DNA from: a virus
Direction: 5' to 3' (one strand)
Virus record (IMG/VR): IMGVR_UViG_3300031518_000001
Location: 1-60,585 of that record
DNA length: 60,585 bases
The notes under the pieces are model-generated. The model had not been told where the DNA came from and did not search any database. It saw nothing but the letters and a program-made list of their open reading frames with translations. Position numbers and translations under genes: made by a program. Below, in pieces: positions 1 to 60,585 of this stretch (position 1 is the first letter of the stretch; the number at the start of each line of letters is the position of its first letter).

Positions 1-71
1 TTGAAGAGGGTGATCCTCTTAAGGGATTGGGTAGGAGCGGCGAAACAAAACGGGCTAGTCCCTCTCCCTGG

Positions 72-605
72 TCAAGGGACGACTATACTAGATATGTACA
101 GTTTTGTATAGTTTAGGTGACCAGGATGTAACACGCCTATAGCCCTATGTACAATTCTGTTTTTTGTATAGTTGTATACTATACAGCCCACCGTCTTCTC
201 ATCTCCAACTTGTATAGTACCTTTGTACACGACATATAAGCTGCCGTTAGGCGATTTTATGTATATAGCATTTGACGATATTTCACCATGTTCCTCACGA
301 TCCAACTTTAAAAACTTAAACATTTGCTTTCTATAATCATATATTGGTTTGACGGCCACTTTTTTGTCATCAAAATACTTAGTAAAGTATATAATATCTT
401 TTTTGCTGTAAAACATGTTTACCCAGTCTCCTACATGTGAATTCTTGTAAATACTGTTTTTTATGAGGTATATTTTTACTGGTTCCCTATCGTACGATTT
501 GTATGTTTTATATTCGTGGTATGGTTTGCCTTGGAATATAGGTACTTTGAGGTATTTCGCAGATTTACATGTAAATATCTTCTTGTGAGCAAAAGTTAAC
601 AACAC
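72..605 (-). CDS. Truncated N-terminal homologue of the 668-residue phage family
   Basis: Unknown function. The 177 residues align with the first ~190 residues of the genes at 22449 and 27450: the same VLLT start, a K-sA-K-(f/y)-i-(k)-(l)-P motif near residue 20, and a conserved S-P-N-G-x-L-Y-(a/v)-V-Y block near residue 125 (K-A-P-N-G in the long copies). The long members run on for another ~480 residues; here the frame stops at 72-74, just where sequence resembling other mobile-element debris begins (1-85). I chose GTG at 605 over TTG at 611 because a TATATTT box then lies 11 bases upstream, as in the paralogues. It may be a remnant left by an insertion or a functional short form. The truncation is seen; the cause is inferred. 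Confidence 0.6.
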   Translation of the reverse strand: MLLTFAHKKIFTCKSAKYLKVPIFQGKPYHEYKTYKSYDREPVKIYLIKNSIYKNSHVGDWVNMFYSKKDIIYFTKYFDDKKVAVKPIYDYRKQMFKFLKLDREEHGEISSNAIYIKSPNGSLYVVYKGTIQVGDEKTVGCIVYNYTKNRIVHRAIGVLHPGHLNYTKLYISSIVVP

Positions 606-609
606 CTGC

Positions 610-617
610 AAATATAC
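610..617 (-). promoter_or_regulatory. TATATTTG promoter-like box 11 bases before the GTG at 605
   Basis: GTATATTTG matches the Bacteroidota TAnnTTTG box. It lies directly beyond the 3' end of the transposon-end-like repeat at 620-672, so that repeat abuts the promoter. Confidence 0.5.
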
Positions 618-619
618 TT

Positions 620-672
620 GCAGTCTGCTTAATTTTTTCAGTTGATTTTACTGCTTCGTCGCAGGCTGCCTT
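620..672 (-). repeat. IS605 right-end / omegaRNA-like repeat, copy F (partial)
   Basis: Read on the minus strand this has CCTGCGACGAAGCAG, then a TCAACT-loop-stem and a terminal GCAGACTGC. It aligns with copy A (42551-42700) and copy B (3541-3591). GAAGCAGgaag followed by a CTCAACT/GGTTGAG hairpin is, as I recall it, typical of the 3' end of IS200/IS605 elements that carry tnpB, where it forms the end of the omegaRNA. The hairpin here is degenerate. No tnpB is adjacent. It points outward (leftward) from the methyltransferase pair. Confidence 0.5.
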
Positions 673-707
673 TCAAATAATCATTGAGTATCAGTTACTT
701 GTATCAA

Positions 708-1847
708 CTACTTTTCTATCAAAAACAAGAACTCTCGATGAGGTTTATCAACATCGCGAAGCCATTCATTTGTCCATCTCATACTTGCCATTACATTACT
801 CTTATAATCGATTTCAAGAACCTCAAGCAATTTGCCATTACGCCTAATAACTTCATCTATCTCTTCTGCTGTGGCTCTTCCGCCAGAACTGTAAGATAGG
901 ATAATCCATTTGGCATTGACTTCTCGGATAAGGCGCTCAATGGCGCTGACAACCAAATATCTTCCATCGCTACCTCTGCGATACTCTTCAAACACAGAAG
1001 TTGTGATAACATCCGAAGTATCTTTCCTGCGTCTCGCTTTTCCAAATACATCTGGTTTATCAAAGAGACAAATAGTCGTCCAAATATGGTAGTAAGATGC
1101 ATACCTTACGCGCGAAGGTGGCATTTTATCATTGTTAGACCCATATGGTGGGTCAAAGTACGCCAGATCAACAGAAACTCGAGGGAGCAAATCAAAAATA
1201 TCTTCACGAAAGACTTGATGTTCCTCAGAAGTCAGAAAAAGTGCAGGGACTTTCAAAACTAAGTTGTTATATGAGCGAGGTGACCATTCTCTCAGATAAG
1301 ATACAAAATGTCCTAACGTATTGTCCACTTGGTCTAGTGCCAAAATTAGACTAGTTAGAGCAACGGCTTTATCTACTTTGTCAAGTTTTAGATTTTCTAT
1401 TTCTTGACGAATAGCATCTAGTTTGCGAGTGTTATGAATTTGCCAAGGTCTCTTCATTCCGTCTGGTTGAACAGCACAACCACCATTTGGTTGGCCACCA
1501 TACATTTGTGTAAACCATCCATCAACAGGTGGCAAAGAATTTAAGTGGTCAATTAATGACTGGTATTCTTCAGGTCTTTTTTTATTTAGCAAATAGCACG
1601 TACCAAACACCTCTGACCAAATCGCAATATCATTACATAAAACTCTATAACCAGATTTTGCAAATGCCTGTGAAACCCGTGTTGTACCGGAAAAAGCATC
1701 AAGCACTGTATGGGCATCTACCTTTCTTGCAAGGTGAAGAATGTAGGGAATTAGTTTTAACTTTGACCCCATGTACTTAATGCCTTCCGTTTCTGGAGAT
1801 TGTAATTCCATAACTTTATCAAAAAAACTCCGCGAACTGCTCAACAT
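708..1847 (-). CDS. D12-class adenine-specific DNA methyltransferase
   Basis: Transfers a methyl group from SAM to adenine N6 in DNA. Near residue 25 it has Y-M-G-S-K (the F/Y-x-G-x-K motif of the Dam/D12 class), and near residue 229 the catalytic F-D-P-P-Y-G. The region between them should hold target recognition. Length (379 residues) fits stand-alone D12 enzymes of restriction-modification systems better than Dam (~270). It follows the second methyltransferase (1869-3434) after a 21-base gap on the same strand, so the two are probably co-transcribed. Paired methyltransferases often serve asymmetric restriction sites, one per strand, but I see no nuclease gene beside them. In a phage they may simply protect viral DNA from host restriction. 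Confidence 0.85.
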   Translation of the reverse strand: MLSSSRSFFDKVMELQSPETEGIKYMGSKLKLIPYILHLARKVDAHTVLDAFSGTTRVSQAFAKSGYRVLCNDIAIWSEVFGTCYLLNKKRPEEYQSLIDHLNSLPPVDGWFTQMYGGQPNGGCAVQPDGMKRPWQIHNTRKLDAIRQEIENLKLDKVDKAVALTSLILALDQVDNTLGHFVSYLREWSPRSYNNLVLKVPALFLTSEEHQVFREDIFDLLPRVSVDLAYFDPPYGSNNDKMPPSRVRYASYYHIWTTICLFDKPDVFGKARRRKDTSDVITTSVFEEYRRGSDGRYLVVSAIERLIREVNAKWIILSYSSGGRATAEEIDEVIRRNGKLLEVLEIDYKSNVMASMRWTNEWLRDVDKPHREFLFLIEK

Positions 1848-1868
1848 TTTAAGATCGCAAATAGTTAA

Positions 1869-3434
1869 TTAGTCCTCATCTGCTTGATACTCAATAAATT
1901 TTTTAATCTTACCAGGTTGTGCCCAATTCATTGTTCCTTCCATTTTCAGGGATAGTAAATAATTTTCTATAGCTTTGTTACAAAGTTCTTTTTGAATTCT
2001 CTTTGCCTCTTCTATACTTTTTACTGGAATATAAGCATGTAAAGATTGATTGGCTTGCCATTTTCCTTCAAATATCAAAGGTTTAAAATCACTTTTACCA
2101 TACGCTTCCCATACAATTTTGTATGGATAAAAACAATACTCTCCAACTCCCAATAATGCCCACCATTGCCCTCTATTAATCAATGTTTTCAGCATAGTCC
2201 CTTTTCTTTTTACTAAGATGTCCTTATTCTTCTTTAAATAACTATAAAGTTCATGATATTGCTGTAATTGTGATAAGTCTAACGGTTTTCCGTTTTGATT
2301 ATAAGGTAATAAAACCCATTTATACATATTATCATTTGAGACAGAAATTATATTTTGATCGTAAAGATTGTCTGTATAAAAATTTTTAGCTGTTATTAGA
2401 GGGAAAATAAATTTTTTGGGTAGTATAACTTGTTTATGAACCTTATTTGAAATAACTGCAAAAGAGTCATCAATATCTTGATAATTATCAAAGAAGAAAA
2501 CATCATTTGCTCCACACGTATTAACTCCTTGACGAGGAGTGGATTCCTTTTTTATAATAATTTTCGGTAAATCATTTTTACTTAAAACCTTACACTCTTT
2601 TGAAATACTTAAGGGATCCGTTTTATGAAAGACTGTTGACGCAAAATACTTTTGCCATTGATTATTCTCATAGCGGTAATAAGGAATAGGAAAAGTAGTT
2701 TCTTTGTTTCTGATTAAATGAAAAAGGCCATATCGTGTTGATACATTCTTAAATACTTCTACATCGTTAAAGTCATAAATTGCCGTAATCTTAAAACTCG
2801 TTTTATCTACCTGATACAATCTAAAATTTTTGTTAGCCCCGTCATTTAGGAATATAGAAAGTGGAGCAAAAAAAACTGCTTCTCCGTTTTCCTTAAGAAA
2901 ATCTTTAATAGACAATTGAATAATAACAGCAGATATATCAATCCTACTCCCACCTAACAAAACACTTTGATGATCTTTTACTAATCCATACTTTAAGAAA
3001 AATGGCTTTATTTTTTCCTTGTACTCTTCTGGCAAATCTACAAAATTTTGCCAAGGTGGATTTCCTAAAATAAGATCATATTTTCGTGGATTTAATACAA
3101 AAATATCTTCATTAGTAAAGTTAGAAGATAAATCTATATCATATCTTTGTTTGAATCTTGTAATAGCATTTTGATAATAAATTGTATTCAATTCATTTCC
3201 AAAAAGATTATGAGTAGGCAATTCACTTAATCTTAATTTTTTTGATATTCCAAGAAGTATGAACGCTTCCAATAAATTCCCCTCACCCATAGTCGGGTCA
3301 AAAACAGTGTATCCTGAAAGCCATTTTTCAAAAAAACCAAACCTTTCAATAGCAAAAATACCCCATTCTAATGGAGTAAAGATAGCTCCTATGAACAAAT
3401 TACTATCGGATGATGTTAAAGTATCTTTATTCAT
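1869..3434 (-). CDS. N6-adenine DNA methyltransferase with TaqI-like specificity domain
   Basis: A gamma-type adenine methyltransferase of 521 residues. Residues ~46-58 read D-P-T-M-G-E-G-N-L (SAM-binding motif I) and the catalytic G-N-P-P-W lies near residue 122. The C-terminal third resembles the target-recognition domain of TaqI/Eco57I-type enzymes (an aromatic-rich segment Q-W-W-A-L-L-G, a Y-P-Y-K-I-V-W-E segment, then a helical end). I see no N-terminal PD-(D/E)XK nuclease, so it appears to be methylase only. It is first in a two-gene unit with 708-1847, and the unit is bracketed by inverted transposon-end-like repeats (620-672 and 3541-3591). An antirestriction role is likely; a split Type II restriction system is the alternative. 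Confidence 0.8.
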   Translation of the reverse strand: MNKDTLTSSDSNLFIGAIFTPLEWGIFAIERFGFFEKWLSGYTVFDPTMGEGNLLEAFILLGISKKLRLSELPTHNLFGNELNTIYYQNAITRFKQRYDIDLSSNFTNEDIFVLNPRKYDLILGNPPWQNFVDLPEEYKEKIKPFFLKYGLVKDHQSVLLGGSRIDISAVIIQLSIKDFLKENGEAVFFAPLSIFLNDGANKNFRLYQVDKTSFKITAIYDFNDVEVFKNVSTRYGLFHLIRNKETTFPIPYYRYENNQWQKYFASTVFHKTDPLSISKECKVLSKNDLPKIIIKKESTPRQGVNTCGANDVFFFDNYQDIDDSFAVISNKVHKQVILPKKFIFPLITAKNFYTDNLYDQNIISVSNDNMYKWVLLPYNQNGKPLDLSQLQQYHELYSYLKKNKDILVKRKGTMLKTLINRGQWWALLGVGEYCFYPYKIVWEAYGKSDFKPLIFEGKWQANQSLHAYIPVKSIEEAKRIQKELCNKAIENYLLSLKMEGTMNWAQPGKIKKFIEYQADED

Positions 3435-3540
3435 TTTATTTTTTGTAATGCTTGCATAATCCCTTTACTTTTGTACATTACATCTATCATGAATATATCA
3501 GATAGTCGAAAATGAGTATTACATAATGCTATCTGAAAAA

Positions 3541-3591
3541 CCATCATGTACTGAAGCAGGAAGCTCAACTACGAGAGGTTGAGTAGTCCGC
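3541..3591 (+). repeat. IS605 right-end / omegaRNA-like repeat, copy B
   Basis: Contains GAAGCAGGAAGCTCAACT, a short loop, then GGTTGAG and a terminal AGTCCGC. The GAAGCAGG-to-GTCCGC part is nearly identical to copy A at 42551. It also shares CCATCATGT just upstream with copy C. The rest of the 3435-3699 gap holds only this repeat, an inverted repeat (3603-3636) and a terminator (3640-3672). It points outward (rightward) from the methyltransferase pair. Confidence 0.6.
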
Positions 3592-3602
3592 CTAAGAAAT
3601 GG

Positions 3603-3636
3603 ACAAACCGCCGTCATTTTCCCTTACGCGGTTTGT
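3603..3636. repeat. Nine-base inverted repeat ACAAACCGC / GCGGTTTGT
   Basis: Perfect 9-base arms with a 16-base loop, lying between repeat copy B and the terminator of the next gene. There is no T-run after it on either strand, so it is not a clear terminator. It could be a protein-binding site or the end of an inserted block. Confidence 0.45.
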
Positions 3637-3639
3637 ATT

Positions 3640-3672
3640 AAAACAAAAGTACCCTGCCCACAACGGGCAGGG
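3640..3672 (-). terminator. Intrinsic terminator of the 3700-4296 gene
   Basis: On the minus strand CCCTGCCC, a 5-base loop, GGGCAGGG, then ACTTTTGTTTT. The same hairpin with small changes follows the other two copies of this gene (17644 and 27365). Confidence 0.8.
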
Positions 3673-3699
3673 TTTCCTACTGCTTGGGCGGGTGAGCGG

Positions 3700-4296
3700 T
3701 TACTCCTGCGTGACTTTCGTTTGGAGGCGGTCAGCGATGGTAAGATACCGCTTGACCAAGGTGCGAATCTGCTTGACCATCAGGTTGGTATTCTTAGGGA
3801 GAGTGTCCAGCACATCTTGGAGTCCCTCAAAAGTGGGCAGAGCGTCCAAAAAGTTTTCCACAAGCTGTTGTTTCTGCTCCCGTGAGAGGCGTACATGAGT
3901 CCGACCAGTGCCGCTGGATGTCCGAGCGTACCGTGCAGGTACTTCCAGCCCAAAGGTGCTGAGGGATTCCCGGAGGGCCTCGTTACGGAGCTTCTGCACA
4001 ATGGGAGCTACATTCTTCTCCTCACTCGTGCTTTTGATGGCCAGAAGCTCCTCAATCTTAGGGAGAATCAGGTACGCTGCGATGCACCGATACCAGCCGC
4101 CATGCTGTGAAACCGCTACACCAGCGCTCGTAATCTCCCTACGAATCTGTGTTTCCACTTCGTGAGGGAGAAAACTGTGCTCCCCGTTCAGCTCCTTTTC
4201 CAGATTCGTGATAAGCTTCTTCAGGCTCTTTTCTGTGAGAGCCTTTTCAATCCGAACTTTGAGTTCGGTTCCGCTGACTTGCGCTTGCGTCGTCAT
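3700..4296 (-). CDS. GC-rich cargo gene of unknown function, copy 1 of 3
   Basis: Unknown family; 198 residues from the ATG at 4296 (an in-frame ATG at 4305 is possible). The protein looks all-helical, with Lys/Glu/Leu-rich segments, a central S-Q-H-G-G-W-Y-R-C block near residue 70 and a Thr/Ser/Arg-rich linker near residue 135. No catalytic motif is recognised. Its DNA is visibly richer in G+C than the neighbouring phage genes and nearly identical to copies at 17021 and 26742, including the CCTTGCG leader and the terminator. The leader spacing favours ATG 4296. The pattern of own promoter, own terminator and odd composition is that of a phage moron. Its role could be antidefence, exclusion or control of the neighbouring cargo; nothing in the sequence decides this. 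Confidence 0.75.
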   Translation of the reverse strand: MTTQAQVSGTELKVRIEKALTEKSLKKLITNLEKELNGEHSFLPHEVETQIRREITSAGVAVSQHGGWYRCIAAYLILPKIEELLAIKSTSEEKNVAPIVQKLRNEALRESLSTFGLEVPARYARTSSGTGRTHVRLSREQKQQLVENFLDALPTFEGLQDVLDTLPKNTNLMVKQIRTLVKRYLTIADRLQTKVTQE

Positions 4297-4323
4297 ATCA
4301 AGCATTACGACGAACACGCAAGG
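4297..4323 (-). promoter_or_regulatory. CCTTGCG cargo leader, copy 1
   Basis: CCTTGCG starts 27 bases before the ATG, followed by TTCGTCG at -18. The same leader, at the same spacing, precedes the genes starting at 4912, 17021, 17769 and 26742. Confidence 0.6.
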
Positions 4324-4362
4324 AAAGTTAGTTTCTATTCTTGCGATTTGGTAAATGAGGGC

Positions 4363-4390
4363 AAACAAAAAAGCGGGGCATACGCCCCGC
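4363..4390 (-). terminator. Intrinsic terminator of the 4475-4912 gene
   Basis: On the minus strand GCGGGGC, a 4-base loop, GCCCCGC, then TTTTTTGTTT. It separates this gene from the next cargo gene on the same strand. Confidence 0.8.
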
Positions 4391-4474
4391 CTACGAAGAT
4401 TACCATAAGCTAAGGGTATATTGTGATTTTTTCTACAGATTTCGTAAAAATTGTGTGTTAGAAGTAAAATCTTC

Positions 4475-4912
4475 CTAGAAAAGAGTAGGTATCAAATTTC
4501 TTGCTCTCACAGCCTTAGGTAAATCAACTCTCAAATACGGCTGCGAAAAATCGTCAATAAGGTCAGTGATGTAAACATCATCCCGAAGAGATACGATGTA
4601 ATAGGGCATGTATTCGTAGAATATCACTTGTTCGGGGTGTGATGTAGCGTTGTTGATGACTCTACGATCTAGCCCTGTGGTTCGTGCAATGGACGCTGTA
4701 GTACCGCCTAGCACTGCTTCTTTGGGAAACTTTACATGGTCGCACTTACATGCATTGATAAACACTGTGCTAGCTTGTTGCTGGTACTCGTCGCGATTAC
4801 TTTGGTCTACCCAGTAAGCATTCACGATTTCCGCTAACTCCTTACGATACTTAGGGGCGATTTCAGGTAGCCCCCACTCAACTTTGAATACGCTATTTCG
4901 CGCCGCTTTCAT
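4475..4912 (-). CDS. Cargo gene of unknown function sharing the CCTTGCG leader
   Basis: Unknown protein of 145 residues. The start is set at ATG 4912 because the CCTTGCG leader then has the same 27-base spacing as in the four other cargo genes; the frame is open upstream to 4933 but that stretch is the shared leader. The middle contains a G-G-T-T-A-S-I-A-R-T-T-G segment and R-R-V-I-N that could be a helix-turn-helix, but this is weak. The coding sequence has no resemblance to the 198-residue family although the leader does, so the leader must have been joined to different genes. It has its own terminator at 4363-4390. Probably a moron. Confidence 0.65.
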   Translation of the reverse strand: MKAARNSVFKVEWGLPEIAPKYRKELAEIVNAYWVDQSNRDEYQQQASTVFINACKCDHVKFPKEAVLGGTTASIARTTGLDRRVINNATSHPEQVIFYEYMPYYIVSLRDDVYITDLIDDFSQPYLRVDLPKAVRARNLIPTLF

Positions 4913-4939
4913 ACCAATAATCACGACAAACACGCAAGG
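4913..4939 (-). promoter_or_regulatory. CCTTGCG cargo leader before the 4475-4912 gene
   Basis: CCTTGCGTGTTTGTCG starts 27 bases upstream of ATG 4912. The leader matches those of the 198-residue family although this coding sequence is unrelated. Confidence 0.6.
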
Positions 4940-4981
4940 TAAAAACGATTTTTCGGAGGGTATCTAGTTTCATAAATTTAG

Positions 4982-4988
4982 TATATTT
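4982..4988 (+). promoter_or_regulatory. TATATTT box 12 bases before GTG 4994
   Basis: TTTAGTATATTT opens the plus-strand run 4994-13729 just after the accessory block. Confidence 0.5.
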
Positions 4989-4993
4989 ATGAT

Positions 4994-5437
4994 GTGGCTA
5001 ACTATTTTTATCGTATAGTGGAGAATTTTTATCGTTCAGTATATGGTCAGCATAGGTTTTACGAGAACGTCTTAGGTATAGATGTGCAGGTCTATCGCTT
5101 AGACCGAGACACCTACCATAAGTATCAGGAAGCTTACGGGCGAGGCGTTGTAATACCGACCAGCTACAGTCCACTAAAAACTAGTCGGATAGTAGTTAGT
5201 ATTCATACCATCTCAAAACTTACAGAAGAAACCTCTAACTTAGGAGAAGTAACATGTTATACCTATGACAAAGACATTGATGTGGGTGATTTAATAAAAA
5301 CTACTCTAGGTAACAAAACAATTGCTCTTTTCGTATCAGCAGTACAGAAAATTGGTTATTTTGTTGATATTGTATATGAGTTGACTTTGAAACCCGATAT
5401 AGTCAGGGATATAGAAGCTAAACAAAGGACGCCCTAG
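4994..5437 (+). CDS. Unknown phage protein, possibly a neck/head-completion protein
   Basis: 147 residues from a GTG placed 12 bases after the start of a TATATTT box; an ATG at 4989 is out of frame and soon stops. The second half looks like a small beta barrel, with alternating hydrophobics and a G-D-L-I...K-T-T-L-G-N-K-T-I turn region. Small beta-barrel proteins of this size often act as head-tail stoppers, but I see no decisive motif and this is only a guess. It is followed after two bases by the M16 protease gene, so the two are surely co-transcribed. Confidence 0.6.
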   Translation: MANYFYRIVENFYRSVYGQHRFYENVLGIDVQVYRLDRDTYHKYQEAYGRGVVIPTSYSPLKTSRIVVSIHTISKLTEETSNLGEVTCYTYDKDIDVGDLIKTTLGNKTIALFVSAVQKIGYFVDIVYELTLKPDIVRDIEAKQRTP

Positions 5438-5439
5438 CT

Positions 5440-8160
5440 ATGACTAAGACAAAAGTCTGGCAGTTAGAAAACGGTATAAAGATAGTTAATATCCCAACGT
5501 CCTACGATCATTTTATGATATTTTTTATATTTGACGTCGGTAATCATGTTTTAACGCCCGAGCAAGCAGGATATGCCCACTTTTTAGAACATCTCATGTT
5601 TAAGGGTACTAGTGAAATTGGTAGCTTGGATTATGAAAAGGAAAAAAATATATTAGAAAAGGCGTTCGAGGTACTCAATAAGGTAACTCTGAAGACAGAC
5701 TTAGATGTAGTCAGGCGTCGTAATTTGGAAGCACTTGGTTTAGAGAATAAAGCTCGGGAATTTTATAACACGCGTGAGTTTGATTACATCATGCAGTATT
5801 TGGGAGATGCAATAGCTAATGCTTATACATTCTGTGAGTACACTACCTATGCACACTTTGTACCTAGAGAGTTCATAGATGATTTTTGGAGGTTACAATA
5901 CCACAGATTCACATTTTGGACATTGAGAGACTTCGTAAGAGAGCGCAATGTAATACTACAAGAAATGATTACAGAATCACCTATTATCAACATGCTACTC
6001 AAAACTACCTATGGCGAACACTATCACAGCGTGCCCATAATAGGATACCCTAAAAACATCATCGCCGCTAGACCACAAGATATTATACAAATACAACGGG
6101 ATTATTATACTGCTAATAGACTAACTGTTCTTATAGCTGGTAATCTCAATCCAGAAGAACAGAAGGTCCTCAAAGAAGTATTTAGTAACTTTAGACAGGG
6201 CAAAACAGAAAATCCTAACTATCCAGAAGCATCATATCAATACAATAAGTATCATTTCTACTTTGAAAAAGACATCCCTAAAATAACATTTACAGTTAGA
6301 ATGAAAATAGAAAGTACAAAACATAGAGTAATAACAGCCATTCTAAGGAATATAGATTATGCTTTTATATTTGAAAGCAAAAATATAAATATATCAACTA
6401 TGTTTAGTATAGATAAAAGTTATATATCTTTCAGTGTCCTATTCAACTATAACGGCATAGCTAAAAAGGGGTTCTTAGGGTATTTTGATGGTATAGAAGA
6501 TTTTATAAGAAGCATTCTAGATGATGATTCCTATCAAAAAGAGTTTCTATCGCGCATAGAGAGAGCTATTGGTTATTACAAAATTTTTGTAATGAAATCT
6601 GACCTAAATCCTTACGACATGCATGAACTTATTGTAGATATGCTTTTGAATGGGATATTGCCTGAGCATTATGACGAATTTGTCGATACCGTGAATTCCA
6701 TAAAGGCTAAGGAGGTTTTAGATTTTTGGTTGAGACTCATGAGACAAGAGGCACATTATGCAGCATATAGCTCATGGGGTGACAAGAGAAACAATATCTT
6801 AGACGAAGAAACCAACCTTCCAATTGAAAGTATAGAAGTATCAAAAAGCTATCACAAAATTTCGGATTATACTAAACACTTTATGCGAAAAATGCAAACC
6901 AGAGATGCTATGAAGGTTGAGCCTAAGAACTACTTTACGCATAGGAATAGTTTTCTACCCCTCGAACGAGTTTTAGTTAGCAATGTTAACATAAAACTAG
7001 ATAACAAAATAGGAGACATATACGTAGCTTTACAAGCGCACAATCTTAATATTGCCTATTTAAAGGTTTTAAATCATGCCTTTCAGACTATAAGTTCTAG
7101 CTTCTCTAACTTCTACAGTTTTGCTAACCTTGACGAGGCTAGATTTAATATAAGAGCTTCTATAAGTATAGAAGATGCCAAGGATACCATAAGTAACTTT
7201 AATGAATTGTTATCTAATTTAGTAGTTAAGTCTAGCGATAAGCAGTTTTATAAAAGTCATGTAAAGGGATACGTTGCGTATTTATATTTATTGAGTAGGG
7301 ATTATGCTATGTCAGCTTTTGAAGCGTATGTCCCTTTTTTATATGCTCATAATTGGCGTCGTTTAGCTATTACGAGTGTACCGAGGATATCGCAAAAGGC
7401 TTTTGAATTCTTCACAAAGTTATTTGTCATTAATGCTAAATCGTATTTAGCTTTGGCACATCCTGAGGTAAGAAAGTTAGCCCATTTATATACCCCTCCT
7501 AACGTGTTGATAGAGGAAGAGGTTACTTTTAATGGTTCTAGAGTGAAGGAATTAGGTTACAGAGAAAGCAATGGTTTTCTAGACTTAAAAGTTAGAAAGC
7601 CAGAGCATGCGGTCATTGCAAGAGCTTACCCACTTGGCAAAGTCACACCTGTAAAAATAGGATTAGCAACTCTGCTCCGTTTCTACCTTTCCGATCACGC
7701 ATTCGGCACTATGTGGAACTCGTTTAGAACAGAAAAAGGTCTTGTATATGGATTAGAAGTAGCAGATATAATACGAGATAAAATGTTGTATCTACTGTTC
7801 ATTATAAAAACTAATCTTGACAGCTTCCAAGAAGCACTGGATTACTTAAACTTTTTCGCAACTCGTGATATTGAAAATATAAACTGGGATTCCTTGGAAT
7901 ATGTACTTTACTATTATTCTCATTTATTCCCGTACTATGTTGAATGTTATGGTCTATATCCAGGTACCTCATATAGCTCTGCGATAGCACATCATACTAT
8001 AAGAAATGCGAATCTAGATTATAGTGGCGAGTTCTACGCTTATCAACTATCCCACTTGATGAAAGTAGATGAGTTAAAAGAATTCATCAGACATGCTATA
8101 GTTAACAATTCGTATTCCGAGATTACTGTCGCTGACAGGAAACCTAAAAGAAGACCATGA
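5440..8160 (+). CDS. M16-family (pitrilysin/insulinase-type) zinc metalloprotease
   Basis: 906 residues, the length of a full two-half M16 enzyme. The inverted zinc motif H47-x-x-E50-H51 is intact (H-F-L-E-H-L-M-F-K-G-T). The N-A-x-T...Y-T-T-Y block near residue 127 and E-R-N-V-I-L-Q-E near residue 168 (third zinc ligand) follow as in the family. The C-terminal half has R-T-E-K-G-L-V-Y-G, the substrate-binding R/Y motif. M16 enzymes form a clam-like chamber that degrades peptides or cuts presequences. No signal peptide is seen, so it acts in the cytoplasm or in the virion. The gene starts two bases after the 4994 gene and overlaps the 8157 gene by ATGA. An M16 enzyme in a phage is unusual; possible roles are processing virion proteins or destroying peptides of a host defence. 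Confidence 0.9.
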   Translation: MTKTKVWQLENGIKIVNIPTSYDHFMIFFIFDVGNHVLTPEQAGYAHFLEHLMFKGTSEIGSLDYEKEKNILEKAFEVLNKVTLKTDLDVVRRRNLEALGLENKAREFYNTREFDYIMQYLGDAIANAYTFCEYTTYAHFVPREFIDDFWRLQYHRFTFWTLRDFVRERNVILQEMITESPIINMLLKTTYGEHYHSVPIIGYPKNIIAARPQDIIQIQRDYYTANRLTVLIAGNLNPEEQKVLKEVFSNFRQGKTENPNYPEASYQYNKYHFYFEKDIPKITFTVRMKIESTKHRVITAILRNIDYAFIFESKNINISTMFSIDKSYISFSVLFNYNGIAKKGFLGYFDGIEDFIRSILDDDSYQKEFLSRIERAIGYYKIFVMKSDLNPYDMHELIVDMLLNGILPEHYDEFVDTVNSIKAKEVLDFWLRLMRQEAHYAAYSSWGDKRNNILDEETNLPIESIEVSKSYHKISDYTKHFMRKMQTRDAMKVEPKNYFTHRNSFLPLERVLVSNVNIKLDNKIGDIYVALQAHNLNIAYLKVLNHAFQTISSSFSNFYSFANLDEARFNIRASISIEDAKDTISNFNELLSNLVVKSSDKQFYKSHVKGYVAYLYLLSRDYAMSAFEAYVPFLYAHNWRRLAITSVPRISQKAFEFFTKLFVINAKSYLALAHPEVRKLAHLYTPPNVLIEEEVTFNGSRVKELGYRESNGFLDLKVRKPEHAVIARAYPLGKVTPVKIGLATLLRFYLSDHAFGTMWNSFRTEKGLVYGLEVADIIRDKMLYLLFIIKTNLDSFQEALDYLNFFATRDIENINWDSLEYVLYYYSHLFPYYVECYGLYPGTSYSSAIAHHTIRNANLDYSGEFYAYQLSHLMKVDELKEFIRHAIVNNSYSEITVADRKPKRRP

Positions 8161-8783
8161 AAGAAGGCAGCTTGCTATTAGCTCTTAACGATATCAAGAA
8201 CATAGTAGATGATGTTACACGAACTATACTTAGCAACTATGTACTACCTGAAGATCCTATTATACGATTTTTAGAGTATGGTCTCAAGCTCAGCGAACGT
8301 AATGTAAAGATTGCACACTGGTTGATAACTCAATACAAAGGGACACCACATGCTATATGGGCACTCGAAGAATTATCTGAATACGAAGACAACGGTAAGT
8401 ACTATAAACAAATCATAAGGTTTCGGGATGTCAAGTGGCAAATAAACGAGCTTTATATCCCAGATAACAATACAGAGAGCTTGGCACAAACCTCAGAAGG
8501 CTACATAAGAGGTCAATATCATACATACATACCTCAAATAGTTGCATCTTACAACATGCACCTACATATTATATTTGTCTATTCTCGCGTGGTAACTTCA
8601 GCTTTTATACAATATCTGTATGAGTACTTGTCACATGTTATATTGGTAAATAATATAAGTATAATTATAGAACACTATATTCTTGAACTAGAACCCATAC
8701 AAATAATTGCCAATAGACTTTATAGAGGAGCTATACAAAGGAGATATATTGAACTAAAGGTGGCTAAAAAATGGTATTCATAA
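8157..8783 (+). CDS. Unknown protein translationally coupled to the M16 protease
   Basis: 208 residues; the ATG overlaps the protease stop codon (ATGA), which suggests linked expression and perhaps a linked role. The sequence is mostly helical, rich in Ile, Tyr and Glu, with no membrane segment or catalytic motif that I recognise. It could be a partner or substrate of the protease, but only the gene arrangement supports that. Confidence 0.65.
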   Translation: MKEGSLLLALNDIKNIVDDVTRTILSNYVLPEDPIIRFLEYGLKLSERNVKIAHWLITQYKGTPHAIWALEELSEYEDNGKYYKQIIRFRDVKWQINELYIPDNNTESLAQTSEGYIRGQYHTYIPQIVASYNMHLHIIFVYSRVVTSAFIQYLYEYLSHVILVNNISIIIEHYILELEPIQIIANRLYRGAIQRRYIELKVAKKWYS

Positions 8784-8796
8784 GCAGAATGCGCCG

Positions 8797-8803
8797 TTTC
8801 GAC
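8797..8803 (+). promoter_or_regulatory. TTTCGAC motif upstream of the 8832 gene
   Basis: Same heptamer as before 11804, 29733 and 42500, but 35 bases from the ATG rather than about 19, so assignment is uncertain. Confidence 0.25.
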
Positions 8804-8831
8804 AAAACAATATGTACTATCCATATACACT

Positions 8832-9083
8832 ATGGACAACACTCACAATTACCATATAGCACGATACACACTAACTGGAAGAAAACTGGGAGAGAGCACT
8901 TTTAAAACACAAGAAGAAGCTAAAAAATTTATGCGCGATTACCTATATCTAACATTTTCTAAAATTCCTGATGAAGAATTATTAGAAAAACTATTCGAAG
9001 ATATTAATAATACTAATGGAGTATATAAGTTTTTGTACCGTGATATGTATTTCTTTATAACAAAACTCGATAAAAATTCTTAG
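8832..9083 (+). CDS. Small unknown protein before the tRNA gene
   Basis: 83 residues. The start H-N-Y-H-I-A-R-Y...G-R-K-L-G-E-S-T-F-K-T-Q-E-E-A pattern (two strands then a helix) is that of a small alpha/beta domain with no assigned function. The stop codon lies two bases before the tRNA, so the tRNA is probably cut from the same transcript. Composition matches the neighbouring phage genes. Confidence 0.55.
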   Translation: MDNTHNYHIARYTLTGRKLGESTFKTQEEAKKFMRDYLYLTFSKIPDEELLEKLFEDINNTNGVYKFLYRDMYFFITKLDKNS

Positions 9084-9085
9084 TT

Positions 9086-9159
9086 GGTCTCGTAGCTCAA
9101 TTGGATAGAGCACGGGATTTCTAATCCCGCGGTTGCAGGTTCGAGTCCTGCCGAGACCA
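9086..9159 (+). tRNA. tRNA-Arg (anticodon TCT)
   Basis: A full cloverleaf: acceptor 9086-9092 with 9152-9158 and discriminator A9159, D stem GCTC/GAGC, anticodon stem CGGGA/TCCCG around TTTCTAA, and T stem GCAGG/CCTGC around TTCGAGT. The anticodon TCT (9120-9122) reads AGA/AGG. CCA is not encoded. AGA is used heavily in these AT-rich genes, so the tRNA probably supplements the host pool. Confidence 0.95.
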
Positions 9160-9182
9160 CTAAACTATAAAATCCAAAAACC

Positions 9183-9785
9183 ATGAGATATTTGAGCATA
9201 ATTCTACTACTATTTACTGCTTGTCAAACAGAACGTCATGAAGCTTACATTCTGACTTGCCGTAAGCAAAACAGTTATATAGATGTGCTGGGGATAACTA
9301 ACAAATTTATCATGCTCTATATAGACGATAGTACGCAAATTAATTTCCAGCCCATGGAAAACCCATACATATATAATATATGCCTTAAATGTGATAATAC
9401 CTTGGCTAGAATCTCAAATAGGCTGTATAGAGCAATTCAAAAACAAAGTAGTTTTTACAATTGTGGATACAAGAATGTAATGGAAGATTGCTTAAGAAAT
9501 CCTAAGGATACTACATATACATGGTCATCTAAAATTTATACTACAATTGTAATTTCAGATAGCATTCAGGATGAAGTGTTAAGTATTGATATAATAGTTG
9601 CCGATAGCGTATATAAAAGTGTATTAGGTAGTAGTGCACTTGTATTAGTTACTGCTAACGAAACCACTTATTGCGATTGCCCTGTTTCTGGATATTTGCT
9701 TATGGAATTAGACCCTAAGCACAGAATGAAAGAAATCACAGTAAAACATTATCGTACGGCTATAAATGATGGACATAAGGAATAA
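9183..9785 (+). CDS. Putative phage-encoded lipoprotein
   Basis: 200 residues. The N-terminus M-R-Y-L-S-I-I-L-L-L-F-T-A-C is a short lipoprotein signal with Cys14 as the likely lipid-modified residue; the -3 residue (Phe) is not the usual Leu/Val, so this is probable rather than certain. The mature part has several cysteines and two beta-rich stretches but no recognised domain. It lies just downstream of the tRNA, same strand, without its own clear promoter. Phage lipoproteins commonly block receptors to exclude superinfecting phage; that is a possible role, not shown here. Confidence 0.6.
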   Translation: MRYLSIILLLFTACQTERHEAYILTCRKQNSYIDVLGITNKFIMLYIDDSTQINFQPMENPYIYNICLKCDNTLARISNRLYRAIQKQSSFYNCGYKNVMEDCLRNPKDTTYTWSSKIYTTIVISDSIQDEVLSIDIIVADSVYKSVLGSSALVLVTANETTYCDCPVSGYLLMELDPKHRMKEITVKHYRTAINDGHKE

Positions 9786-9806
9786 GATAAAATAACAAAC
9801 TATTAG

Positions 9807-9814
9807 TATATTTG
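9807..9814 (+). promoter_or_regulatory. TATATTTG box 15 bases before ATG 9822
   Basis: TTAGTATATTTG is an exact match to TAnnTTTG. The spacing is slightly longer than the usual 11, predicting a very short 5' leader. Confidence 0.5.
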
Positions 9815-9821
9815 CTATTGT

Positions 9822-10697
9822 ATGCTACCCAATCGGCTACTTCAAATAAACTACTACAAAATAAGCAGAAGATACTACACCATAAGTCTTCCACAAGATT
9901 CGAAGCTGAATATAGATTATATATGGTTAGACGTAAACTTTGCTAATATTTACGAAAATATTTCCAACGGAGACGGATGGCAAGATGTAAATATGGCTGA
10001 TTTTATAAAAGAAAACGAGGAAAACATAATAATAGAAGTATTTAGTTATATAAACAATATACTTAATTATTTCGATTTGGATAAAGCCAAATGTATAATG
10101 ATTACCTATGATAACATGATTTATAATAGAGTAATAGAAAACTCTAAAAGTGAAGAAGGCATAAGCATCTATGTTTCTACTCATGATTTTGTAGTTATTA
10201 ACAATCACATTTTCCTTATAACAGCTGTCGAGTCTTTAAATAATAAACTGAACTGGCACTATACGAGTCCTAAGGACATGTTATCGTACTATTTCGCACA
10301 AGTTAGTAGCAACATTAGTGTTAACAGACGAGGCGCAATTTTCATACATCCACCAGAATACGATTTTTCGTCTGTCAGCACAGGAGACGCAATCATAATA
10401 AGCGAGCTAACCAAAAAGATAATTGATTTTAAGGACATAAAGAGCATCGCTATCGTATCAACCAGTAATAGAGTGCCAGAAGTTTCTAGAATTATAAATA
10501 ATGATTTACTTGAAAATATAGATAACATAACAATGATATTTAGTGATCAAGAAATATTTGCACAGCATATTATTTATGTTAAAAAAATAATATTTGACAA
10601 TTATAGAGATCGCATAGATAAAATGATAAGCACAGAAAATGATGATAGCATTATTTGGCAAATTCCGATATTATCGCGGCAGAAAATAATAATTTAA
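9822..10697 (+). CDS. Unknown phage protein (291 residues)
   Basis: Rich in Ile, Asn and Asp, soluble, with alternating strand and helix predictions by eye. A run near residues 160-240 has the look of a Rossmann-like alpha/beta region (A-I-F-I-H-P-P..., S-I-A-I-V-S-T-S-N, I-T-M-I-F-S-D-Q), but no nucleotide-binding motif is visible. A promoter-like box stands upstream. No function assigned. Confidence 0.6.
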   Translation: MLPNRLLQINYYKISRRYYTISLPQDSKLNIDYIWLDVNFANIYENISNGDGWQDVNMADFIKENEENIIIEVFSYINNILNYFDLDKAKCIMITYDNMIYNRVIENSKSEEGISIYVSTHDFVVINNHIFLITAVESLNNKLNWHYTSPKDMLSYYFAQVSSNISVNRRGAIFIHPPEYDFSSVSTGDAIIISELTKKIIDFKDIKSIAIVSTSNRVPEVSRIINNDLLENIDNITMIFSDQEIFAQHIIYVKKIIFDNYRDRIDKMISTENDDSIIWQIPILSRQKIII

Positions 10698-10702
10698 TTT
10701 TG

Positions 10703-10709
10703 TATATTT
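10703..10709 (+). promoter_or_regulatory. TATATTT box 11 bases before ATG 10714
   Basis: TTTTGTATATTT immediately upstream of the small membrane-protein gene; leaderless transcription is predicted. Confidence 0.5.
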
Positions 10710-10713
10710 ATGC

Positions 10714-11010
10714 ATGAAACTACCTAGCTTGTTTTTAGTTAACTTTTTTAGACTTTTTAGTGATTCTGCTGCTGGGCAGAAGTCTTTGAATAAGATTTTT
10801 ACGACTTTATTGTTTGCTACGACTATGGGCATAGAGATTTACACACTAATTCGTAGGGATTGTTCGTACGCTTTAGAGTTTGTGATTGCTAATTTTACTT
10901 TTATAGCTGCGTCGCTTGGGATAAGCTTGTTCAGTGGCATGCTCAAGACTAAGCAGCTGAGTATACACGCTCAAAATGGTAACTGTTGTGGTGGCGAGTG
11001 TAAACACTAA
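10714..11010 (+). CDS. Small two-span membrane protein, holin candidate
   Basis: 98 residues with two hydrophobic stretches (about residues 26-44 and 55-77) separated by a short loop containing R-R-D-C, and a Cys-rich tail ending N-C-C-G-G-E-C-K-H. Size and two transmembrane helices suit a class II holin, which would release the endolysin (15312) into the periplasm. The Cys-rich tail is unusual for a holin and may bind metal. The spanin-like gene (57113) and endolysin are far away, so proximity does not help. Confidence 0.6.
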   Translation: MKLPSLFLVNFFRLFSDSAAGQKSLNKIFTTLLFATTMGIEIYTLIRRDCSYALEFVIANFTFIAASLGISLFSGMLKTKQLSIHAQNGNCCGGECKH

Positions 11011-11039
11011 TGCTATTGAGATGAAATATACTGAATAGA

Positions 11040-11408
11040 ATGGCACTTGTTAGCAGTTCTGACTTTTACGAAGCTGTTAGAAATCTTTTTGCCACAACAT
11101 TTTTTGATGAACAGATAAGTTCTGTAAGGTACGAGGAAGTGCCGTATAGTTATCCTGGAGCCATAGCAATACAACGTAAGGACTGGCGTATCGTATTCAA
11201 TCATTTTACGCCCGATATAGACTATAACACATTAATAGTACATAACAATGAACGCGGTCAATACTATGATCACAATCAGGATTATGCAGAACCACTAAGT
11301 AAGACTAGACACAAGCTTTTTTACGACCAACATGTAGCTATTGACAATGGGGATGGGAACACGATAACTATTAAAATTGGAATGAAGTACAAGTATATTT
11401 ATAGTTAG
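11040..11408 (+). CDS. Unknown phage protein (122 residues)
   Basis: Soluble, beta-rich by eye, with several aromatic and charged residues (W-R-I-V-F-N-H-F, Y-Y-D-H-N-Q-D-Y). No family recognised. It lies in the same orientation and close spacing as its neighbours. A small structural or neck protein is possible from context alone. Confidence 0.55.
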   Translation: MALVSSSDFYEAVRNLFATTFFDEQISSVRYEEVPYSYPGAIAIQRKDWRIVFNHFTPDIDYNTLIVHNNERGQYYDHNQDYAEPLSKTRHKLFYDQHVAIDNGDGNTITIKIGMKYKYIYS

Positions 11409-11412
11409 CTGC

Positions 11413-11418
11413 TTCGAC
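11413..11418 (+). promoter_or_regulatory. TTCGAC motif 22 bases before ATG 11435
   Basis: Core of the second start-proximal motif, at 22 rather than the usual 18 bases. Confidence 0.3.
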
Positions 11419-11434
11419 GTTTGTTTTACTGATA

Positions 11435-11779
11435 ATGCCAAAGTATTATCAGCTAATACCGGCAATGATTCGTTTGGCGAAGTTAGCGTTGTCTCATGCC
11501 AGTCAGGACAAAAGACCAAACATATCGGGTAACTTTTTGACCATTCGTGCTGAACAAAGCCCCGACGAGCTACTTATACATATTTACAACAGCTACGACT
11601 ATAAAGACATCTTGAAAAGCTATGGTTTTATTTTCAATGGACGAGCTTGGGTGGGTACACCAGAAATGCTATCCAGCATACCACCAAATATTCTAGAACG
11701 CATGTTCCTTTCAACCCCTAAGGACGACCTCATCCAACTAGCAGAACATATCGTACAATACGTGCAACTAGTGCGATAG
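11435..11779 (+). CDS. Unknown small phage protein (114 residues)
   Basis: The centre D-Y-K-D-I-L-K-S-Y-G-F-I-F-N-G-R-A-W-V-G follows a small domain pattern (k-x-x-G-F-x-x-n-x-x-x-W) seen in many phage and HARP-like proteins, and a similar stretch occurs near residue 95 of the SNF2-type helicase at 34381. The rest is helical. Function unknown; nucleic-acid binding is a possibility on this resemblance only. Confidence 0.55.
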   Translation: MPKYYQLIPAMIRLAKLALSHASQDKRPNISGNFLTIRAEQSPDELLIHIYNSYDYKDILKSYGFIFNGRAWVGTPEMLSSIPPNILERMFLSTPKDDLIQLAEHIVQYVQLVR

Positions 11780-11783
11780 AAGG

Positions 11784-11790
11784 TTTCGAC
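11784..11790 (+). promoter_or_regulatory. TTTCGAC motif before ATG 11804
   Basis: TTCGAC starts 19 bases before the ATG, within one base of the -18 position seen at 31781, 42500, 42776 and 57683. Confidence 0.4.
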
Positions 11791-11803
11791 AAGCTATCTA
11801 CTC

Positions 11804-12700
11804 ATGTATATCATAGAGAAGGTTTACGACCCAAATGGGAAGACACTGCACATAGATCCCCACGACCTGATTAGCTTACTTACTATCCTAAACTCAAACG
11901 AAGACATAGAAATCGGCATAAAAGCATGGCTTTTCAACGAACCTAAATACTATACTACAAAAGTAGATAGACACCTTCTAGAAGTAGCAATCAATAAGGT
12001 ATTAGATAATCTAAACTTACAATTAGAAATGGCTATATACGAAAGAAATCAATATCAAAAAATGCTAAATGTTAGTGGTTACTCGCATATAGAAAAGATT
12101 GTTATAACTGCTCAAACACAAAATAACCTATATGTGATAGACAATGGAGTACCTGGTGTCTTAACAGTTTTCGCAAAATATTATATACACAAAAGCTCTT
12201 ACGATAGTATAGACGAGCTTCGTAACTTAGCAAAGGTGATAGGCTGGGCAAGCGGGATGCATACAGTACTCGCAGCCATACTAATAGACACAATAACAGT
12301 AGAACGAATACCCTCAACAGCGAACGACTCAGAAATTCTAGAAATACTACAACCCCTACTAGACACCATAGAAAACATAGCACAAATAGGTAAAGACGAC
12401 AAAATAAACCAATTGAGCACAGCCTTTAGAGATATAGAAGCCTTATATCAAGATTACAACGAGATAATTCAAAAACATAAGGAATTTGAGAACAAGCTTT
12501 CGCAGTTAAAACAATACGTTACAGGTTTAGCCACATCCCTGGGTATAGATAAGTTTGATTACGTGGGCAGTACACAAAAAGTCAAAATGTATAGTGTTAG
12601 TCAAAAGTATTTTGATGATAAAGCACTTGCAAAAGAAATGCCTGAGGTCTATAGCAAATACCTGAAAGAAAGAAGCTATAAGGTGCTAAAAGTTTTCTAG
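11804..12700 (+). CDS. Unknown protein with a C-terminal coiled-coil segment
   Basis: 298 residues. The first ~200 residues are mixed; residues ~205-245 form a likely coiled coil (heptads of Leu/Ile with Lys/Glu), followed by a charged tail. No signal peptide or catalytic motif. It precedes the sheath-like gene on the same strand, so a tail-related structural or chaperone role is conceivable, but nothing specific supports it. Confidence 0.6.
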   Translation: MYIIEKVYDPNGKTLHIDPHDLISLLTILNSNEDIEIGIKAWLFNEPKYYTTKVDRHLLEVAINKVLDNLNLQLEMAIYERNQYQKMLNVSGYSHIEKIVITAQTQNNLYVIDNGVPGVLTVFAKYYIHKSSYDSIDELRNLAKVIGWASGMHTVLAAILIDTITVERIPSTANDSEILEILQPLLDTIENIAQIGKDDKINQLSTAFRDIEALYQDYNEIIQKHKEFENKLSQLKQYVTGLATSLGIDKFDYVGSTQKVKMYSVSQKYFDDKALAKEMPEVYSKYLKERSYKVLKVF

Positions 12701-12719
12701 AAACAACACTCTTATTTGG

Positions 12720-12726
12720 TACATTT
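12720..12726 (+). promoter_or_regulatory. TACATTT box 11 bases before GTG 12731
   Basis: GGTACATTTATTC-GTG differs by one base from the box before the tail-tube gene (GGTATATTTATTC-ATG, 42436). It decides the GTG start. Confidence 0.45.
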
Positions 12727-12730
12727 ATTC

Positions 12731-13729
12731 GTGCTCGAACTGCCACCTATACTTTTGGGTACGTTCTGCCCTGCAGGTGTTTGTGGTTATCCGTCAGGAC
12801 AAGATTTTGTTATTTCCACTAAACCAGAAGAACTAACTAACTACCTACCATCGAACTGGCATAATAATATATTCTATCGCACATTGCATTACATAAATAG
12901 AGGAGTTCATATAATACTCTATAAAGACGAAACAGTATTGTTAAATCCTAGCATGCCTAAACCGCTAATTTTTCTTGTAAACACCGAGACCCCAGCCATA
13001 TCACAACTTAACATTCTACTATCTCAGCTCTATCTTATAGATGCTTTTCTATTTTTCAATACTAATCATCTTACATATGTTGCTATCAACCTTTACTCAC
13101 CGTCCGATCCGATGTTAAGGAAGTTTGCTTGCATGTTTTATGGAAACATGTATATGCCAGCCATTGATAATACTATATGGAATGTGGGTGATTACATTAT
13201 GAGTTTAGCTAGACTACATAACGAACTTATGTACTTTTGTCCTTTGAACGACAGGGTGAGAGGGAATGTGGTCGGCCATTATTCTAATGCTATCCTAAAT
13301 CAGATGAGAAACAATCACTTTAATGTACCTTTTCGTAATAGGCTCATAGGGCCTATGCTTCTATCCGGGGATCTGTTTGCTATTGTGTACGCTCATATTA
13401 TAATCAAAAGAGTAACAAAAGGTCTCTTAAAACGATACTTGTTCAGAGAAAATAACGAGGATTTGTGGGTAGAAGTGGAGACTGATTTAAAAAATATGTT
13501 GAACATGTTAGAAGCCGTTCCATGTGGGCCTGTGATTATAAATGTTTTAGTTAACGACCCAAGGCTGAATCGTCGCAATTCCCGTATCCTGAATGTAGAA
13601 ATACAATACTCTAACGCTGGTACTTTTTCGTCTTTCGCCTCTGGCCCTCACGCAGGCCCAGGTGGCCTCGCAATACCACCCATCGGCGGATACATGGGAA
13701 CCATAAACGTACAAGTCAGTATGCCCTAA
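12731..13729 (+). CDS. Tail-sheath-like protein
   Basis: 332 residues from GTG 12731, chosen because a TATATTT-type box lies 11 bases upstream. The C-terminal half follows the tail-sheath plan: N-Q-M-R-N, then a segment I-I-I-K-R-V-T-K, L-F-R-E-N-N-E-D-L-W, a long helix to L-N-M-L, G-P-V-I-I-N-V-L-V-N-D-P-R-L-N, and a last strand I-N-V-Q-V. Contractile sheath proteins share this order (R-R, F-x-x-N-x-x-x-W, G-x-x-V-x-x-D-x-x-x-N). It is short for a sheath, and a Gly/Pro-rich loop (residues ~300-320) is inserted before the final strand. The gene ends four bases into the convergent gene 13726. If correct, it marks a contractile tail. Confidence 0.4.
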   Translation: MLELPPILLGTFCPAGVCGYPSGQDFVISTKPEELTNYLPSNWHNNIFYRTLHYINRGVHIILYKDETVLLNPSMPKPLIFLVNTETPAISQLNILLSQLYLIDAFLFFNTNHLTYVAINLYSPSDPMLRKFACMFYGNMYMPAIDNTIWNVGDYIMSLARLHNELMYFCPLNDRVRGNVVGHYSNAILNQMRNNHFNVPFRNRLIGPMLLSGDLFAIVYAHIIIKRVTKGLLKRYLFRENNEDLWVEVETDLKNMLNMLEAVPCGPVIINVLVNDPRLNRRNSRILNVEIQYSNAGTFSSFASGPHAGPGGLAIPPIGGYMGTINVQVSMP

Positions 13730-15306
13730 ATGATGTGTTGATAATAATAATAGTACCTTAAATAATCATCAAGTCTTGGTGTATTTGACGTATTAGATAC
13801 CAGTCGTTTAGTACGCAGAATCTTGTACCAGCTAAATAGGTAATACTTACTCTCTCGATTTGGCTGATGCCTACCCCAGCCTAATAAACCACCACCACAA
13901 AAGAAACTCATCGGCGTATCCCAACGCATGACATTCATATATATGTCTATTTGTTTATCCAAAGTAACAGCGTTACTACCATCCCTTTTGAACATCACCA
14001 GCTTGCAACTCCACCCCGATGGATTATTTAAAATCGCAGGATACTCTACATTATTGCGTTGATAATTCTGAATCAATATCCGCATGTCATCATTGTCCAA
14101 TAACCTGCTCCATTGGCTTTCTATATAAAAAAGCATATTGTAATCTATAGGTAAAAGTATATTTCTTGTAACAGTGCTCATATTTATAAGATTTCCCCCG
14201 CCACGAATATTACTTAGTACTTTTGAAGACTCTAGTCCAGCGACAGATATGTAGGATCTGTTTAGGTAACTATATAATAGCTCTACTTTTGTAGGCTGGC
14301 CTATTCGTGCTATCGTAATATAGTACATGTAAGGCGTTAATGGTTTATAGATCTTATCTTCATACCTGATTTGGCTTACGTTAGCTGTGTGGAATAGTGA
14401 GGTTACATACGGGAAGTTCTTGGGTTGGTTGTTATACACCACTATCTCGCCGTTCCTATTGATGCTTAGAGGGTACATGTTATGAACGATCGTGAACGGG
14501 ATTGAAGTCGCTTCGTAATTTTCTACCGCAGGCTCCAACAACCCCATATCGTTGGTTATGGTTACATTAGGATCGCTGACGTCCGCATACACCTTCTCAA
14601 AGAAGTACATGTCCCTATCCGTCCATCCGCTAATCTTAACATCGGGTAACTTAACAGTTGCATACTCTGATGTTACATCATCTTTGTAGTTAATCACAAA
14701 GTACCTATCCTGAACCGCTAAATATGGTACGAAATTGCAGTTACTTACAACGTCAGAAATAGAGTTTGTATATCTTACACTGGCGTTGCTTACACGGTCA
14801 TGATAATTGTGTATCAGCCTATTCTTGTCGTGAGAACCTAACTTCGTCGGTCGCTTGGCATAATCTATGCTGTCTTCTGGATTATAGTTACTTATAATAA
14901 TATCATCAAAATCTTGTGTAATAACATTGTCTATAACAATAAAAGTGATAACTAAGCAATAGTTTTGTGCAATACTAAAGTTGTCATCTATTCTAATACT
15001 AACTATTGTGTTGCCTATAGAAGATATAAAGTTCAAAGTAACTGAATTTATGTCGGTAGTGCTTATATTATGATCACGGCATACTATTTGATTATCCTCT
15101 ATAATGCAGGTTCTAAATATGTATGTAGTGCGGTTTGGCTGAGAAGGGTCAGTGGATATCGTTAATGTATAACCTACGGAACAACCTACAGTACTACCGC
15201 TTGCATTGTTGTTGCCATTGTTATTATTTATACTGTACTCAATATCCAATCTACTTATACCTAGGATTATATCTCTCGGTGTTATGACTTGATATGTATA
15301 ATTCAT
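13726..15306 (-). CDS. Unknown probable virion protein (526 residues)
   Basis: Long beta-rich protein with low-complexity Asn/Gly near residues 27-40, many Tyr and Asn, and few charged clusters, which suits a phage baseplate or fibre component. The C-terminal region contains G-G-G-L-L-G-W-G-R, and a similar G-G-G-N-S-G-W-G-R occurs at the end of the polyglycine protein at 32975. It follows the endolysin by five bases on the same strand and overlaps the 3' end of the sheath-like gene on the other strand. No domain recognised. Confidence 0.6.
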   Translation of the reverse strand: MNYTYQVITPRDIILGISRLDIEYSINNNNGNNNASGSTVGCSVGYTLTISTDPSQPNRTTYIFRTCIIEDNQIVCRDHNISTTDINSVTLNFISSIGNTIVSIRIDDNFSIAQNYCLVITFIVIDNVITQDFDDIIISNYNPEDSIDYAKRPTKLGSHDKNRLIHNYHDRVSNASVRYTNSISDVVSNCNFVPYLAVQDRYFVINYKDDVTSEYATVKLPDVKISGWTDRDMYFFEKVYADVSDPNVTITNDMGLLEPAVENYEATSIPFTIVHNMYPLSINRNGEIVVYNNQPKNFPYVTSLFHTANVSQIRYEDKIYKPLTPYMYYITIARIGQPTKVELLYSYLNRSYISVAGLESSKVLSNIRGGGNLINMSTVTRNILLPIDYNMLFYIESQWSRLLDNDDMRILIQNYQRNNVEYPAILNNPSGWSCKLVMFKRDGSNAVTLDKQIDIYMNVMRWDTPMSFFCGGGLLGWGRHQPNRESKYYLFSWYKILRTKRLVSNTSNTPRLDDYLRYYYYYQHII

Positions 15307-15311
15307 CTATA

Positions 15312-15836
15312 TCATTTCTTTTGTTTAGTCATTAAACGATCGAATACTTCTATTGTTCTTCTTATCCAACCCAAAAAAAATACTTGAAATCGGGAATTTT
15401 GCATAGTTATTGTAGTGTAATAACCGACACGCTCTTTAAGTAGTTCGTACATTAGTTTTTGCGGGTCTTGTTTTTGTATGGCTCCTATAGTTACTGGTCC
15501 TAAGACACCATCTGCTTTGATATTTAGTGCTCTTTGTACTGTGATGACAGCTCGTGAGATGCCTGCATTTACACCGAAGTCAAATAGGTATTCCCCAACA
15601 GGATAAGGCATCTCGTCAGACCTGAGCCGAAGCCAGTAGTTATTGTAATAAAACTCTTGCACTAGCTGCTCAGGCACAGGTTTCTTTTGATCTATCAGCT
15701 GCCATCCTTTCCAGTTAGGATGCGCCCGTCTAGAAATACCCTTGTACGTCTCCCCACCAGGATCATTAGGATGATTCACATATCCACCTTCGTATTCCAT
15801 AACTATCCTATAAATATCTAAAAAACGATTGTTCAT
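15312..15836 (-). CDS. GH108 N-acetylmuramidase endolysin
   Basis: 174 residues. The N-terminus has E16-G-G-Y (catalytic Glu) followed by N-H-P-x-D-P-G-G-E-T-Y-K-G-I-S, typical of glycoside hydrolase family 108. The second half (V-Q-R-A-L-N...D-G-V-L-G-P-x-T) is the associated peptidoglycan-binding domain. It cleaves the glycan backbone of peptidoglycan. No signal peptide is seen, so export would need a holin (candidate at 10714), or the enzyme may sit in the tail, since it is grouped with probable baseplate genes. A TATATTT box lies 11 bases before its ATG. Confidence 0.9.
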   Translation of the reverse strand: MNNRFLDIYRIVMEYEGGYVNHPNDPGGETYKGISRRAHPNWKGWQLIDQKKPVPEQLVQEFYYNNYWLRLRSDEMPYPVGEYLFDFGVNAGISRAVITVQRALNIKADGVLGPVTIGAIQKQDPQKLMYELLKERVGYYTTITMQNSRFQVFFLGWIRRTIEVFDRLMTKQKK

Positions 15837-15840
15837 GAGA

Positions 15841-15847
15841 AAATATA
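15841..15847 (-). promoter_or_regulatory. TATATTT box 11 bases before ATG 15836
   Basis: TTTTGTATATTTTCTC-ATG. The last seven bases before the ATG equal those before the protease-like gene at 32460. Confidence 0.5.
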
Positions 15848-15934
15848 CAAAATAGAAAAATATTTTTAAATACCTATAGTGGTAGTAATTTCAGTAGCCA
15901 CTTTTTATGACATAAGCAGTAATCGTAAAAATAT

Positions 15935-16141
15935 TTAGCTTAGGTGCTTCACACCTTCTTCACTAAGTATAATCCTTTCTTTTCCTTCTGCTCTTAGTTG
16001 TTGTCTAACTAGTTGTTCGTACTTGTGATTGTACAGTATTATCATCTCCGGTAGTGTCAGAGGCATAGGATCTATACTCGGTATTGTTTCCGACCAACTC
16101 ATGAGAAACTGCATTAAATTCTCTGTTGTCAATGAAGACAA
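15935..16141 (-). other. Second-frame C-terminus of the baseplate-hub-like protein
   Basis: A 68-residue segment in the +1 frame relative to 16005-16880. Entered just after the TTTTTT run at 16143-16148 it continues F-F-L-S-S-L-T-T-E-N-L and a helical tail with L-P-E-M-I-I-L-Y-N. As I recall them, T4 gp26-like hub proteins have such a tail (F-F-x-S-L-x-x-E-x-L, then helices). The joined product would be about 314 residues. This is either a programmed frameshift, a natural mutation or a sequencing error in the T-run. Confidence 0.45.
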
Positions 16142-16880
16142 GAAAAAAGTCACGTTCTAATATGTATTGTATGGGTATTTCCCTAATGGTACCACATTGT
16201 GGATTCTCGCAGGTGTGCGAAATTGGTACTATGGGATGCGTAATATAGTAATAATAATCTAATAGTTGATAAGCCGTGTCATGCGTAGCTTCCTTTATAA
16301 ATTGTTCTGCTGCTATTGGATTTTGATCGTAGAGTTCTATAGACATCATGAGTACAGCTACATCAAAGGGTAGTATGGATGTTCTCGCGCGACCTATGTA
16401 ATCTGAGATTTTCTTTTCCATTTCTGCTCCCCTTCTAAACCATCCTTTGAGTTGACCATTAGGTGTGTCTATGATAAACCCTGGCCCACCATATGGTTTA
16501 AAGGCAATATCTTCTAATCCGATTCTGATTTTATTATTATGGCGGCAGTTATTGCATATATAGCTTATATTTATCCCAAAGTCGGCGCTGACAGAAAGCG
16601 CCCACATAAGATAGTTAACATACAACAAGTCTGGCCATAGTAACTGACCACTTTGAGGCACCTTTCGCCTCATCAGCTGCATATTATACATGAAAAACTC
16701 ATAATCAGCTATAATACCACTACTACTAGGTCTATTCCTAACATAATCTATAATATCTACAAACGTAAGTGGGTAAACATCTACAAATCCGAAGTCGTAC
16801 AGCTGGCTACTTGACGGCGCCCCACCTAGTGGTAACGAGCTTACAGCAATCTTTCTTCCTGTTCCTTCCATCCGTGTCAC
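16005..16880 (-). CDS. T4 gp26/gp28-type baseplate hub protein
   Basis: 291 residues in the main frame (GTG 16880; ATG 16871 is an alternative). It has two cysteine pairs in the family arrangement: C-N-N-C-R-H-N-N-K near residue 110, leading into a hydrophobic strand, and C-E-N-P-Q-C-G near residue 230, leading to I-P-I-Q-Y-I-L-E-R-D-F-F. In T4-like phages such proteins help assemble the central baseplate hub. After D-F-F the main frame gives a polar tail unlike the family, while the +1 frame gives a plausible one (15935-16141). It is the first gene of a minus-strand group with the endolysin and the 526-residue protein. Confidence 0.5.
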   Translation of the reverse strand: MTRMEGTGRKIAVSSLPLGGAPSSSQLYDFGFVDVYPLTFVDIIDYVRNRPSSSGIIADYEFFMYNMQLMRRKVPQSGQLLWPDLLYVNYLMWALSVSADFGINISYICNNCRHNNKIRIGLEDIAFKPYGGPGFIIDTPNGQLKGWFRRGAEMEKKISDYIGRARTSILPFDVAVLMMSIELYDQNPIAAEQFIKEATHDTAYQLLDYYYYITHPIVPISHTCENPQCGTIREIPIQYILERDFFLVFIDNREFNAVSHELVGNNTEYRSYASDTTGDDNTVQSQVRTTS

Positions 16881-16993
16881 AACAAAAACAAATATCGAAA
16901 ATAAAATAATAATTCGTAATTAAGTATTGTTATGTGATTTCGAAAATATAAGAGACATAGGCATAGTTTAGATACTCTAGGGGTAGCATTTTT

Positions 16994-17020
16994 CCTTGCG
17001 TTTTTGTCGTAATGATTGAT
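16994..17020 (+). promoter_or_regulatory. CCTTGCG cargo leader, copy 2
   Basis: CCTTGCGTTTTTGTCG starting 27 bases before ATG 17021. The similarity among the three copies begins at this CCTTGCG. Confidence 0.6.
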
Positions 17021-17617
17021 ATGACGACGCAAGCGCAAGTCAGCGGAACCGAACTCAAAGTTCGGATTGAGAAGGCCCTCACAGAAAAAGGCCTGAAGAA
17101 ACTGATTACGAATCTGGAAAAGGAGCTGAACGGGGAGCACAGCTTCCTCCCTCAAGACGTGGAAACACAGATTCGTAGGGAGATTTCGAGTGCTGGTGTA
17201 GCGGTCTCACAGCATGGCGGCTGGTACCGGTGCATCGCAGCGTACCTGCTTCTCCCTAAGCTAGACGAGCTTCTGGCCGTCAAAAGTACGAGTGAGGAGA
17301 AGAATGTAGCTCCCATTGTGCAAAAGCTCCGTAACGAGGCCCTTCGGGAATCCCTCAACGCTTTTGGGCTGGATGTACCCGCTCGGTACGCTCGGACATC
17401 CAGCAGTACTGGTCAGACACGGGTGCGTATCCCACGGGAGCAGAAGCAGCAGCTTGTAGAAAACTTTCTGGACGCTCTCCCTACTTTTGAGGCGCTGCAA
17501 GACTTGCTGGACACCCTCCCAAAGAACACCAACCTGATGGTCAAGCAGATTCGCACCTTAGTCAAGCGGTATCTCAGCATCGCTAACCGCCTCCAAGCGA
17601 AAGTCGCGCACGAGTAA
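17021..17617 (+). CDS. GC-rich cargo gene of unknown function, copy 2 of 3
   Basis: 198 residues from ATG 17021, with an in-frame ATG at 17012 as alternative. Nearly the same helical protein as at 3700 and 26742; differences are scattered and mostly conservative (for example L-D-E-L-L-A-V versus L-E-E-L-L-Q-V), so all three copies appear to be kept under protein-level selection. It stands between the end of the baseplate group and the Type ISP restriction enzyme, same strand as the latter, each with its own leader and terminator. The pairing suggests, but does not show, a functional link with the restriction system. Confidence 0.75.
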   Translation: MTTQAQVSGTELKVRIEKALTEKGLKKLITNLEKELNGEHSFLPQDVETQIRREISSAGVAVSQHGGWYRCIAAYLLLPKLDELLAVKSTSEEKNVAPIVQKLRNEALRESLNAFGLDVPARYARTSSSTGQTRVRIPREQKQQLVENFLDALPTFEALQDLLDTLPKNTNLMVKQIRTLVKRYLSIANRLQAKVAHE

Positions 17618-17643
17618 CCGCTCACCCGCCAGACAGTAGGAAG

Positions 17644-17676
17644 CCCTGCCTACTACGGGCAGGGCACTTTTGTTTT
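17644..17676 (+). terminator. Intrinsic terminator of cargo copy 2
   Basis: CCCTGCC, a 6-base loop, GGGCAGGG, then CACTTTTGTTTT. Ten bases further on, CACGCAAGG at 17687-17695 is an inverted copy of the CCTTGCGTG leader core. Confidence 0.8.
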
Positions 17677-17741
17677 GACTCAAATCACGCAAGGCAAGAG
17701 TGCAGTAGTCTACCCTACATCCAGACGGGTGTTTTTCTTTA

Positions 17742-17768
17742 CCTTGCGACTTCGACGGAATAAGCACT
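17742..17768 (+). promoter_or_regulatory. CCTTGCG leader before the Type ISP gene
   Basis: CCTTGCG at -27 and TTCGAC at -18 from ATG 17769. It therefore joins the cargo leader to the TTCGAY motif of several core genes. Confidence 0.55.
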
Positions 17769-20700
17769 ATGACCACGCAGCACACGTTAGGTAAAGAGTT
17801 AGAAGAAGCTACCGCGCACTACCTCAGTGCAGTTTGGGGAGCCGATGTGATTGATTGGTATACCTACGCAAAGCAAAACGGACTAAGTGGTCAGGACGTA
17901 GGTATTGACCTCGTGGCTTACAAGAAAGGCGAAACCTACGCTGTACAATGCAAAAACTGGGGAAGGACAGTGGGCATTAACGACCTCCTAAGCTTCCTGC
18001 ACAAAGCAAAAAAGGAGGGCTTCCAAAAGGTTATCGTAGTAGCTGATAAGATAAGCTCGCGAGTAGAAGAAGAAATCAAAGATTTCGGACTAGATGTAAT
18101 CTTCATAAAGGCTGCTGATGTCAAGCAGTATGCTAATGGGCATGGTGAGCCGACTATTGTAAAGCAAAAGCTTTCACCCCTACCGCATCAGCAGCGAGCT
18201 ATTGAAGCGGTTCTGAAAGGGTTTGAGAAGTACGATCGTGGCAAACTCATCATGCCACCTGGTACAGGGAAAACCTACACCTCCATCAAGATTGCAGAAG
18301 AACTAGTCGGAGATAAGGGATGGGTGCTCTTTTTAGCACCGTCTATTGCGCTTCTTGACCAGACGATTAGGGAGTACCATCTGAAAAGTGCGTATCAAGT
18401 CAATGCCTATGCTGTTGTGTCGGATAATAAAGTAGGGAGAGTGAACGGAAAGAAGAAAACCGAAATAGACGACGATGAAAACAATGTCGTTGATACTACG
18501 AACTGGCATAAACTTTCTCTCCTCAGTTACCCTGCTACCACAACAGCTCATGACCTAATCAAAAATCTCAGGTTTGAACCGAATAAGCTGAATATTATTT
18601 TTTCTACTTACCAGTCTTTGGATGTCTTGATTGAAGCTCATGATTTAGGGCTTCCAGAGTTTGAGCTTGTTATTTGCGATGAAGCGCACAGGACGGCGGG
18701 TGTACGACGCAAAGGTGCAGAGGAAAGCGTATTCAAAAAGATTCATTACAACGAGCACATCAAAGCTAAGAAGCGCCTCTACATGACCGCTACTCCGAAA
18801 ATAGTGGAAGTGAAAGATAGTGATGAAGCAGACCAAATAGCCGCCCTGTACAACATGAACGACCCAGAACTGTTCGGCCCTACCTTCTTTGAATACACTT
18901 TCGTACAAGCTACCAACGATGGTGTGATACTGCCGTACACGTTGCTGCTATTATTCGTAGACAAACGTAAAAAGAAGATTATCCAAAAGGAGTTCAAAGA
19001 ATACCTTGAACAACAAGGCGCTTTGAATGTAGATTACACTACTAAAATCAAAGCGATAGAAGACTTTATCTTAGGTAATGCTGTAGATGAGAGAGACCGC
19101 CCCATACGGGTAAAACCTAAGTCTGGTATTATATTCACTAATCGTGTCAAACGTGCTAAGGAAATCAGTCAGGAGTATAAAAACGTAGTTAGTATTTCGT
19201 CAAACATCAGCATTGACTACATAGAGGGTTTGATGAGTGCTTACGATAAGGCTCGGCTCATCAAGTGGCTCGGCGAAGGTAAAGAAGATGATGTACATAT
19301 CTTAGCTAATGCTAAGGTGCTTACGGAGGGGATTGATGTTCCTGCGCTCAGTTTCATCACCTTCTTTGACCCAAAGTCAAGCGTCGTTGACGTCGTACAA
19401 GCCGTCGGTCGGGCAGTACGAAAAGCACCTGGTAAGAAACGCGGATACGTGATACTCCCCATTTTGGTCAATGACGACTCCGAGGAGACAAAAGAGAAGA
19501 TTGATAAAAGCACTTTCAAAGTTATTTGGCAGGTGATTAGCGCTCTCCAGTCTATGGATGAGACCTTAGTGGCCAAGATGCGAGCATTGTTCATAGACCC
19601 AAAGAAAGAAAAGACAGAAGAAACATTTGAGCCATTGAAGGAAGGCAAAACGGAAGAAGTGGAGGATAGTAAGGAGAATGAAATCAAGTTAGGAATACTG
19701 GGTGGTCGTAGCCCTGAACTGATAGAGCTACGTAACTTCATCGTCCCCAAGATTGTCAAAATCTTCCGTTTAGCTCACGAGTTTATAGCAGACTGGACAT
19801 CCGAAGCGACAAAACTCGCAAAGGAAGTCAAAAGCTTACTAGAAGAAGAAATACAAAACCCACAATCGCACATAAAAGCAAAAGTAGAAGAGCTGCGAGA
19901 AAGGTTAAAAGCGATGTATGGGTACGAAGAATTCACGATAGAAGACAAAAAACTCATAGCTATCATAACTCAATACATCATAGCTAAACCTATTCTGGAT
20001 GCCCTATTCTTTGATAAGAAATCAGAAGTAGAGAAAGTACTTGATAAATTGTTTGAAGAATTCAAGCACTTTGTAGAGAATAATAGTGAGCGTCTACAAT
20101 ACTTTTACCAAAAAGCTACAAACAAGGCAAAAGCGATAGTCAATAACGACGAGCGGCAAGAATTCATCAGACTACTCTTCACCAACTTCTTCAACAACGT
20201 CTTCAAAGAGGTCGCTAAGGAATCTGGAATTGCTTACACACCTATTGAAGTAGTGAATTTTGCGGTCTTCATGACTAATGAGCTGGCTAAGAAGCATTTA
20301 GATAAGACATTAGGAGATGAGGATGTTCATGTTGTAGACCCATTTGCAGGTACTGGCTCCTTCATTGCCTCGGTTATGAACATGATAACACCCGAAGAAG
20401 CGAAAGCAAAGGTAGAACGTGGTGAGATTCGCGGCGCCGACCTTGAGTTGCTTCCTTACCTCATTTTGCTCAAAAACATTCAGGATACCTTAGAGCGGAA
20501 AATGGACGAGCCGCCTCTCTTTGACGATGCATTGTGGACTGACAGCCTCTACTTCCTCTCAGAAGAAAAAGCAGGATTGCTAGATACAAATCCCCTTAAA
20601 GAACACGCTAAAAAACATAAGCAAAAACCTATTCACATCGTTGTTACTAACCCTCCGTGGAGAGCACAAAGAAAAGATAAAAGTAGTGAAAGCGGAATAA

Positions 20701-22325
20701 AAGTACCCGAAAATATAGATAAACGTATTAAGGAAACCTATGTTCTTGAAGCCCATAACCTAGGTGTTTGGAATGTAAATACATACATTGACCCTTATAT
20801 CCAAACTCTTAGGGTATTAACTGATAAGGTAAAAGAAGGTATTGTTACAATGGTTGTCAATAATAGTTTCCTGACATCAAAGAATGGCGTCGGCATTCGC
20901 GCCTCGCTTCAAAAAGAATACGACTATATATACATATACGATTTGAAAGGCAGTATTAACAATGGAATGAAAAGCATTGAACTTAGAAAAATAGAAGGCG
21001 AAAATGTTTTCGGTTCACAAACTCGCTTGGGAGTGTGTGCCATATTCTTAATCAAGAATTCTAAATCTCAAAACAAAAGCGCAAAAATATACTATGCTCA
21101 AATAGGAGATGGCTTAAAGGCAAAAGAAAAGCTGCGTAAACTGAAAGAACTCGTCACAAACACAAATGCACATGTAATATGGGAGCCTATTATTCCAAAT
21201 GAGCGATACGATTGGTTGAATCAAGGTAGCTCAAACTTCCATAAATTCCCAGAGTTACGCAAAACGATATTCAATATTTTTAGTAATGGTATTGTAACTG
21301 GCAAAGACTATATTTTATACGAATTTACGGTCGAAGGACTATCCAAAAAAATTCGTAAATATTTTCACATTGAGGATTTAAATAATCAAATTAGAATAGC
21401 CTTTTACAAGCCTTTTGTGCCTATGTGGGTATACTATCATAGTAAAATATTAGAGGCAATTTATAAAACTACTTCTATTGATACTGACGCCCCCATAATA
21501 ACATCAGTTTATGGTAATATTGAGACTGATTTGTTTATCACAAGATATATATGTGCCAAAACTTTACACGGTCAGCAAACCATGCTTTACCCACTCCGCA
21601 CTAAATCCGAAGGCAACGGCATTTTTCATAGCATTAACGACGGCTCTAATAACCAAACTAGCATCCCTAACATCAACGCTGAATTTTTGCAAAAGGTGCG
21701 CAAAGCTCTCAACATGCCAAACTTGACTGACGAAGACTTGTTCTACTACATTGCTGGTGCCATAGCGACTCCACGTTACTCGGAACAGTATGGTAATAAT
21801 CTCGTTTCCTCACACCACCGAGTACCCATCTTTGATTGTGAATCTTTCCAGAAGATTGCTGCCGCTGGCAGAAAGCTTGCTGAACTACAAATGACCTATC
21901 AAGACTACATGGTAGGTATGGTGCTCAAAGTGTGGAAAGACGAAAACCTTCGTAACCTCCCTGAGCATCAGCTCCAAATCATAGGTGATGCTGACATGGA
22001 TAAGGTGATTGAACACATCCGTTACGATAGTCGGGACAAGTCTTTCATCATTAATGGCGTTGCCAAAATCAACGGTTTCCCTGAGGTAGCGATAGAACAC
22101 AGGATAGGCACATTGCCAGTTTTGAAGACAGTTGCTAGCAGATTGCAGCCCCGACACGACGAAAAGACAGGTATCACCTTAGACCCGAAGCTTACCATTG
22201 GAGAGATGTACGACATCATGAAAAAGCTCACGTACTACTGCGTAGAAGCTGACAAAATCAAGAAGGAACTCAATACGCTCTATGATGCGGCGACTATCGT
22301 AGAACTGGATAGTCCCAGCCGTTGA
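17769..22325 (+). CDS. Single-chain Type ISP restriction-modification enzyme
   Basis: 1518 residues combining nuclease, translocase, methyltransferase and specificity parts, as in LlaGI/LlaBIII. Residues ~1-125 are an Mrr-like PD-(D/E)XK nuclease (G-I-D-L-V-A then V-Q-C-K-N-W). A superfamily 2 helicase follows (P-P-G-T-G-K-T near 160, D-E-A-H near 303, T-A-T-P-K, and V-Q-A-V-G-R-A-V-R). An N6-adenine methyltransferase has F-A-G-T-G-S-F near 857 and N-P-P-W near 960. The C-terminal ~400 residues should recognise the target. All key residues are present, so it should be active: it methylates one strand of an asymmetric site and cuts after translocation when such sites converge. Flanked by its own leader and terminator; less AT-rich than core genes, so imported. 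It would exclude competing phages. Confidence 0.9.
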   Translation: MTTQHTLGKELEEATAHYLSAVWGADVIDWYTYAKQNGLSGQDVGIDLVAYKKGETYAVQCKNWGRTVGINDLLSFLHKAKKEGFQKVIVVADKISSRVEEEIKDFGLDVIFIKAADVKQYANGHGEPTIVKQKLSPLPHQQRAIEAVLKGFEKYDRGKLIMPPGTGKTYTSIKIAEELVGDKGWVLFLAPSIALLDQTIREYHLKSAYQVNAYAVVSDNKVGRVNGKKKTEIDDDENNVVDTTNWHKLSLLSYPATTTAHDLIKNLRFEPNKLNIIFSTYQSLDVLIEAHDLGLPEFELVICDEAHRTAGVRRKGAEESVFKKIHYNEHIKAKKRLYMTATPKIVEVKDSDEADQIAALYNMNDPELFGPTFFEYTFVQATNDGVILPYTLLLLFVDKRKKKIIQKEFKEYLEQQGALNVDYTTKIKAIEDFILGNAVDERDRPIRVKPKSGIIFTNRVKRAKEISQEYKNVVSISSNISIDYIEGLMSAYDKARLIKWLGEGKEDDVHILANAKVLTEGIDVPALSFITFFDPKSSVVDVVQAVGRAVRKAPGKKRGYVILPILVNDDSEETKEKIDKSTFKVIWQVISALQSMDETLVAKMRALFIDPKKEKTEETFEPLKEGKTEEVEDSKENEIKLGILGGRSPELIELRNFIVPKIVKIFRLAHEFIADWTSEATKLAKEVKSLLEEEIQNPQSHIKAKVEELRERLKAMYGYEEFTIEDKKLIAIITQYIIAKPILDALFFDKKSEVEKVLDKLFEEFKHFVENNSERLQYFYQKATNKAKAIVNNDERQEFIRLLFTNFFNNVFKEVAKESGIAYTPIEVVNFAVFMTNELAKKHLDKTLGDEDVHVVDPFAGTGSFIASVMNMITPEEAKAKVERGEIRGADLELLPYLILLKNIQDTLERKMDEPPLFDDALWTDSLYFLSEEKAGLLDTNPLKEHAKKHKQKPIHIVVTNPPWRAQRKDKSSESGIKVPENIDKRIKETYVLEAHNLGVWNVNTYIDPYIQTLRVLTDKVKEGIVTMVVNNSFLTSKNGVGIRASLQKEYDYIYIYDLKGSINNGMKSIELRKIEGENVFGSQTRLGVCAIFLIKNSKSQNKSAKIYYAQIGDGLKAKEKLRKLKELVTNTNAHVIWEPIIPNERYDWLNQGSSNFHKFPELRKTIFNIFSNGIVTGKDYILYEFTVEGLSKKIRKYFHIEDLNNQIRIAFYKPFVPMWVYYHSKILEAIYKTTSIDTDAPIITSVYGNIETDLFITRYICAKTLHGQQTMLYPLRTKSEGNGIFHSINDGSNNQTSIPNINAEFLQKVRKALNMPNLTDEDLFYYIAGAIATPRYSEQYGNNLVSSHHRVPIFDCESFQKIAAAGRKLAELQMTYQDYMVGMVLKVWKDENLRNLPEHQLQIIGDADMDKVIEHIRYDSRDKSFIINGVAKINGFPEVAIEHRIGTLPVLKTVASRLQPRHDEKTGITLDPKLTIGEMYDIMKKLTYYCVEADKIKKELNTLYDAATIVELDSPSR

Positions 22326-22363
22326 TCTACTCACAATCCGCTGGTTGTGCGCGTGCGTCATAG

Positions 22364-22392
22364 CCCTACCCGAAAGGGTAGGGTTTTCGTTT
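22364..22392 (+). terminator. Intrinsic terminator of the Type ISP gene
   Basis: CCCTACC, CGAAA loop, GGGTAGGG, then TTTTCGTTTT. The sequence right after it (GTTCGTGGAA...TTTTAAATAAAGTACT) recurs after the terminator at 27365, together with the following promoter. Confidence 0.85.
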
Positions 22393-22437
22393 TGTTCGTG
22401 GAATAGTAAGTTTTAAATAAAGTACTGTCTTAGTTTG

Positions 22438-22444
22438 TATATTT
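22438..22444 (+). promoter_or_regulatory. TATATTT box 11 bases before GTG 22449
   Basis: TTTGTATATTTATGC-GTG; the same 5' region precedes the paralogue at 27450. The ATG inside it (22445) is out of frame and stops after six codons. Confidence 0.5.
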
Positions 22445-22448
22445 ATGC

Positions 22449-24455
22449 GTGTTATTGACATATAACAAAATTCCTAAGATCAATTGTAAAGTAGCCAAGT
22501 TCATACGATTACCTAAGGTAAGTCCAGAGGACGCTTATAAAACAACACCATTTGAATTATATAAATTTTATAATATGCATCTTTATAGGGTTTATTTAAA
22601 AAAATATTCTACTATCTTTTATCTAAATACTAACACAATATATTTTTACAACAATAAAAATACGCATGTAAGTCGCATGATACCTATATATAACTACAAA
22701 AATGGAAAAATCAATATTATATCAGCAGGGCGTAAACAAAGTAATATTGTGTGGGGATCTTGGCGTTGTGTAAAGGCACCTAATGGCGATCTATATGCTG
22801 TATATATAAAACAAGTAGAAGAAGATACAAGAGAGGTGATTGTTCATAACTTGTCAAAGGGTAAAGTTATACATGAAGTAGAATACTATGACGACGAGTT
22901 AACAGCTGAATGTAAATATGAAGTGGATAAATATGTATATATTCTGTTAAACTCATTTATTGTAATTTATAAAATAGAAGATGATATTTTTAATTTATGG
23001 TTGGTCGATTTAATTACGGAGAGAGTGGATACGTTTACATACATGCCAAGTGATTATATGCATGATATATTCGAAATCATAACATCAGAAGATGAAAAGA
23101 AGCATATCCGTGATATATTATTAAAATACCTTGGGAGTACACAATTTTGGAGTACTTTACGACTGGATGAAAGTATAAATTACACAATAAGCTTACTTGA
23201 TAGCGAAATCCCGTTTATAAAAAATTTAGAATTTATATTAGGTATTGAATGTAGTAATGTGCACGAAAGTATAGATAAAGCATTGATTGTGGCTTTCAAG
23301 TATGAAGATGATGCGTTAGAGGTTAGTTTTAGTACTGGTAGCAATGTTGTCATAACAAAAAATCCCACTAAAAATTCTATTGCTATCCCTTCAAATTTTG
23401 TTTTATTCCGCAAACGGTATAAGCTTTATAGTTTATATGATATCTCTAAATCGTATCCGTACTATATACATAAAGTTTTGAAAAATTATATATTTATTTC
23501 AGATGCAGTTTTTGAATCTTTTTTTAACGATAAAAATGATTACACTATTAAAGAAAGAGAACCAGAATTGATTTACGTCAAAGGCATAACTATTTTTCAA
23601 TCTAAAACTGGTATTTGGGCTAATTTAAAAAAATACCACATAAATCAAGATACTGATATAAAATTATACGCTATAGATGAAAATTATACAAATTCTAATA
23701 TAGTAATGCTTGATCTAAACAAAATTTACACAATGTTGTTGGAAGCAAAGGAAGTAAATCAGTACGAAGCTGATAATTTTGTAGATATATCCAATTATTT
23801 AGTCAGATTTAATGTTGAAGATAAAATAAGTCAGATTTTACATAAAAAATATAAAAATTCTGTCTATATGAATATAGATAATTATAAATACTATTACTAT
23901 TTAGATAAATATAATGGAATTTTATATATATTAGCAATAGTATCTATAATTGATAATAGCACATCTAATAAAGAATTTGACTTCTATGTCTTTGAGTGTG
24001 ATGTTAATAAAATGGGATTGCCATGTAGGATTGTTATGTCTTCAGTCTCCTATGATGATAAAATATCTTATAAAAAACCTATAAATTATTCAAATAATAT
24101 AAATATACTTGGAAATACTACTTGGTATAAAATACACTTTCTTGAAATATTTAAACGCATAAATTACAACAGTATGAAAAATCGTATTTATATATATGAC
24201 AACGAGATTATGTTGCTAAATGATATTTTTGTTATAAAAGCTAACGACATAAAATATAATAGGCATGTTATTTTTAACTATGTTCCAAATAATATAAAAG
24301 ATAGGCTTAATGTTATGTTATATTATGTTTTTGATCATAATGTTGTTTCGCCCCTTACGATCTTTACTGACGATGACGGGGAAGATAAAAGGTTTCGTTA
24401 TTTGGTTATATTATCCAGCTTAGAACTTATAATGTCGATGGATTCGCCAAGATAA
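22449..24455 (+). CDS. Phage-specific paralogous family, full-length member 1 (668 residues)
   Basis: Unknown function. Starts at GTG (V-L-L-T-Y-N-K). The chain is rich in Tyr, Ile, Asn and Lys and shows a repeated pattern of short hydrophobic strands ended by charged turns (V-Y-I-L-L-N-S-F-I-V-I-Y-K, L-Y-I-L-A-I-V-S-I-I, I-M-L-L-N-D-I-F-V-I-K), which suggests a beta-propeller-like fold. A conserved G-S-W-R-C-V-K-A-P-N-G block lies near residue 102. No signal peptide or active-site motif. The gene at 27450 is a close paralogue, 24601 a distant one, 72-605 a truncated one. Each sits in accessory DNA beside cargo genes and has its own promoter-like box. Roles in host takeover or antidefence are guesses. 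Confidence 0.65.
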   Translation: MLLTYNKIPKINCKVAKFIRLPKVSPEDAYKTTPFELYKFYNMHLYRVYLKKYSTIFYLNTNTIYFYNNKNTHVSRMIPIYNYKNGKINIISAGRKQSNIVWGSWRCVKAPNGDLYAVYIKQVEEDTREVIVHNLSKGKVIHEVEYYDDELTAECKYEVDKYVYILLNSFIVIYKIEDDIFNLWLVDLITERVDTFTYMPSDYMHDIFEIITSEDEKKHIRDILLKYLGSTQFWSTLRLDESINYTISLLDSEIPFIKNLEFILGIECSNVHESIDKALIVAFKYEDDALEVSFSTGSNVVITKNPTKNSIAIPSNFVLFRKRYKLYSLYDISKSYPYYIHKVLKNYIFISDAVFESFFNDKNDYTIKEREPELIYVKGITIFQSKTGIWANLKKYHINQDTDIKLYAIDENYTNSNIVMLDLNKIYTMLLEAKEVNQYEADNFVDISNYLVRFNVEDKISQILHKKYKNSVYMNIDNYKYYYYLDKYNGILYILAIVSIIDNSTSNKEFDFYVFECDVNKMGLPCRIVMSSVSYDDKISYKKPINYSNNINILGNTTWYKIHFLEIFKRINYNSMKNRIYIYDNEIMLLNDIFVIKANDIKYNRHVIFNYVPNNIKDRLNVMLYYVFDHNVVSPLTIFTDDDGEDKRFRYLVILSSLELIMSMDSPR

Positions 24456-24480
24456 AAACTTCTCTACAAATCTTTACATC

Positions 24481-24590
24481 TTAGGTTTAGGACGACCCAA
24501 AGTTACGCTTGTGGATCATGCTATGGTGGATAACTGTAGCCATCATGTGTCGAAGCAGGAAACTCAACTGAAAAACGTCAGGCAGTGTGC
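24481..24590 (+). repeat. IS605 right-end / omegaRNA-like repeat, copy C
   Basis: Aligns over about 110 bases with copy A: TTAGGACGACCC, AAGT, GC...GCT, GGTGGAT-AC-GTAGCC, then CGAAGCAGGAA and CTCAACTG. The last hairpin is degenerate. Lies in the gap between two family genes that run toward each other (22449 and 24601). Confidence 0.6.
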
Positions 24591-24600
24591 ATTCATACAA

Positions 24601-26661
24601 TTATGATTCCCTCTTTAATTTGTCAGTAGGTATTTTTTTCACCAACGACATAGATGATAAAATAAAGTAATGATAAGCACTAGTCGTTGAGTTAGCGTGC
24701 AAACGGCTGCAATCGTAATAGACAACTATTACATTTTCCGCAACATTCTTTACAGATTTAGCATAGCATTGCAAAGTTTCGAACTGGAACACACTCGGAA
24801 CTGGGACGTATCGGCTAATGCGATTGTATCTCATACTAACAAAACGATGACTCCCAATATACACTATATCTAAATTCATTAGTTTTGTCTTTCTAAATCC
24901 GTACGCTTCTGATTCCCACAATATCAATTTGCCCACATCAAAAACATATTTTATTTTATTATTTTGTGCGCTATTGTAAGGTATATTAGCTAATGTTCTA
25001 TATACCAATCTGAAATTTAAACCATTATCTGCCATATCCCACATGAATAGGCCATAGTGTTCTGTATCTTCTATTTTATATTTAGCTAAGATGTATAACT
25101 TATCTGACTTTCTATCTATGTAAGCCGCAACTAGTCCTGTTATAGTGTCCTCATCGTCCTCTTCCAGTGTATTATTAATAGCAAGCGATAGCTTCTCAGG
25201 TACTGAGAAGTAATGTATCAAGTCCAATTTTTCGTCATAACCGTATTTACATCCCTCTTTATATTTTCTATTAAAAATATCATCTATCTTTTTAGCATCT
25301 ATAAAAAATAAATGAACCAAGTCATTAGACAAGAATACTAACTTATTTTTTAAGGACGAGTAATAGCATTCAAAATCATCTATAATCTGCATAGTTATAG
25401 GGAAGAATTCTCGTGTTATCATAATACCAATAAAATCACTCTTTCTGTCTACAATGGCGAGTTTAAACACATGACTTTGGCATATTATGATATAGTAATT
25501 TTTGTAATGATATAGCGAATAATCATCTATACAGCCAATTCCGCAATATCCCAACCAACTACCTATCTTAATAATTTCCTTTTTGTGCTGGCCATGCTTA
25601 ATATAATAGCAATCGTTATTACGTAATGTATCATTGCATTTTTTGTCTATATTTATTTTATATTTTTCAGTAAACAAAATAGGGTCTTTAAGATATTGTT
25701 TACACAATATAGTATAGATGGGTTTTGGGGAGAATTTTTGGGAGGATTTTGGGTCAAATACATGTGTGTATGCATAATTAAAATCCCAATAGCATTTTAT
25801 GTCGTCTTCTTTCATTGTTATGTATATATATAATTGTCCCAACTCATAATTATGTTTGCCACCTTTTAGTTTAATCTTGCATTCAAACCTAATAGATCGC
25901 ACATATAATCTGTTATCTAAGCACGTCCCATATAGATATTCTTTTCTAACTACTAGAATATCATCTATTCCCTCCATAATGTCATCTGATATTTCATATT
26001 TCTCTTTTTCATTTTGATCCACATTATTAATTATATCAAATACTAATTTGCTAATATCATCTAAGTTCCATAATACAATATTAAAACTATTTTCTAATAT
26101 ATTTAAAAATTGTAGAATTATTTGTTGTTTTGTATGTCGCAAGATAACTAAAATATCATTATAGAATGGATAATATGATATTATGTCGAAGTCTTTTTGA
26201 TATTTTAAGATGTCTAAATCCCATTTTATGTGTTCTATACTCGTATTATCGGACGCTTCATCATTAGTTACTATTATGTCATATTTTTTGCCAACATTTT
26301 TTACATTTATGGCAATAACGTACCATTTGCTTTCAATAGATTTAGCCAATAGTATTGAGGTTTTTTGTGAATCTTGATTATCTTTTTCAAACTCAATGAA
26401 CTTATAAGTGTTACGGGTATTGTTAGGCAAGTATGTTCCCTCATATTTATTAAGCTGTCTATAATAACTTATTACACTATTTTTGACATAAAAGTAGCTC
26501 ACGTAATCTTTACTGGCTATACGATACATTGTATTTTGTATATGAGTATAACTCGTATCCTTTTGCCGAAATGCATTTGGCATATTATCAACATATGGAA
26601 TCTTCAGATGAGGTGCAACTGTAATTATCAAAGTATTACTTACATTGAATCGCATGAACAT
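24601..26661 (-). CDS. Phage-specific paralogous family, divergent member (686 residues)
   Basis: Unknown function. Same length, the same Tyr/Ile/Asn/Lys-rich composition and the same strand-turn pattern as 22449 and 27450, with counterpart blocks such as Y-V-S-Y-F-Y-V-K-N-S-V-I-S-Y-Y near residue 55 and L-Y-I-L-A-K-Y near residue 530, but little direct identity. I treat it as a distant paralogue, which is an inference. ATG 26661 or 26655 may be used; a TATATTT box lies 10 bases before the first. It is divergent from cargo copy 3, and its 3' end abuts repeat copy C. Confidence 0.6.
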   Translation of the reverse strand: MFMRFNVSNTLIITVAPHLKIPYVDNMPNAFRQKDTSYTHIQNTMYRIASKDYVSYFYVKNSVISYYRQLNKYEGTYLPNNTRNTYKFIEFEKDNQDSQKTSILLAKSIESKWYVIAINVKNVGKKYDIIVTNDEASDNTSIEHIKWDLDILKYQKDFDIISYYPFYNDILVILRHTKQQIILQFLNILENSFNIVLWNLDDISKLVFDIINNVDQNEKEKYEISDDIMEGIDDILVVRKEYLYGTCLDNRLYVRSIRFECKIKLKGGKHNYELGQLYIYITMKEDDIKCYWDFNYAYTHVFDPKSSQKFSPKPIYTILCKQYLKDPILFTEKYKINIDKKCNDTLRNNDCYYIKHGQHKKEIIKIGSWLGYCGIGCIDDYSLYHYKNYYIIICQSHVFKLAIVDRKSDFIGIMITREFFPITMQIIDDFECYYSSLKNKLVFLSNDLVHLFFIDAKKIDDIFNRKYKEGCKYGYDEKLDLIHYFSVPEKLSLAINNTLEEDDEDTITGLVAAYIDRKSDKLYILAKYKIEDTEHYGLFMWDMADNGLNFRLVYRTLANIPYNSAQNNKIKYVFDVGKLILWESEAYGFRKTKLMNLDIVYIGSHRFVSMRYNRISRYVPVPSVFQFETLQCYAKSVKNVAENVIVVYYDCSRLHANSTTSAYHYFILSSMSLVKKIPTDKLKRES

Positions 26662-26664
26662 AAT

Positions 26665-26671
26665 AAATATA
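26665..26671 (-). promoter_or_regulatory. TATATTT box 10 bases before ATG 26661
   Basis: TTGTTAGTATATTT on the minus strand, back to back with the CCTTGCG leader of copy 3 (26715). Confidence 0.5.
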
Positions 26672-26714
26672 CTAACAAGAAAGATGTATTTGTTTGCTGT
26701 ATTATGTATTATTC

Positions 26715-26741
26715 CCTTGCGTTTTTGTCGTAATGCTTGGT
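26715..26741 (+). promoter_or_regulatory. CCTTGCG cargo leader, copy 3
   Basis: CCTTGCGTTTTTGTCG beginning 27 bases before ATG 26742. Similarity to the other copies begins at the CCTTGCG; the bases upstream differ. Confidence 0.6.
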
Positions 26742-27338
26742 ATGATAACGCAAGCGCAAGTCAGCGGAACCGAACTGAAAGTTCGGATTGAGAAGGCTCT
26801 CACAGAAAAAGGCCTGAAGAAGCTTATCACGAATCTGGAAAAGGAGCTGAACGGGGAGCACAGCTTCCTCCCTCACGATGTGGAAGCACAGATTCGTAGG
26901 GAGATTACGAGCGCTGGTGTAGCGGTCTCACAGCATGGCGGCTGGTATCGGTGCATCGCAGCGTACCTGCTTCTCCCTAGGCTTGAGGAGCTTTTGCAGG
27001 TCAAAAGCACAGGCGGTGAGCAAAACATAGCTCCCATTGTGCAGAAGCTCCGTAACAAGGCCCTTCGGGAATCCCTCAGCACCTTTGGGCTGGAAGTACC
27101 TGCACGGTACGCTCGGACATCCAGCGCCACAGGTCAGACACGGGTGCGTATTCCACGCGAGCAAAAGCAGCGGCTTGTGGAAAACTTTCTGGACGCGCTG
27201 CCTACCTTTGAGGCGCTCCACGATGTGCTGGGCACGCTCCCTAAGAACACCAACCTGATGGTCAAGCAGATTCGCACCTTGGTCAAGCGGTACCTCTCCA
27301 TCGCTAACCGCCTCCAAAGCGTAGCAGCGCACGAGTAA
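26742..27338 (+). CDS. GC-rich cargo gene of unknown function, copy 3 of 3
   Basis: 198 residues from ATG 26742; ATG 26733 is an alternative, and the longer open frame upstream is leader. It differs from copies 1 and 2 by scattered substitutions, with a local cluster near residue 90 (Q-V-K-S-T-G-G-E-Q-N versus V-K-S-T-S-E-E-K-N). It sits between a divergent family gene (24601) and a family gene on the same strand (27450), so all three copies of this gene lie in accessory DNA. No transposase or recombinase motif is visible in it, so it does not explain its own spread. Confidence 0.75.
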   Translation: MITQAQVSGTELKVRIEKALTEKGLKKLITNLEKELNGEHSFLPHDVEAQIRREITSAGVAVSQHGGWYRCIAAYLLLPRLEELLQVKSTGGEQNIAPIVQKLRNKALRESLSTFGLEVPARYARTSSATGQTRVRIPREQKQRLVENFLDALPTFEALHDVLGTLPKNTNLMVKQIRTLVKRYLSIANRLQSVAAHE

Positions 27339-27364
27339 CCGTTCACCAGCCAGACAGTAGGAGG

Positions 27365-27394
27365 CCCTGCCCGCGAGGGCAGGGTTTTTGTTTT
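27365..27394 (+). terminator. Intrinsic terminator of cargo copy 3
   Basis: CCCTGCCC, GCGA loop, GGGCAGGG, then TTTTTGTTTT. Confidence 0.85.
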
Positions 27395-27438
27395 ATTCGT
27401 GGAACGGCAATTTTTAAATAAAGTACTATCTCAGTTTG

Positions 27439-27445
27439 TATATTT
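27439..27445 (+). promoter_or_regulatory. TATATTT box 11 bases before GTG 27450
   Basis: The region from the terminator tail through this box is nearly the same as 22390-22451, so promoter and gene duplicated together. Confidence 0.5.
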
Positions 27446-27449
27446 ATGC

Positions 27450-29459
27450 GTGTTATTAACATATAACAAAATCCCCAAGAACAATTGTAAAGTAGCCAAG
27501 TTTATACGATTACCTAAGGTAAATCCTGAGGAAGGTTATCCACCTATGTTACTTGCTTCTTCTAAATTTTATAATGTATATTTCTATAATGTTTATACAA
27601 AGACACATTCTACTATATTTTATCTAAATACTAACGCGATATATTTTTACAATAATAAAAATAGCCACATAAGTAGCATAATACCTTTATATGACAACAA
27701 TAATAGAAAGATTAAGATTATATCAGCAGGGCGTAGGCAAAGTAATATTATGTGGGGTTCTTGGCGTTGTGTGAAAGCACCTAATGGCAATCTATATGCT
27801 GTATATGTTAAAGAATTAGAAAACTACAGAGCCGAATTAGTTGTTTATAACTTATCAAAAAATAGATTTGTAAACAAAGTAGAATACGATTACGCTGAGT
27901 TTTTAGATGTGTCTCGAGTGCGTAGATATGTACACATTTTATTGAATTCATTTATTGTAGTTTTTAAAATAAGAAAGAATACTTTTAATTTATACCTATT
28001 CGATTTGATTAAAGAAACAATGGATACTTTTGTATATACACCATATGATTATATGCATGGCATATTGAAATTATTAACATCAAAAGATGAAAAGAAACAT
28101 ATTCGCGATATATTATCGCGATACTTTGCTCGTGAACCAGCTTGGAGTACTTCAGGGTGGGATAAAAGTATAAATTGCACAGTAACTTTACTTGGTGGAG
28201 AGATTCCGTTTGTAAAATATCTCGAATCTATATTGGACATTGGATTTCATGAAGCACACGAAGGGATAGATAACGCCTTATTCGTGGCTTTCAAGTATGA
28301 AGATAACATATTAGAAGTTAGCTTTAGTACTGGCCAAGATGTCGTCATAATAAAAAATCCTACAAAGGATTCTGTTTTACCTCCTCCTAATTCCGTTTTA
28401 TTCAGCAAAAAGTATGAACTTGATATTTCATACGATATTTCTAAATCGTATCCGTACTATATACATAAAGTATCAAAAAATTACATATTTGGCACAGATG
28501 TAGTTTTTGAAAAAACGTTTAGTAGTGAAAGCGATTATACTATTATGAGTAGTAGATCACAACTGATTGATATTAACGACATAACTATTTTACTATCTAA
28601 AAATGGTATTTTTGCTAATTTAGAGAAACACGACAGAAATAAAGAATTAAATATAGAATTATACGACATGTATGGACATTATGTGATACCACAAGAAGAA
28701 TCAATAAAATTTCTTGATTTGACTAAAATTTACAAAAATTTGTATAATCTAAAAAATGAAAAATGCTATGATTGTGATGATTTTATAAACGCTAGCGACT
28801 TCTTAATTACATTTGATATTAAAAGTAAGATAGAGTATATATTGTACAAGATTTATCAAGACAATTATAACACAGAAATAAAGATTCATAAGTACTATTA
28901 CTACTTAGATGAAACTAATAGTAACTTATATGTATCAGTAATAGTGGCCAAGAATGATAACATCGAAGATAATACAAAATTTGACTTCTATGTCTTTGAA
29001 TACAATATTAGAAAAAAGGGATTACCATGCAGGATAGTTATGTATTCAGTTGGGTATGATAGTAAAATACTTCACAAAAAATCTACGGATTACATAAGTG
29101 CCATGCGCATGTTCGCTTACGCATCTGGGAATAAAATACAATTCTTTGAGATATTAACAAGAATAAATGATGAAGATCAAATGAGGCGTATTTATGTATA
29201 TAATAATGAAATTATGTTGATAAATGATATTTTTGTTATAAAAGCTAAAGACATAAGATATAATAGATCAGCTATTCTTAATTGTGGCAGCACTAATACA
29301 AAAGATATATATCATAATAATTATTGTCAAGTCTTTGATTATAATGTTGTGTCGTTTGTTAATATATTTACTGATAAGAGTGGTGAAGATAAGAGGCGGC
29401 GCTATATGATTATATTGTCTAGTCTAGAGATCATAATATCGATGCCTTTATCAAAGTAA
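27450..29459 (+). CDS. Phage-specific paralogous family, full-length member 2 (669 residues)
   Basis: Unknown function. Closest relative is 22449: matching start (V-L-L-T-Y-N-K-I-P-K), the G-S-W-R-C-V-K-A-P-N-G block, S-Y-P-Y-Y-I-H-K-V near residue 335, F-D-F-Y-V-F-E in the second half and the E-D-K-R end region. Identity is high at the N-terminus and blocks of divergence lie in the middle, so the two copies have evolved apart for some time. The GTG start is fixed by the paralogue and the box 11 bases upstream; an open frame back to 27399 is only leader. It is followed by ~160 bases of AT-rich sequence without genes, then repeat copy D. Confidence 0.65.
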   Translation: MLLTYNKIPKNNCKVAKFIRLPKVNPEEGYPPMLLASSKFYNVYFYNVYTKTHSTIFYLNTNAIYFYNNKNSHISSIIPLYDNNNRKIKIISAGRRQSNIMWGSWRCVKAPNGNLYAVYVKELENYRAELVVYNLSKNRFVNKVEYDYAEFLDVSRVRRYVHILLNSFIVVFKIRKNTFNLYLFDLIKETMDTFVYTPYDYMHGILKLLTSKDEKKHIRDILSRYFAREPAWSTSGWDKSINCTVTLLGGEIPFVKYLESILDIGFHEAHEGIDNALFVAFKYEDNILEVSFSTGQDVVIIKNPTKDSVLPPPNSVLFSKKYELDISYDISKSYPYYIHKVSKNYIFGTDVVFEKTFSSESDYTIMSSRSQLIDINDITILLSKNGIFANLEKHDRNKELNIELYDMYGHYVIPQEESIKFLDLTKIYKNLYNLKNEKCYDCDDFINASDFLITFDIKSKIEYILYKIYQDNYNTEIKIHKYYYYLDETNSNLYVSVIVAKNDNIEDNTKFDFYVFEYNIRKKGLPCRIVMYSVGYDSKILHKKSTDYISAMRMFAYASGNKIQFFEILTRINDEDQMRRIYVYNNEIMLINDIFVIKAKDIRYNRSAILNCGSTNTKDIYHNNYCQVFDYNVVSFVNIFTDKSGEDKRRRYMIILSSLEIIISMPLSK

Positions 29460-29620
29460 GATCGTAAGTATCATTGCCCACATTATACCAAGATTTTGGG
29501 TAAAATATATATGGAAAGATTAGACAAAGCCTTATTTTGTAGGTTTAATATGTACTAATATATTAAAATGAGTATTTTATTAGTTACGAAAGTATTTTGC
29601 ATACGTGAAAAGCGAGCCAC

Positions 29621-29702
29621 CAGGGTTAGGACAAATCGAAGTGAACCCTGTGGGATAGGCTCTGGTAGCAGGAAGTACAATCCCTAAAAGGTTGAGTACT
29701 CT
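29621..29702 (+). repeat. IS605 right-end / omegaRNA-like repeat, copy D
   Basis: Shares GGGTTAGGAC, GAAGTGAA, GGCTCTGGT, AGCAGGAAG and AAAAGGTTGAGTA with copies A and C. It lacks the central hairpins. It marks the right edge of the accessory island; four bases later comes the TTTCGAC motif of the helicase gene. Nothing else is seen in 29460-29620. Confidence 0.5.
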
Positions 29703-29705
29703 ATT

Positions 29706-29712
29706 TTTCGAC
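29706..29712 (+). promoter_or_regulatory. TTTCGAC motif before the helicase gene
   Basis: Same heptamer as at 11784 and 42481, here 26 bases before ATG 29733. Confidence 0.35.
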
Positions 29713-29732
29713 AAAGTCTCATTGCCAACCCC

Positions 29733-30932
29733 ATGCCTCGAAAACCCAATGCTAACAAACAATCTATTAATAACTTAGAAGACAATCCTTTTAAACACAT
29801 AGAGTACAGGAACTTGCTCGTCATCCTATGTCGAATACCTTATGTGGAAAAATTTGACAATATAAGACCATTTTTTGAGCAGGTATTTGGAAAAGGAGTA
29901 GTAGAAACGATCTATCTAACTAATAGGTTATACGAGAGCCATACCAAAATAGAGTCTATAAAAAATGTATATATCAACTTCGTCAAAGACTTCTTTGTTG
30001 GAACAGATAGTTTTGAGTATTTAATAGATTATTTATACAAGGAGTTGTATTCTGTTAAGTTGCATAATGATATTAAGACGTTGACCGGTGATCTTTTGTT
30101 GTCTAGTGAGTATGTGGAGGAGATCGTCAAGTCTCGGAAACCCATGCCTTCGTTTGTGAATAAGGTAGCGTATCTCAGGTCTACGATAAACATTGTTGCT
30201 GCATCACCAGGTGGTGGTAAAAGTATATATCTCATGCACGAGGCCTTGTATCAAGCTATATTTAACGCTTATAACGTGCATTTATTTATATCCGGGGACT
30301 TAGACGAATCAGCTGCAATGGCTAGACTATTAGAAATCAAGGAATACTATCTTAATGCATACTCTAATATGATTTCTCAAAAAAACATAGACATAAGACG
30401 TGCGCTTCAAAGAATAAAAATTACTGTCAGCCCATACAAGCAAATAACTATATACGATGTTGCTAGAATGACAAAGAACGAAAATGTGGATTACGTAATG
30501 ATTGACTATGATGATAAGTTTATAGAAGATACTGATGAGAATATTATGTATTATACGGCTGCAAAGCCGTACGAAGTTATGGATACGTATAAAGATGGTA
30601 AGGTGATTATTTTTGCCTCCCAGATAAAACCAACTTCTTTTAAGTCTAAGAATTACACACCTATAGGTTTTTTACAGGGTTCTTCGCGTAAGGAGCATAT
30701 GGCAGATAGTATCATTGCTATGCTCCCAGGGCCTAACAAAACGACTAAGATTGTGGTTCTTAAAGACAGGCATGGACTTATGCCTATAAGTCAAGCTATC
30801 ATGCATTTTAGGATACAAAATGGCATTATAACTGAAGTTGAAGTTAAAGAAGAACTTAATTCTAATGCAAAAGCTAACGGTTCTGAAGACAACAGTGAAT
30901 ATGATTTTCAAGACGAAGTGATACCTTTCTGA
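29733..30932 (+). CDS. DnaB-like replicative helicase
   Basis: 399 residues. A RecA-like ATPase core has the Walker A motif A-S-P-G-G-G-K-S near residue 156 and a Walker B strand V-D-Y-V-M-I-D-Y-D near residue 252. A segment near residue 300 (I-I-F-A-S-Q-I-K) fits the Q motif that senses ATP, and an S-R-K-E-H-M-A-D-S loop follows. The N-terminal ~130 residues are helical, as in DnaB. It should be a hexamer that unwinds DNA at the phage fork, with the DnaG-like primase at 43075. The acidic C-terminus (D-N-S-E-Y-D-F-Q-D-E) could bind a partner. It begins the replication run after the accessory island. Confidence 0.8.
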   Translation: MPRKPNANKQSINNLEDNPFKHIEYRNLLVILCRIPYVEKFDNIRPFFEQVFGKGVVETIYLTNRLYESHTKIESIKNVYINFVKDFFVGTDSFEYLIDYLYKELYSVKLHNDIKTLTGDLLLSSEYVEEIVKSRKPMPSFVNKVAYLRSTINIVAASPGGGKSIYLMHEALYQAIFNAYNVHLFISGDLDESAAMARLLEIKEYYLNAYSNMISQKNIDIRRALQRIKITVSPYKQITIYDVARMTKNENVDYVMIDYDDKFIEDTDENIMYYTAAKPYEVMDTYKDGKVIIFASQIKPTSFKSKNYTPIGFLQGSSRKEHMADSIIAMLPGPNKTTKIVVLKDRHGLMPISQAIMHFRIQNGIITEVEVKEELNSNAKANGSEDNSEYDFQDEVIPF

Positions 30933-30944
30933 TAATAAACGGCT

Positions 30945-31757
30945 ATGGATGAGATTAAAATTTTGGATCGGGGTTTTGTACGTCTAGTTCAAGCAATGGC
31001 CTCTGACGATCTAATCGTACAAGCCGCCCGAACGTCATATAAATGGGTTAAAAAAAGTACAGACGAAAGTCTCATAGATTACCTTATTCGTAATGAACAT
31101 AGCTCACCATTGGAATTTGCAGAGTTTATTTTTCATGTAAAGGTGCCTGTATTCGTAGCTAGACAGATGTTTAGGCACCGTACAGCTTCCATATCCGAAG
31201 TAAGCGCTAGATATACAAAAGTAGAAGATGAATATTACCATCCACAATGGAGAATGCAAAGCAAATCTAACCGTCAATGTTCTGCTGAGGAAGTTATAGT
31301 AGATGTAAACATGGATAAAGAGTACGAGGATTTACAGAAGCAAGCTTATGCTACCTACGAAAAACTTCTTGCTAAAGGTGTATCCCGAGAAGTCGCAAGA
31401 AGTTGCCTGCCCGTAGCTTACTACACCCAATTCTACTGGAAACAAGACCTTAGAAACCTTCTACACTTCATTAGACTACGCATGGACTATCATGCACAAT
31501 ACGAAGTCAGAGTCGTTGCCGAAGCTTTTACATACTTCGTGCAAAAATATTGCCCAATAACATATAAGTCCTTTATGAACAACATTGTGAATAGTGTAAG
31601 ATTTACAAGTCACGAAATACAACTACTGTTTAACGAAAGCAAAATTGAACAAATGTATGAAGCGTTAGAAAAACTAGAAGGTACGAAAAAACAAGAACTA
31701 AGAGAAAAATTAGATAAAATCAGACATATTTTAATCGATGCTAGCATAAAGCCCTAA
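30945..31757 (+). CDS. thyX: FAD-dependent thymidylate synthase ThyX
   Basis: 270 residues. The ThyX signature R-H-R-T-A-S-I-S-E-V-S-A-R-Y lies at residues ~76-89, and the upstream H-S-S-P-L-E-F-A-E-F and downstream L-R-N-L-L-H-F-I-R-L-R blocks are those of the family. It makes dTMP from dUMP with methylenetetrahydrofolate, NADPH and FAD, and raises the thymidine supply needed for AT-rich phage DNA. It follows the helicase gene by 12 bases, so both are probably in one transcript. All recognisable catalytic residues are present. Confidence 0.95.
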   Translation: MDEIKILDRGFVRLVQAMASDDLIVQAARTSYKWVKKSTDESLIDYLIRNEHSSPLEFAEFIFHVKVPVFVARQMFRHRTASISEVSARYTKVEDEYYHPQWRMQSKSNRQCSAEEVIVDVNMDKEYEDLQKQAYATYEKLLAKGVSREVARSCLPVAYYTQFYWKQDLRNLLHFIRLRMDYHAQYEVRVVAEAFTYFVQKYCPITYKSFMNNIVNSVRFTSHEIQLLFNESKIEQMYEALEKLEGTKKQELREKLDKIRHILIDASIKP

Positions 31758-31761
31758 CCTA

Positions 31762-31768
31762 TTTCGAT
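31762..31768 (+). promoter_or_regulatory. TTTCGAT motif before ATG 31781
   Basis: TTCGAT starts exactly 18 bases before the ATG. Confidence 0.4.
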
Positions 31769-31780
31769 AATATAAAAAGT

Positions 31781-32350
31781 ATGGTTTCTAAAAAAGTAAG
31801 TTCGTTTCCAACTGATATAGAAAAGTACTATCAAGATCTATCTCTTCTTATAAATACAGATGTTTTACTTATCAAAAATGAATGCACTACTGACTATCTG
31901 TATCTAACGATAGACCTGCCTAAGTTCTATAAGATGTTATTGGTGGAATACATCAACAATTCAGACTCGCAACTCGTTAATGCTTTGATATACGCTCTCT
32001 ATAACTTATGTAGGAAGTATGTGTTAGAGGTATCTAAAGCCAATTTCCATTGTGACTTCAAAAATTGGATTTACTATAATGTTAATCTATTAACTTCTGG
32101 TCAGGAGTTAGGTGTTTGTTCTTTGGTTTATCCATTTATATCGCACGGTATATTGTTGAACAATATTGATGATTATGATTCTATGTTGTCACCGCAGAGC
32201 AGTGCTTATATAAGTTATTTATTGAAAAAACCCGGAGAAAACTACGAAAAAAAGGATTTAGATTATTTATCACAGTTTAGTATGCGTTTTATAGGCGATA
32301 TTCATCGTTTTGATTTGTTACTACGTCGTGTGGTGGGCAAGAGCTTGTAG
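31781..32350 (+). CDS. Unknown phage protein (189 residues)
   Basis: Mostly helical, with many Leu, Tyr and Ser and no recognised motif or membrane segment. It lies between thyX and a protease-like gene, with its own TTCGAT motif, so it may begin a new transcript. A role in head assembly is possible because the following genes look structural. Confidence 0.6.
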   Translation: MVSKKVSSFPTDIEKYYQDLSLLINTDVLLIKNECTTDYLYLTIDLPKFYKMLLVEYINNSDSQLVNALIYALYNLCRKYVLEVSKANFHCDFKNWIYYNVNLLTSGQELGVCSLVYPFISHGILLNNIDDYDSMLSPQSSAYISYLLKKPGENYEKKDLDYLSQFSMRFIGDIHRFDLLLRRVVGKSL

Positions 32351-32448
32351 CTTTGTAAGAATTTGTATACTCTTAACACTATGTAGAAAATAAGTGCTAA
32401 CTGCTCGAGAACAGGCTTGGCATCCATGTAATATTGTGTTCTTGTTAG

Positions 32449-32455
32449 TATATTT
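32449..32455 (+). promoter_or_regulatory. TATATTT box 11 bases before ATG 32460
   Basis: TTAGTATATTTTCTC-ATG. It fixes the start at 32460 although the frame is open upstream to 32394. Confidence 0.5.
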
Positions 32456-32459
32456 TCTC

Positions 32460-32975
32460 ATGGAAATAAAGGCCAGAATTTTGCCTATCGAGCAGAAAGC
32501 ATCAGATGGAAGCATATTTCCTCGCAAGGTATTAATAGACTACTTGGAATCCGATACCTACAAGCATCGGATTGCAACTAGAACATGTCTTGGGAGTATA
32601 ACACACGGTAATAGAGATCAGAAAACAAACAAGTATAGTTTAGTACCTGCCGTTGATCAGATGCTTTTAAACATGATGATTACGCATTATGTATCTAAGA
32701 TGTTTATAGAGGGAGACTGGCTATGTGGTACGCTCGTGCTATTACCTGTTGAACCCTTCGAGAGTACACATATCGGTGATTGGATCAAAATGATACGGGG
32801 ATTAGTCATGTCGGGTATTGAACTACCTGTTTCAGCTGTAGTAGTCGGTGAATGGCAAAAAGATGTTTGCACTAAGATATACGACATCCCAGGCGTTGAT
32901 TTTACACTAGACCCAGGTTTCAAAAAAGCTGGACTAGTACTTAGACCAGATAAGACGTTTAGTAGAAAGAGATAA
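32460..32975 (+). CDS. Prohead-protease-like protein
   Basis: 171 residues from ATG 32460. The N-terminal region reads I-L-P...S-D-G-S-I-F-P-R-K-V-L-I-D-Y-L, then T-C-L-G-S-I-T-H-G-N-R. This is the layout of T4 gp21/U9-type prohead proteases, where a G-x-x-x-H element supplies the catalytic His, and a later P-V-S-A-V-V-V-G-E-W (near residue 125) would sit where V-S-S-R-G-x-G carries the Ser. Those enzymes cut scaffold and capsid proteins during head maturation. The wording differs from the consensus at several sites, so this is a cautious call. It overlaps the next gene by one base. Confidence 0.35.
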   Translation: MEIKARILPIEQKASDGSIFPRKVLIDYLESDTYKHRIATRTCLGSITHGNRDQKTNKYSLVPAVDQMLLNMMITHYVSKMFIEGDWLCGTLVLLPVEPFESTHIGDWIKMIRGLVMSGIELPVSAVVVGEWQKDVCTKIYDIPGVDFTLDPGFKKAGLVLRPDKTFSRKR

Positions 32976-33469
32976 TGTTCAGAAAAAACAATGTTAGACG
33001 TAACCGTGCAATACCATATTACATAAAGCTCAGGGGAGACGAATTTAGAATCGTACAACCAGAAAATGGGCATATCCAGCCATTAATAGTAAGAACTCTG
33101 AATAATAGTAATTACCCAGACAATCTACTTGAGGCGAGTATTATTTACGAGCCAATATGCGATAACATAGATATAGACCATAACGACACAGTATTTTGGA
33201 ATGTGAGACAGGTAAATATAAATATCATGGATATCTGTGAGGTAAGTAGTAGTACTGTAATTAATGTAACAACACCTGACGATGGTGGTGGAGGCGGTGG
33301 AGGCGGCGGCGGCGGCGGAGGTGGAGGAGGCGGCGGCGGAGGCGGTGGGGGAGGTACAGGGGATTACATGATGTGTTACGACGCCGACAAAGATGGTGTT
33401 CCGCCAACTGACCAAAGCGGTGGTGGCAACTCTGGCTGGGGCCGTGAGCCAAAACGCAGGTACGAATAA
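32975..33469 (+). CDS. Polyglycine-containing phage protein
   Basis: 164 residues. An N-terminal domain of ~100 residues is followed by an uninterrupted run of about 24 glycines (DNA 33284-33355), then T-G-D-Y-M-M-C-Y-D-A-D-K-D-G and an end G-G-G-N-S-G-W-G-R. The glycine run uses GGT, GGA, GGC and GGG mixed, so it is not a simple triplet expansion and is probably kept for its product: a flexible linker or a polyglycine-helix surface as in some phage adhesins. The tail D-A-D-K-D-G-V resembles a calcium-binding loop. The gene lies between the protease-like gene and a probable structural gene. Confidence 0.7.
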   Translation: MFRKNNVRRNRAIPYYIKLRGDEFRIVQPENGHIQPLIVRTLNNSNYPDNLLEASIIYEPICDNIDIDHNDTVFWNVRQVNINIMDICEVSSSTVINVTTPDDGGGGGGGGGGGGGGGGGGGGGGGGTGDYMMCYDADKDGVPPTDQSGGGNSGWGREPKRRYE

Positions 33470-33476
33470 ATATAAG

Positions 33477-33483
33477 TATATTT
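33477..33483 (+). promoter_or_regulatory. TATATTT box 11 bases before ATG 33488
   Basis: AAGTATATTTCCAT-ATG, eight bases after the stop of the preceding gene. Confidence 0.5.
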
Positions 33484-33487
33484 CCAT

Positions 33488-34366
33488 ATGACTAATATTC
33501 CTAATAGAGCGATAGCAGAACATTTATCTAAAATGAGCTACTGTGTCAGCCTCAGTCCTGTGGCTACTGTTCAATTCCCAAACAGGATCTCATATGCTAA
33601 CTACCCATTTGTTAATAATCAGAAGCCACCAGGGGCTATACTAAACTTTTTGTTGTTATTCAGACACCTGAACAATGGAGAAGATAATACAGGAAACGAT
33701 ACAGAAAATACTTGTTGTCGTGCAGGGTTTGACCAAAATGACATAATAGTTAATAATAAGATCAGGTATATAATTAGCAACGTAAAGGATATAGATCAAA
33801 GGCTAAGTTACGATTTCAAATACGATTTGATACGATATAATACTATATATAACATGACACAAGAAGATGTTGCAGTCGGTACTTACATATTTATTCCCGA
33901 ATCTTATGTTTGGTATCTGAGTACTGAGCATCCTAATCGCACTGGGATGATAGTGAAGTTGCAGGCTCGTACCGATAGTGGTAGTGGGAGGCCATTGCAT
34001 AGTATTATAGGCACAAACGCCTTACCTAACCACATGTTAGTACTGGCTTGTATTGCCCTTCAATCTGGTTATTCCCAGTCGCTTGAAACTGTGAATGGTA
34101 ATAACATTGAAATAGTTGACTTAGCATATATGCCTATACTATGCAGTGTTGATGAACAAATTATTAAAGACGTCATGTATAGTCATGGCTTTGTTTTGGA
34201 GTTTAGTTTGCCAATAGAGTTTGAGGTAAGGGATGTAGATCGAGTTAGAGTAATTAGTTACGACCGTGTACTTTTAGGGAATGCTTACTTTGCATCTAGT
34301 GGTGGGCCTGTTGCAAACTATATTGTACAGCCGTATCGTACTATTAGGTTTTTGAACGGGGCGTAG
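33488..34366 (+). CDS. Unknown probable virion protein (292 residues)
   Basis: Beta-rich by eye, with many Asn, Tyr and Val, a low-complexity N-D-T-E-N region near residue 70 and C-C nearby. The composition is like the 526-residue (13726) and giant (44454) proteins. No domain recognised. It follows the polyglycine protein and precedes the SNF2-type helicase. Confidence 0.6.
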   Translation: MTNIPNRAIAEHLSKMSYCVSLSPVATVQFPNRISYANYPFVNNQKPPGAILNFLLLFRHLNNGEDNTGNDTENTCCRAGFDQNDIIVNNKIRYIISNVKDIDQRLSYDFKYDLIRYNTIYNMTQEDVAVGTYIFIPESYVWYLSTEHPNRTGMIVKLQARTDSGSGRPLHSIIGTNALPNHMLVLACIALQSGYSQSLETVNGNNIEIVDLAYMPILCSVDEQIIKDVMYSHGFVLEFSLPIEFEVRDVDRVRVISYDRVLLGNAYFASSGGPVANYIVQPYRTIRFLNGA

Positions 34367-34380
34367 AGTATGACGGCACG

Positions 34381-36246
34381 TTGGCCAATTTTCTATACCT
34401 TGCGCCTGCGGGTGAGTATACAGGTACCATGAGCAGCCTAGATACATCTAAGGCCGACCTACTTCGGCAGGCCTTCTCGAAAATACCTGTAAAAGCAGTC
34501 AACTATTATCAAAACAAACCTTTGTATCTTACAGTAACTGTACAAGATAACATATGCGCTATAAGGCTTCCATATGTACATAATGCTAATACACAAGATT
34601 TTATCGTTATAAAGGATGCTCTTAAGAAATATAGTTTTAAGTATAATCCTGCGCCTGATAATATTTGGCGTGGGGACAAGCGGCAGTTTGCCCTTTTTGC
34701 GTCGCAGTACTTTGAGTACCTAAGCATAGAAGCTCGCATCATAGCATACGAGTTAGGTGCAAAGAATAGGTATATAGACGCTATCAACGAAAAACTGCAA
34801 CAACTAGAAACGAATGCAAACGAAAGTTTAGATATACCCATCCCCGATAGTATAGCTAAGTCAGTCAGTAAGGATATTGAAATGGTTAAGGGTTTGATAC
34901 CTAGTCTGCGAGATTATCAGGTAGAGGGTGTGAGGCATATTCTGTTAGCTTATAACAATGGGAAGAAAGGATTTCTGTTATGCGACGAACAAGGACTAGG
35001 TAAAACAGTACAAACTATTGCATTCCTGCTAGCAACATATCGTAAGGGTATGACGGTCGTCATAATGGCGCCGGACGTAATGATTCAAGAATGGTACGAT
35101 AGAATTGTAGAGTTTGACATACAGCGTTTTTTATTGACAAGAGTAACTTTAAAAAATCCGTTACCGCAAAGGATAAATATTATCAATTACGCTTCTCTTA
35201 CAGCTAAGAGTAAGCTGCCTTCTCTTTTGAATTTACAACCAGACATTATAGTATTTGATGAAATACAGAATTTAAAAAGTCTAAAATCTAAGCGTGTTAA
35301 GAATGTAATGCCATTAGCCAGTAAGGCTAGATTTATTCTAGGTCTTACTGGGACGCTTGTTAAGAATAGGCCAGTAGAGGCTTACAATATATTACGCTTG
35401 CTTGATATGTTGCCCAATGGAATAAAAGATGTAGTAAAGTTTATAAAGAATTTTGAAGGTGAGACAGCGGCGTACTATTATAGGACAGGTAATCATTCTC
35501 GTTATTATCGTACGATAGAAGCCGAGAAAGCAGCCAGCCTTATAACTTATGTAAAGAGTACGCAGCAATACATAAGGCGATTAAAGAAGGAAGTGTTATC
35601 CGAGTTACCTGCTAAGAGTCGTATCTTTGTTAACATAGATATTGCTAATCCATCGGATACTCATCTTATGGAAGCTATTAGTGAGGAAGCTAAGATTAAG
35701 AGTATGTTGGAAGCTAACCTTAAACTACCAAGAGACATCGCTTTGCGTATTTCTACCTATCGTCGCCTTATAGGCATTGAAAAAGCTCGTTGGGTTGTCA
35801 GCTATATACTAAATAAGTTTGATGGTAAAAATAAGTTTATTGTTTATGCCCATCATAACGAAGTTATAGATTATATTAAGATGAAGTTGTCAGAGGCATG
35901 GTCTGATTATGAGATTTATGTTATTGATGGGCGGGTTTCTAGGGCTGAGAGAGCTAGGGCGGTCGCTGCTTTTCAATCTAGCGCGGCCGAGAAAGCCATT
36001 ATCATCGCTTCATTAGCTGTAGCCTCGGAGGGACTGACCCTAACCGCTACCGACGAAATAGTATTTGCAGAAACAGATTGGGTGCCAGCAACTATGCTAC
36101 AAGCCGAAGACCGAATTCACCGTTTCTCACAAAAATCCAATAAATGTACCTACCACTACATAATAGCTATTGGAACATTAGATCAATACATATATAATGT
36201 TATTAGACAAAAGGAACGCTACCTAAAATACATAAATACTCAATAA
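34381..36246 (+). CDS. SNF2-type DNA helicase/translocase (SMARCAL1-like)
   Basis: 621 residues from TTG 34381; ATG 34429 is the alternative start. The N-terminal region includes a HARP-like stretch (L-K-K-Y-S-F-K-Y-N-P...W-R-G near residue 95). The ATPase has D-E-Q-G-L-G-K-T near 200, D-E-I-Q (in place of DEAH) near 292, and L-T-G-T-L-V-K-N-R. The C-terminal helicase lobe has V-A-S-E-G-L-T-L and Q-A-E-D-R-I-H-R-F-S-Q near 574, the SNF2 motif VI. Relatives rewind or remodel forked DNA and assist replication or repair; phage examples such as T4 UvsW are distant analogues. The gene is followed after one base by three unknown genes. Confidence 0.85.
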   Translation: MANFLYLAPAGEYTGTMSSLDTSKADLLRQAFSKIPVKAVNYYQNKPLYLTVTVQDNICAIRLPYVHNANTQDFIVIKDALKKYSFKYNPAPDNIWRGDKRQFALFASQYFEYLSIEARIIAYELGAKNRYIDAINEKLQQLETNANESLDIPIPDSIAKSVSKDIEMVKGLIPSLRDYQVEGVRHILLAYNNGKKGFLLCDEQGLGKTVQTIAFLLATYRKGMTVVIMAPDVMIQEWYDRIVEFDIQRFLLTRVTLKNPLPQRINIINYASLTAKSKLPSLLNLQPDIIVFDEIQNLKSLKSKRVKNVMPLASKARFILGLTGTLVKNRPVEAYNILRLLDMLPNGIKDVVKFIKNFEGETAAYYYRTGNHSRYYRTIEAEKAASLITYVKSTQQYIRRLKKEVLSELPAKSRIFVNIDIANPSDTHLMEAISEEAKIKSMLEANLKLPRDIALRISTYRRLIGIEKARWVVSYILNKFDGKNKFIVYAHHNEVIDYIKMKLSEAWSDYEIYVIDGRVSRAERARAVAAFQSSAAEKAIIIASLAVASEGLTLTATDEIVFAETDWVPATMLQAEDRIHRFSQKSNKCTYHYIIAIGTLDQYIYNVIRQKERYLKYINTQ

Positions 36247-36247
36247 T

Positions 36248-37051
36248 ATGATTACACAATTGGGATATAAAGTTATATTGTATAAAAATCTCAGTATTGA
36301 TAAGCCTATAAAAACTAACTTACTCGTAAAAGAAAACATAAAAACATTATTGGACATACACAAAAACTTTAGTTATTACGATTTAGTAAATGTGTTTGGG
36401 ATTTTGAATGAGAGATGGTCGCCTCAAGTTAGGAATCAGGTTTCGGAAAGATACTTAGACTTAGGTATAATAGAGCAAAAAAATGATAAAATTAGACTCA
36501 CACATTACGCCCTCAAGATTGGTATAGAGTACCTTATACTATATGGAATAGTAAGAACCTGTACTGATACCACACTAAATACTTACATAGAAAATCAAAT
36601 AAGAAAGAGTGCTGGGGAAGCAGGTGGTTTGAATAAAACAGCTATGATGCAGTTTTTACATCTCATGGGTCTGACATACGATGAGTCTTATGAATACGAT
36701 TTTTATGTAGATTTGATAGCTAACATTGTTAATTCTCTACATACTCCATATCGTCCATTAGCGAGTAAAATGAGATTAGGTAATAATCAGTTGGTAGAGG
36801 CATTGTATTTGTATAACCGTCTCCGTTTTTGGGTATCGAGTAAAGACATAAAGACCGATCTTGTTACACAACTGTTATTAAACGGTATGTTAGACTATAA
36901 GCATAGTGATGGATTAGACTTATTTAGACTCAACAGTTCAGGACAAGCATTTGTTACACACAAATACGCTCTTAAAATCCATAACATAGTTTATGGAAGA
37001 CAAAAGGTAGAGGTACCTACATTCTTTGTTTATGACTATGTACTACTTTAG
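36248..37051 (+). CDS. Unknown protein with a winged-helix-like N-terminal part
   Basis: 267 residues, starting one base after the helicase stop. Residues ~45-90 (D-L-V-N-V-F-G...R-Y-L-D-L-G-I-I-E-Q...I-R-L-T-H-Y-A-L) look like a winged helix with a beta hairpin, and residues ~180-235 repeat the pattern. A DNA-binding role beside the helicase is plausible but unproven. Confidence 0.6.
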   Translation: MITQLGYKVILYKNLSIDKPIKTNLLVKENIKTLLDIHKNFSYYDLVNVFGILNERWSPQVRNQVSERYLDLGIIEQKNDKIRLTHYALKIGIEYLILYGIVRTCTDTTLNTYIENQIRKSAGEAGGLNKTAMMQFLHLMGLTYDESYEYDFYVDLIANIVNSLHTPYRPLASKMRLGNNQLVEALYLYNRLRFWVSSKDIKTDLVTQLLLNGMLDYKHSDGLDLFRLNSSGQAFVTHKYALKIHNIVYGRQKVEVPTFFVYDYVLL

Positions 37052-37061
37052 ATAATATTAG

Positions 37062-37068
37062 TATATTT
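37062..37068 (+). promoter_or_regulatory. TATATTT box 12 bases before ATG 37074
   Basis: TTAGTATATTTATGGC-ATG. Confidence 0.5.
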
Positions 37069-37073
37069 ATGGC

Positions 37074-37802
37074 ATGCCAGGATATCTTTTCTACTATCAT
37101 AGACAGACTCCAGCGATTAAACTGCCCAACTTACATGAGATTTTAAATAATTCTGGCAATCACAGCATTATTTCGTACGAACGGGTTACGGATTTTGGTA
37201 TTGTCCCGTTTTTATTTGTTGAGGGTATGCCAGCTAATCCACATTATGATCTTGCATCAAAGATCAGAGAACATCTAAAAAAACAAAATGTAGAACCAGA
37301 AAAGATAAAGGTTATAACCTACCCAAGAGACGAGCTATATCAATACAGCCAGTCTCGTATCCCTTGGCATTACATAGGACCTAAACTTGTAAGACAAAAA
37401 ATAAATATAGAGCAAATAAACAAGAGGGTAGATAAGATTACTTTAGACAAGGCGGAGGTTGTCTTTTTAGAAAGTAGTAAGGCGGGGAAAGAACTATTAG
37501 GGCACCTAACGGAAAAAGACGTGGACGCGATAGAGATGTTGAAATTCTTCTTAGATAGAACGTCTCAGAAACTAAAAATGGATGTGCCAATAAAAGACTA
37601 CGACTTACTTTATGATATGCTGTACGACGTATACGAATACTATATATGGTATGGTGTAAGAAGTGAAATAGATAATTTCCATACTCTCATAGAAAACTTT
37701 TATCGTTACTACTTGCTCAATAAGCTACCCCAAGTTGTAGGATTATACTGGTTAGACACTTACTACGATCCAAGCACGCTAGTAACCCAAATACAATTAT
37801 GA
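37074..37802 (+). CDS. Unknown phage protein (242 residues)
   Basis: The first ~100 residues are alpha/beta, the rest helical and rich in Tyr, Asp and Lys. No motif recognised. It overlaps the next gene by ATGA, so the two products are probably made together. Confidence 0.6.
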   Translation: MPGYLFYYHRQTPAIKLPNLHEILNNSGNHSIISYERVTDFGIVPFLFVEGMPANPHYDLASKIREHLKKQNVEPEKIKVITYPRDELYQYSQSRIPWHYIGPKLVRQKINIEQINKRVDKITLDKAEVVFLESSKAGKELLGHLTEKDVDAIEMLKFFLDRTSQKLKMDVPIKDYDLLYDMLYDVYEYYIWYGVRSEIDNFHTLIENFYRYYLLNKLPQVVGLYWLDTYYDPSTLVTQIQL

Positions 37803-38464
37803 CGATGCTGATAACGGAAGAACTATTTGCAAAATTCGTAGACTCAGATAGTTTCATCATACCATACAATTTAAAAGACCTAGGGCAGCTTCTTAAGTCC
37901 AAACAGAATATAACAAAAAAGTTTGCGAACTCTCTAAATACAGACATATATAACTTCTTGAGCAACTACTTTGATTTAGAGTACGCTGATCAAGTTACAG
38001 TAGAACAGGTGACTAGAAAGCTACATGGTTATAAAACAGGTGTATATTATATTTTTATGACTCTCTTCGTGAGTTACTATTATCGCTCTTATTATAGTAT
38101 CCCGCATGCTTCTGTATTCTTGAAATATAACATTGGGTTGGAAGAAGCAAGTTTGTTTTGGCCTAATATAGTCTGCAAAACGGTAGATATCAGAAAAAAT
38201 ATAGTAACCGCTTTTGAGACTAATCGGTTAATAAGCACTATAAAAAAAGTGGATTACTATCTAATCAAAGAAGTAGACGAGCTTATAGATGTTAGAAAGT
38301 TACTTGGCCTCGGCAGTCAAGAGGTACTTAGCAAAATAGCTAAGTACGATCAAGCTCTGGCAATAGCCTTCGTAACTCAATCACTGGCTTATAAAATACT
38401 ATTAGACATGGATAAGAAAATAGACACATTACTTGGACTGGATGTTTATAAAAATATGGATTAG
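37799..38464 (+). CDS. Unknown helical phage protein (221 residues)
   Basis: Helical throughout, with Tyr/Phe-rich segments (Y-I-F-M-T-L-F-V-S-Y-Y-Y) that are not long enough for clear membrane spans. Translationally coupled to 37074. It ends six bases from the convergent gene 38470. No function assigned. Confidence 0.6.
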   Translation: MTMLITEELFAKFVDSDSFIIPYNLKDLGQLLKSKQNITKKFANSLNTDIYNFLSNYFDLEYADQVTVEQVTRKLHGYKTGVYYIFMTLFVSYYYRSYYSIPHASVFLKYNIGLEEASLFWPNIVCKTVDIRKNIVTAFETNRLISTIKKVDYYLIKEVDELIDVRKLLGLGSQEVLSKIAKYDQALAIAFVTQSLAYKILLDMDKKIDTLLGLDVYKNMD

Positions 38465-38469
38465 TACTA

Positions 38470-39930
38470 TCAATTATCAAAAAATTTCTTTTCTTCCTGA
38501 AGTATTTGCGTGTATATTCCGTTTATGGATTCAAACCTGCTGTCTATGTATTCAGTCACTATCTTTGTTCTTTCCATTAATTTGGTAATTTTATCTGAAT
38601 CAGGTGCATGTATTTTATATCTATTTATAATGTTGTTATGGGTTGGTACGACAATGTTATCTTTAGAGTAGTTCCATAACATTTGCAATGGATTTTTATA
38701 GTTTTTTGAATAATTAACAATTGTATTGAGAAAATTGATACCTTCCTCTAAAATTACAAAGAAGTTATCGTCTTTGAATTCTTCGACAAAAGGTTTTATA
38801 ACTTTTTTATAAAAAGTACTACCTGTTTCGTCTTTTATTTTCCTTAGTTCGCCTATAGCCGTTTTTATGACTTTATTGTCGTGTTTATCTGGGGGTTCTT
38901 TTACTTCTATGGCTAAGTATAGTAGGAGTATGTAGAATGCTGTTGGGAAATGTAATACGGCGTACCAACCTTTTTTAAAACTTTTTTGATTTTGTGCATC
39001 GATTTGTAGTTTCATTGCTTTACATGCGCATTCGGGGCGAATGTCATATCCTTTATTAGCGTAGTCAGTCCCTCTTAATACACCAGCAAAACCACCATAC
39101 AAAGAATACCGCCATAAATGAAAAGAATAAACCGAGTATCTGTGATCGTTCAATAGTGAATTGTAATATGTAGCAATATTCTGACGTTCTATATCACCTT
39201 GCGAAATTGTTGGATAATAACTAATAGATGTAATGATATAGTCCGCTATATCTAGATCGAAGACACTTTTGTAGATTCTGCGTCCGTAATGGAAATACGA
39301 TGCTATACCGAACTGTGTACCAGAATGTAGTTTATCTGCGAAATTAATTCGTGAAGGTGACATATTCAGTATAAGCTGATTACGATGAGGAACGTTACCA
39401 GCATCGTCGAAAATATGCTGAGCACCACCCTCATTACGTAAAATAAGCAAAACAGACAATAAAAGATGAGGTTTTGTAAAAACATAATCTATGATACTTT
39501 TGATGTTAGTTAGATGTTCAATACTATTTGGAGTGTTAGTTGAGTTCAAACCCTCCATTAGTATGTTGGTAATAGGATTCATACGTTCTTCCTGTACAAC
39601 AAGTCCGTTATTACCCATAAGCTTATCTAAAACAACTCCTTTACGGTCACCATAATAAACTTTTTTGCCACTGGATATAGCCACTGTTAAGTCGGGGCGA
39701 GGGTAAAAATTAGCTTTCGGTGCTAAAAATATATCCTTAACACTACTAAACGAGACAGAAGTGTCAGAAGATGACCTAAGACATAAATTAGCGTCTATAT
39801 GTTTTAACAGGTCCCTACGATTTATAGTAAAAATATTGTTACACTGATTACCGACAGCAAGATGTGTTGTATAAGTCTTGTACCCATCCCCTCCGGTACC
39901 ATTACTGATGCCAACAATTTCTAGTTTCAT
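38470..39930 (-). CDS. Unknown phage protein downstream of the terminase (486 residues)
   Basis: It starts six bases after the terminase stop. The place directly after terL is where many tailed phages have the portal gene, and the length fits, but I do not see portal features clearly. The N-terminal ~150 residues are beta-rich; the rest is helical with one hydrophobic stretch (Y-I-L-L-L-Y-L-A-I, near residue 330) and an ending of long charged helices. Portal is a candidate only by position. Confidence 0.6.
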   Translation of the reverse strand: MKLEIVGISNGTGGDGYKTYTTHLAVGNQCNNIFTINRRDLLKHIDANLCLRSSSDTSVSFSSVKDIFLAPKANFYPRPDLTVAISSGKKVYYGDRKGVVLDKLMGNNGLVVQEERMNPITNILMEGLNSTNTPNSIEHLTNIKSIIDYVFTKPHLLLSVLLILRNEGGAQHIFDDAGNVPHRNQLILNMSPSRINFADKLHSGTQFGIASYFHYGRRIYKSVFDLDIADYIITSISYYPTISQGDIERQNIATYYNSLLNDHRYSVYSFHLWRYSLYGGFAGVLRGTDYANKGYDIRPECACKAMKLQIDAQNQKSFKKGWYAVLHFPTAFYILLLYLAIEVKEPPDKHDNKVIKTAIGELRKIKDETGSTFYKKVIKPFVEEFKDDNFFVILEEGINFLNTIVNYSKNYKNPLQMLWNYSKDNIVVPTHNNIINRYKIHAPDSDKITKLMERTKIVTEYIDSRFESINGIYTQILQEEKKFFDN

Positions 39931-39935
39931 AGTAT

Positions 39936-41624
39936 CTAACTCATTTTTGAAACAAAATCGGTAATTTTGGTATATCCTGCTAAGTTCATTTGACGATATA
40001 GTTTGTGTTTATAATTCTGTATTTCCTCAGTTATTATTGAATTTACGGCCTTACCTTTAGCCACTAAATCCAATAAAACATAATGAACAGAGGCTACAGC
40101 ATCGGCTATGTCTTTGGAGGAATTAGGAGAATGATCTATTTTGGGTTTGAAACTAGCCCCTACGATTTTATAACGCAAATTAGAAAGCTCGTCTATCAAA
40201 AGTTGATTTCTAGTTATGTTTATTGTTCTATCTATGATAGCTTTTTTTAAGCTAAAATATATACTTGGGTTTTGATCTACAGATATTGTTTGGGTTTTGA
40301 TTCTAGTCTTTATAGTAATATCTTGAAGTAGTTTATAGGATTGGTATGTGTCGGAAGTTACAATTGATATTTGTCTTTGCTGGGCTATTTGCGTTATTAA
40401 TCCCTCTATGAGGTGCATAGGTATGTCGTCGCCTTCGTTGTGGATACCAAAAGCTATGGGGATATAGATAGTAGTTTCATCATACCAGTAACCTATGGCT
40501 ATACCAGTGTTGTCCCCACGTATAGATGTGTCTATATGTACAGCTAGTGGTCTATCAACGGGTAACGCGGATAGTATAGGTTCCAGTATAGTGTCCATTT
40601 GCATGACACTCACCAAATCGTTAGTAACTCGCGGAAGGTTCATAACTGTACTAACTATTTCGCGTGTAAAAAGCGAGTTTGGAGGCCTCACACTAACACC
40701 AGCTAACGATATCAGCGCCTCGTAAATATTAGTGTTAAACTCTTTCTCAAACTCTTTTGGCACCTCTATTATACGATCAGGTTCATACTTGCTTAATTCC
40801 TCAGGTGTCACATCCTCCTTATCGCCTATTATCTTAGGCTCTCCTACGATGCCGCCTGTATAGACCCAGATAGAACCTTTCTTAAAGAACAGCCCTGTAT
40901 GTGCTTTGGCTTCCCACTGCGACATACGAACTGCATAAAAATCTTCAGCTCTGTGCCCTAAAAAATCTACAACACTACCCTCGTAAGATGCAGAAGTGTC
41001 TATAATAATATTACCTAAATAGTCCTTAGCGGCTAAAAATCTGGATTTGAAACGATTATAAGCTTGCTCTAATTTAAACCTTATGACTCCCTCGTTGACA
41101 AAGTTAGCTTCCGAAAAAACATAAAAAATCACATCACCACCTATGGAAGAATTGCTCTTAGAACCATCAGCTTGAAAATCTATCGGAATTGGCTTCAAAT
41201 CTTTTTCTAATCTTAGCTCTCTAAGCTCTTGAAATAAATCATGATTCTCAAATATTTCCTTAACATACTCTAAAAACTCAATACGAGATTTTTCTATCTT
41301 TACATGGAAGAAAACAAATTGAATAGGCTTTGTTATGAATAAGTTAAATGCTTTCAAATCTTTTAGACAGAGTATCTTATGAGCAGTGTATAACGCTGCG
41401 ATTTTTGAAACAGTAGACTTACCAGTCCCGATAGCACCAGTTAGAAGGATATAATTATGAGCCGTGTGTATCGGGTCGGGGAAAAGTTCGTGTAAGTGTC
41501 TCATCCATGCCGGATAGATAGAACCTTCTAAACCCAGACGAGCTACAAACTCGTCTATTGTAAGTGGCATGTTAAAGAAACCAGCTCTCTTGGCCTCCTC
41601 AACTAGTGCTGTGTCAAAAAGCAT
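39936..41624 (-). CDS. terL: Terminase large subunit
   Basis: 562 residues from ATG 41624 (GTG 41630 is possible). The ATPase domain has Walker A L-T-G-A-I-G-T-G-K-S-T near residue 65 and the family Walker B region (V-I-F-Y-V-F-S-E-A) near 170. The RNase H-like nuclease domain starts with H-I-D-T-S-I-R-G-D-N-T-G near residue 365 and ends with D-I-A-D-A-V-A-S, supplying the metal-binding Asp residues. It packages DNA into the prohead and cuts it. It overlaps the end of a small HTH gene (41614), a usual arrangement for small and large terminase subunits. Confidence 0.85.
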   Translation of the reverse strand: MLFDTALVEEAKRAGFFNMPLTIDEFVARLGLEGSIYPAWMRHLHELFPDPIHTAHNYILLTGAIGTGKSTVSKIAALYTAHKILCLKDLKAFNLFITKPIQFVFFHVKIEKSRIEFLEYVKEIFENHDLFQELRELRLEKDLKPIPIDFQADGSKSNSSIGGDVIFYVFSEANFVNEGVIRFKLEQAYNRFKSRFLAAKDYLGNIIIDTSASYEGSVVDFLGHRAEDFYAVRMSQWEAKAHTGLFFKKGSIWVYTGGIVGEPKIIGDKEDVTPEELSKYEPDRIIEVPKEFEKEFNTNIYEALISLAGVSVRPPNSLFTREIVSTVMNLPRVTNDLVSVMQMDTILEPILSALPVDRPLAVHIDTSIRGDNTGIAIGYWYDETTIYIPIAFGIHNEGDDIPMHLIEGLITQIAQQRQISIVTSDTYQSYKLLQDITIKTRIKTQTISVDQNPSIYFSLKKAIIDRTINITRNQLLIDELSNLRYKIVGASFKPKIDHSPNSSKDIADAVASVHYVLLDLVAKGKAVNSIITEEIQNYKHKLYRQMNLAGYTKITDFVSKMS

Positions 41625-41823
41625 ACCCACTCTGCTCTAACGATGTAACAAACGCTTTGATATGATGTACGATGTCCCTTCTAATAAATATAGTGCTCCC
41701 CTCACGATAATGAGGTATACTATATAACTTAATAACTGCATCTATTTTATAAACAGGTATACTTAACATTCTAGATGCCTCGTAATTAGTGATGTACTTA
41801 GGTTCTGGTTGTATGATGTCCAT
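41614..41823 (-). CDS. Small HTH protein, terminase small subunit candidate
   Basis: 69 residues. The middle (I-T-N-Y-E-A-S-R-M-L-S-I-P...I-D-A-V-I-K-L) is a MerR/excisionase-type helix-turn-helix followed by a short wing (P-H-Y-R-E-G-S-T-I-F-I-R-R). Its stop lies inside the start of terL. Small terminase subunits bind packaging sites through HTH domains, so this is a fair candidate, though shorter than most. An excisionase-like regulator is the alternative. Confidence 0.6.
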   Translation of the reverse strand: MDIIQPEPKYITNYEASRMLSIPVYKIDAVIKLYSIPHYREGSTIFIRRDIVHHIKAFVTSLEQSGYAF

Positions 41824-41824
41824 A

Positions 41825-42436
41825 TTAGAAAGTGAATGCGGGTACTACGTTCAGGAGAGTTTTGTCGTGATGTTCGTAACCAAAAGTTAACGTTACTGTT
41901 TCTCTTGCTCCAGAAGGCTCCGTCGGAGTATCGTAGTTATAATCGTAGCTCATAAACAATAATGTGTAAAAATCGATTCTCTTGACAGGCTTACGACTAG
42001 AATTGAGAAAATAAACTTGAAAAACTGGTATCATAACATCTTCCTTTCTAAGCTGGAACTTATACCTATTGGCACCACCTGCACTCATAAAGGATAATGC
42101 CATAGCGTAAATAGTCTGATCTTCAAAGTCAATCAGCTCCCACGTTACAGTCCCATCACTTTCATAACCACCATACTGCTTTATATGAATACCACGAATA
42201 TTAACATCGACATTACCAACTAAATCCTTTTTGACTTCTAAGGAAAGTGTTTTCATTCTATGCTTTATAACATCTAAGCCAGGCCAATATACAGCCCTCG
42301 GTTTTACAGGGATGTCAATGTCCCACATGTGCTGCCATAAGAACTCTTTGCCTCCGCCAGAAAGCTTAGGATACTCAACGAAACCTAAATAGCCCTGTGT
42401 AACCCCAAGCTGTGCGAAATCAACAAAGTTGGCCAT
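41825..42436 (-). CDS. Tail-tube-like protein (T4 gp19 type)
   Basis: 203 residues from ATG 42436, fixed by a TATATTT box 11 bases upstream; the frame is open to 42451. The protein is a beta-barrel type with the tube plan: an N-terminal arm (F-L-W-Q-H-M-W-D-I), a strand S-L-E-V-K, a helix after W-E-L-I-D-F, then paired strands ending E-T-V-T-L-T-F-G-Y-E. Myovirus tube proteins share the last G-x-x-x-x-V-x-L-x-F-x-Y strand. It lies just before the small HTH and terminase genes. A siphovirus tube is the alternative. Confidence 0.55.
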   Translation of the reverse strand: MANFVDFAQLGVTQGYLGFVEYPKLSGGGKEFLWQHMWDIDIPVKPRAVYWPGLDVIKHRMKTLSLEVKKDLVGNVDVNIRGIHIKQYGGYESDGTVTWELIDFEDQTIYAMALSFMSAGGANRYKFQLRKEDVMIPVFQVYFLNSSRKPVKRIDFYTLLFMSYDYNYDTPTEPSGARETVTLTFGYEHHDKTLLNVVPAFTF

Positions 42437-42440
42437 GAAT

Positions 42441-42447
42441 AAATATA
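42441..42447 (-). promoter_or_regulatory. TATATTT box 11 bases before ATG 42436
   Basis: GGTATATTTATTC-ATG on the minus strand. Confidence 0.5.
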
Positions 42448-42480
42448 CCAACTACTGCTATATTTTATCATACGGACATG

Positions 42481-42487
42481 TTTCGAC
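42481..42487 (+). promoter_or_regulatory. TTTCGAC motif before the partial gene at 42500
   Basis: TTCGAC begins 18 bases before the ATG at 42500, as in the intact paralogue. Confidence 0.4.
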
Positions 42488-42499
42488 AAATTCACAATT

Positions 42500-42577
42500 A
42501 TGAAGGAGATTATAGACCTGTATAATCTTTGTGTTAATCTATTTGACTATGCGGACTGCTCAACCTTTTGCAGTTGA
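42500..42577 (+). pseudogene. Broken copy of the 42776 gene
   Basis: M-K-E-I-I-D-L-Y-N-L-C-V-N-L-F-D-Y matches the first 17 residues of the intact gene at 42776 (M-K-K-I-I-E-L-Y-N-L-C-T-N-L-F-D-C). Similarity ends at 42550, exactly where repeat copy A begins, and the frame stops at 42577 inside that repeat. The upstream motif is also duplicated. This looks like a tandem duplicate cut off by the repeat. Confidence 0.7.
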
Positions 42578-42700
42578 GCTTCCTGCTTCGTCGCAGGATG
42601 GCTTTTTAGGTAGCCCGTTGAGGCTACGGTCATCCACCAGAGCCTGCTCCGCAGGCTTGACTTCGGGTCGTCCTAACCCTATAGGCTTGGTTTTCGCCTA
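42551..42700 (-). ncRNA. Most complete IS605 right-end / omegaRNA-like element, copy A
   Basis: On the minus strand: GGCGAAAACC, GGGTTAGGACGACCC, hairpin AGCCTGC/GCAGGCT, GGTGGATGACC, hairpin GTAGCC/GGGCTAC, CCTGC...GCAGG, and final hairpin CTCAAC/GGTTGAG ending CAGTCCGC. This ordered set of stems suggests a structured RNA. The 3' part is typical of tnpB-type IS200/IS605 ends, whose transcript is the TnpB guide RNA. In a functional omegaRNA the guide would be the sequence just past 42551, that is, the broken gene copy. No nuclease or transposase gene is nearby. The rest of 42437-42775 holds only the broken gene and AT-rich sequence. Confidence 0.6.
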
Positions 42701-42756
42701 AACAAAATACTATCGAAATATGCCAAATTACATTAGATTAGCGTATTAATTATCCA

Positions 42757-42763
42757 TTTCGAT
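42757..42763 (+). promoter_or_regulatory. TTTCGAT motif before ATG 42776
   Basis: TTCGAT starts 18 bases before the ATG. Confidence 0.4.
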
Positions 42764-42775
42764 AAGCTCACGACT

Positions 42776-43087
42776 ATGAAAAAAATTATAGAGCTGTACA
42801 ATCTATGTACCAATTTGTTTGATTGTTTGGATCAGGGTAAGGGACGATATTATATGATGTCTTTTGCCGGCCACATCGACGATGTCGTGCGCCTATACTA
42901 CAATTGGTCGGCAAAAAACGTTGCTCAACTATGGGTCAAAAGTGCCCTAAATACCTATAATAACGATACACTTAAAAAATTCGGCATTCTATTAAACGAG
43001 GCCATAAACGGAGACTGTAGTAAAAGCGACCCGATTCTACAAAACATACTATTCCAAATCAATAAAACATGCAATCAGTCTGATTGA
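42776..43087 (+). CDS. Unknown small protein with a broken duplicate upstream
   Basis: 103 residues, helical, with a Q-G-K-G-R-Y-Y-M-M segment after the duplicated N-terminus and a Cys-containing end. A lone plus-strand gene in a long minus-strand run. Its 3' end overlaps that of the convergent primase gene by 13 bases. Its isolated orientation, its own motif and the duplicated start mark a recently rearranged spot. No function recognised. Confidence 0.6.
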   Translation: MKKIIELYNLCTNLFDCLDQGKGRYYMMSFAGHIDDVVRLYYNWSAKNVAQLWVKSALNTYNNDTLKKFGILLNEAINGDCSKSDPILQNILFQINKTCNQSD

Positions 43088-44451
43088 CTATGGACTAAAC
43101 TATCTATTACTAGTTTAACAAGCCTATCATCTATTACATCCTCTTTTTTATCTGTCCTCATGTTTTGTAACATATTATACCTCTCTCTTTCATCTATCAC
43201 ATCTACTATATAGGCTAACGCTAGCCTAAGTGACGGACTAGTTAGCGCTTCTAGTAGCTTGCTTATACACAAACTTTCTTTATTATCCAGAGGTTTTTGC
43301 TTAATTGCTTCGTAAATACTTTTGTTATATAAGTATCTTATATCACTATCTTTTATGCTACTAATTACTTTCTTAATCCACTGCTTATATTGCGCTTCTG
43401 AATCAATAGACTTATACTGTCTAGTATATATATGTGTAGTTATTAGCTGTTTTTTATGTTTTACTGTCTCTTTGTCATAAATACCAGCTTTTATAGCTTC
43501 ATCTACATCCTTATAAGGCGTATTAAGGAGCAAGTATACGATTTTGTTTTGCAGCATAAAGTATCGTGCTGCTTTCAGAGAAGCTCTATATCCAGAACGA
43601 TCAGTGTCTAAAACTAGGTTTATCGTATTGTATTTATTCAGTTTAGACAGCTTCTTATCATTTATATTCAATCCTAGCAGAGAAACAACATTAGTTATAC
43701 CTATACCATAGAGCGCGATAGCGTCAAAGATACCTTCGGTTACATAAATCTCAGTATTCTGATCATAAGGGTTATAGTTATAAACAACATCAACAAGTGA
43801 CTTATTCGGTTCGGCGGAATATATGTACTTATACTCTGAATTGTCGCTAATGCTTCGGAACATAAATGTTACAATCTTATTGTTCTCTATAATAGGAAGA
43901 ACAATGAAGCTGTTTTCGGTTACCTTAGGGAAGCGCATGTGTTTAATTCTTGACTCGCCATAAAGAGCTACCAGTTCTTTATACATCTGTGAATTCCATA
44001 GGCCAATCATGAACTTATTTATAATAGTAGTTATAGTATCTTGTTTTAGAAAGGAAAATCTTTCTTGGAGATATTGGAAACTGTCGGACTCGGTATTTTT
44101 GAGCAGCGCCTTAGAGAGATAATTAGCTATCTGCCGCTTGAAGTATGAAGGGTCTTTCTTAGTCTTACCATCTTGGTCAGTCGGGATATTATATCTATCG
44201 CATAAGATTTTAGCAGCTTCTGAATATGAGACTTGTTCCATTAAAGCTACAAACTTAATAACATCACCACCATGCCCAGATGAAAAACATTTGAATATGT
44301 TTTTATCGGGTAATACAAAAAAAGATGGCTGAGTTTCGCGCTTAAACGGTGATAAGCCTCTATATTGACGACCTACTTTCTTAAGATCTACACCATAAGA
44401 CTGGACAACATCAACTATTGAGATACTATTTCGCAACTTTTCAAAGTCCAT
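43075..44451 (-). CDS. dnaG: DnaG-like DNA primase with altered zinc site
   Basis: 458 residues. The N-terminal CHC2-type domain keeps its fold signature (G-L-S-P-F-K...P-S-F-F-V...F-K-C-F-S-S-G-H-G-G-D-V-I) but three of the four usual zinc ligands are replaced (S-P-F-K for C-P-F-H, and C-F-S-S for C-F-G-C). I recall similar changes in Bacteroidota DnaG. The Toprim domain is intact: E-G-I-F-D-A near residue 238 and D-T-D-R-S-G near 282. It makes RNA primers for lagging-strand synthesis. No helicase domain is fused; the DnaB-like protein at 29733 would be the partner. The start lies two bases after the giant gene's stop. Confidence 0.85.
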   Translation of the reverse strand: MDFEKLRNSISIVDVVQSYGVDLKKVGRQYRGLSPFKRETQPSFFVLPDKNIFKCFSSGHGGDVIKFVALMEQVSYSEAAKILCDRYNIPTDQDGKTKKDPSYFKRQIANYLSKALLKNTESDSFQYLQERFSFLKQDTITTIINKFMIGLWNSQMYKELVALYGESRIKHMRFPKVTENSFIVLPIIENNKIVTFMFRSISDNSEYKYIYSAEPNKSLVDVVYNYNPYDQNTEIYVTEGIFDAIALYGIGITNVVSLLGLNINDKKLSKLNKYNTINLVLDTDRSGYRASLKAARYFMLQNKIVYLLLNTPYKDVDEAIKAGIYDKETVKHKKQLITTHIYTRQYKSIDSEAQYKQWIKKVISSIKDSDIRYLYNKSIYEAIKQKPLDNKESLCISKLLEALTSPSLRLALAYIVDVIDERERYNMLQNMRTDKKEDVIDDRLVKLVIDSLVHSQSD

Positions 44452-44453
44452 GT

Positions 44454-47400
44454 TTAGAATTGAACTCCTACGTATTCGCCGTCACCACTCCCACCACCAC
44501 CCGAAGGTCCCGAGCCACCACCCGAAGGAGGATTTTGTGCAACAGCCTTCATGTAGCTTGAAGCAATATTCGCAAAAATACCTCCATTACTAAATACATA
44601 CTCTGCTTGATGGTGATAGTCTATGTCGTGTTTATTCCTTACCATAGCTGGGAATGCATGCTGCGCAAAACAACTGTTTTGTAACAGATGTTCATAACTA
44701 TATGTGTGAGTTAATTGTGCAGATGTATCAGTCGAAAACGACAGATGCTTCTGGTATGGTCTAATGGTTATGTCTTGATACTGAGCCTTATCTACTGTGC
44801 CATCGTTTGTGCGTAAAGCAGTATAGAGTCTAAGGCCTATTTCTATAGTATAAGACATCGGTGGGGCACTATATGTGACTTCCGGCACAGGATTACCGAG
44901 GAACTTGTAGATATTATCAGACTTACCGAATATGATAAAGTTAGGGTGAGGCAATGGATGCCCTTCGTATAGGCTATTACCGTCTTCTCTATACAGGAAC
45001 ATGTTGCCTAAGAAGTAATCTACTATTGTAGCTTCATAGTGTAGCCCATGCGACGTTATCATGTGGTTATTACTTACAGGTACGCCGTACTCGTGTGTCA
45101 ATTCGTCGCCCGTTCTTGTGAGAGGGGCTGTGTTCAAACCGCACTGAATACTCCAGAGGCGCGTCATTGACGGCTCCGCTTCCACAAGATGGTAAAAGTT
45201 AGCCACAGAAGCACCAGTCCCCTGTTTGATGATTGCTTGGTCGTATCCGCCATACGGACGCATAAATACATTAGACCCAGCACGATAGCCATATGGAATC
45301 GTATCATTACAGAAAGCTGAATTACCAATCGAAGCACCACTATCCATGTAGTAAAACTCCGGAACCGGATTATCTAACGACTTACCTAAGTGGTCAAAAC
45401 TATATAAATCATTAGACCATTGCCTGTCCCCACTAGCATTTACTGTAAGACGGCCAGGGCTGGCCATATAAATAGCATCCGCAATTACAAAAAGATTTAC
45501 ATTACTTGTTGTTTCATAAGATTGTGGATTAGAACTATATATTTTACCATTTTCATAAAGTTTTGGTCTAATAAAAACTCGTCCGGTGTCCAAATAAAGT
45601 GGATCGTACATATAATGTGAAATCGTGTTGGCTCGTAAAACGGGTTGTTTGATACCTCTATAATCTCTCGGTGTACGAAACATAGCCATATAAGAACGCG
45701 CAACACTCCAATCCGAAGACCAATCTAGCCACGAGTACCATGAATAATCTATACGGTGAGTATAGTTCCATATATTGTACCTTTTAGTATTGTAAGTCAT
45801 ATTAAATGCTCTTGGTACTAGCCCAGATGAGGTTACACCTAGTATATTATGATTACCCAATTGACATGATTGATCAGGCTGTCCAGCTACATCTATATAA
45901 CTCATTTGGCTAAATGCATCTACTGCTATACAAAAATCCCAGTATCTATGGCCACGCCACATAGAATAATTTTCAATGAATAATGGCACTACGCTTAAAG
46001 CCAAAAGGTTATCAAGAATGTTGTCATCAGACCAAAGATCAATGTCCATCTCCCTAGGAAAGCGGAATAACATGTTAATATCATCACCTAAAAGCTTAAT
46101 TGCACTCATACTACGGAAACCAATAGCGTTGGTAGATTTAGTTATTGGCCAATAATTACTGAAATTAACAATACTAAACGGCAGTGGATTACGAACCAGA
46201 AAATCACCATAAGCTGTATTATACTCGAATCTACCAAAGCCGTTAAATTCAGTGTAAAACAATTCACTGTTAGGAACATTAAACTTAAATCTTAAACCAG
46301 CATTAGGTGATGTGTTATAAAACATATCAAATGTAAAACTCCTTTTGTATACATCATTGAAAGGAGTTTGCATTCTGTTACTTACTATAACATTATCAGG
46401 ATTTATGTTATAAGTACTATTTGTGAATATTGAATTAGCAATTTGTATATCCGACTGTTGGGTAACATGATGGGCATTATTAAAAAATGTGCTAAGCCCT
46501 TTGTTTTGAAATATTGGTGTTGGCTCAATATCGCTTGCGAATATTGCTGTTCTATATAACGATAATCGTCTAGTGGATAAACTGGTATTAAAGGTATAAA
46601 ATACTGGAACATAAGTAGCTTCAGATCTAAGTATTTGTGGTTGTACAAACAGTGAATCTGCCATTGGTGCTGAGACATTATGATTGATGACATAATTGCT
46701 GCTATTGAGCACGAAGTATAGACCACCAAGCCATTCGAAAGGAGCGACTGCGCCGCTAAAATTGCCATTGACTACACGAATATCATAGAATGACGCACTA
46801 CGTACAAAAGGATTACTTGCACTATAAGCGTGGTCAATCATATTATAAGTGGTAGTAAATATCAGGTCTCTTTTAGTCCAGTATAGACTTTGCACTTGAT
46901 TAATATTGTCAGATAGTAATCCGAGCATTACAAGAATTGCGTATAGGCTGCCAAAATCAAGCCAACTGGTAGACTTATCATATCTATCGTAATTAAACAA
47001 TGTTTGAGCATTTAATTCATACAAATCATAATATTTTGGTTCTAAAAGCGCTTTTATCGTATAATAGTGATGTGGTGAAATGAGGAATTTTTTAATATTT
47101 ACATTTTCTTCCCTCATGTTAACCTCAGTATGTTGCATATGGGGCCAGTGTTTTTTATATGTTATAGTATCACTTGGGTTGTCTATTAAATCCACATCGA
47201 ACCTTAGTTCGTGGACGACTTTGTTATTATAAGCTGATGAACCTAATACATGAGACAAGTACAGCATAGTATGGGTTGGGTTGCCATACATGCTAAGAAA
47301 GAAGGTTTGTGGATTGTGTAGCTGTAGAAGTCTTCTGGTGTAGTCTTGTCCTCTGATATTGCGAGGGTAGCGTAGTTCGTATATTTGTGTTAACATCGGT

Positions 47401-50400
47401 AATGTATTAGTGTACATCACCATGTGGTTTAGCCAGCGACGCGGCACTGGCAAGTGTTGCGTACCAATAACTGCGTCGTCATACCAAAACCCGATTGCCC
47501 AGTTGTGATATGACCATTTATCGTAAGATAGACCGCAAGCCTCAACAACAGCCCCTTCCGCAAAGGATCTCCCTACAGGCAAGCTGAAAATAGAAACACT
47601 AGGATTAGTATTCTGTATCTGGTATGTCGAATAACGTGGATCCTTAGTAGCCGTAATAACTAAATCTCCCACAAACCAATTATCTATAACAGCATTAGGC
47701 CATCGTGTAGTATCGATAAAACTACCCAAACCAGCACTACCCACGCCTGTATGACGATCAGGATAAACCAGAGGGTTGGTGTTATTTATGTTAACCCAAC
47801 TAGGACTATAAATGTCTATAGCGCCATATGGAACATATGCAAGATAATCGTTCATGTACAAAGAAGCACACCCTAGCGCTTCCTTCTGATATATGTATAC
47901 TGGGTCTATCACTAATGGTTTGGGGTATATAGTTAGTACATCAATTAAATAAGGGTTTCTAGCCCATAATATAACTCTTTCATTGCGCTTTATACTTGTA
48001 GTAGTATGGAATAAAGATCTAGGGGATTGAATATAATTCGCATATGGTAAGGTATTACTCGTGCCTATCGTTAAGTTGTTTACTTCTACTTGAATATTGC
48101 GACTAAAATTAGTACTGTCAGATAGTAAATTAGTTGTTTCACGTGCTGGCAAGTAATACTCGCCGAACTGACGGTCCGTGTATTGGGAATAGTTTCTCGC
48201 CCCAACAGCACCAGCGGGGCCTACACTATAAGCATGGGTAGCATTATATCCTAACGGCATTACACCAACGCTTACCCTAAGCTTATCTATCATTGGCATT
48301 TTAACACGATATCTATATCTTCTAACACGTCGATAGAATTGAGATAAGACTTTATAGTTATTATATACAAAATAGATGTTAATCTTGTTAGCTAATTCAG
48401 ACCTAATATAGTATGGATTACCAACAAAGAAAAGCGCTTTAGCGGAAACGCTTTGATTAAGCATAAGATTAAACTCTATCTGGTTCTTAGGTATATAGAT
48501 ACCCTCGTTGGGTAATGGAACATAAGAACGATAATGATAAGACTGTAATAATAAATCTTCGTAAATAAGTCTACTCGTCATATGAAAGTGAAAACGAATA
48601 TTATTAGTATTGTTAGTAAGTTGGTTAAGCGCATAGTCGGACATTATACCAAAATGCGCATATATTGGTCTTTTAGCTACATCACGTTCTAAGAGCATCT
48701 TGGTACTAGAATAGGAACCACTCAAGTTATAGTATTGCATAGTATATATGTTACCCGTATTATTTAGCTTCTCTATGTTGTTTATTGTATTTGGAGAATA
48801 AGCAAGTAAGCTTAAAAAGTTGCTTGTAACTTTCGTATTTTGATCTTTGGGATGACCTAGTACGCCTATTCTATCTAGACGATAGCTTGTATGTTCTTCG
48901 TCGTGAGCATGAAAATAGAACATAAGCATATCGTATGCCATTGTGTCAGTTCTGTAGTATTCATACAATTTACCAAGAACGAGTTCTGAGGTTTTGAGAT
49001 ACGGGCTAGTCCCAGCTAAAAAGTTCATCGCACCAGCCATAGCTAGAGCAGAACGGTTGTTTTCCAAAAAAGTCATGAAACTGATATCTCTATCGACCAT
49101 TGTGACATCGTAATAAGTCCAAGCTCTGTAGAGAGTATTAGACAAATTGTTCAGGTCAGGCGAGTAATTAGGATTACCGTAATCGACATCGTCCTTTTTC
49201 AAATGCGATAACATAGCCGATAGACTCATAGCCATATTGCCGTTTACATTTGAGTTAGAATGATTAAAGTCGTATTGACCATCAATGTAGATACTATACA
49301 TCGGCATACCTCTGTTTTTGTAGCCAAAGTTCTCAAGCGGGTACTTATACAAAGTTTTAGAATTTTTCAATACATCTGGTGTTAATGTTTCTCCAACTGA
49401 TTTCTCATTATACTCTGCTCCCAGATCCGTAAAAGGATAAAATACTCTTACATATGGTATGCCATAAGATACAAGTGGATAAAATTTCTGAGTTCCCACA
49501 TATACTAGATTTAGCTTGGCTACTGACATGTAAAAGGGTTCATATTGGTATTCTAAATTAGGATTTTCAACTTCACTATTGGTTAAAAGTACGGGATAGG
49601 CTACAAGATAATATAACTCAGGCGGTATAAAATGCTTTAGCGCCAATTCTTGATTAAAGTGTACTTTACTAAATAGTGTATTGGTCATATCTTTTTCTTC
49701 ATAGTAGAAGTATATGGGTACGTTAGATAACATATACTGTTGCAGGTAAAAAGAGCCGCCTAGTGGTGTGCCGTATGGTGGTACGTCAAAACAGACATAG
49801 TTATTGATGTATAGGAATTCATCCGACAACCAGCGACCGTAACTTTTTCTGCTTAGGTTAACATTTTGTACTACTATGCTACTTTCAGGTACTTTATGTT
49901 CTTTATAAACCTTATGAACGGCAAATAATGGAACGGGGGGATGAAAATTACTAATAAGCATATTATAGATAAGACTCTGTGGTATTTCAATTGCCGCAGA
50001 AGTCTTCAAAACCATTTTGTCAAATACATTAGTGCCATATACATCACTATTAACGGACAGTCGTGTCGGATTAGTATTGTTAGGGAATACTCTTGTATAT
50101 TTATTTATCATTAGTCGGTTATCGAAACCGCCGTTGGCAATGTGACTACCGTATGGTCTTTCATAAGCAATAAAATCCTTGTAAGGACACACAACGCGGC
50201 CATAACTGTACCCGTATTCTGAGTTAACACTGAATCTGACTAACAATTGTAACAAATTGCCTAATCCAAAGTGTGTTATAAACCGAAATGCCATTATAGG
50301 TGTAATTATGTTTTGTTTATCAGAATATCTCATCCAGTAACCGTATCCTATAAATGGCGAGAACGCAGCCCTTTGAGCATTTAAATGCATAAGATTCTCG

Positions 50401-53400
50401 GCATAACGTCCAATATAAGGCCAGTACCAAGCCTTAAGATTACAGTCAAAAAAGCCATGTTCAATGTTAGGGTTTTGGTAATAACATTCAGCTTGAACGT
50501 TGGCACCTATCAAATCATAAGGCCAAGCAAAAAGATTGCCTATACGGTAAAATACATCATAATTATCGTCAAAAGGTTTAGGAGGCGTAATATAAATTAA
50601 TCGCTTTCTTTTGTTAGGTTCACTAGACCAGCTAATACCAACAGATGTAACTAAAGGATCACTATTATATTCAACAGTACTATAGTTTGTTCTATTGTTC
50701 CCAAACTGAGAAACTAAACTATTTTGTATATTAAGTGAAGGTGTTATTACGTTGTAATAAAAGTTTGAATGATTACTTCCGTAAAATGTTCCCAAGTTGA
50801 TATTGCTTCTATTCCACTTAGGGACGTTACCTAAACTATAATCATATACTATGTGGTAAAATCCTCTATCATATACATTATCAGCGCTATTAGGATGTAA
50901 TGTAGATGTAGGATATATCCTATATCTTGGTAATTCATCTTTCACAAAAACCATTTTAGTAACTACAGGCAATCTGAAACTAAACAGACGCGCAACCATA
51001 TCTTTACCAGGAAACAAAAACTTTTGATTTTCATCTTGGGGACTTATATCCTCAACTCTAAATCTATAAAGTGAATTTTGTATTTCATTAGGAATTGTAC
51101 TGGGTGTATGGCTAAACCCATAATACGATGATGGCAGATATAAACTATTTGGCGTATAGTCGTCTGAGTAGTAGACAGTCTTAGGAACACCGCCGAAATA
51201 GTTAGTATATATAGCAAAGTCCAAGAACGGTGCGAAGGCGTTTAGCGATAAAGCAGATATCGTAAATCGGTGTAGATCTATATAATCCGATAATTTGATA
51301 CCATCTTGTGCCAAAGTTACAGAAAACCTGTTATTTATTTGGTATCTACGATATCTAATAGGATTTGTCAAGTCAACCCTATAGAAAAACACGTTATTAA
51401 AACCTTGATATAGCGTACTTGTGTTTTGTATTAGGTCTTGTCTAGGTTCAGCATTTAATCCCGCCGACCACTTATTCCATGCGTAATCAGTAATAAATCC
51501 AACGTACTCCATATGCCAAAAACCAGAAAAAGGATTAGGCCCTACATTGATAAAATTCCCGATAACTATATCACGCTCATCATTATGCGCGATGACGCCT
51601 CTTGGATTGTCATTTAGAACGTCTGCGTCGGCTCGTTCAGCAGTTAAGTTATCCGTAAACATGAATAGGACATTCTTGGGATTATAAGGGTTATCATACA
51701 CTATCATAGGTTCATCAAATCTTTCAAACTCATGAAGCATTACATTGCCTAGACCTTTATTATTATACATACTAAGTCCGCCGGTCGTGCTGACATCACT
51801 TGTATTAGCATCGCTTCTGCCATATCTCAACGCGTCACTAAATTGGCTATATTGAAGCGTCTGAGCTGGCAAGTCTATCTCAAAGATAAGCCTTTGATAA
51901 TATGTCGAGAACTCGTCGGGATTAGTCAACCTCGGTAAATTATAAACTACATTAGTACCATCTAAGTAATCAAATCTATTTGACATTAAACTTATATGCT
52001 CAGCTTTTCTAATATTTGGCGTAGTGATGCCACTGCCTATTCTATCATAGGAAATGTAATTTATGTCTGACCTCATTGTTATGTAGTCTCTTTGTCTTTT
52101 TAATAAATCGGTATTTTCTATTATGCCATAAGATATCGGGTGTTCTGGGACGATGTTTATCTTGCCTTTATATGTATTGACTTCAATGTTTTTGCCGACT
52201 GCTTTGGTAAAGGCATCTTCTGTCTTGAATTTTACATAGAGGGCTTCGCTCCACCCGAAGGCTGTAGTTTCGTAATCATAGTCGTCTGGTACTATAATCT
52301 CAATGTCCTGTTCGTCTCTATCATATGGATAAGTTGTTCTATCACAGAAATCCAACTCGTTATTTTTTACACGACAAACATCTCCAAAGCAATTGATAAT
52401 ACTAGCTTCGTTAACAATATAGTAGGCACTACCAGCGCTAACACCATCTTCAATAGGGTGCATGTAGTCTTTGGAAATATAGTTTTGGCCGATAGCCGAG
52501 TTATTGCTAACTAAATCGGCTAAAACCTTACCACCCACTATGTCTTCAAATTTTTCTAAGTTACTACGTCGTGAAGCGGGAGGTATATTAAATTGAGGAC
52601 TTACTAAGTCAATCAAACTATGTCTTGTCCTACCCGCCCCTTTTAGTGTTCTAGGTACTATAGGTTCTATAAACTGTGTTTTTGTGCGCAAATAGACTTT
52701 ATTGTCATGATAAACAGCCACAAAATCATTATTCAGACTCTCAGCAACGATTTCGTCATTTACTTTGTAAAGCCTGATAACTACAACAAAATCTTTTGTA
52801 TTTCTATAATCTAAAACATGATATGGTCTTCTTCCTGAGTAAGTTTTTTCTTCGTATTGTATTATACCAGACAAGTAATAGGCTGGGTTAGGAGTTACAC
52901 GGCTAGGGTAATAATAAGCCATGATTGGTCTAGGCCACATTCTGGGATGCGAAAATGCCCATGCCTGTGGCTGTCGCACCTCACCAGTAGAAACAGCTGG
53001 GAACAATATATTATGAAAGTTCCACGGACCTATAAGCTCGTATTTCTCATATATAGCATTATAAAAATTTTGCCTATTCTGATCATTAAAACTAGCATTA
53101 AAAGGCACGGGATTGGGAAGATTAGTAGAAGGCAAAACGCCAGAGTTCATTAAGTTACGAATGTAATCTCTATCTTTCTCATGTACCATAACATATGCTC
53201 CTAGAGGATTGTAAGTTATATACATGGGCGTTAATAAATCAGTCTGATAGTAACTGTTTTTAACTACTATGTCATCATATATTTTATAGTAAGCCAAATG
53301 TCGCCTCGCTACATCATTATTCACATTATTATCATTAGAGAGAATAACAACATTCATACCTAACAATGGTCTAACCCTGACATTAGGGAAAAATATTCTA

Positions 53401-56400
53401 TTGGTCAACGCTATAGTACGTAATACGCTATAAGCAAAAAACCTACGCCTGATATGATCGCGGTGGCTGTAATTTGAGCCATCAAAATAAGGGCCTGTCC
53501 AAGATAAAATAAAATGGCCGTTCATATAATAGCTTCTAAAGTCGTCAAAAGTTGACCATAGTTTATCACCGCCATAATGAACAATATTGTTATAGCTAAA
53601 CATAAGATTAGTTAAGCCGTTCATTGTTATGACATATCCCTGTTCGTTTGGTGGCAAGTTGGGAGTACTTACGTTGTTTAACATATCCCTTATTATGTTA
53701 TGCCGTATCTCGGAAGTTAAAAAAACTGAGCCAGCATCCATGTAAAATGGGTTGAAGTCAGTGCCATGAAGTGGATTATTAGGATCATACAATATTCTAC
53801 CGTAATTACTACGAGTCAGCTCAGAATCTGGAATCACTAAGTATCTAATAGTCCTATCTTCATAAGCATTGTTCAACTCTATAAGTTTATTAATGCGTTC
53901 TATAGCTATGAAACTTCCACCAACGTCTACGAAAAAATAACCTAAAAGACTGTTATAGTAACCATATCCCATTAAAGTATCTAACTCATTAGCCGATGTG
54001 CTATTAGGATTATTTATTTTATACCCATTATTATCTTGTAAACTTTCTGTGACATTATCATTGGGTGATATATCACGGTAGATATTAAATGCCTTTAAGT
54101 GCGGCTTTATATCAAATCTTGGCAATATCGTGTTAACATCTCGGAAAGGATATAGAGGCAAATAAGGTGCAAAAAACTCATAACGAGCAACTGTATAGAC
54201 ATCACGCAGTGCATCGCTTGTAAATTTATGGGTACTTATACTTCTAATAGGACCAGGTAACTTAAGATTATACATATAATCTGGTGGTACTATGTACAAG
54301 TAAGTAAGCTCTGTGTCGACAGTATTCATATTACTATTAGTCAAATTTATACTTTGTGGTGCTTTCAGCCAGTATCCTCTTCTGTCGGTCAAGACAACAA
54401 AAAACAATGGCGACAAATGATTATATGTAAATAGTGGTAATCTATATGTGTTACTAATAGTGTCGTCATCTACGACTAGTCTCATCTCAGGTATCGGGTT
54501 TATATCGTTGTGGAAATAGGCAAAACGGTATTCGTAGCCTAAGCCGTACCTGCTGGCCTCTGCACCCGATTCTGGTGCATAGGACAGCATACTATCAAAC
54601 GATTGCCAACACCATGGTATTGTAGGCGAGGAATCAGGATAGTCAGGTACAGCTAATGTATAACTCATTAAAGCTAAAGCTATAGCTCTATATTGGAAAA
54701 ACTTTTCAGCAGAATCGGAACCAATATAATTACCCTTAAAAGAACCGCTATAAATATTCATTCGCCATAACCTTCTAGGTGTTCCTGCAACATTTGAGTC
54801 AACATTTACCCTTACGGGCGCATTAGTAATACCAAAAGGTTGCACATTGGGTATTACACGCCGCAAACGAATATCTAGACTATCATCGTTCGTAGGCATA
54901 GTTAAATCGCTAAAACCCAGCTCTGTCGCAACTCCAGGTTCTATAATCTTCCTGAAATAAACGTTACTCCATAATAATCCTCTAATATTAGTAGGTGAAG
55001 TAGCAAACAAGTAATTGTCTCGTATCTGATTTTCGTTTGAAAAAGCTGAATGCAAACCAGAATAGTTAACCCAATTGCAAAAGTTCTGAAGTATAGCGTC
55101 TCTAGTCCTATTGTTTATAATCTGCTTTCCATTAAAAAATGACGAAATTGAATTAGTTGTATCTATTTCTCGCCTTATAGTTTGAACAGCTCTTACTGCT
55201 AAAAAGGCCATCTGTCTATTAAATGGTGGTAGCATGGTATGATAGTCCGACAAAGCTGTGAAATAGGCATAACTATGCGCCATACTAGCAAATCCAATAG
55301 GCTGATTAATATGATAATAACTATTAGCCTGAGCATAAGCCCTCAAAACTGTATTGTTCCTACGCTCGTTCTCTTGTATCCCAAAGGGTATCCTAAAGTG
55401 AAAGTTATATTGTCTGGGAGTTAAAGTATATCTACTAAATGTAGGCGGTTTCAACAATATGGCCTTCTTTTCATTTTCTACAAAGCAATACGAATCTATA
55501 AGATAAATAGGATAAAATTCTTGATACATCGGCATAAGTCCAGTCGGAATAATCGTGGTTTTGTGATAGTCAAAATCCTTACCGCTTATGTTAAGTTTAT
55601 TTTCCATGTAGACTTTTGGATTTTCTAGTCCGAAATGTACAGCGTCTTGTGAGGCATAAAAATGCATCATCGCCGCAGAAGCATAACCAGAAACAATGTA
55701 TTCAGATGTGTAATAAGGCGTAAAATAAGTTCCATAACGATATTTAGAATCAGGTTGATACTTCAAAGTCATACCATAACTGAAAGAACCACCAAAACCT
55801 GCATGTTTAAATAATAATAATGAGTTTTCATCGATCCCTAAATTATACATAAAAGTATACTTAAAGAAATCGTAATTATTACCGCCTATTGTAACCCAAT
55901 TAGAACCATTATAATACACAGGGTAGAAGTAACCGTAAGTCTTCATGTTATTGAATGCTTTATTATTCAGCAACGGGTCCAGATTTCCACTATATTCATG
56001 ATTAAAGTTGCGCGCATTATTATGATGATCTAGTTGAAACGATTCATAGTAAAATACAGTAGGCACATAAAAATATGGATACATATACCTTTTATAGTTA
56101 CCACCTGATATATTTTCTGTTTTTGTAGGCATGCTGCTGTACAATAAATCCATAAAAACCCTTTTGTAATTATCTTCATTAATTGAACCAAATGGTATAT
56201 GTTCCGCTGCTCTAAGAATTTTGACTCTTGTAACATTGTAGTCATAAAATGTTATACCATCTAAAGTACCTTCCTTAATCAACTTATGAAATGCAAAAGC
56301 TCTTTTACTCTCGTCTGGTATGAAAGGTATGTTTAATGTACCTGATTTAACGTGTTTGGTTCTTGTATTAGATAAGTAACTATCTATACACAAGTTGTCT

Positions 56401-57116
56401 GTGAACCAGTAACTAGTAGCGCTTAGCCCATATGTATTAAGCTCGCTTGTGTTAAAGTAATGATCCGGTTCGCTGGATGAGTAATCAAAAGCATAATACT
56501 CGTACTGGTTCGTTAGATCATAACTATGCAGAAAAGCATCAAGAGCACTAGGATTACCAGGGCCAACATTGTAAGTATCAACTACCAGCTTCTGACGCCA
56601 TATAGAAAATTCATAGGTTTTAGAGTCATTAGCCAACTCACTGTAACTATAACTCCTCCTGAATCTATTAGAATACTCCCCTTTTATTACCAAAAATGCA
56701 TTATTTAGTTGTTCTGTAACAAGTTTGCCAGAATTGATATACCTGCTTACGTCAACACACAGGTACTTACCATCAGACAGTGACCTAAGCTGATCCTCAG
56801 TTGGGTTATCAAAGTCTATTTCATGACTTTTAGTTAGTACCCCGTCTTTCTTACTATTAATGTAATCATTGACAAGAGACTTGACTTTACCGACCAATTC
56901 TACTATGTTAGCGTCAAACTGATCTGAGAACTCATTGCTTGCATTTAGACCAGTACCATCATACTTGCGATTTTGCAATCTGTTCCACAACAGCAATATC
57001 TGTCTTGTAGGTACAAATGAGATAGGTGCTAAAAGAAATACATCATGCGGCTCGATAAATAACAATAAGAACGATAGTAATATGAATAGTACTACTAATT
57101 CAAGTGCTTTTCTCAT
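44454..57116 (-). CDS. Giant 4220-residue protein of unknown function
   Basis: One open frame of 12.7 kb, a fifth of the window. The N-terminus has a hydrophobic segment (residues ~5-24, L-V-V-L-F-I-L-L-S-F-L-L-L-F-I) that may be a signal anchor. The rest is rich in Tyr, Asn, Phe, Pro, Ser and Arg, low in Lys/Glu, without long helices, so it is likely mostly beta and extracellular or virion-exposed. It ends in a Gly/Ser-rich linker (P-S-G-G-G-S-G-P-S-G-G-G-G-S-G) and G-V-Q-F. It lacks the helical character of a tape measure, and I find no D-F-D-G-D polymerase motif and no protease or glycosidase motif. Its ATG overlaps the spanin-like gene (ATGA). Possible roles: giant fibre, surface layer or adhesin. 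All are guesses. Confidence 0.8.
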   Translation of the reverse strand: MRKALELVVLFILLSFLLLFIEPHDVFLLAPISFVPTRQILLLWNRLQNRKYDGTGLNASNEFSDQFDANIVELVGKVKSLVNDYINSKKDGVLTKSHEIDFDNPTEDQLRSLSDGKYLCVDVSRYINSGKLVTEQLNNAFLVIKGEYSNRFRRSYSYSELANDSKTYEFSIWRQKLVVDTYNVGPGNPSALDAFLHSYDLTNQYEYYAFDYSSSEPDHYFNTSELNTYGLSATSYWFTDNLCIDSYLSNTRTKHVKSGTLNIPFIPDESKRAFAFHKLIKEGTLDGITFYDYNVTRVKILRAAEHIPFGSINEDNYKRVFMDLLYSSMPTKTENISGGNYKRYMYPYFYVPTVFYYESFQLDHHNNARNFNHEYSGNLDPLLNNKAFNNMKTYGYFYPVYYNGSNWVTIGGNNYDFFKYTFMYNLGIDENSLLLFKHAGFGGSFSYGMTLKYQPDSKYRYGTYFTPYYTSEYIVSGYASAAMMHFYASQDAVHFGLENPKVYMENKLNISGKDFDYHKTTIIPTGLMPMYQEFYPIYLIDSYCFVENEKKAILLKPPTFSRYTLTPRQYNFHFRIPFGIQENERRNNTVLRAYAQANSYYHINQPIGFASMAHSYAYFTALSDYHTMLPPFNRQMAFLAVRAVQTIRREIDTTNSISSFFNGKQIINNRTRDAILQNFCNWVNYSGLHSAFSNENQIRDNYLFATSPTNIRGLLWSNVYFRKIIEPGVATELGFSDLTMPTNDDSLDIRLRRVIPNVQPFGITNAPVRVNVDSNVAGTPRRLWRMNIYSGSFKGNYIGSDSAEKFFQYRAIALALMSYTLAVPDYPDSSPTIPWCWQSFDSMLSYAPESGAEASRYGLGYEYRFAYFHNDINPIPEMRLVVDDDTISNTYRLPLFTYNHLSPLFFVVLTDRRGYWLKAPQSINLTNSNMNTVDTELTYLYIVPPDYMYNLKLPGPIRSISTHKFTSDALRDVYTVARYEFFAPYLPLYPFRDVNTILPRFDIKPHLKAFNIYRDISPNDNVTESLQDNNGYKINNPNSTSANELDTLMGYGYYNSLLGYFFVDVGGSFIAIERINKLIELNNAYEDRTIRYLVIPDSELTRSNYGRILYDPNNPLHGTDFNPFYMDAGSVFLTSEIRHNIIRDMLNNVSTPNLPPNEQGYVITMNGLTNLMFSYNNIVHYGGDKLWSTFDDFRSYYMNGHFILSWTGPYFDGSNYSHRDHIRRRFFAYSVLRTIALTNRIFFPNVRVRPLLGMNVVILSNDNNVNNDVARRHLAYYKIYDDIVVKNSYYQTDLLTPMYITYNPLGAYVMVHEKDRDYIRNLMNSGVLPSTNLPNPVPFNASFNDQNRQNFYNAIYEKYELIGPWNFHNILFPAVSTGEVRQPQAWAFSHPRMWPRPIMAYYYPSRVTPNPAYYLSGIIQYEEKTYSGRRPYHVLDYRNTKDFVVVIRLYKVNDEIVAESLNNDFVAVYHDNKVYLRTKTQFIEPIVPRTLKGAGRTRHSLIDLVSPQFNIPPASRRSNLEKFEDIVGGKVLADLVSNNSAIGQNYISKDYMHPIEDGVSAGSAYYIVNEASIINCFGDVCRVKNNELDFCDRTTYPYDRDEQDIEIIVPDDYDYETTAFGWSEALYVKFKTEDAFTKAVGKNIEVNTYKGKINIVPEHPISYGIIENTDLLKRQRDYITMRSDINYISYDRIGSGITTPNIRKAEHISLMSNRFDYLDGTNVVYNLPRLTNPDEFSTYYQRLIFEIDLPAQTLQYSQFSDALRYGRSDANTSDVSTTGGLSMYNNKGLGNVMLHEFERFDEPMIVYDNPYNPKNVLFMFTDNLTAERADADVLNDNPRGVIAHNDERDIVIGNFINVGPNPFSGFWHMEYVGFITDYAWNKWSAGLNAEPRQDLIQNTSTLYQGFNNVFFYRVDLTNPIRYRRYQINNRFSVTLAQDGIKLSDYIDLHRFTISALSLNAFAPFLDFAIYTNYFGGVPKTVYYSDDYTPNSLYLPSSYYGFSHTPSTIPNEIQNSLYRFRVEDISPQDENQKFLFPGKDMVARLFSFRLPVVTKMVFVKDELPRYRIYPTSTLHPNSADNVYDRGFYHIVYDYSLGNVPKWNRSNINLGTFYGSNHSNFYYNVITPSLNIQNSLVSQFGNNRTNYSTVEYNSDPLVTSVGISWSSEPNKRKRLIYITPPKPFDDNYDVFYRIGNLFAWPYDLIGANVQAECYYQNPNIEHGFFDCNLKAWYWPYIGRYAENLMHLNAQRAAFSPFIGYGYWMRYSDKQNIITPIMAFRFITHFGLGNLLQLLVRFSVNSEYGYSYGRVVCPYKDFIAYERPYGSHIANGGFDNRLMINKYTRVFPNNTNPTRLSVNSDVYGTNVFDKMVLKTSAAIEIPQSLIYNMLISNFHPPVPLFAVHKVYKEHKVPESSIVVQNVNLSRKSYGRWLSDEFLYINNYVCFDVPPYGTPLGGSFYLQQYMLSNVPIYFYYEEKDMTNTLFSKVHFNQELALKHFIPPELYYLVAYPVLLTNSEVENPNLEYQYEPFYMSVAKLNLVYVGTQKFYPLVSYGIPYVRVFYPFTDLGAEYNEKSVGETLTPDVLKNSKTLYKYPLENFGYKNRGMPMYSIYIDGQYDFNHSNSNVNGNMAMSLSAMLSHLKKDDVDYGNPNYSPDLNNLSNTLYRAWTYYDVTMVDRDISFMTFLENNRSALAMAGAMNFLAGTSPYLKTSELVLGKLYEYYRTDTMAYDMLMFYFHAHDEEHTSYRLDRIGVLGHPKDQNTKVTSNFLSLLAYSPNTINNIEKLNNTGNIYTMQYYNLSGSYSSTKMLLERDVAKRPIYAHFGIMSDYALNQLTNNTNNIRFHFHMTSRLIYEDLLLQSYHYRSYVPLPNEGIYIPKNQIEFNLMLNQSVSAKALFFVGNPYYIRSELANKINIYFVYNNYKVLSQFYRRVRRYRYRVKMPMIDKLRVSVGVMPLGYNATHAYSVGPAGAVGARNYSQYTDRQFGEYYLPARETTNLLSDSTNFSRNIQVEVNNLTIGTSNTLPYANYIQSPRSLFHTTTSIKRNERVILWARNPYLIDVLTIYPKPLVIDPVYIYQKEALGCASLYMNDYLAYVPYGAIDIYSPSWVNINNTNPLVYPDRHTGVGSAGLGSFIDTTRWPNAVIDNWFVGDLVITATKDPRYSTYQIQNTNPSVSIFSLPVGRSFAEGAVVEACGLSYDKWSYHNWAIGFWYDDAVIGTQHLPVPRRWLNHMVMYTNTLPMLTQIYELRYPRNIRGQDYTRRLLQLHNPQTFFLSMYGNPTHTMLYLSHVLGSSAYNNKVVHELRFDVDLIDNPSDTITYKKHWPHMQHTEVNMREENVNIKKFLISPHHYYTIKALLEPKYYDLYELNAQTLFNYDRYDKSTSWLDFGSLYAILVMLGLLSDNINQVQSLYWTKRDLIFTTTYNMIDHAYSASNPFVRSASFYDIRVVNGNFSGAVAPFEWLGGLYFVLNSSNYVINHNVSAPMADSLFVQPQILRSEATYVPVFYTFNTSLSTRRLSLYRTAIFASDIEPTPIFQNKGLSTFFNNAHHVTQQSDIQIANSIFTNSTYNINPDNVIVSNRMQTPFNDVYKRSFTFDMFYNTSPNAGLRFKFNVPNSELFYTEFNGFGRFEYNTAYGDFLVRNPLPFSIVNFSNYWPITKSTNAIGFRSMSAIKLLGDDINMLFRFPREMDIDLWSDDNILDNLLALSVVPLFIENYSMWRGHRYWDFCIAVDAFSQMSYIDVAGQPDQSCQLGNHNILGVTSSGLVPRAFNMTYNTKRYNIWNYTHRIDYSWYSWLDWSSDWSVARSYMAMFRTPRDYRGIKQPVLRANTISHYMYDPLYLDTGRVFIRPKLYENGKIYSSNPQSYETTSNVNLFVIADAIYMASPGRLTVNASGDRQWSNDLYSFDHLGKSLDNPVPEFYYMDSGASIGNSAFCNDTIPYGYRAGSNVFMRPYGGYDQAIIKQGTGASVANFYHLVEAEPSMTRLWSIQCGLNTAPLTRTGDELTHEYGVPVSNNHMITSHGLHYEATIVDYFLGNMFLYREDGNSLYEGHPLPHPNFIIFGKSDNIYKFLGNPVPEVTYSAPPMSYTIEIGLRLYTALRTNDGTVDKAQYQDITIRPYQKHLSFSTDTSAQLTHTYSYEHLLQNSCFAQHAFPAMVRNKHDIDYHHQAEYVFSNGGIFANIASSYMKAVAQNPPSGGGSGPSGGGGSGDGEYVGVQF

Positions 57117-57634
57117 AGGTTATTTTTGATATAACTTTTGATACCTCTCACCATAGCAATTATAAGAAAGATTACAACGAATACTATGAACGCTATAGTA
57201 ATAAAGTCATCATAAAACTTATTTTTATCAAAAGATTTATTCGGTTCTGCGTATTTTGTCACGTACACTATTTTTTCTCTTATTATTGTATCTGTAACAC
57301 AATCGCCTTTGACATATACTGTATCGTTCTGTCTAATGATTCTAATTTGCATTCTGTCGTTTTTGATTTGTATTGTATCTGATTTTTTCAAGGTGTCTAT
57401 ACGAATTATGGTATCTAGTTTTATGCTATCACGGATTATTGTTAGTGTTTCAGAGCTATCGTAGGGTATTTCGGGGAGCTTATATGTATTTACTAAATAA
57501 CTGTACACGAATTCTGGGCTGGTCAGTTCAACAGCTTTGCTGATTTTTTTGACTGCTCGTTTTTCTCCACTGCAGGAAAGTAATAAGGTTGTCAATAATA
57601 CGATGAGTGCGGTTTTGATTCGAGATAGCCACAT
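57113..57634 (-). CDS. Unimolecular-spanin-like lipoprotein
   Basis: 173 residues from ATG 57634; a longer open frame to 57739 crosses the promoter and the start of the sliding-clamp gene and is rejected. The N-terminus is a lipoprotein signal (L-I-V-L-L-T-T-L-L-L-S-C21), the middle is a periplasmic strand/coil region full of D-T-I and R-I-I repeats, and residues ~140-165 form one membrane helix (F-I-T-I-A-F-I-V-F-V-V-I-F-L-I-I-A) with a basic tail. An outer-membrane lipid anchor and an inner-membrane C-terminal helix on one chain is the u-spanin plan, which fuses the two membranes at lysis. The coupled giant gene is then a surprising operon partner. Confidence 0.6.
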   Translation of the reverse strand: MWLSRIKTALIVLLTTLLLSCSGEKRAVKKISKAVELTSPEFVYSYLVNTYKLPEIPYDSSETLTIIRDSIKLDTIIRIDTLKKSDTIQIKNDRMQIRIIRQNDTVYVKGDCVTDTIIREKIVYVTKYAEPNKSFDKNKFYDDFITIAFIVFVVIFLIIAMVRGIKSYIKNNL

Positions 57635-57643
57635 AGTTAGTGT

Positions 57644-57650
57644 AAATATA
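57644..57650 (-). promoter_or_regulatory. TATATTT box 16 bases before ATG 57634
   Basis: TTTTCGTATATTTACACT on the minus strand. Probable promoter of the spanin-like and giant genes; it lies only 33 bases from the divergent clamp gene start. Confidence 0.45.
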
Positions 57651-57663
57651 CGAAAATAAGGAG

Positions 57664-57670
57664 TTTCGAT
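57664..57670 (+). promoter_or_regulatory. TTTCGAT motif before ATG 57683
   Basis: TTCGAT starts 18 bases before the sliding-clamp ATG. Confidence 0.4.
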
Positions 57671-57682
57671 GCGTGGCTGATC

Positions 57683-58897
57683 ATGGCATTCACAGTAAGA
57701 GCAGGCGACATCAAGCGTATCGTAAAAGCTATTGCACAAAGCGGCGGAGACCGCAGAGCACTAATGCCCGATATTCTACAAAACTACATGAGCATAAAGC
57801 AAGATAGCGAGACGGGCATTTTGGAAGCAAGAACTGGAAACGTATATATCACAAGTCGTCTATCGGTACTACCGATACCCAACGGAGGCGAACTACAAGT
57901 CTTAGCACCTAAAAAAGCCCTCAAAGACCTTATCAGTACATATAACGACGATAGTATTCTAACTTTCAGACACGTTAAAAACAATGATACGAACGAAAGT
58001 CATGCACAAGCAGAACAATATAACGGTCAGCTTTTGATACAATCTAACGATACATCCAAGTATAGTATAAAATGCGGCTTCCCAGAGGAGTGGAGCGGGC
58101 TAGACACAAAAGCAGATGGTGAGAATCTGGAATTCTTTATACCATCTCCTTTACTTATTTCAGGTATACAAAAGGTTGCTTTCGCTGCCGCAAAAGAGGA
58201 TCCCAGGGAGAGTCTAAACGGAATCAACTTTAATATTAGCGGTAACAAAATACGACTTATTGGAACCGACGCCGTAACATTGGCCATGTGTGTCATAGAC
58301 TATACAGATACAGCTATACCTAATTCTGTGTCTTTTACATTGCCTAATGACACCGTAGAGACTATAAAAAACTTCTTTAGCGCTAAGGAGCAAAATCCAA
58401 TCAAGATAATATTAATCTACGACAAAGACGAACAGCTTAGAATAGTGGGTTTATCGGACGACAAAAATTCTGTTTATAGCTATGTTATAAACTATCCGTT
58501 CCCTTCTGTGGATGGTATAATAAAGCCAGAAAGTGAATATAATATACTGGTTGTAAATAAAATGAAAATAATAGAAGTGATTAAAAGGTTTCAAAAGATA
58601 TCTGATAGTAAAGAACAGACTTTTAGAATCAACATCAAAGACAATACGATGACATTGATACAAAATTCTTATAGTTTTGGTGAAGGTAGGGAGGTTATCG
58701 AGATAGAAGGGTGGTCAGGTGGTGAAATGGACTTAGCATTGTCCGTTAATAGGATTTCTGAGATACTTAGCAATATTACGAGTGCTGAGGACATTAGGAT
58801 TGGAATACAATCTCCTAATCGTCCTATAGCCTTTTTCTACGAGGATGAGGATAACCGCTCGCATGTACAAATACTTGTAATGCCGGTAGTCCAATGA
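57683..58897 (+). CDS. dnaN: DnaN-like DNA sliding clamp
   Basis: 404 residues with the three-domain length of the bacterial beta clamp (~370). Recognisable points are the first strand/helix (F-T-V-R-A-G-D-I-K-R-I-V-K-A-I-A), the L-I-G-T-D-A-V-T-L-A segment near residue 190 (A-T-D-G-H-R-L-A in DnaN), and the last strand V-Q-I-L-V-M-P-V-V matching the clamp C-terminus (x-x-M-P-M-R-L). It would ring DNA and hold a polymerase; no polymerase gene lies in the window. The final V-V-Q in place of the usual M-R-L may change partner binding. The stop overlaps the next ATG. Confidence 0.75.
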   Translation: MAFTVRAGDIKRIVKAIAQSGGDRRALMPDILQNYMSIKQDSETGILEARTGNVYITSRLSVLPIPNGGELQVLAPKKALKDLISTYNDDSILTFRHVKNNDTNESHAQAEQYNGQLLIQSNDTSKYSIKCGFPEEWSGLDTKADGENLEFFIPSPLLISGIQKVAFAAAKEDPRESLNGINFNISGNKIRLIGTDAVTLAMCVIDYTDTAIPNSVSFTLPNDTVETIKNFFSAKEQNPIKIILIYDKDEQLRIVGLSDDKNSVYSYVINYPFPSVDGIIKPESEYNILVVNKMKIIEVIKRFQKISDSKEQTFRINIKDNTMTLIQNSYSFGEGREVIEIEGWSGGEMDLALSVNRISEILSNITSAEDIRIGIQSPNRPIAFFYEDEDNRSHVQILVMPVVQ

Positions 58898-59439
58898 GTG
58901 TAATGATACTGAAAGGCACAGTAACCTCTATAGTAGATGGTGATAAAAGGATTATAACGGCCACATCCGACTATGGGCACGGCACATTCACAGGCACACT
59001 CCTATTCACACCACATAACATAGAAGTAGAAGATAAGGTAATAATACTAATACCAGCTAATATCGCAATAACAAACGCCTACTTCATCCCACTATCCGAC
59101 AAAACAGAACACGGACTGGACAAAATAAAACTACACTTCACACCAGAAAGCACAATCGATATCACAGAAAATGATATAACTATAAAACATAAGGATGCCC
59201 TAATAAACATGACAGAAGAGGGGATAGAAATGTCTTACAAACAAAATACCTTTATCAAATTCACAGAAGATAAGGCGGATTACGAGAGTAAGGAGATTAA
59301 CATAGTAGCTGGACAGAAAATATATGTGCCTGGACTTCCAGATACCAGTAATGCGGAACCTAAGGGTGGCTTTTCCAGAATCCCTTACTGCCCTTTCACG
59401 GGAGTCGTGCATACGACTGATACGATGACTAATACTTAG
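58894..59439 (+). CDS. Baseplate spike-like protein (gpV/gp5 type)
   Basis: 181 residues. Residues ~5-75 look like the OB-fold of baseplate spikes (G-T-V-T-S-I-V-D-G-D...A-T-S-D-Y-G). The middle is a beta-helix/prism repeat: I-D-I-T, D-I-T-I-K-H, A-L-I-N-M-T, G-I-E-M-S-Y, and K-E-I-N-I-V-A. The end I-P-Y-C-P-F-T-G-V-V-H-T-T has Cys and His that may bind a metal at the tip. Such proteins form the trimeric needle that pierces the outer membrane. The ATGA overlap with the sliding-clamp gene is odd, as clamp and spike are unrelated in function. Confidence 0.5.
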   Translation: MSVMILKGTVTSIVDGDKRIITATSDYGHGTFTGTLLFTPHNIEVEDKVIILIPANIAITNAYFIPLSDKTEHGLDKIKLHFTPESTIDITENDITIKHKDALINMTEEGIEMSYKQNTFIKFTEDKADYESKEINIVAGQKIYVPGLPDTSNAEPKGGFSRIPYCPFTGVVHTTDTMTNT

Positions 59440-59442
59440 TAG

Positions 59443-60174
59443 ATGACAAATTATCTGAATACCCTTATTACAGGCGACTGTTTTGAAGTCTTACGAGAAC
59501 TACCCGACGAAAGCGTAGATGTAGTAATAACCTCTCCACCCTATAATAAGCACTACGCTGGTGGTAAATTGGTTAGTTGTATAGATTACGAAGTTTACGA
59601 GGACAACATGCCAGAAGAAGAATACGAAAAATGGCAGCTTCAGGTTTTGAATGAATTATATCGTGTAGTTAAGAATGATGGGCAAGTGTTTTATAATCAC
59701 AAAGTAAGATACTATAAAAAACAGATGTATCATCCGGTATCGTTTTTAACTAAATCTCCTTTTATTATTTGGCAAGAGATTGTTTGGGATAGAATGATAG
59801 CTGGCAACATTCGTGGATGGCGGCTGTACGAGACTGACGAACGAATATACTGGCTTGTCAAACAGCATCCACCAGAGCTGCCACTTTATATAGCTAGCTG
59901 GAAGGGGGTCTGGGCGATAAGACCCGATGAAAACAAAACCGAACATCCAGCTCCATTTACATTAGAAATCGTCAAAAGACTCCTCACCATATCGGAAGCG
60001 CTAATACCCAGAAGACCTCTAACCATACTAGACCCATTCGCTGGGATATGTACTGTTGGAATTGTGGCGAAAGAAAATAACCATAACTATATATGTATAG
60101 ACATAAATCCAAAATATACAGAAATAGGCAAAAGGAATATAGAGCGCACCATCACACAACTAAAGTTGTTTTAG
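59443..60174 (+). CDS. Beta-class DNA methyltransferase (TSPPY type)
   Basis: 243 residues. The catalytic T-S-P-P-Y-N lies near residue 30 and the SAM-binding D-P-F-A-G-I-C-T-V-G near 200, the motif order of the beta class (motif IV before motif I). S-P-P-Y is common in N4-cytosine enzymes but also found in N6-adenine ones such as the DpnIIA type, so the methylated base is uncertain. It follows the spike-like gene by three bases and belongs to the core run rather than the accessory island, so it is probably a resident phage modification gene. No nuclease is adjacent. Confidence 0.85.
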   Translation: MTNYLNTLITGDCFEVLRELPDESVDVVITSPPYNKHYAGGKLVSCIDYEVYEDNMPEEEYEKWQLQVLNELYRVVKNDGQVFYNHKVRYYKKQMYHPVSFLTKSPFIIWQEIVWDRMIAGNIRGWRLYETDERIYWLVKQHPPELPLYIASWKGVWAIRPDENKTEHPAPFTLEIVKRLLTISEALIPRRPLTILDPFAGICTVGIVAKENNHNYICIDINPKYTEIGKRNIERTITQLKLF

Positions 60175-60176
60175 TT

Positions 60177-60524
60177 ATGATGGATTATCATATTGATGAA
60201 ATCATAGACAAAATATATAATCAAGTTGAGATTAATAATCCACAACGTATTAGACGTTACCTGTCTCGTTTCACAGACTTGATAGATTTACTACCAATAG
60301 CGGTAAACATAGCTAAAAAACATTTTCCACAATCAAGTATCGTCATGGATGTGTATGTAGACCCTGAAATAGATGATAGCTATATCGTTTTATACATTAG
60401 ACTTAGTAAGTATGATAACTCATTTATTGAACGGTTAGCAGCAGCAGAAAGTGAAATCCTTCCTCTACTTGTTAATAAAAGCGGCTGGATACAATTGACT
60501 ACTGACTTTTTATATATAAAATAA
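60177..60524 (+). CDS. Unknown small phage protein (115 residues)
   Basis: ATG 60177, two bases after the methyltransferase stop; an open frame back to 60093 lies inside that gene and is rejected. The N-terminal half is helical (D-E-I-I-D-K-I-Y-N-Q-V...R-R-Y-L-S-R-F), the second half has a strand-turn pattern (V-M-D-V-Y-V-D-P-E-I-D-D-S-Y-I-V-L-Y-I-R), giving an alpha/beta fold like a nucleotidyltransferase substrate-binding or dimerisation domain. No function assigned. Nothing further is seen in 60525-60585. Confidence 0.55.
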   Translation: MMDYHIDEIIDKIYNQVEINNPQRIRRYLSRFTDLIDLLPIAVNIAKKHFPQSSIVMDVYVDPEIDDSYIVLYIRLSKYDNSFIERLAAAESEILPLLVNKSGWIQLTTDFLYIK

Positions 60525-60585
60525 AAACTTTTGTGTAAATAGACAATCATCTATCTAATTTTCCATGCATCTCACACTTATATTA

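Follow-up and report, generated by a model that had tools for sequence, protein, structure and literature searches.

IS605-derived sequences that lack a transposase gene have been described in Haloquadratum as palindrome-associated transposable elements (PATEs) (PMC3119063), and a PATE-like sequence of 271 nt in Halanaerobium has retained the hairpin of the left end, the 58 nt that close tnpB and a complete right end (PMC7290912). PATEs are the nearest described kind to the element reported below: both have IS605 ends, no transposase and no target duplication. In the portions of these accounts drawn on here, PATEs are presented as degenerate ends, without a promoter-driven RNA gene, a conserved 5' hairpin or an analysis of guides and targets; unlike them, the present element is phage-borne and polymorphic between sister phages. 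In 2021, Altae-Tran and coworkers reportedly found stand-alone, trans-acting omegaRNAs for IscB in Ktedonobacter. There, too, guide copies lie apart from the nuclease gene, but the nuclease is IscB rather than TnpB and the carrier is a bacterium rather than a phage.

In the TnpB-omegaRNA (reRNA) systems of IS200/IS605 elements such as ISDra2 (PMC8612924), the scaffold is likewise the right end, the guide comes from the flank and the TAM lies opposite. TnpB cleaves empty donor sites by their TAM, as described for IS605 retention and plasmid drive (PMC8612924, PMC11870625). ISDra2 is among the closest solved TnpB relatives of the phage TnpB described below, but its type of omegaRNA overlaps or follows tnpB within one element, whereas here guide and nuclease are separate and the guide appears to have its own promoter. 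The TldR-gRNA systems of prophages are likewise phage-borne guide RNAs of the TnpB lineage, but TldR is nuclease-dead and sits beside its gRNA (PMC13418256), whereas the catalytic residues are retained in the TnpBs found here. A search of the open-access literature turned up no account of TnpB guide elements driven by a promoter, and the main text of a 2014 study of Aquificales ncRNAs makes no mention of TnpB, IS605 or transposases.

The window, by which we mean the whole 60,585-bp IMG/VR virus record analyzed here, carries genes for terminase-like protein, DnaG primase, helicases, a sliding clamp and methylases. The original prediction placed in it five copies of a structured sequence resembling the right end of tnpB-bearing IS200/IS605 elements. 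A covariance model of the scaffold (R1), whose training set took in copy A alone from the five, recovers all five on the predicted strands with the scores given below. Their predicted positions were right, but two of the limits had to be moved: copy A reaches ~42757 and the match of copy D begins at ~29584.

42551..42757, minus strand: copy A, a complete tnpB-less element (left end 42757, right end 42551)
42551..42682, minus strand: omegaRNA scaffold of copy A (R1, 166 bits)
42682..42700, minus strand: extra 5' hairpin, UAGGC-GAAAACCAA-GCCUA, seen in tnpB-less copies only
42709..42737, minus strand: promoter-like segment, TCTAAT-17-GATAGT, with a putative function suggested by alignment of the leader to the host solo TTGACA-17-TATACT/TATAGT
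42531..42550, minus strand: guide position of copy A, ATAGTCAAATAGATTAACAC, from matches in sister alleles
42500..42550, plus strand: truncated start (~17 codons) of the interrupted 103-aa gene, homologous to the gene start at 42776 and to intact sister genes
42776..43087, plus strand: second copy of the 103-aa gene, full-length and diverged
24481..24590, plus strand: copy C, remnant of a tnpB-bearing copy (R1, 58 bits; TnpB residues 354-384)
3528..3591, plus strand: copy B, right-end remnant (R1 match 3445-3591, 39 bits; 81% to copy A over 67 nt)
29584..29704, plus strand: copy D, what remains of a tnpB-less copy and its leader after deletion of the middle (R1, 22 bits, E=0.002)
620..673, minus strand: copy E, right-end remnant (R1 match 620-754, 17.5 bits, E=0.03; 77-82% to other copies)

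Almost certainly, copy A is an IS605 element that lacks tnpB and carries an omegaRNA scaffold. The block of ~206-207 bp contains neither tnpB nor tnpA, and the first part of its scaffold still codes for the last ~39 TnpB residues (residues 365-403 match there at 79% in a TnpB protein search). Its fold is better than that of its shuffles (z -3.8), clearly so in copy A only among A-D, the other values being +0.85 for C, +0.13 for D and -1.7 for B. Copies B, C, D and E are decayed remnants of copy A-type sequence. Copy C retains TnpB C-terminal codons from 24448, the R1 match in copy D spans 29620-29704(+), and G009 has decayed right-end sequence at the same site as copy D. The core GAAGCAGGAAG, with up to one mismatch, occurs 4 times in the window against 0.65 expected, a count reached by 0 of 100 shuffles. 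As working guides, B-E were rejected, their folds being no or little better than shuffles and their flanks lacking a second TAM-bearing match.

Copy E is followed on its 3' side by the promoter-like motif that belongs to the next gene, with GTATATTT at 617(-). This motif is found 23 times in the window against 7.8 expected, often ~6-15 nt 5' of start codons (e.g., 10702, 22437, 27438 and 37061 on the plus strand; 15848 and 42448 on the minus strand), and is probably a promoter of the phage that gives very short leaders.

As predicted, the window encodes neither a transposase nor a TnpB nuclease. It has no tnpB domain (PF07282), and a TnpB protein search returned C-terminal scraps only, within copies A and C. 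The Y1 transposase TnpA (PF01797) is absent from the window, the sister phages searched and the host G016, and no adjacent RuvC-dead TnpB-like (TldR) protein is present in the window. The comparison with Rfam that had been proposed was unproductive: Rfam 15 at the gathering score gave tRNA only for the window, and copy A at E up to 10 gave weak chance matches, nothing relevant.

Other features of the window are recorded here in their own right. Remnants C and D lie 3' of two paralogous large genes, 22449-24455 and 27399-29459 (668 and 686 aa), respectively; a divergent Cas12/TnpB was considered for these proteins and rejected, with no Pfam or PHROG match. A block of ~700 bp with a ~201-aa gene, its family not recognized, occurs at 3619-4326 (-), 16991-17697 (+) and 26712-27395 (+), with ~88-92% nucleotide identity between copies, and also in G001, G002 and G009, where it lies near a TnpB-like ORF. 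In G009 it adjoins a larger second TnpB-like protein (~540 aa), which is found in L018 and L016 (G007, G009) and is absent from the window. A 4220-aa ORF at 44454-57116 (-), with DnaG primase and sliding clamp nearby, has no Pfam match, and 17769-22325 (+) encodes a complete-looking Type ISP restriction-modification enzyme of 1518 aa.

The resemblance to tnpB-bearing right ends was borne out when viral contigs were scanned for the core, which led to G003. There, a tnpB frame of 353 aa with an incomplete start (PF07282, E=1e-29) runs into a near-identical scaffold (128/132 positions identical to copy A, 97%), and the 3' flank is the same as that of copy A (295/300). In G007, a second tnpB with 83% identity, 404 aa long when counted from its probable start, also reads into a near-identical scaffold; in this phage genome, a tnpB with its catalytic residues intact occurs together with a copy that lacks tnpB. 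The phage TnpB aligns with the ISDra2 TnpB (8h1j) over most of its length (E=2e-75), with the catalytic RuvC D...E...D in register. The scaffold overlaps or follows the tnpB 3' end in G003, G007 and Aquificota (some with tnpA), copy A itself being without tnpB.

The ordered stems predicted for copy A are six helices with covariation. Across ten scaffolds, 95.3% of cells are paired and 5 pairs are changed on both sides, against at most 41% paired and at most three such pairs in slid-partner controls; since the structure was drawn from copy A, the pairing percentage is biased towards it, while the double changes are less dependent on that choice. Helix 1 reads GGGC..GCCC in tnpB-linked phage copies and GGGU..ACCC in most tnpB-less ones. 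The assignment of the scaffold as an IS200/IS605 right end and omegaRNA is directly supported, and copy A is an intact TnpB omegaRNA.

In G001, G002, G004 and G007, the 103-aa gene carries the same block close to its 3' end, another position than in the window, where the block follows ~17 codons of that gene. In G001 and G007 only the last few codons are replaced, and the stop codon comes from the right end. The gene is uninterrupted in G008, where the block is missing, and in L031, L032, L034, L035 and L039. The empty site reads GTTCTAT/TGATTTGAC and the filled site GTTCTAT/ATTATGG...CAGTCCGC/TGATTTGAC, with no target duplication; the sister-phage element is a clean insertion 3' of a TTCTAT TAM. 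Such pairs of filled and empty sites demonstrate mobility with neither a transposase gene nor a target-site duplication, as in PATEs and non-autonomous IS605 elements. A second tnpB-less copy in G001 and G002 sits at a methylase stop codon. The right-end hairpin is present; a left-end hairpin is clear in most host copies and was not seen in phage copies or G069. A leader search of viral contigs for further copies returned known contigs only.

The sequence just past each 3' end had been proposed as the place of a guide, and a search found partners for the flanks of the intact copies. The 20-nt guide of the sister phages matches the empty allele L031 perfectly, directly 3' of TTCTAT; over 18 nt, other empty alleles differ from it at 1-3 positions and mostly have TTTTAT in front. 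The copy A guide has 2-3 mismatches in 18 nt to uninterrupted sister alleles, every match being directly 3' of TCTAA. Moreover, the minus strand of the window at 43061 presents an unoccupied target for the sister phages' element, TTTTAT followed by TGATTTGGAATAGTATGT. These sites suggest TYTAW as the TAM, with few independent sites behind the motif, which occurs at 1% of window positions. The elements of the Aquificota sit 3' of TTTAAC and, in one case, of TTAAAC. Covariation, a match to TnpB-type ends and matched 3' flanks were all obtained, the opposite of what would speak against the original prediction.

The best tnpB relatives are in Aquificota (74% in a Hydrogenobacter MAG, 63-66% in Sulfurihydrogenibium), and these closest relatives suggest an Aquificota host for the phage. 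A search for CRISPR spacers in 136 Aquificota genomes, made with 20 kb of the window, gave short weak matches only, those due to the omegaRNA itself and to coding-gene similarity being set aside. In G116 (Aquificota), tnpA, tnpB and omegaRNA lie in a row, with PF01797 adjoining tnpB, an order that places the family in IS200/IS605. The stand-alone form is also found in the likely hosts. It is multicopy in the Hydrogenobacter MAG G016, with at least five tnpB-less, promoter-bearing copies, single in G069, G065, G045 and G044, and partial in G055. Usually, such a copy opens with a left-end hairpin and TTGACA-17-TATACT, followed by a hairpin where the transcript is expected to start and then by the scaffold and the right end. 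The host promoter is of the sigma70 type, and the phage leader, equal in length and layout, aligns with it ungapped from the -35 region to the scaffold with 25/54 positions identical (p=0.002 in a post hoc shuffling test). The -35 of copy A is weaker than the TTGAAT of its sisters.

The 5' hairpin has a conserved loop, GANARYCAA, on the stems GUCCC/GGGAC, GCUUAGC/GCUAAGC, GUUGAC/GUCAAC and UAGGC/GCCUA. With stem pairs counted by script from the loop outwards, 62/70 positions pair, with 2-4 pair types at each position, and four lineage representatives give 20/20 paired, a count that no re-pairing brings above 18. In G044, the loop is longer by one base and a further hairpin follows this one. 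No 5' hairpin was seen in the tnpB-linked copies read. In a census of Aquificota, GATARYCAA gave 19 matches against ~12 in reversed controls; being near the control level, matches were counted only where a scaffold was present. In the host copy of G069 (L133), the guide overlaps a TATAAT-like box just upstream of an apparent aspS (aspartyl-tRNA synthetase). Relics and stand-alone guides had been offered as alternatives, and each is right for some of the copies: the relics are B, C, D and E, and copy A and its sister-phage orthologues look like intact stand-alone guide genes.

Copy A stands in the window between the truncated gene start and the full, diverged second gene copy. At 1268-3240 of G010 (L040), a D12 methylase gene lies between two inverted TnpB-type elements with their right ends inward, one a tnpB with residues ~110-335 deleted and the other tnpB-less; a third, partial copy is present too. 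Crossing-over between element copies at different sites may explain both arrangements. A comparison of G001 with G007 shows 6/131 differing sites in the scaffold (4.6%), compared with 39/300 in the flanking gene (13%, p=0.009 against scaffold) and 9/75 in the leader (12%, p=0.06 against scaffold). The lower scaffold divergence suggests selection on the RNA, an effect that copying between elements could mimic wholly or partly.

Copy A might instead be an inert, PATE-like relic, left when a tnpB element suffered an internal deletion, mobilized by a trans transposase or by recombination and keeping an omegaRNA shape through youth. We regard this as a serious possibility, if the less likely one. 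Four of the five window copies are decayed, G010 has an internally deleted tnpB, and PATEs are known by-products of IS605 deletion (PMC3119063, PMC7290912). An inert relic does not, however, account well for the occurrence in four lineages of promoter-driven copies whose extra 5' hairpin covaries, for compensatory changes in tnpB-less copies or for a scaffold conserved above its surroundings. Moreover, G007 combines an intact tnpB with a tnpB-less copy, the guide of which fits an empty sister allele, so that all the parts occur in one phage genome, and for this reason a stand-alone guide gene acting in trans is favored over the inert relic.

Two other readings carry far less weight. A guide RNA with which a TnpB-like repressor silences promoters, in the manner of TldR, is quite unlikely: the TnpBs found with the scaffold retain catalytic residues, the guide is copied from its own flank without a TAM before it, and the guides of intact phage copies fall in gene bodies or 3' ends rather than promoters. 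Against these points stand the promoter-like flank of copy E, the G069 guide over a TATAAT-like box upstream of the apparent aspS, and the precedent of prophage TldR systems, which repress genes and for which a frameshifted tldR locus has been suggested as a trans gRNA source (PMC13418256). Several copies lie just 5' of genes, as a structured leader or terminator-like phage element unrelated to TnpB might, but the scaffold is joined to tnpB in G003, G007 and Aquificota, TnpB C-terminal codons lie within it and the insertion is polymorphic; this reading is hardly credible in general and is refuted for copy A.

On balance, we lean to the view that copy A is a stand-alone omegaRNA gene in a non-autonomous IS200/IS605 element, acting with TnpB in trans for homing. 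Several observations speak against this view: the weak -35 box of copy A, a window contig devoid of tnpB, phage copies in which no left-end hairpin was seen, the small number of independent TAM sites, and the decay of four of the five window copies, which is what relics would show. The element would comprise a short left end, its own promoter, the 5' hairpin, the omegaRNA scaffold and the right end. Its transcript would extend beyond the right end and stop ~16-20 nt downstream of GTAGTTCAC or CAGTCCGC, so that the first ~20 nt of the flanking gene would serve as guide. The TnpB that loads this RNA would be supplied in trans by a sister phage, such as the tnpB-bearing G007 or G003, or by the Aquificota host. 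Phage genomes in which the gene is uninterrupted would be cut by the RNP next to a TYTAW TAM, and repair from an element-bearing genome would copy the element in, which would amount to RNA-guided homing by a guide-only element. Crossovers between copies in different genes would swap flanks and hence guides too.

More tentatively still, these copies may represent a class of element with a single gene, that of a TnpB guide RNA which has its own promoter and a dedicated 5' hairpin. Such elements could spread in Aquificota and their phages through trans TnpB cutting uninterrupted sister genomes, the guide being rewritten at each insertion and reshuffled by recombination. If this is true, TnpB guide and nuclease are split across mobile elements, in parallel to the split between nuclease and guide array in CRISPR-Cas12, the element would be a minimal selfish one of ~200 bp, and phage variation would be readable as a contest of element-bearing and empty genomes. 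The thermophilic stand-alone scaffold with its 5' hairpin is testable at the bench. A hot-spring phage and its likely bacterial hosts thus carry very small mobile elements in which, of a system built on TnpB, the ancestor of Cas12, only the guide-RNA half is kept.
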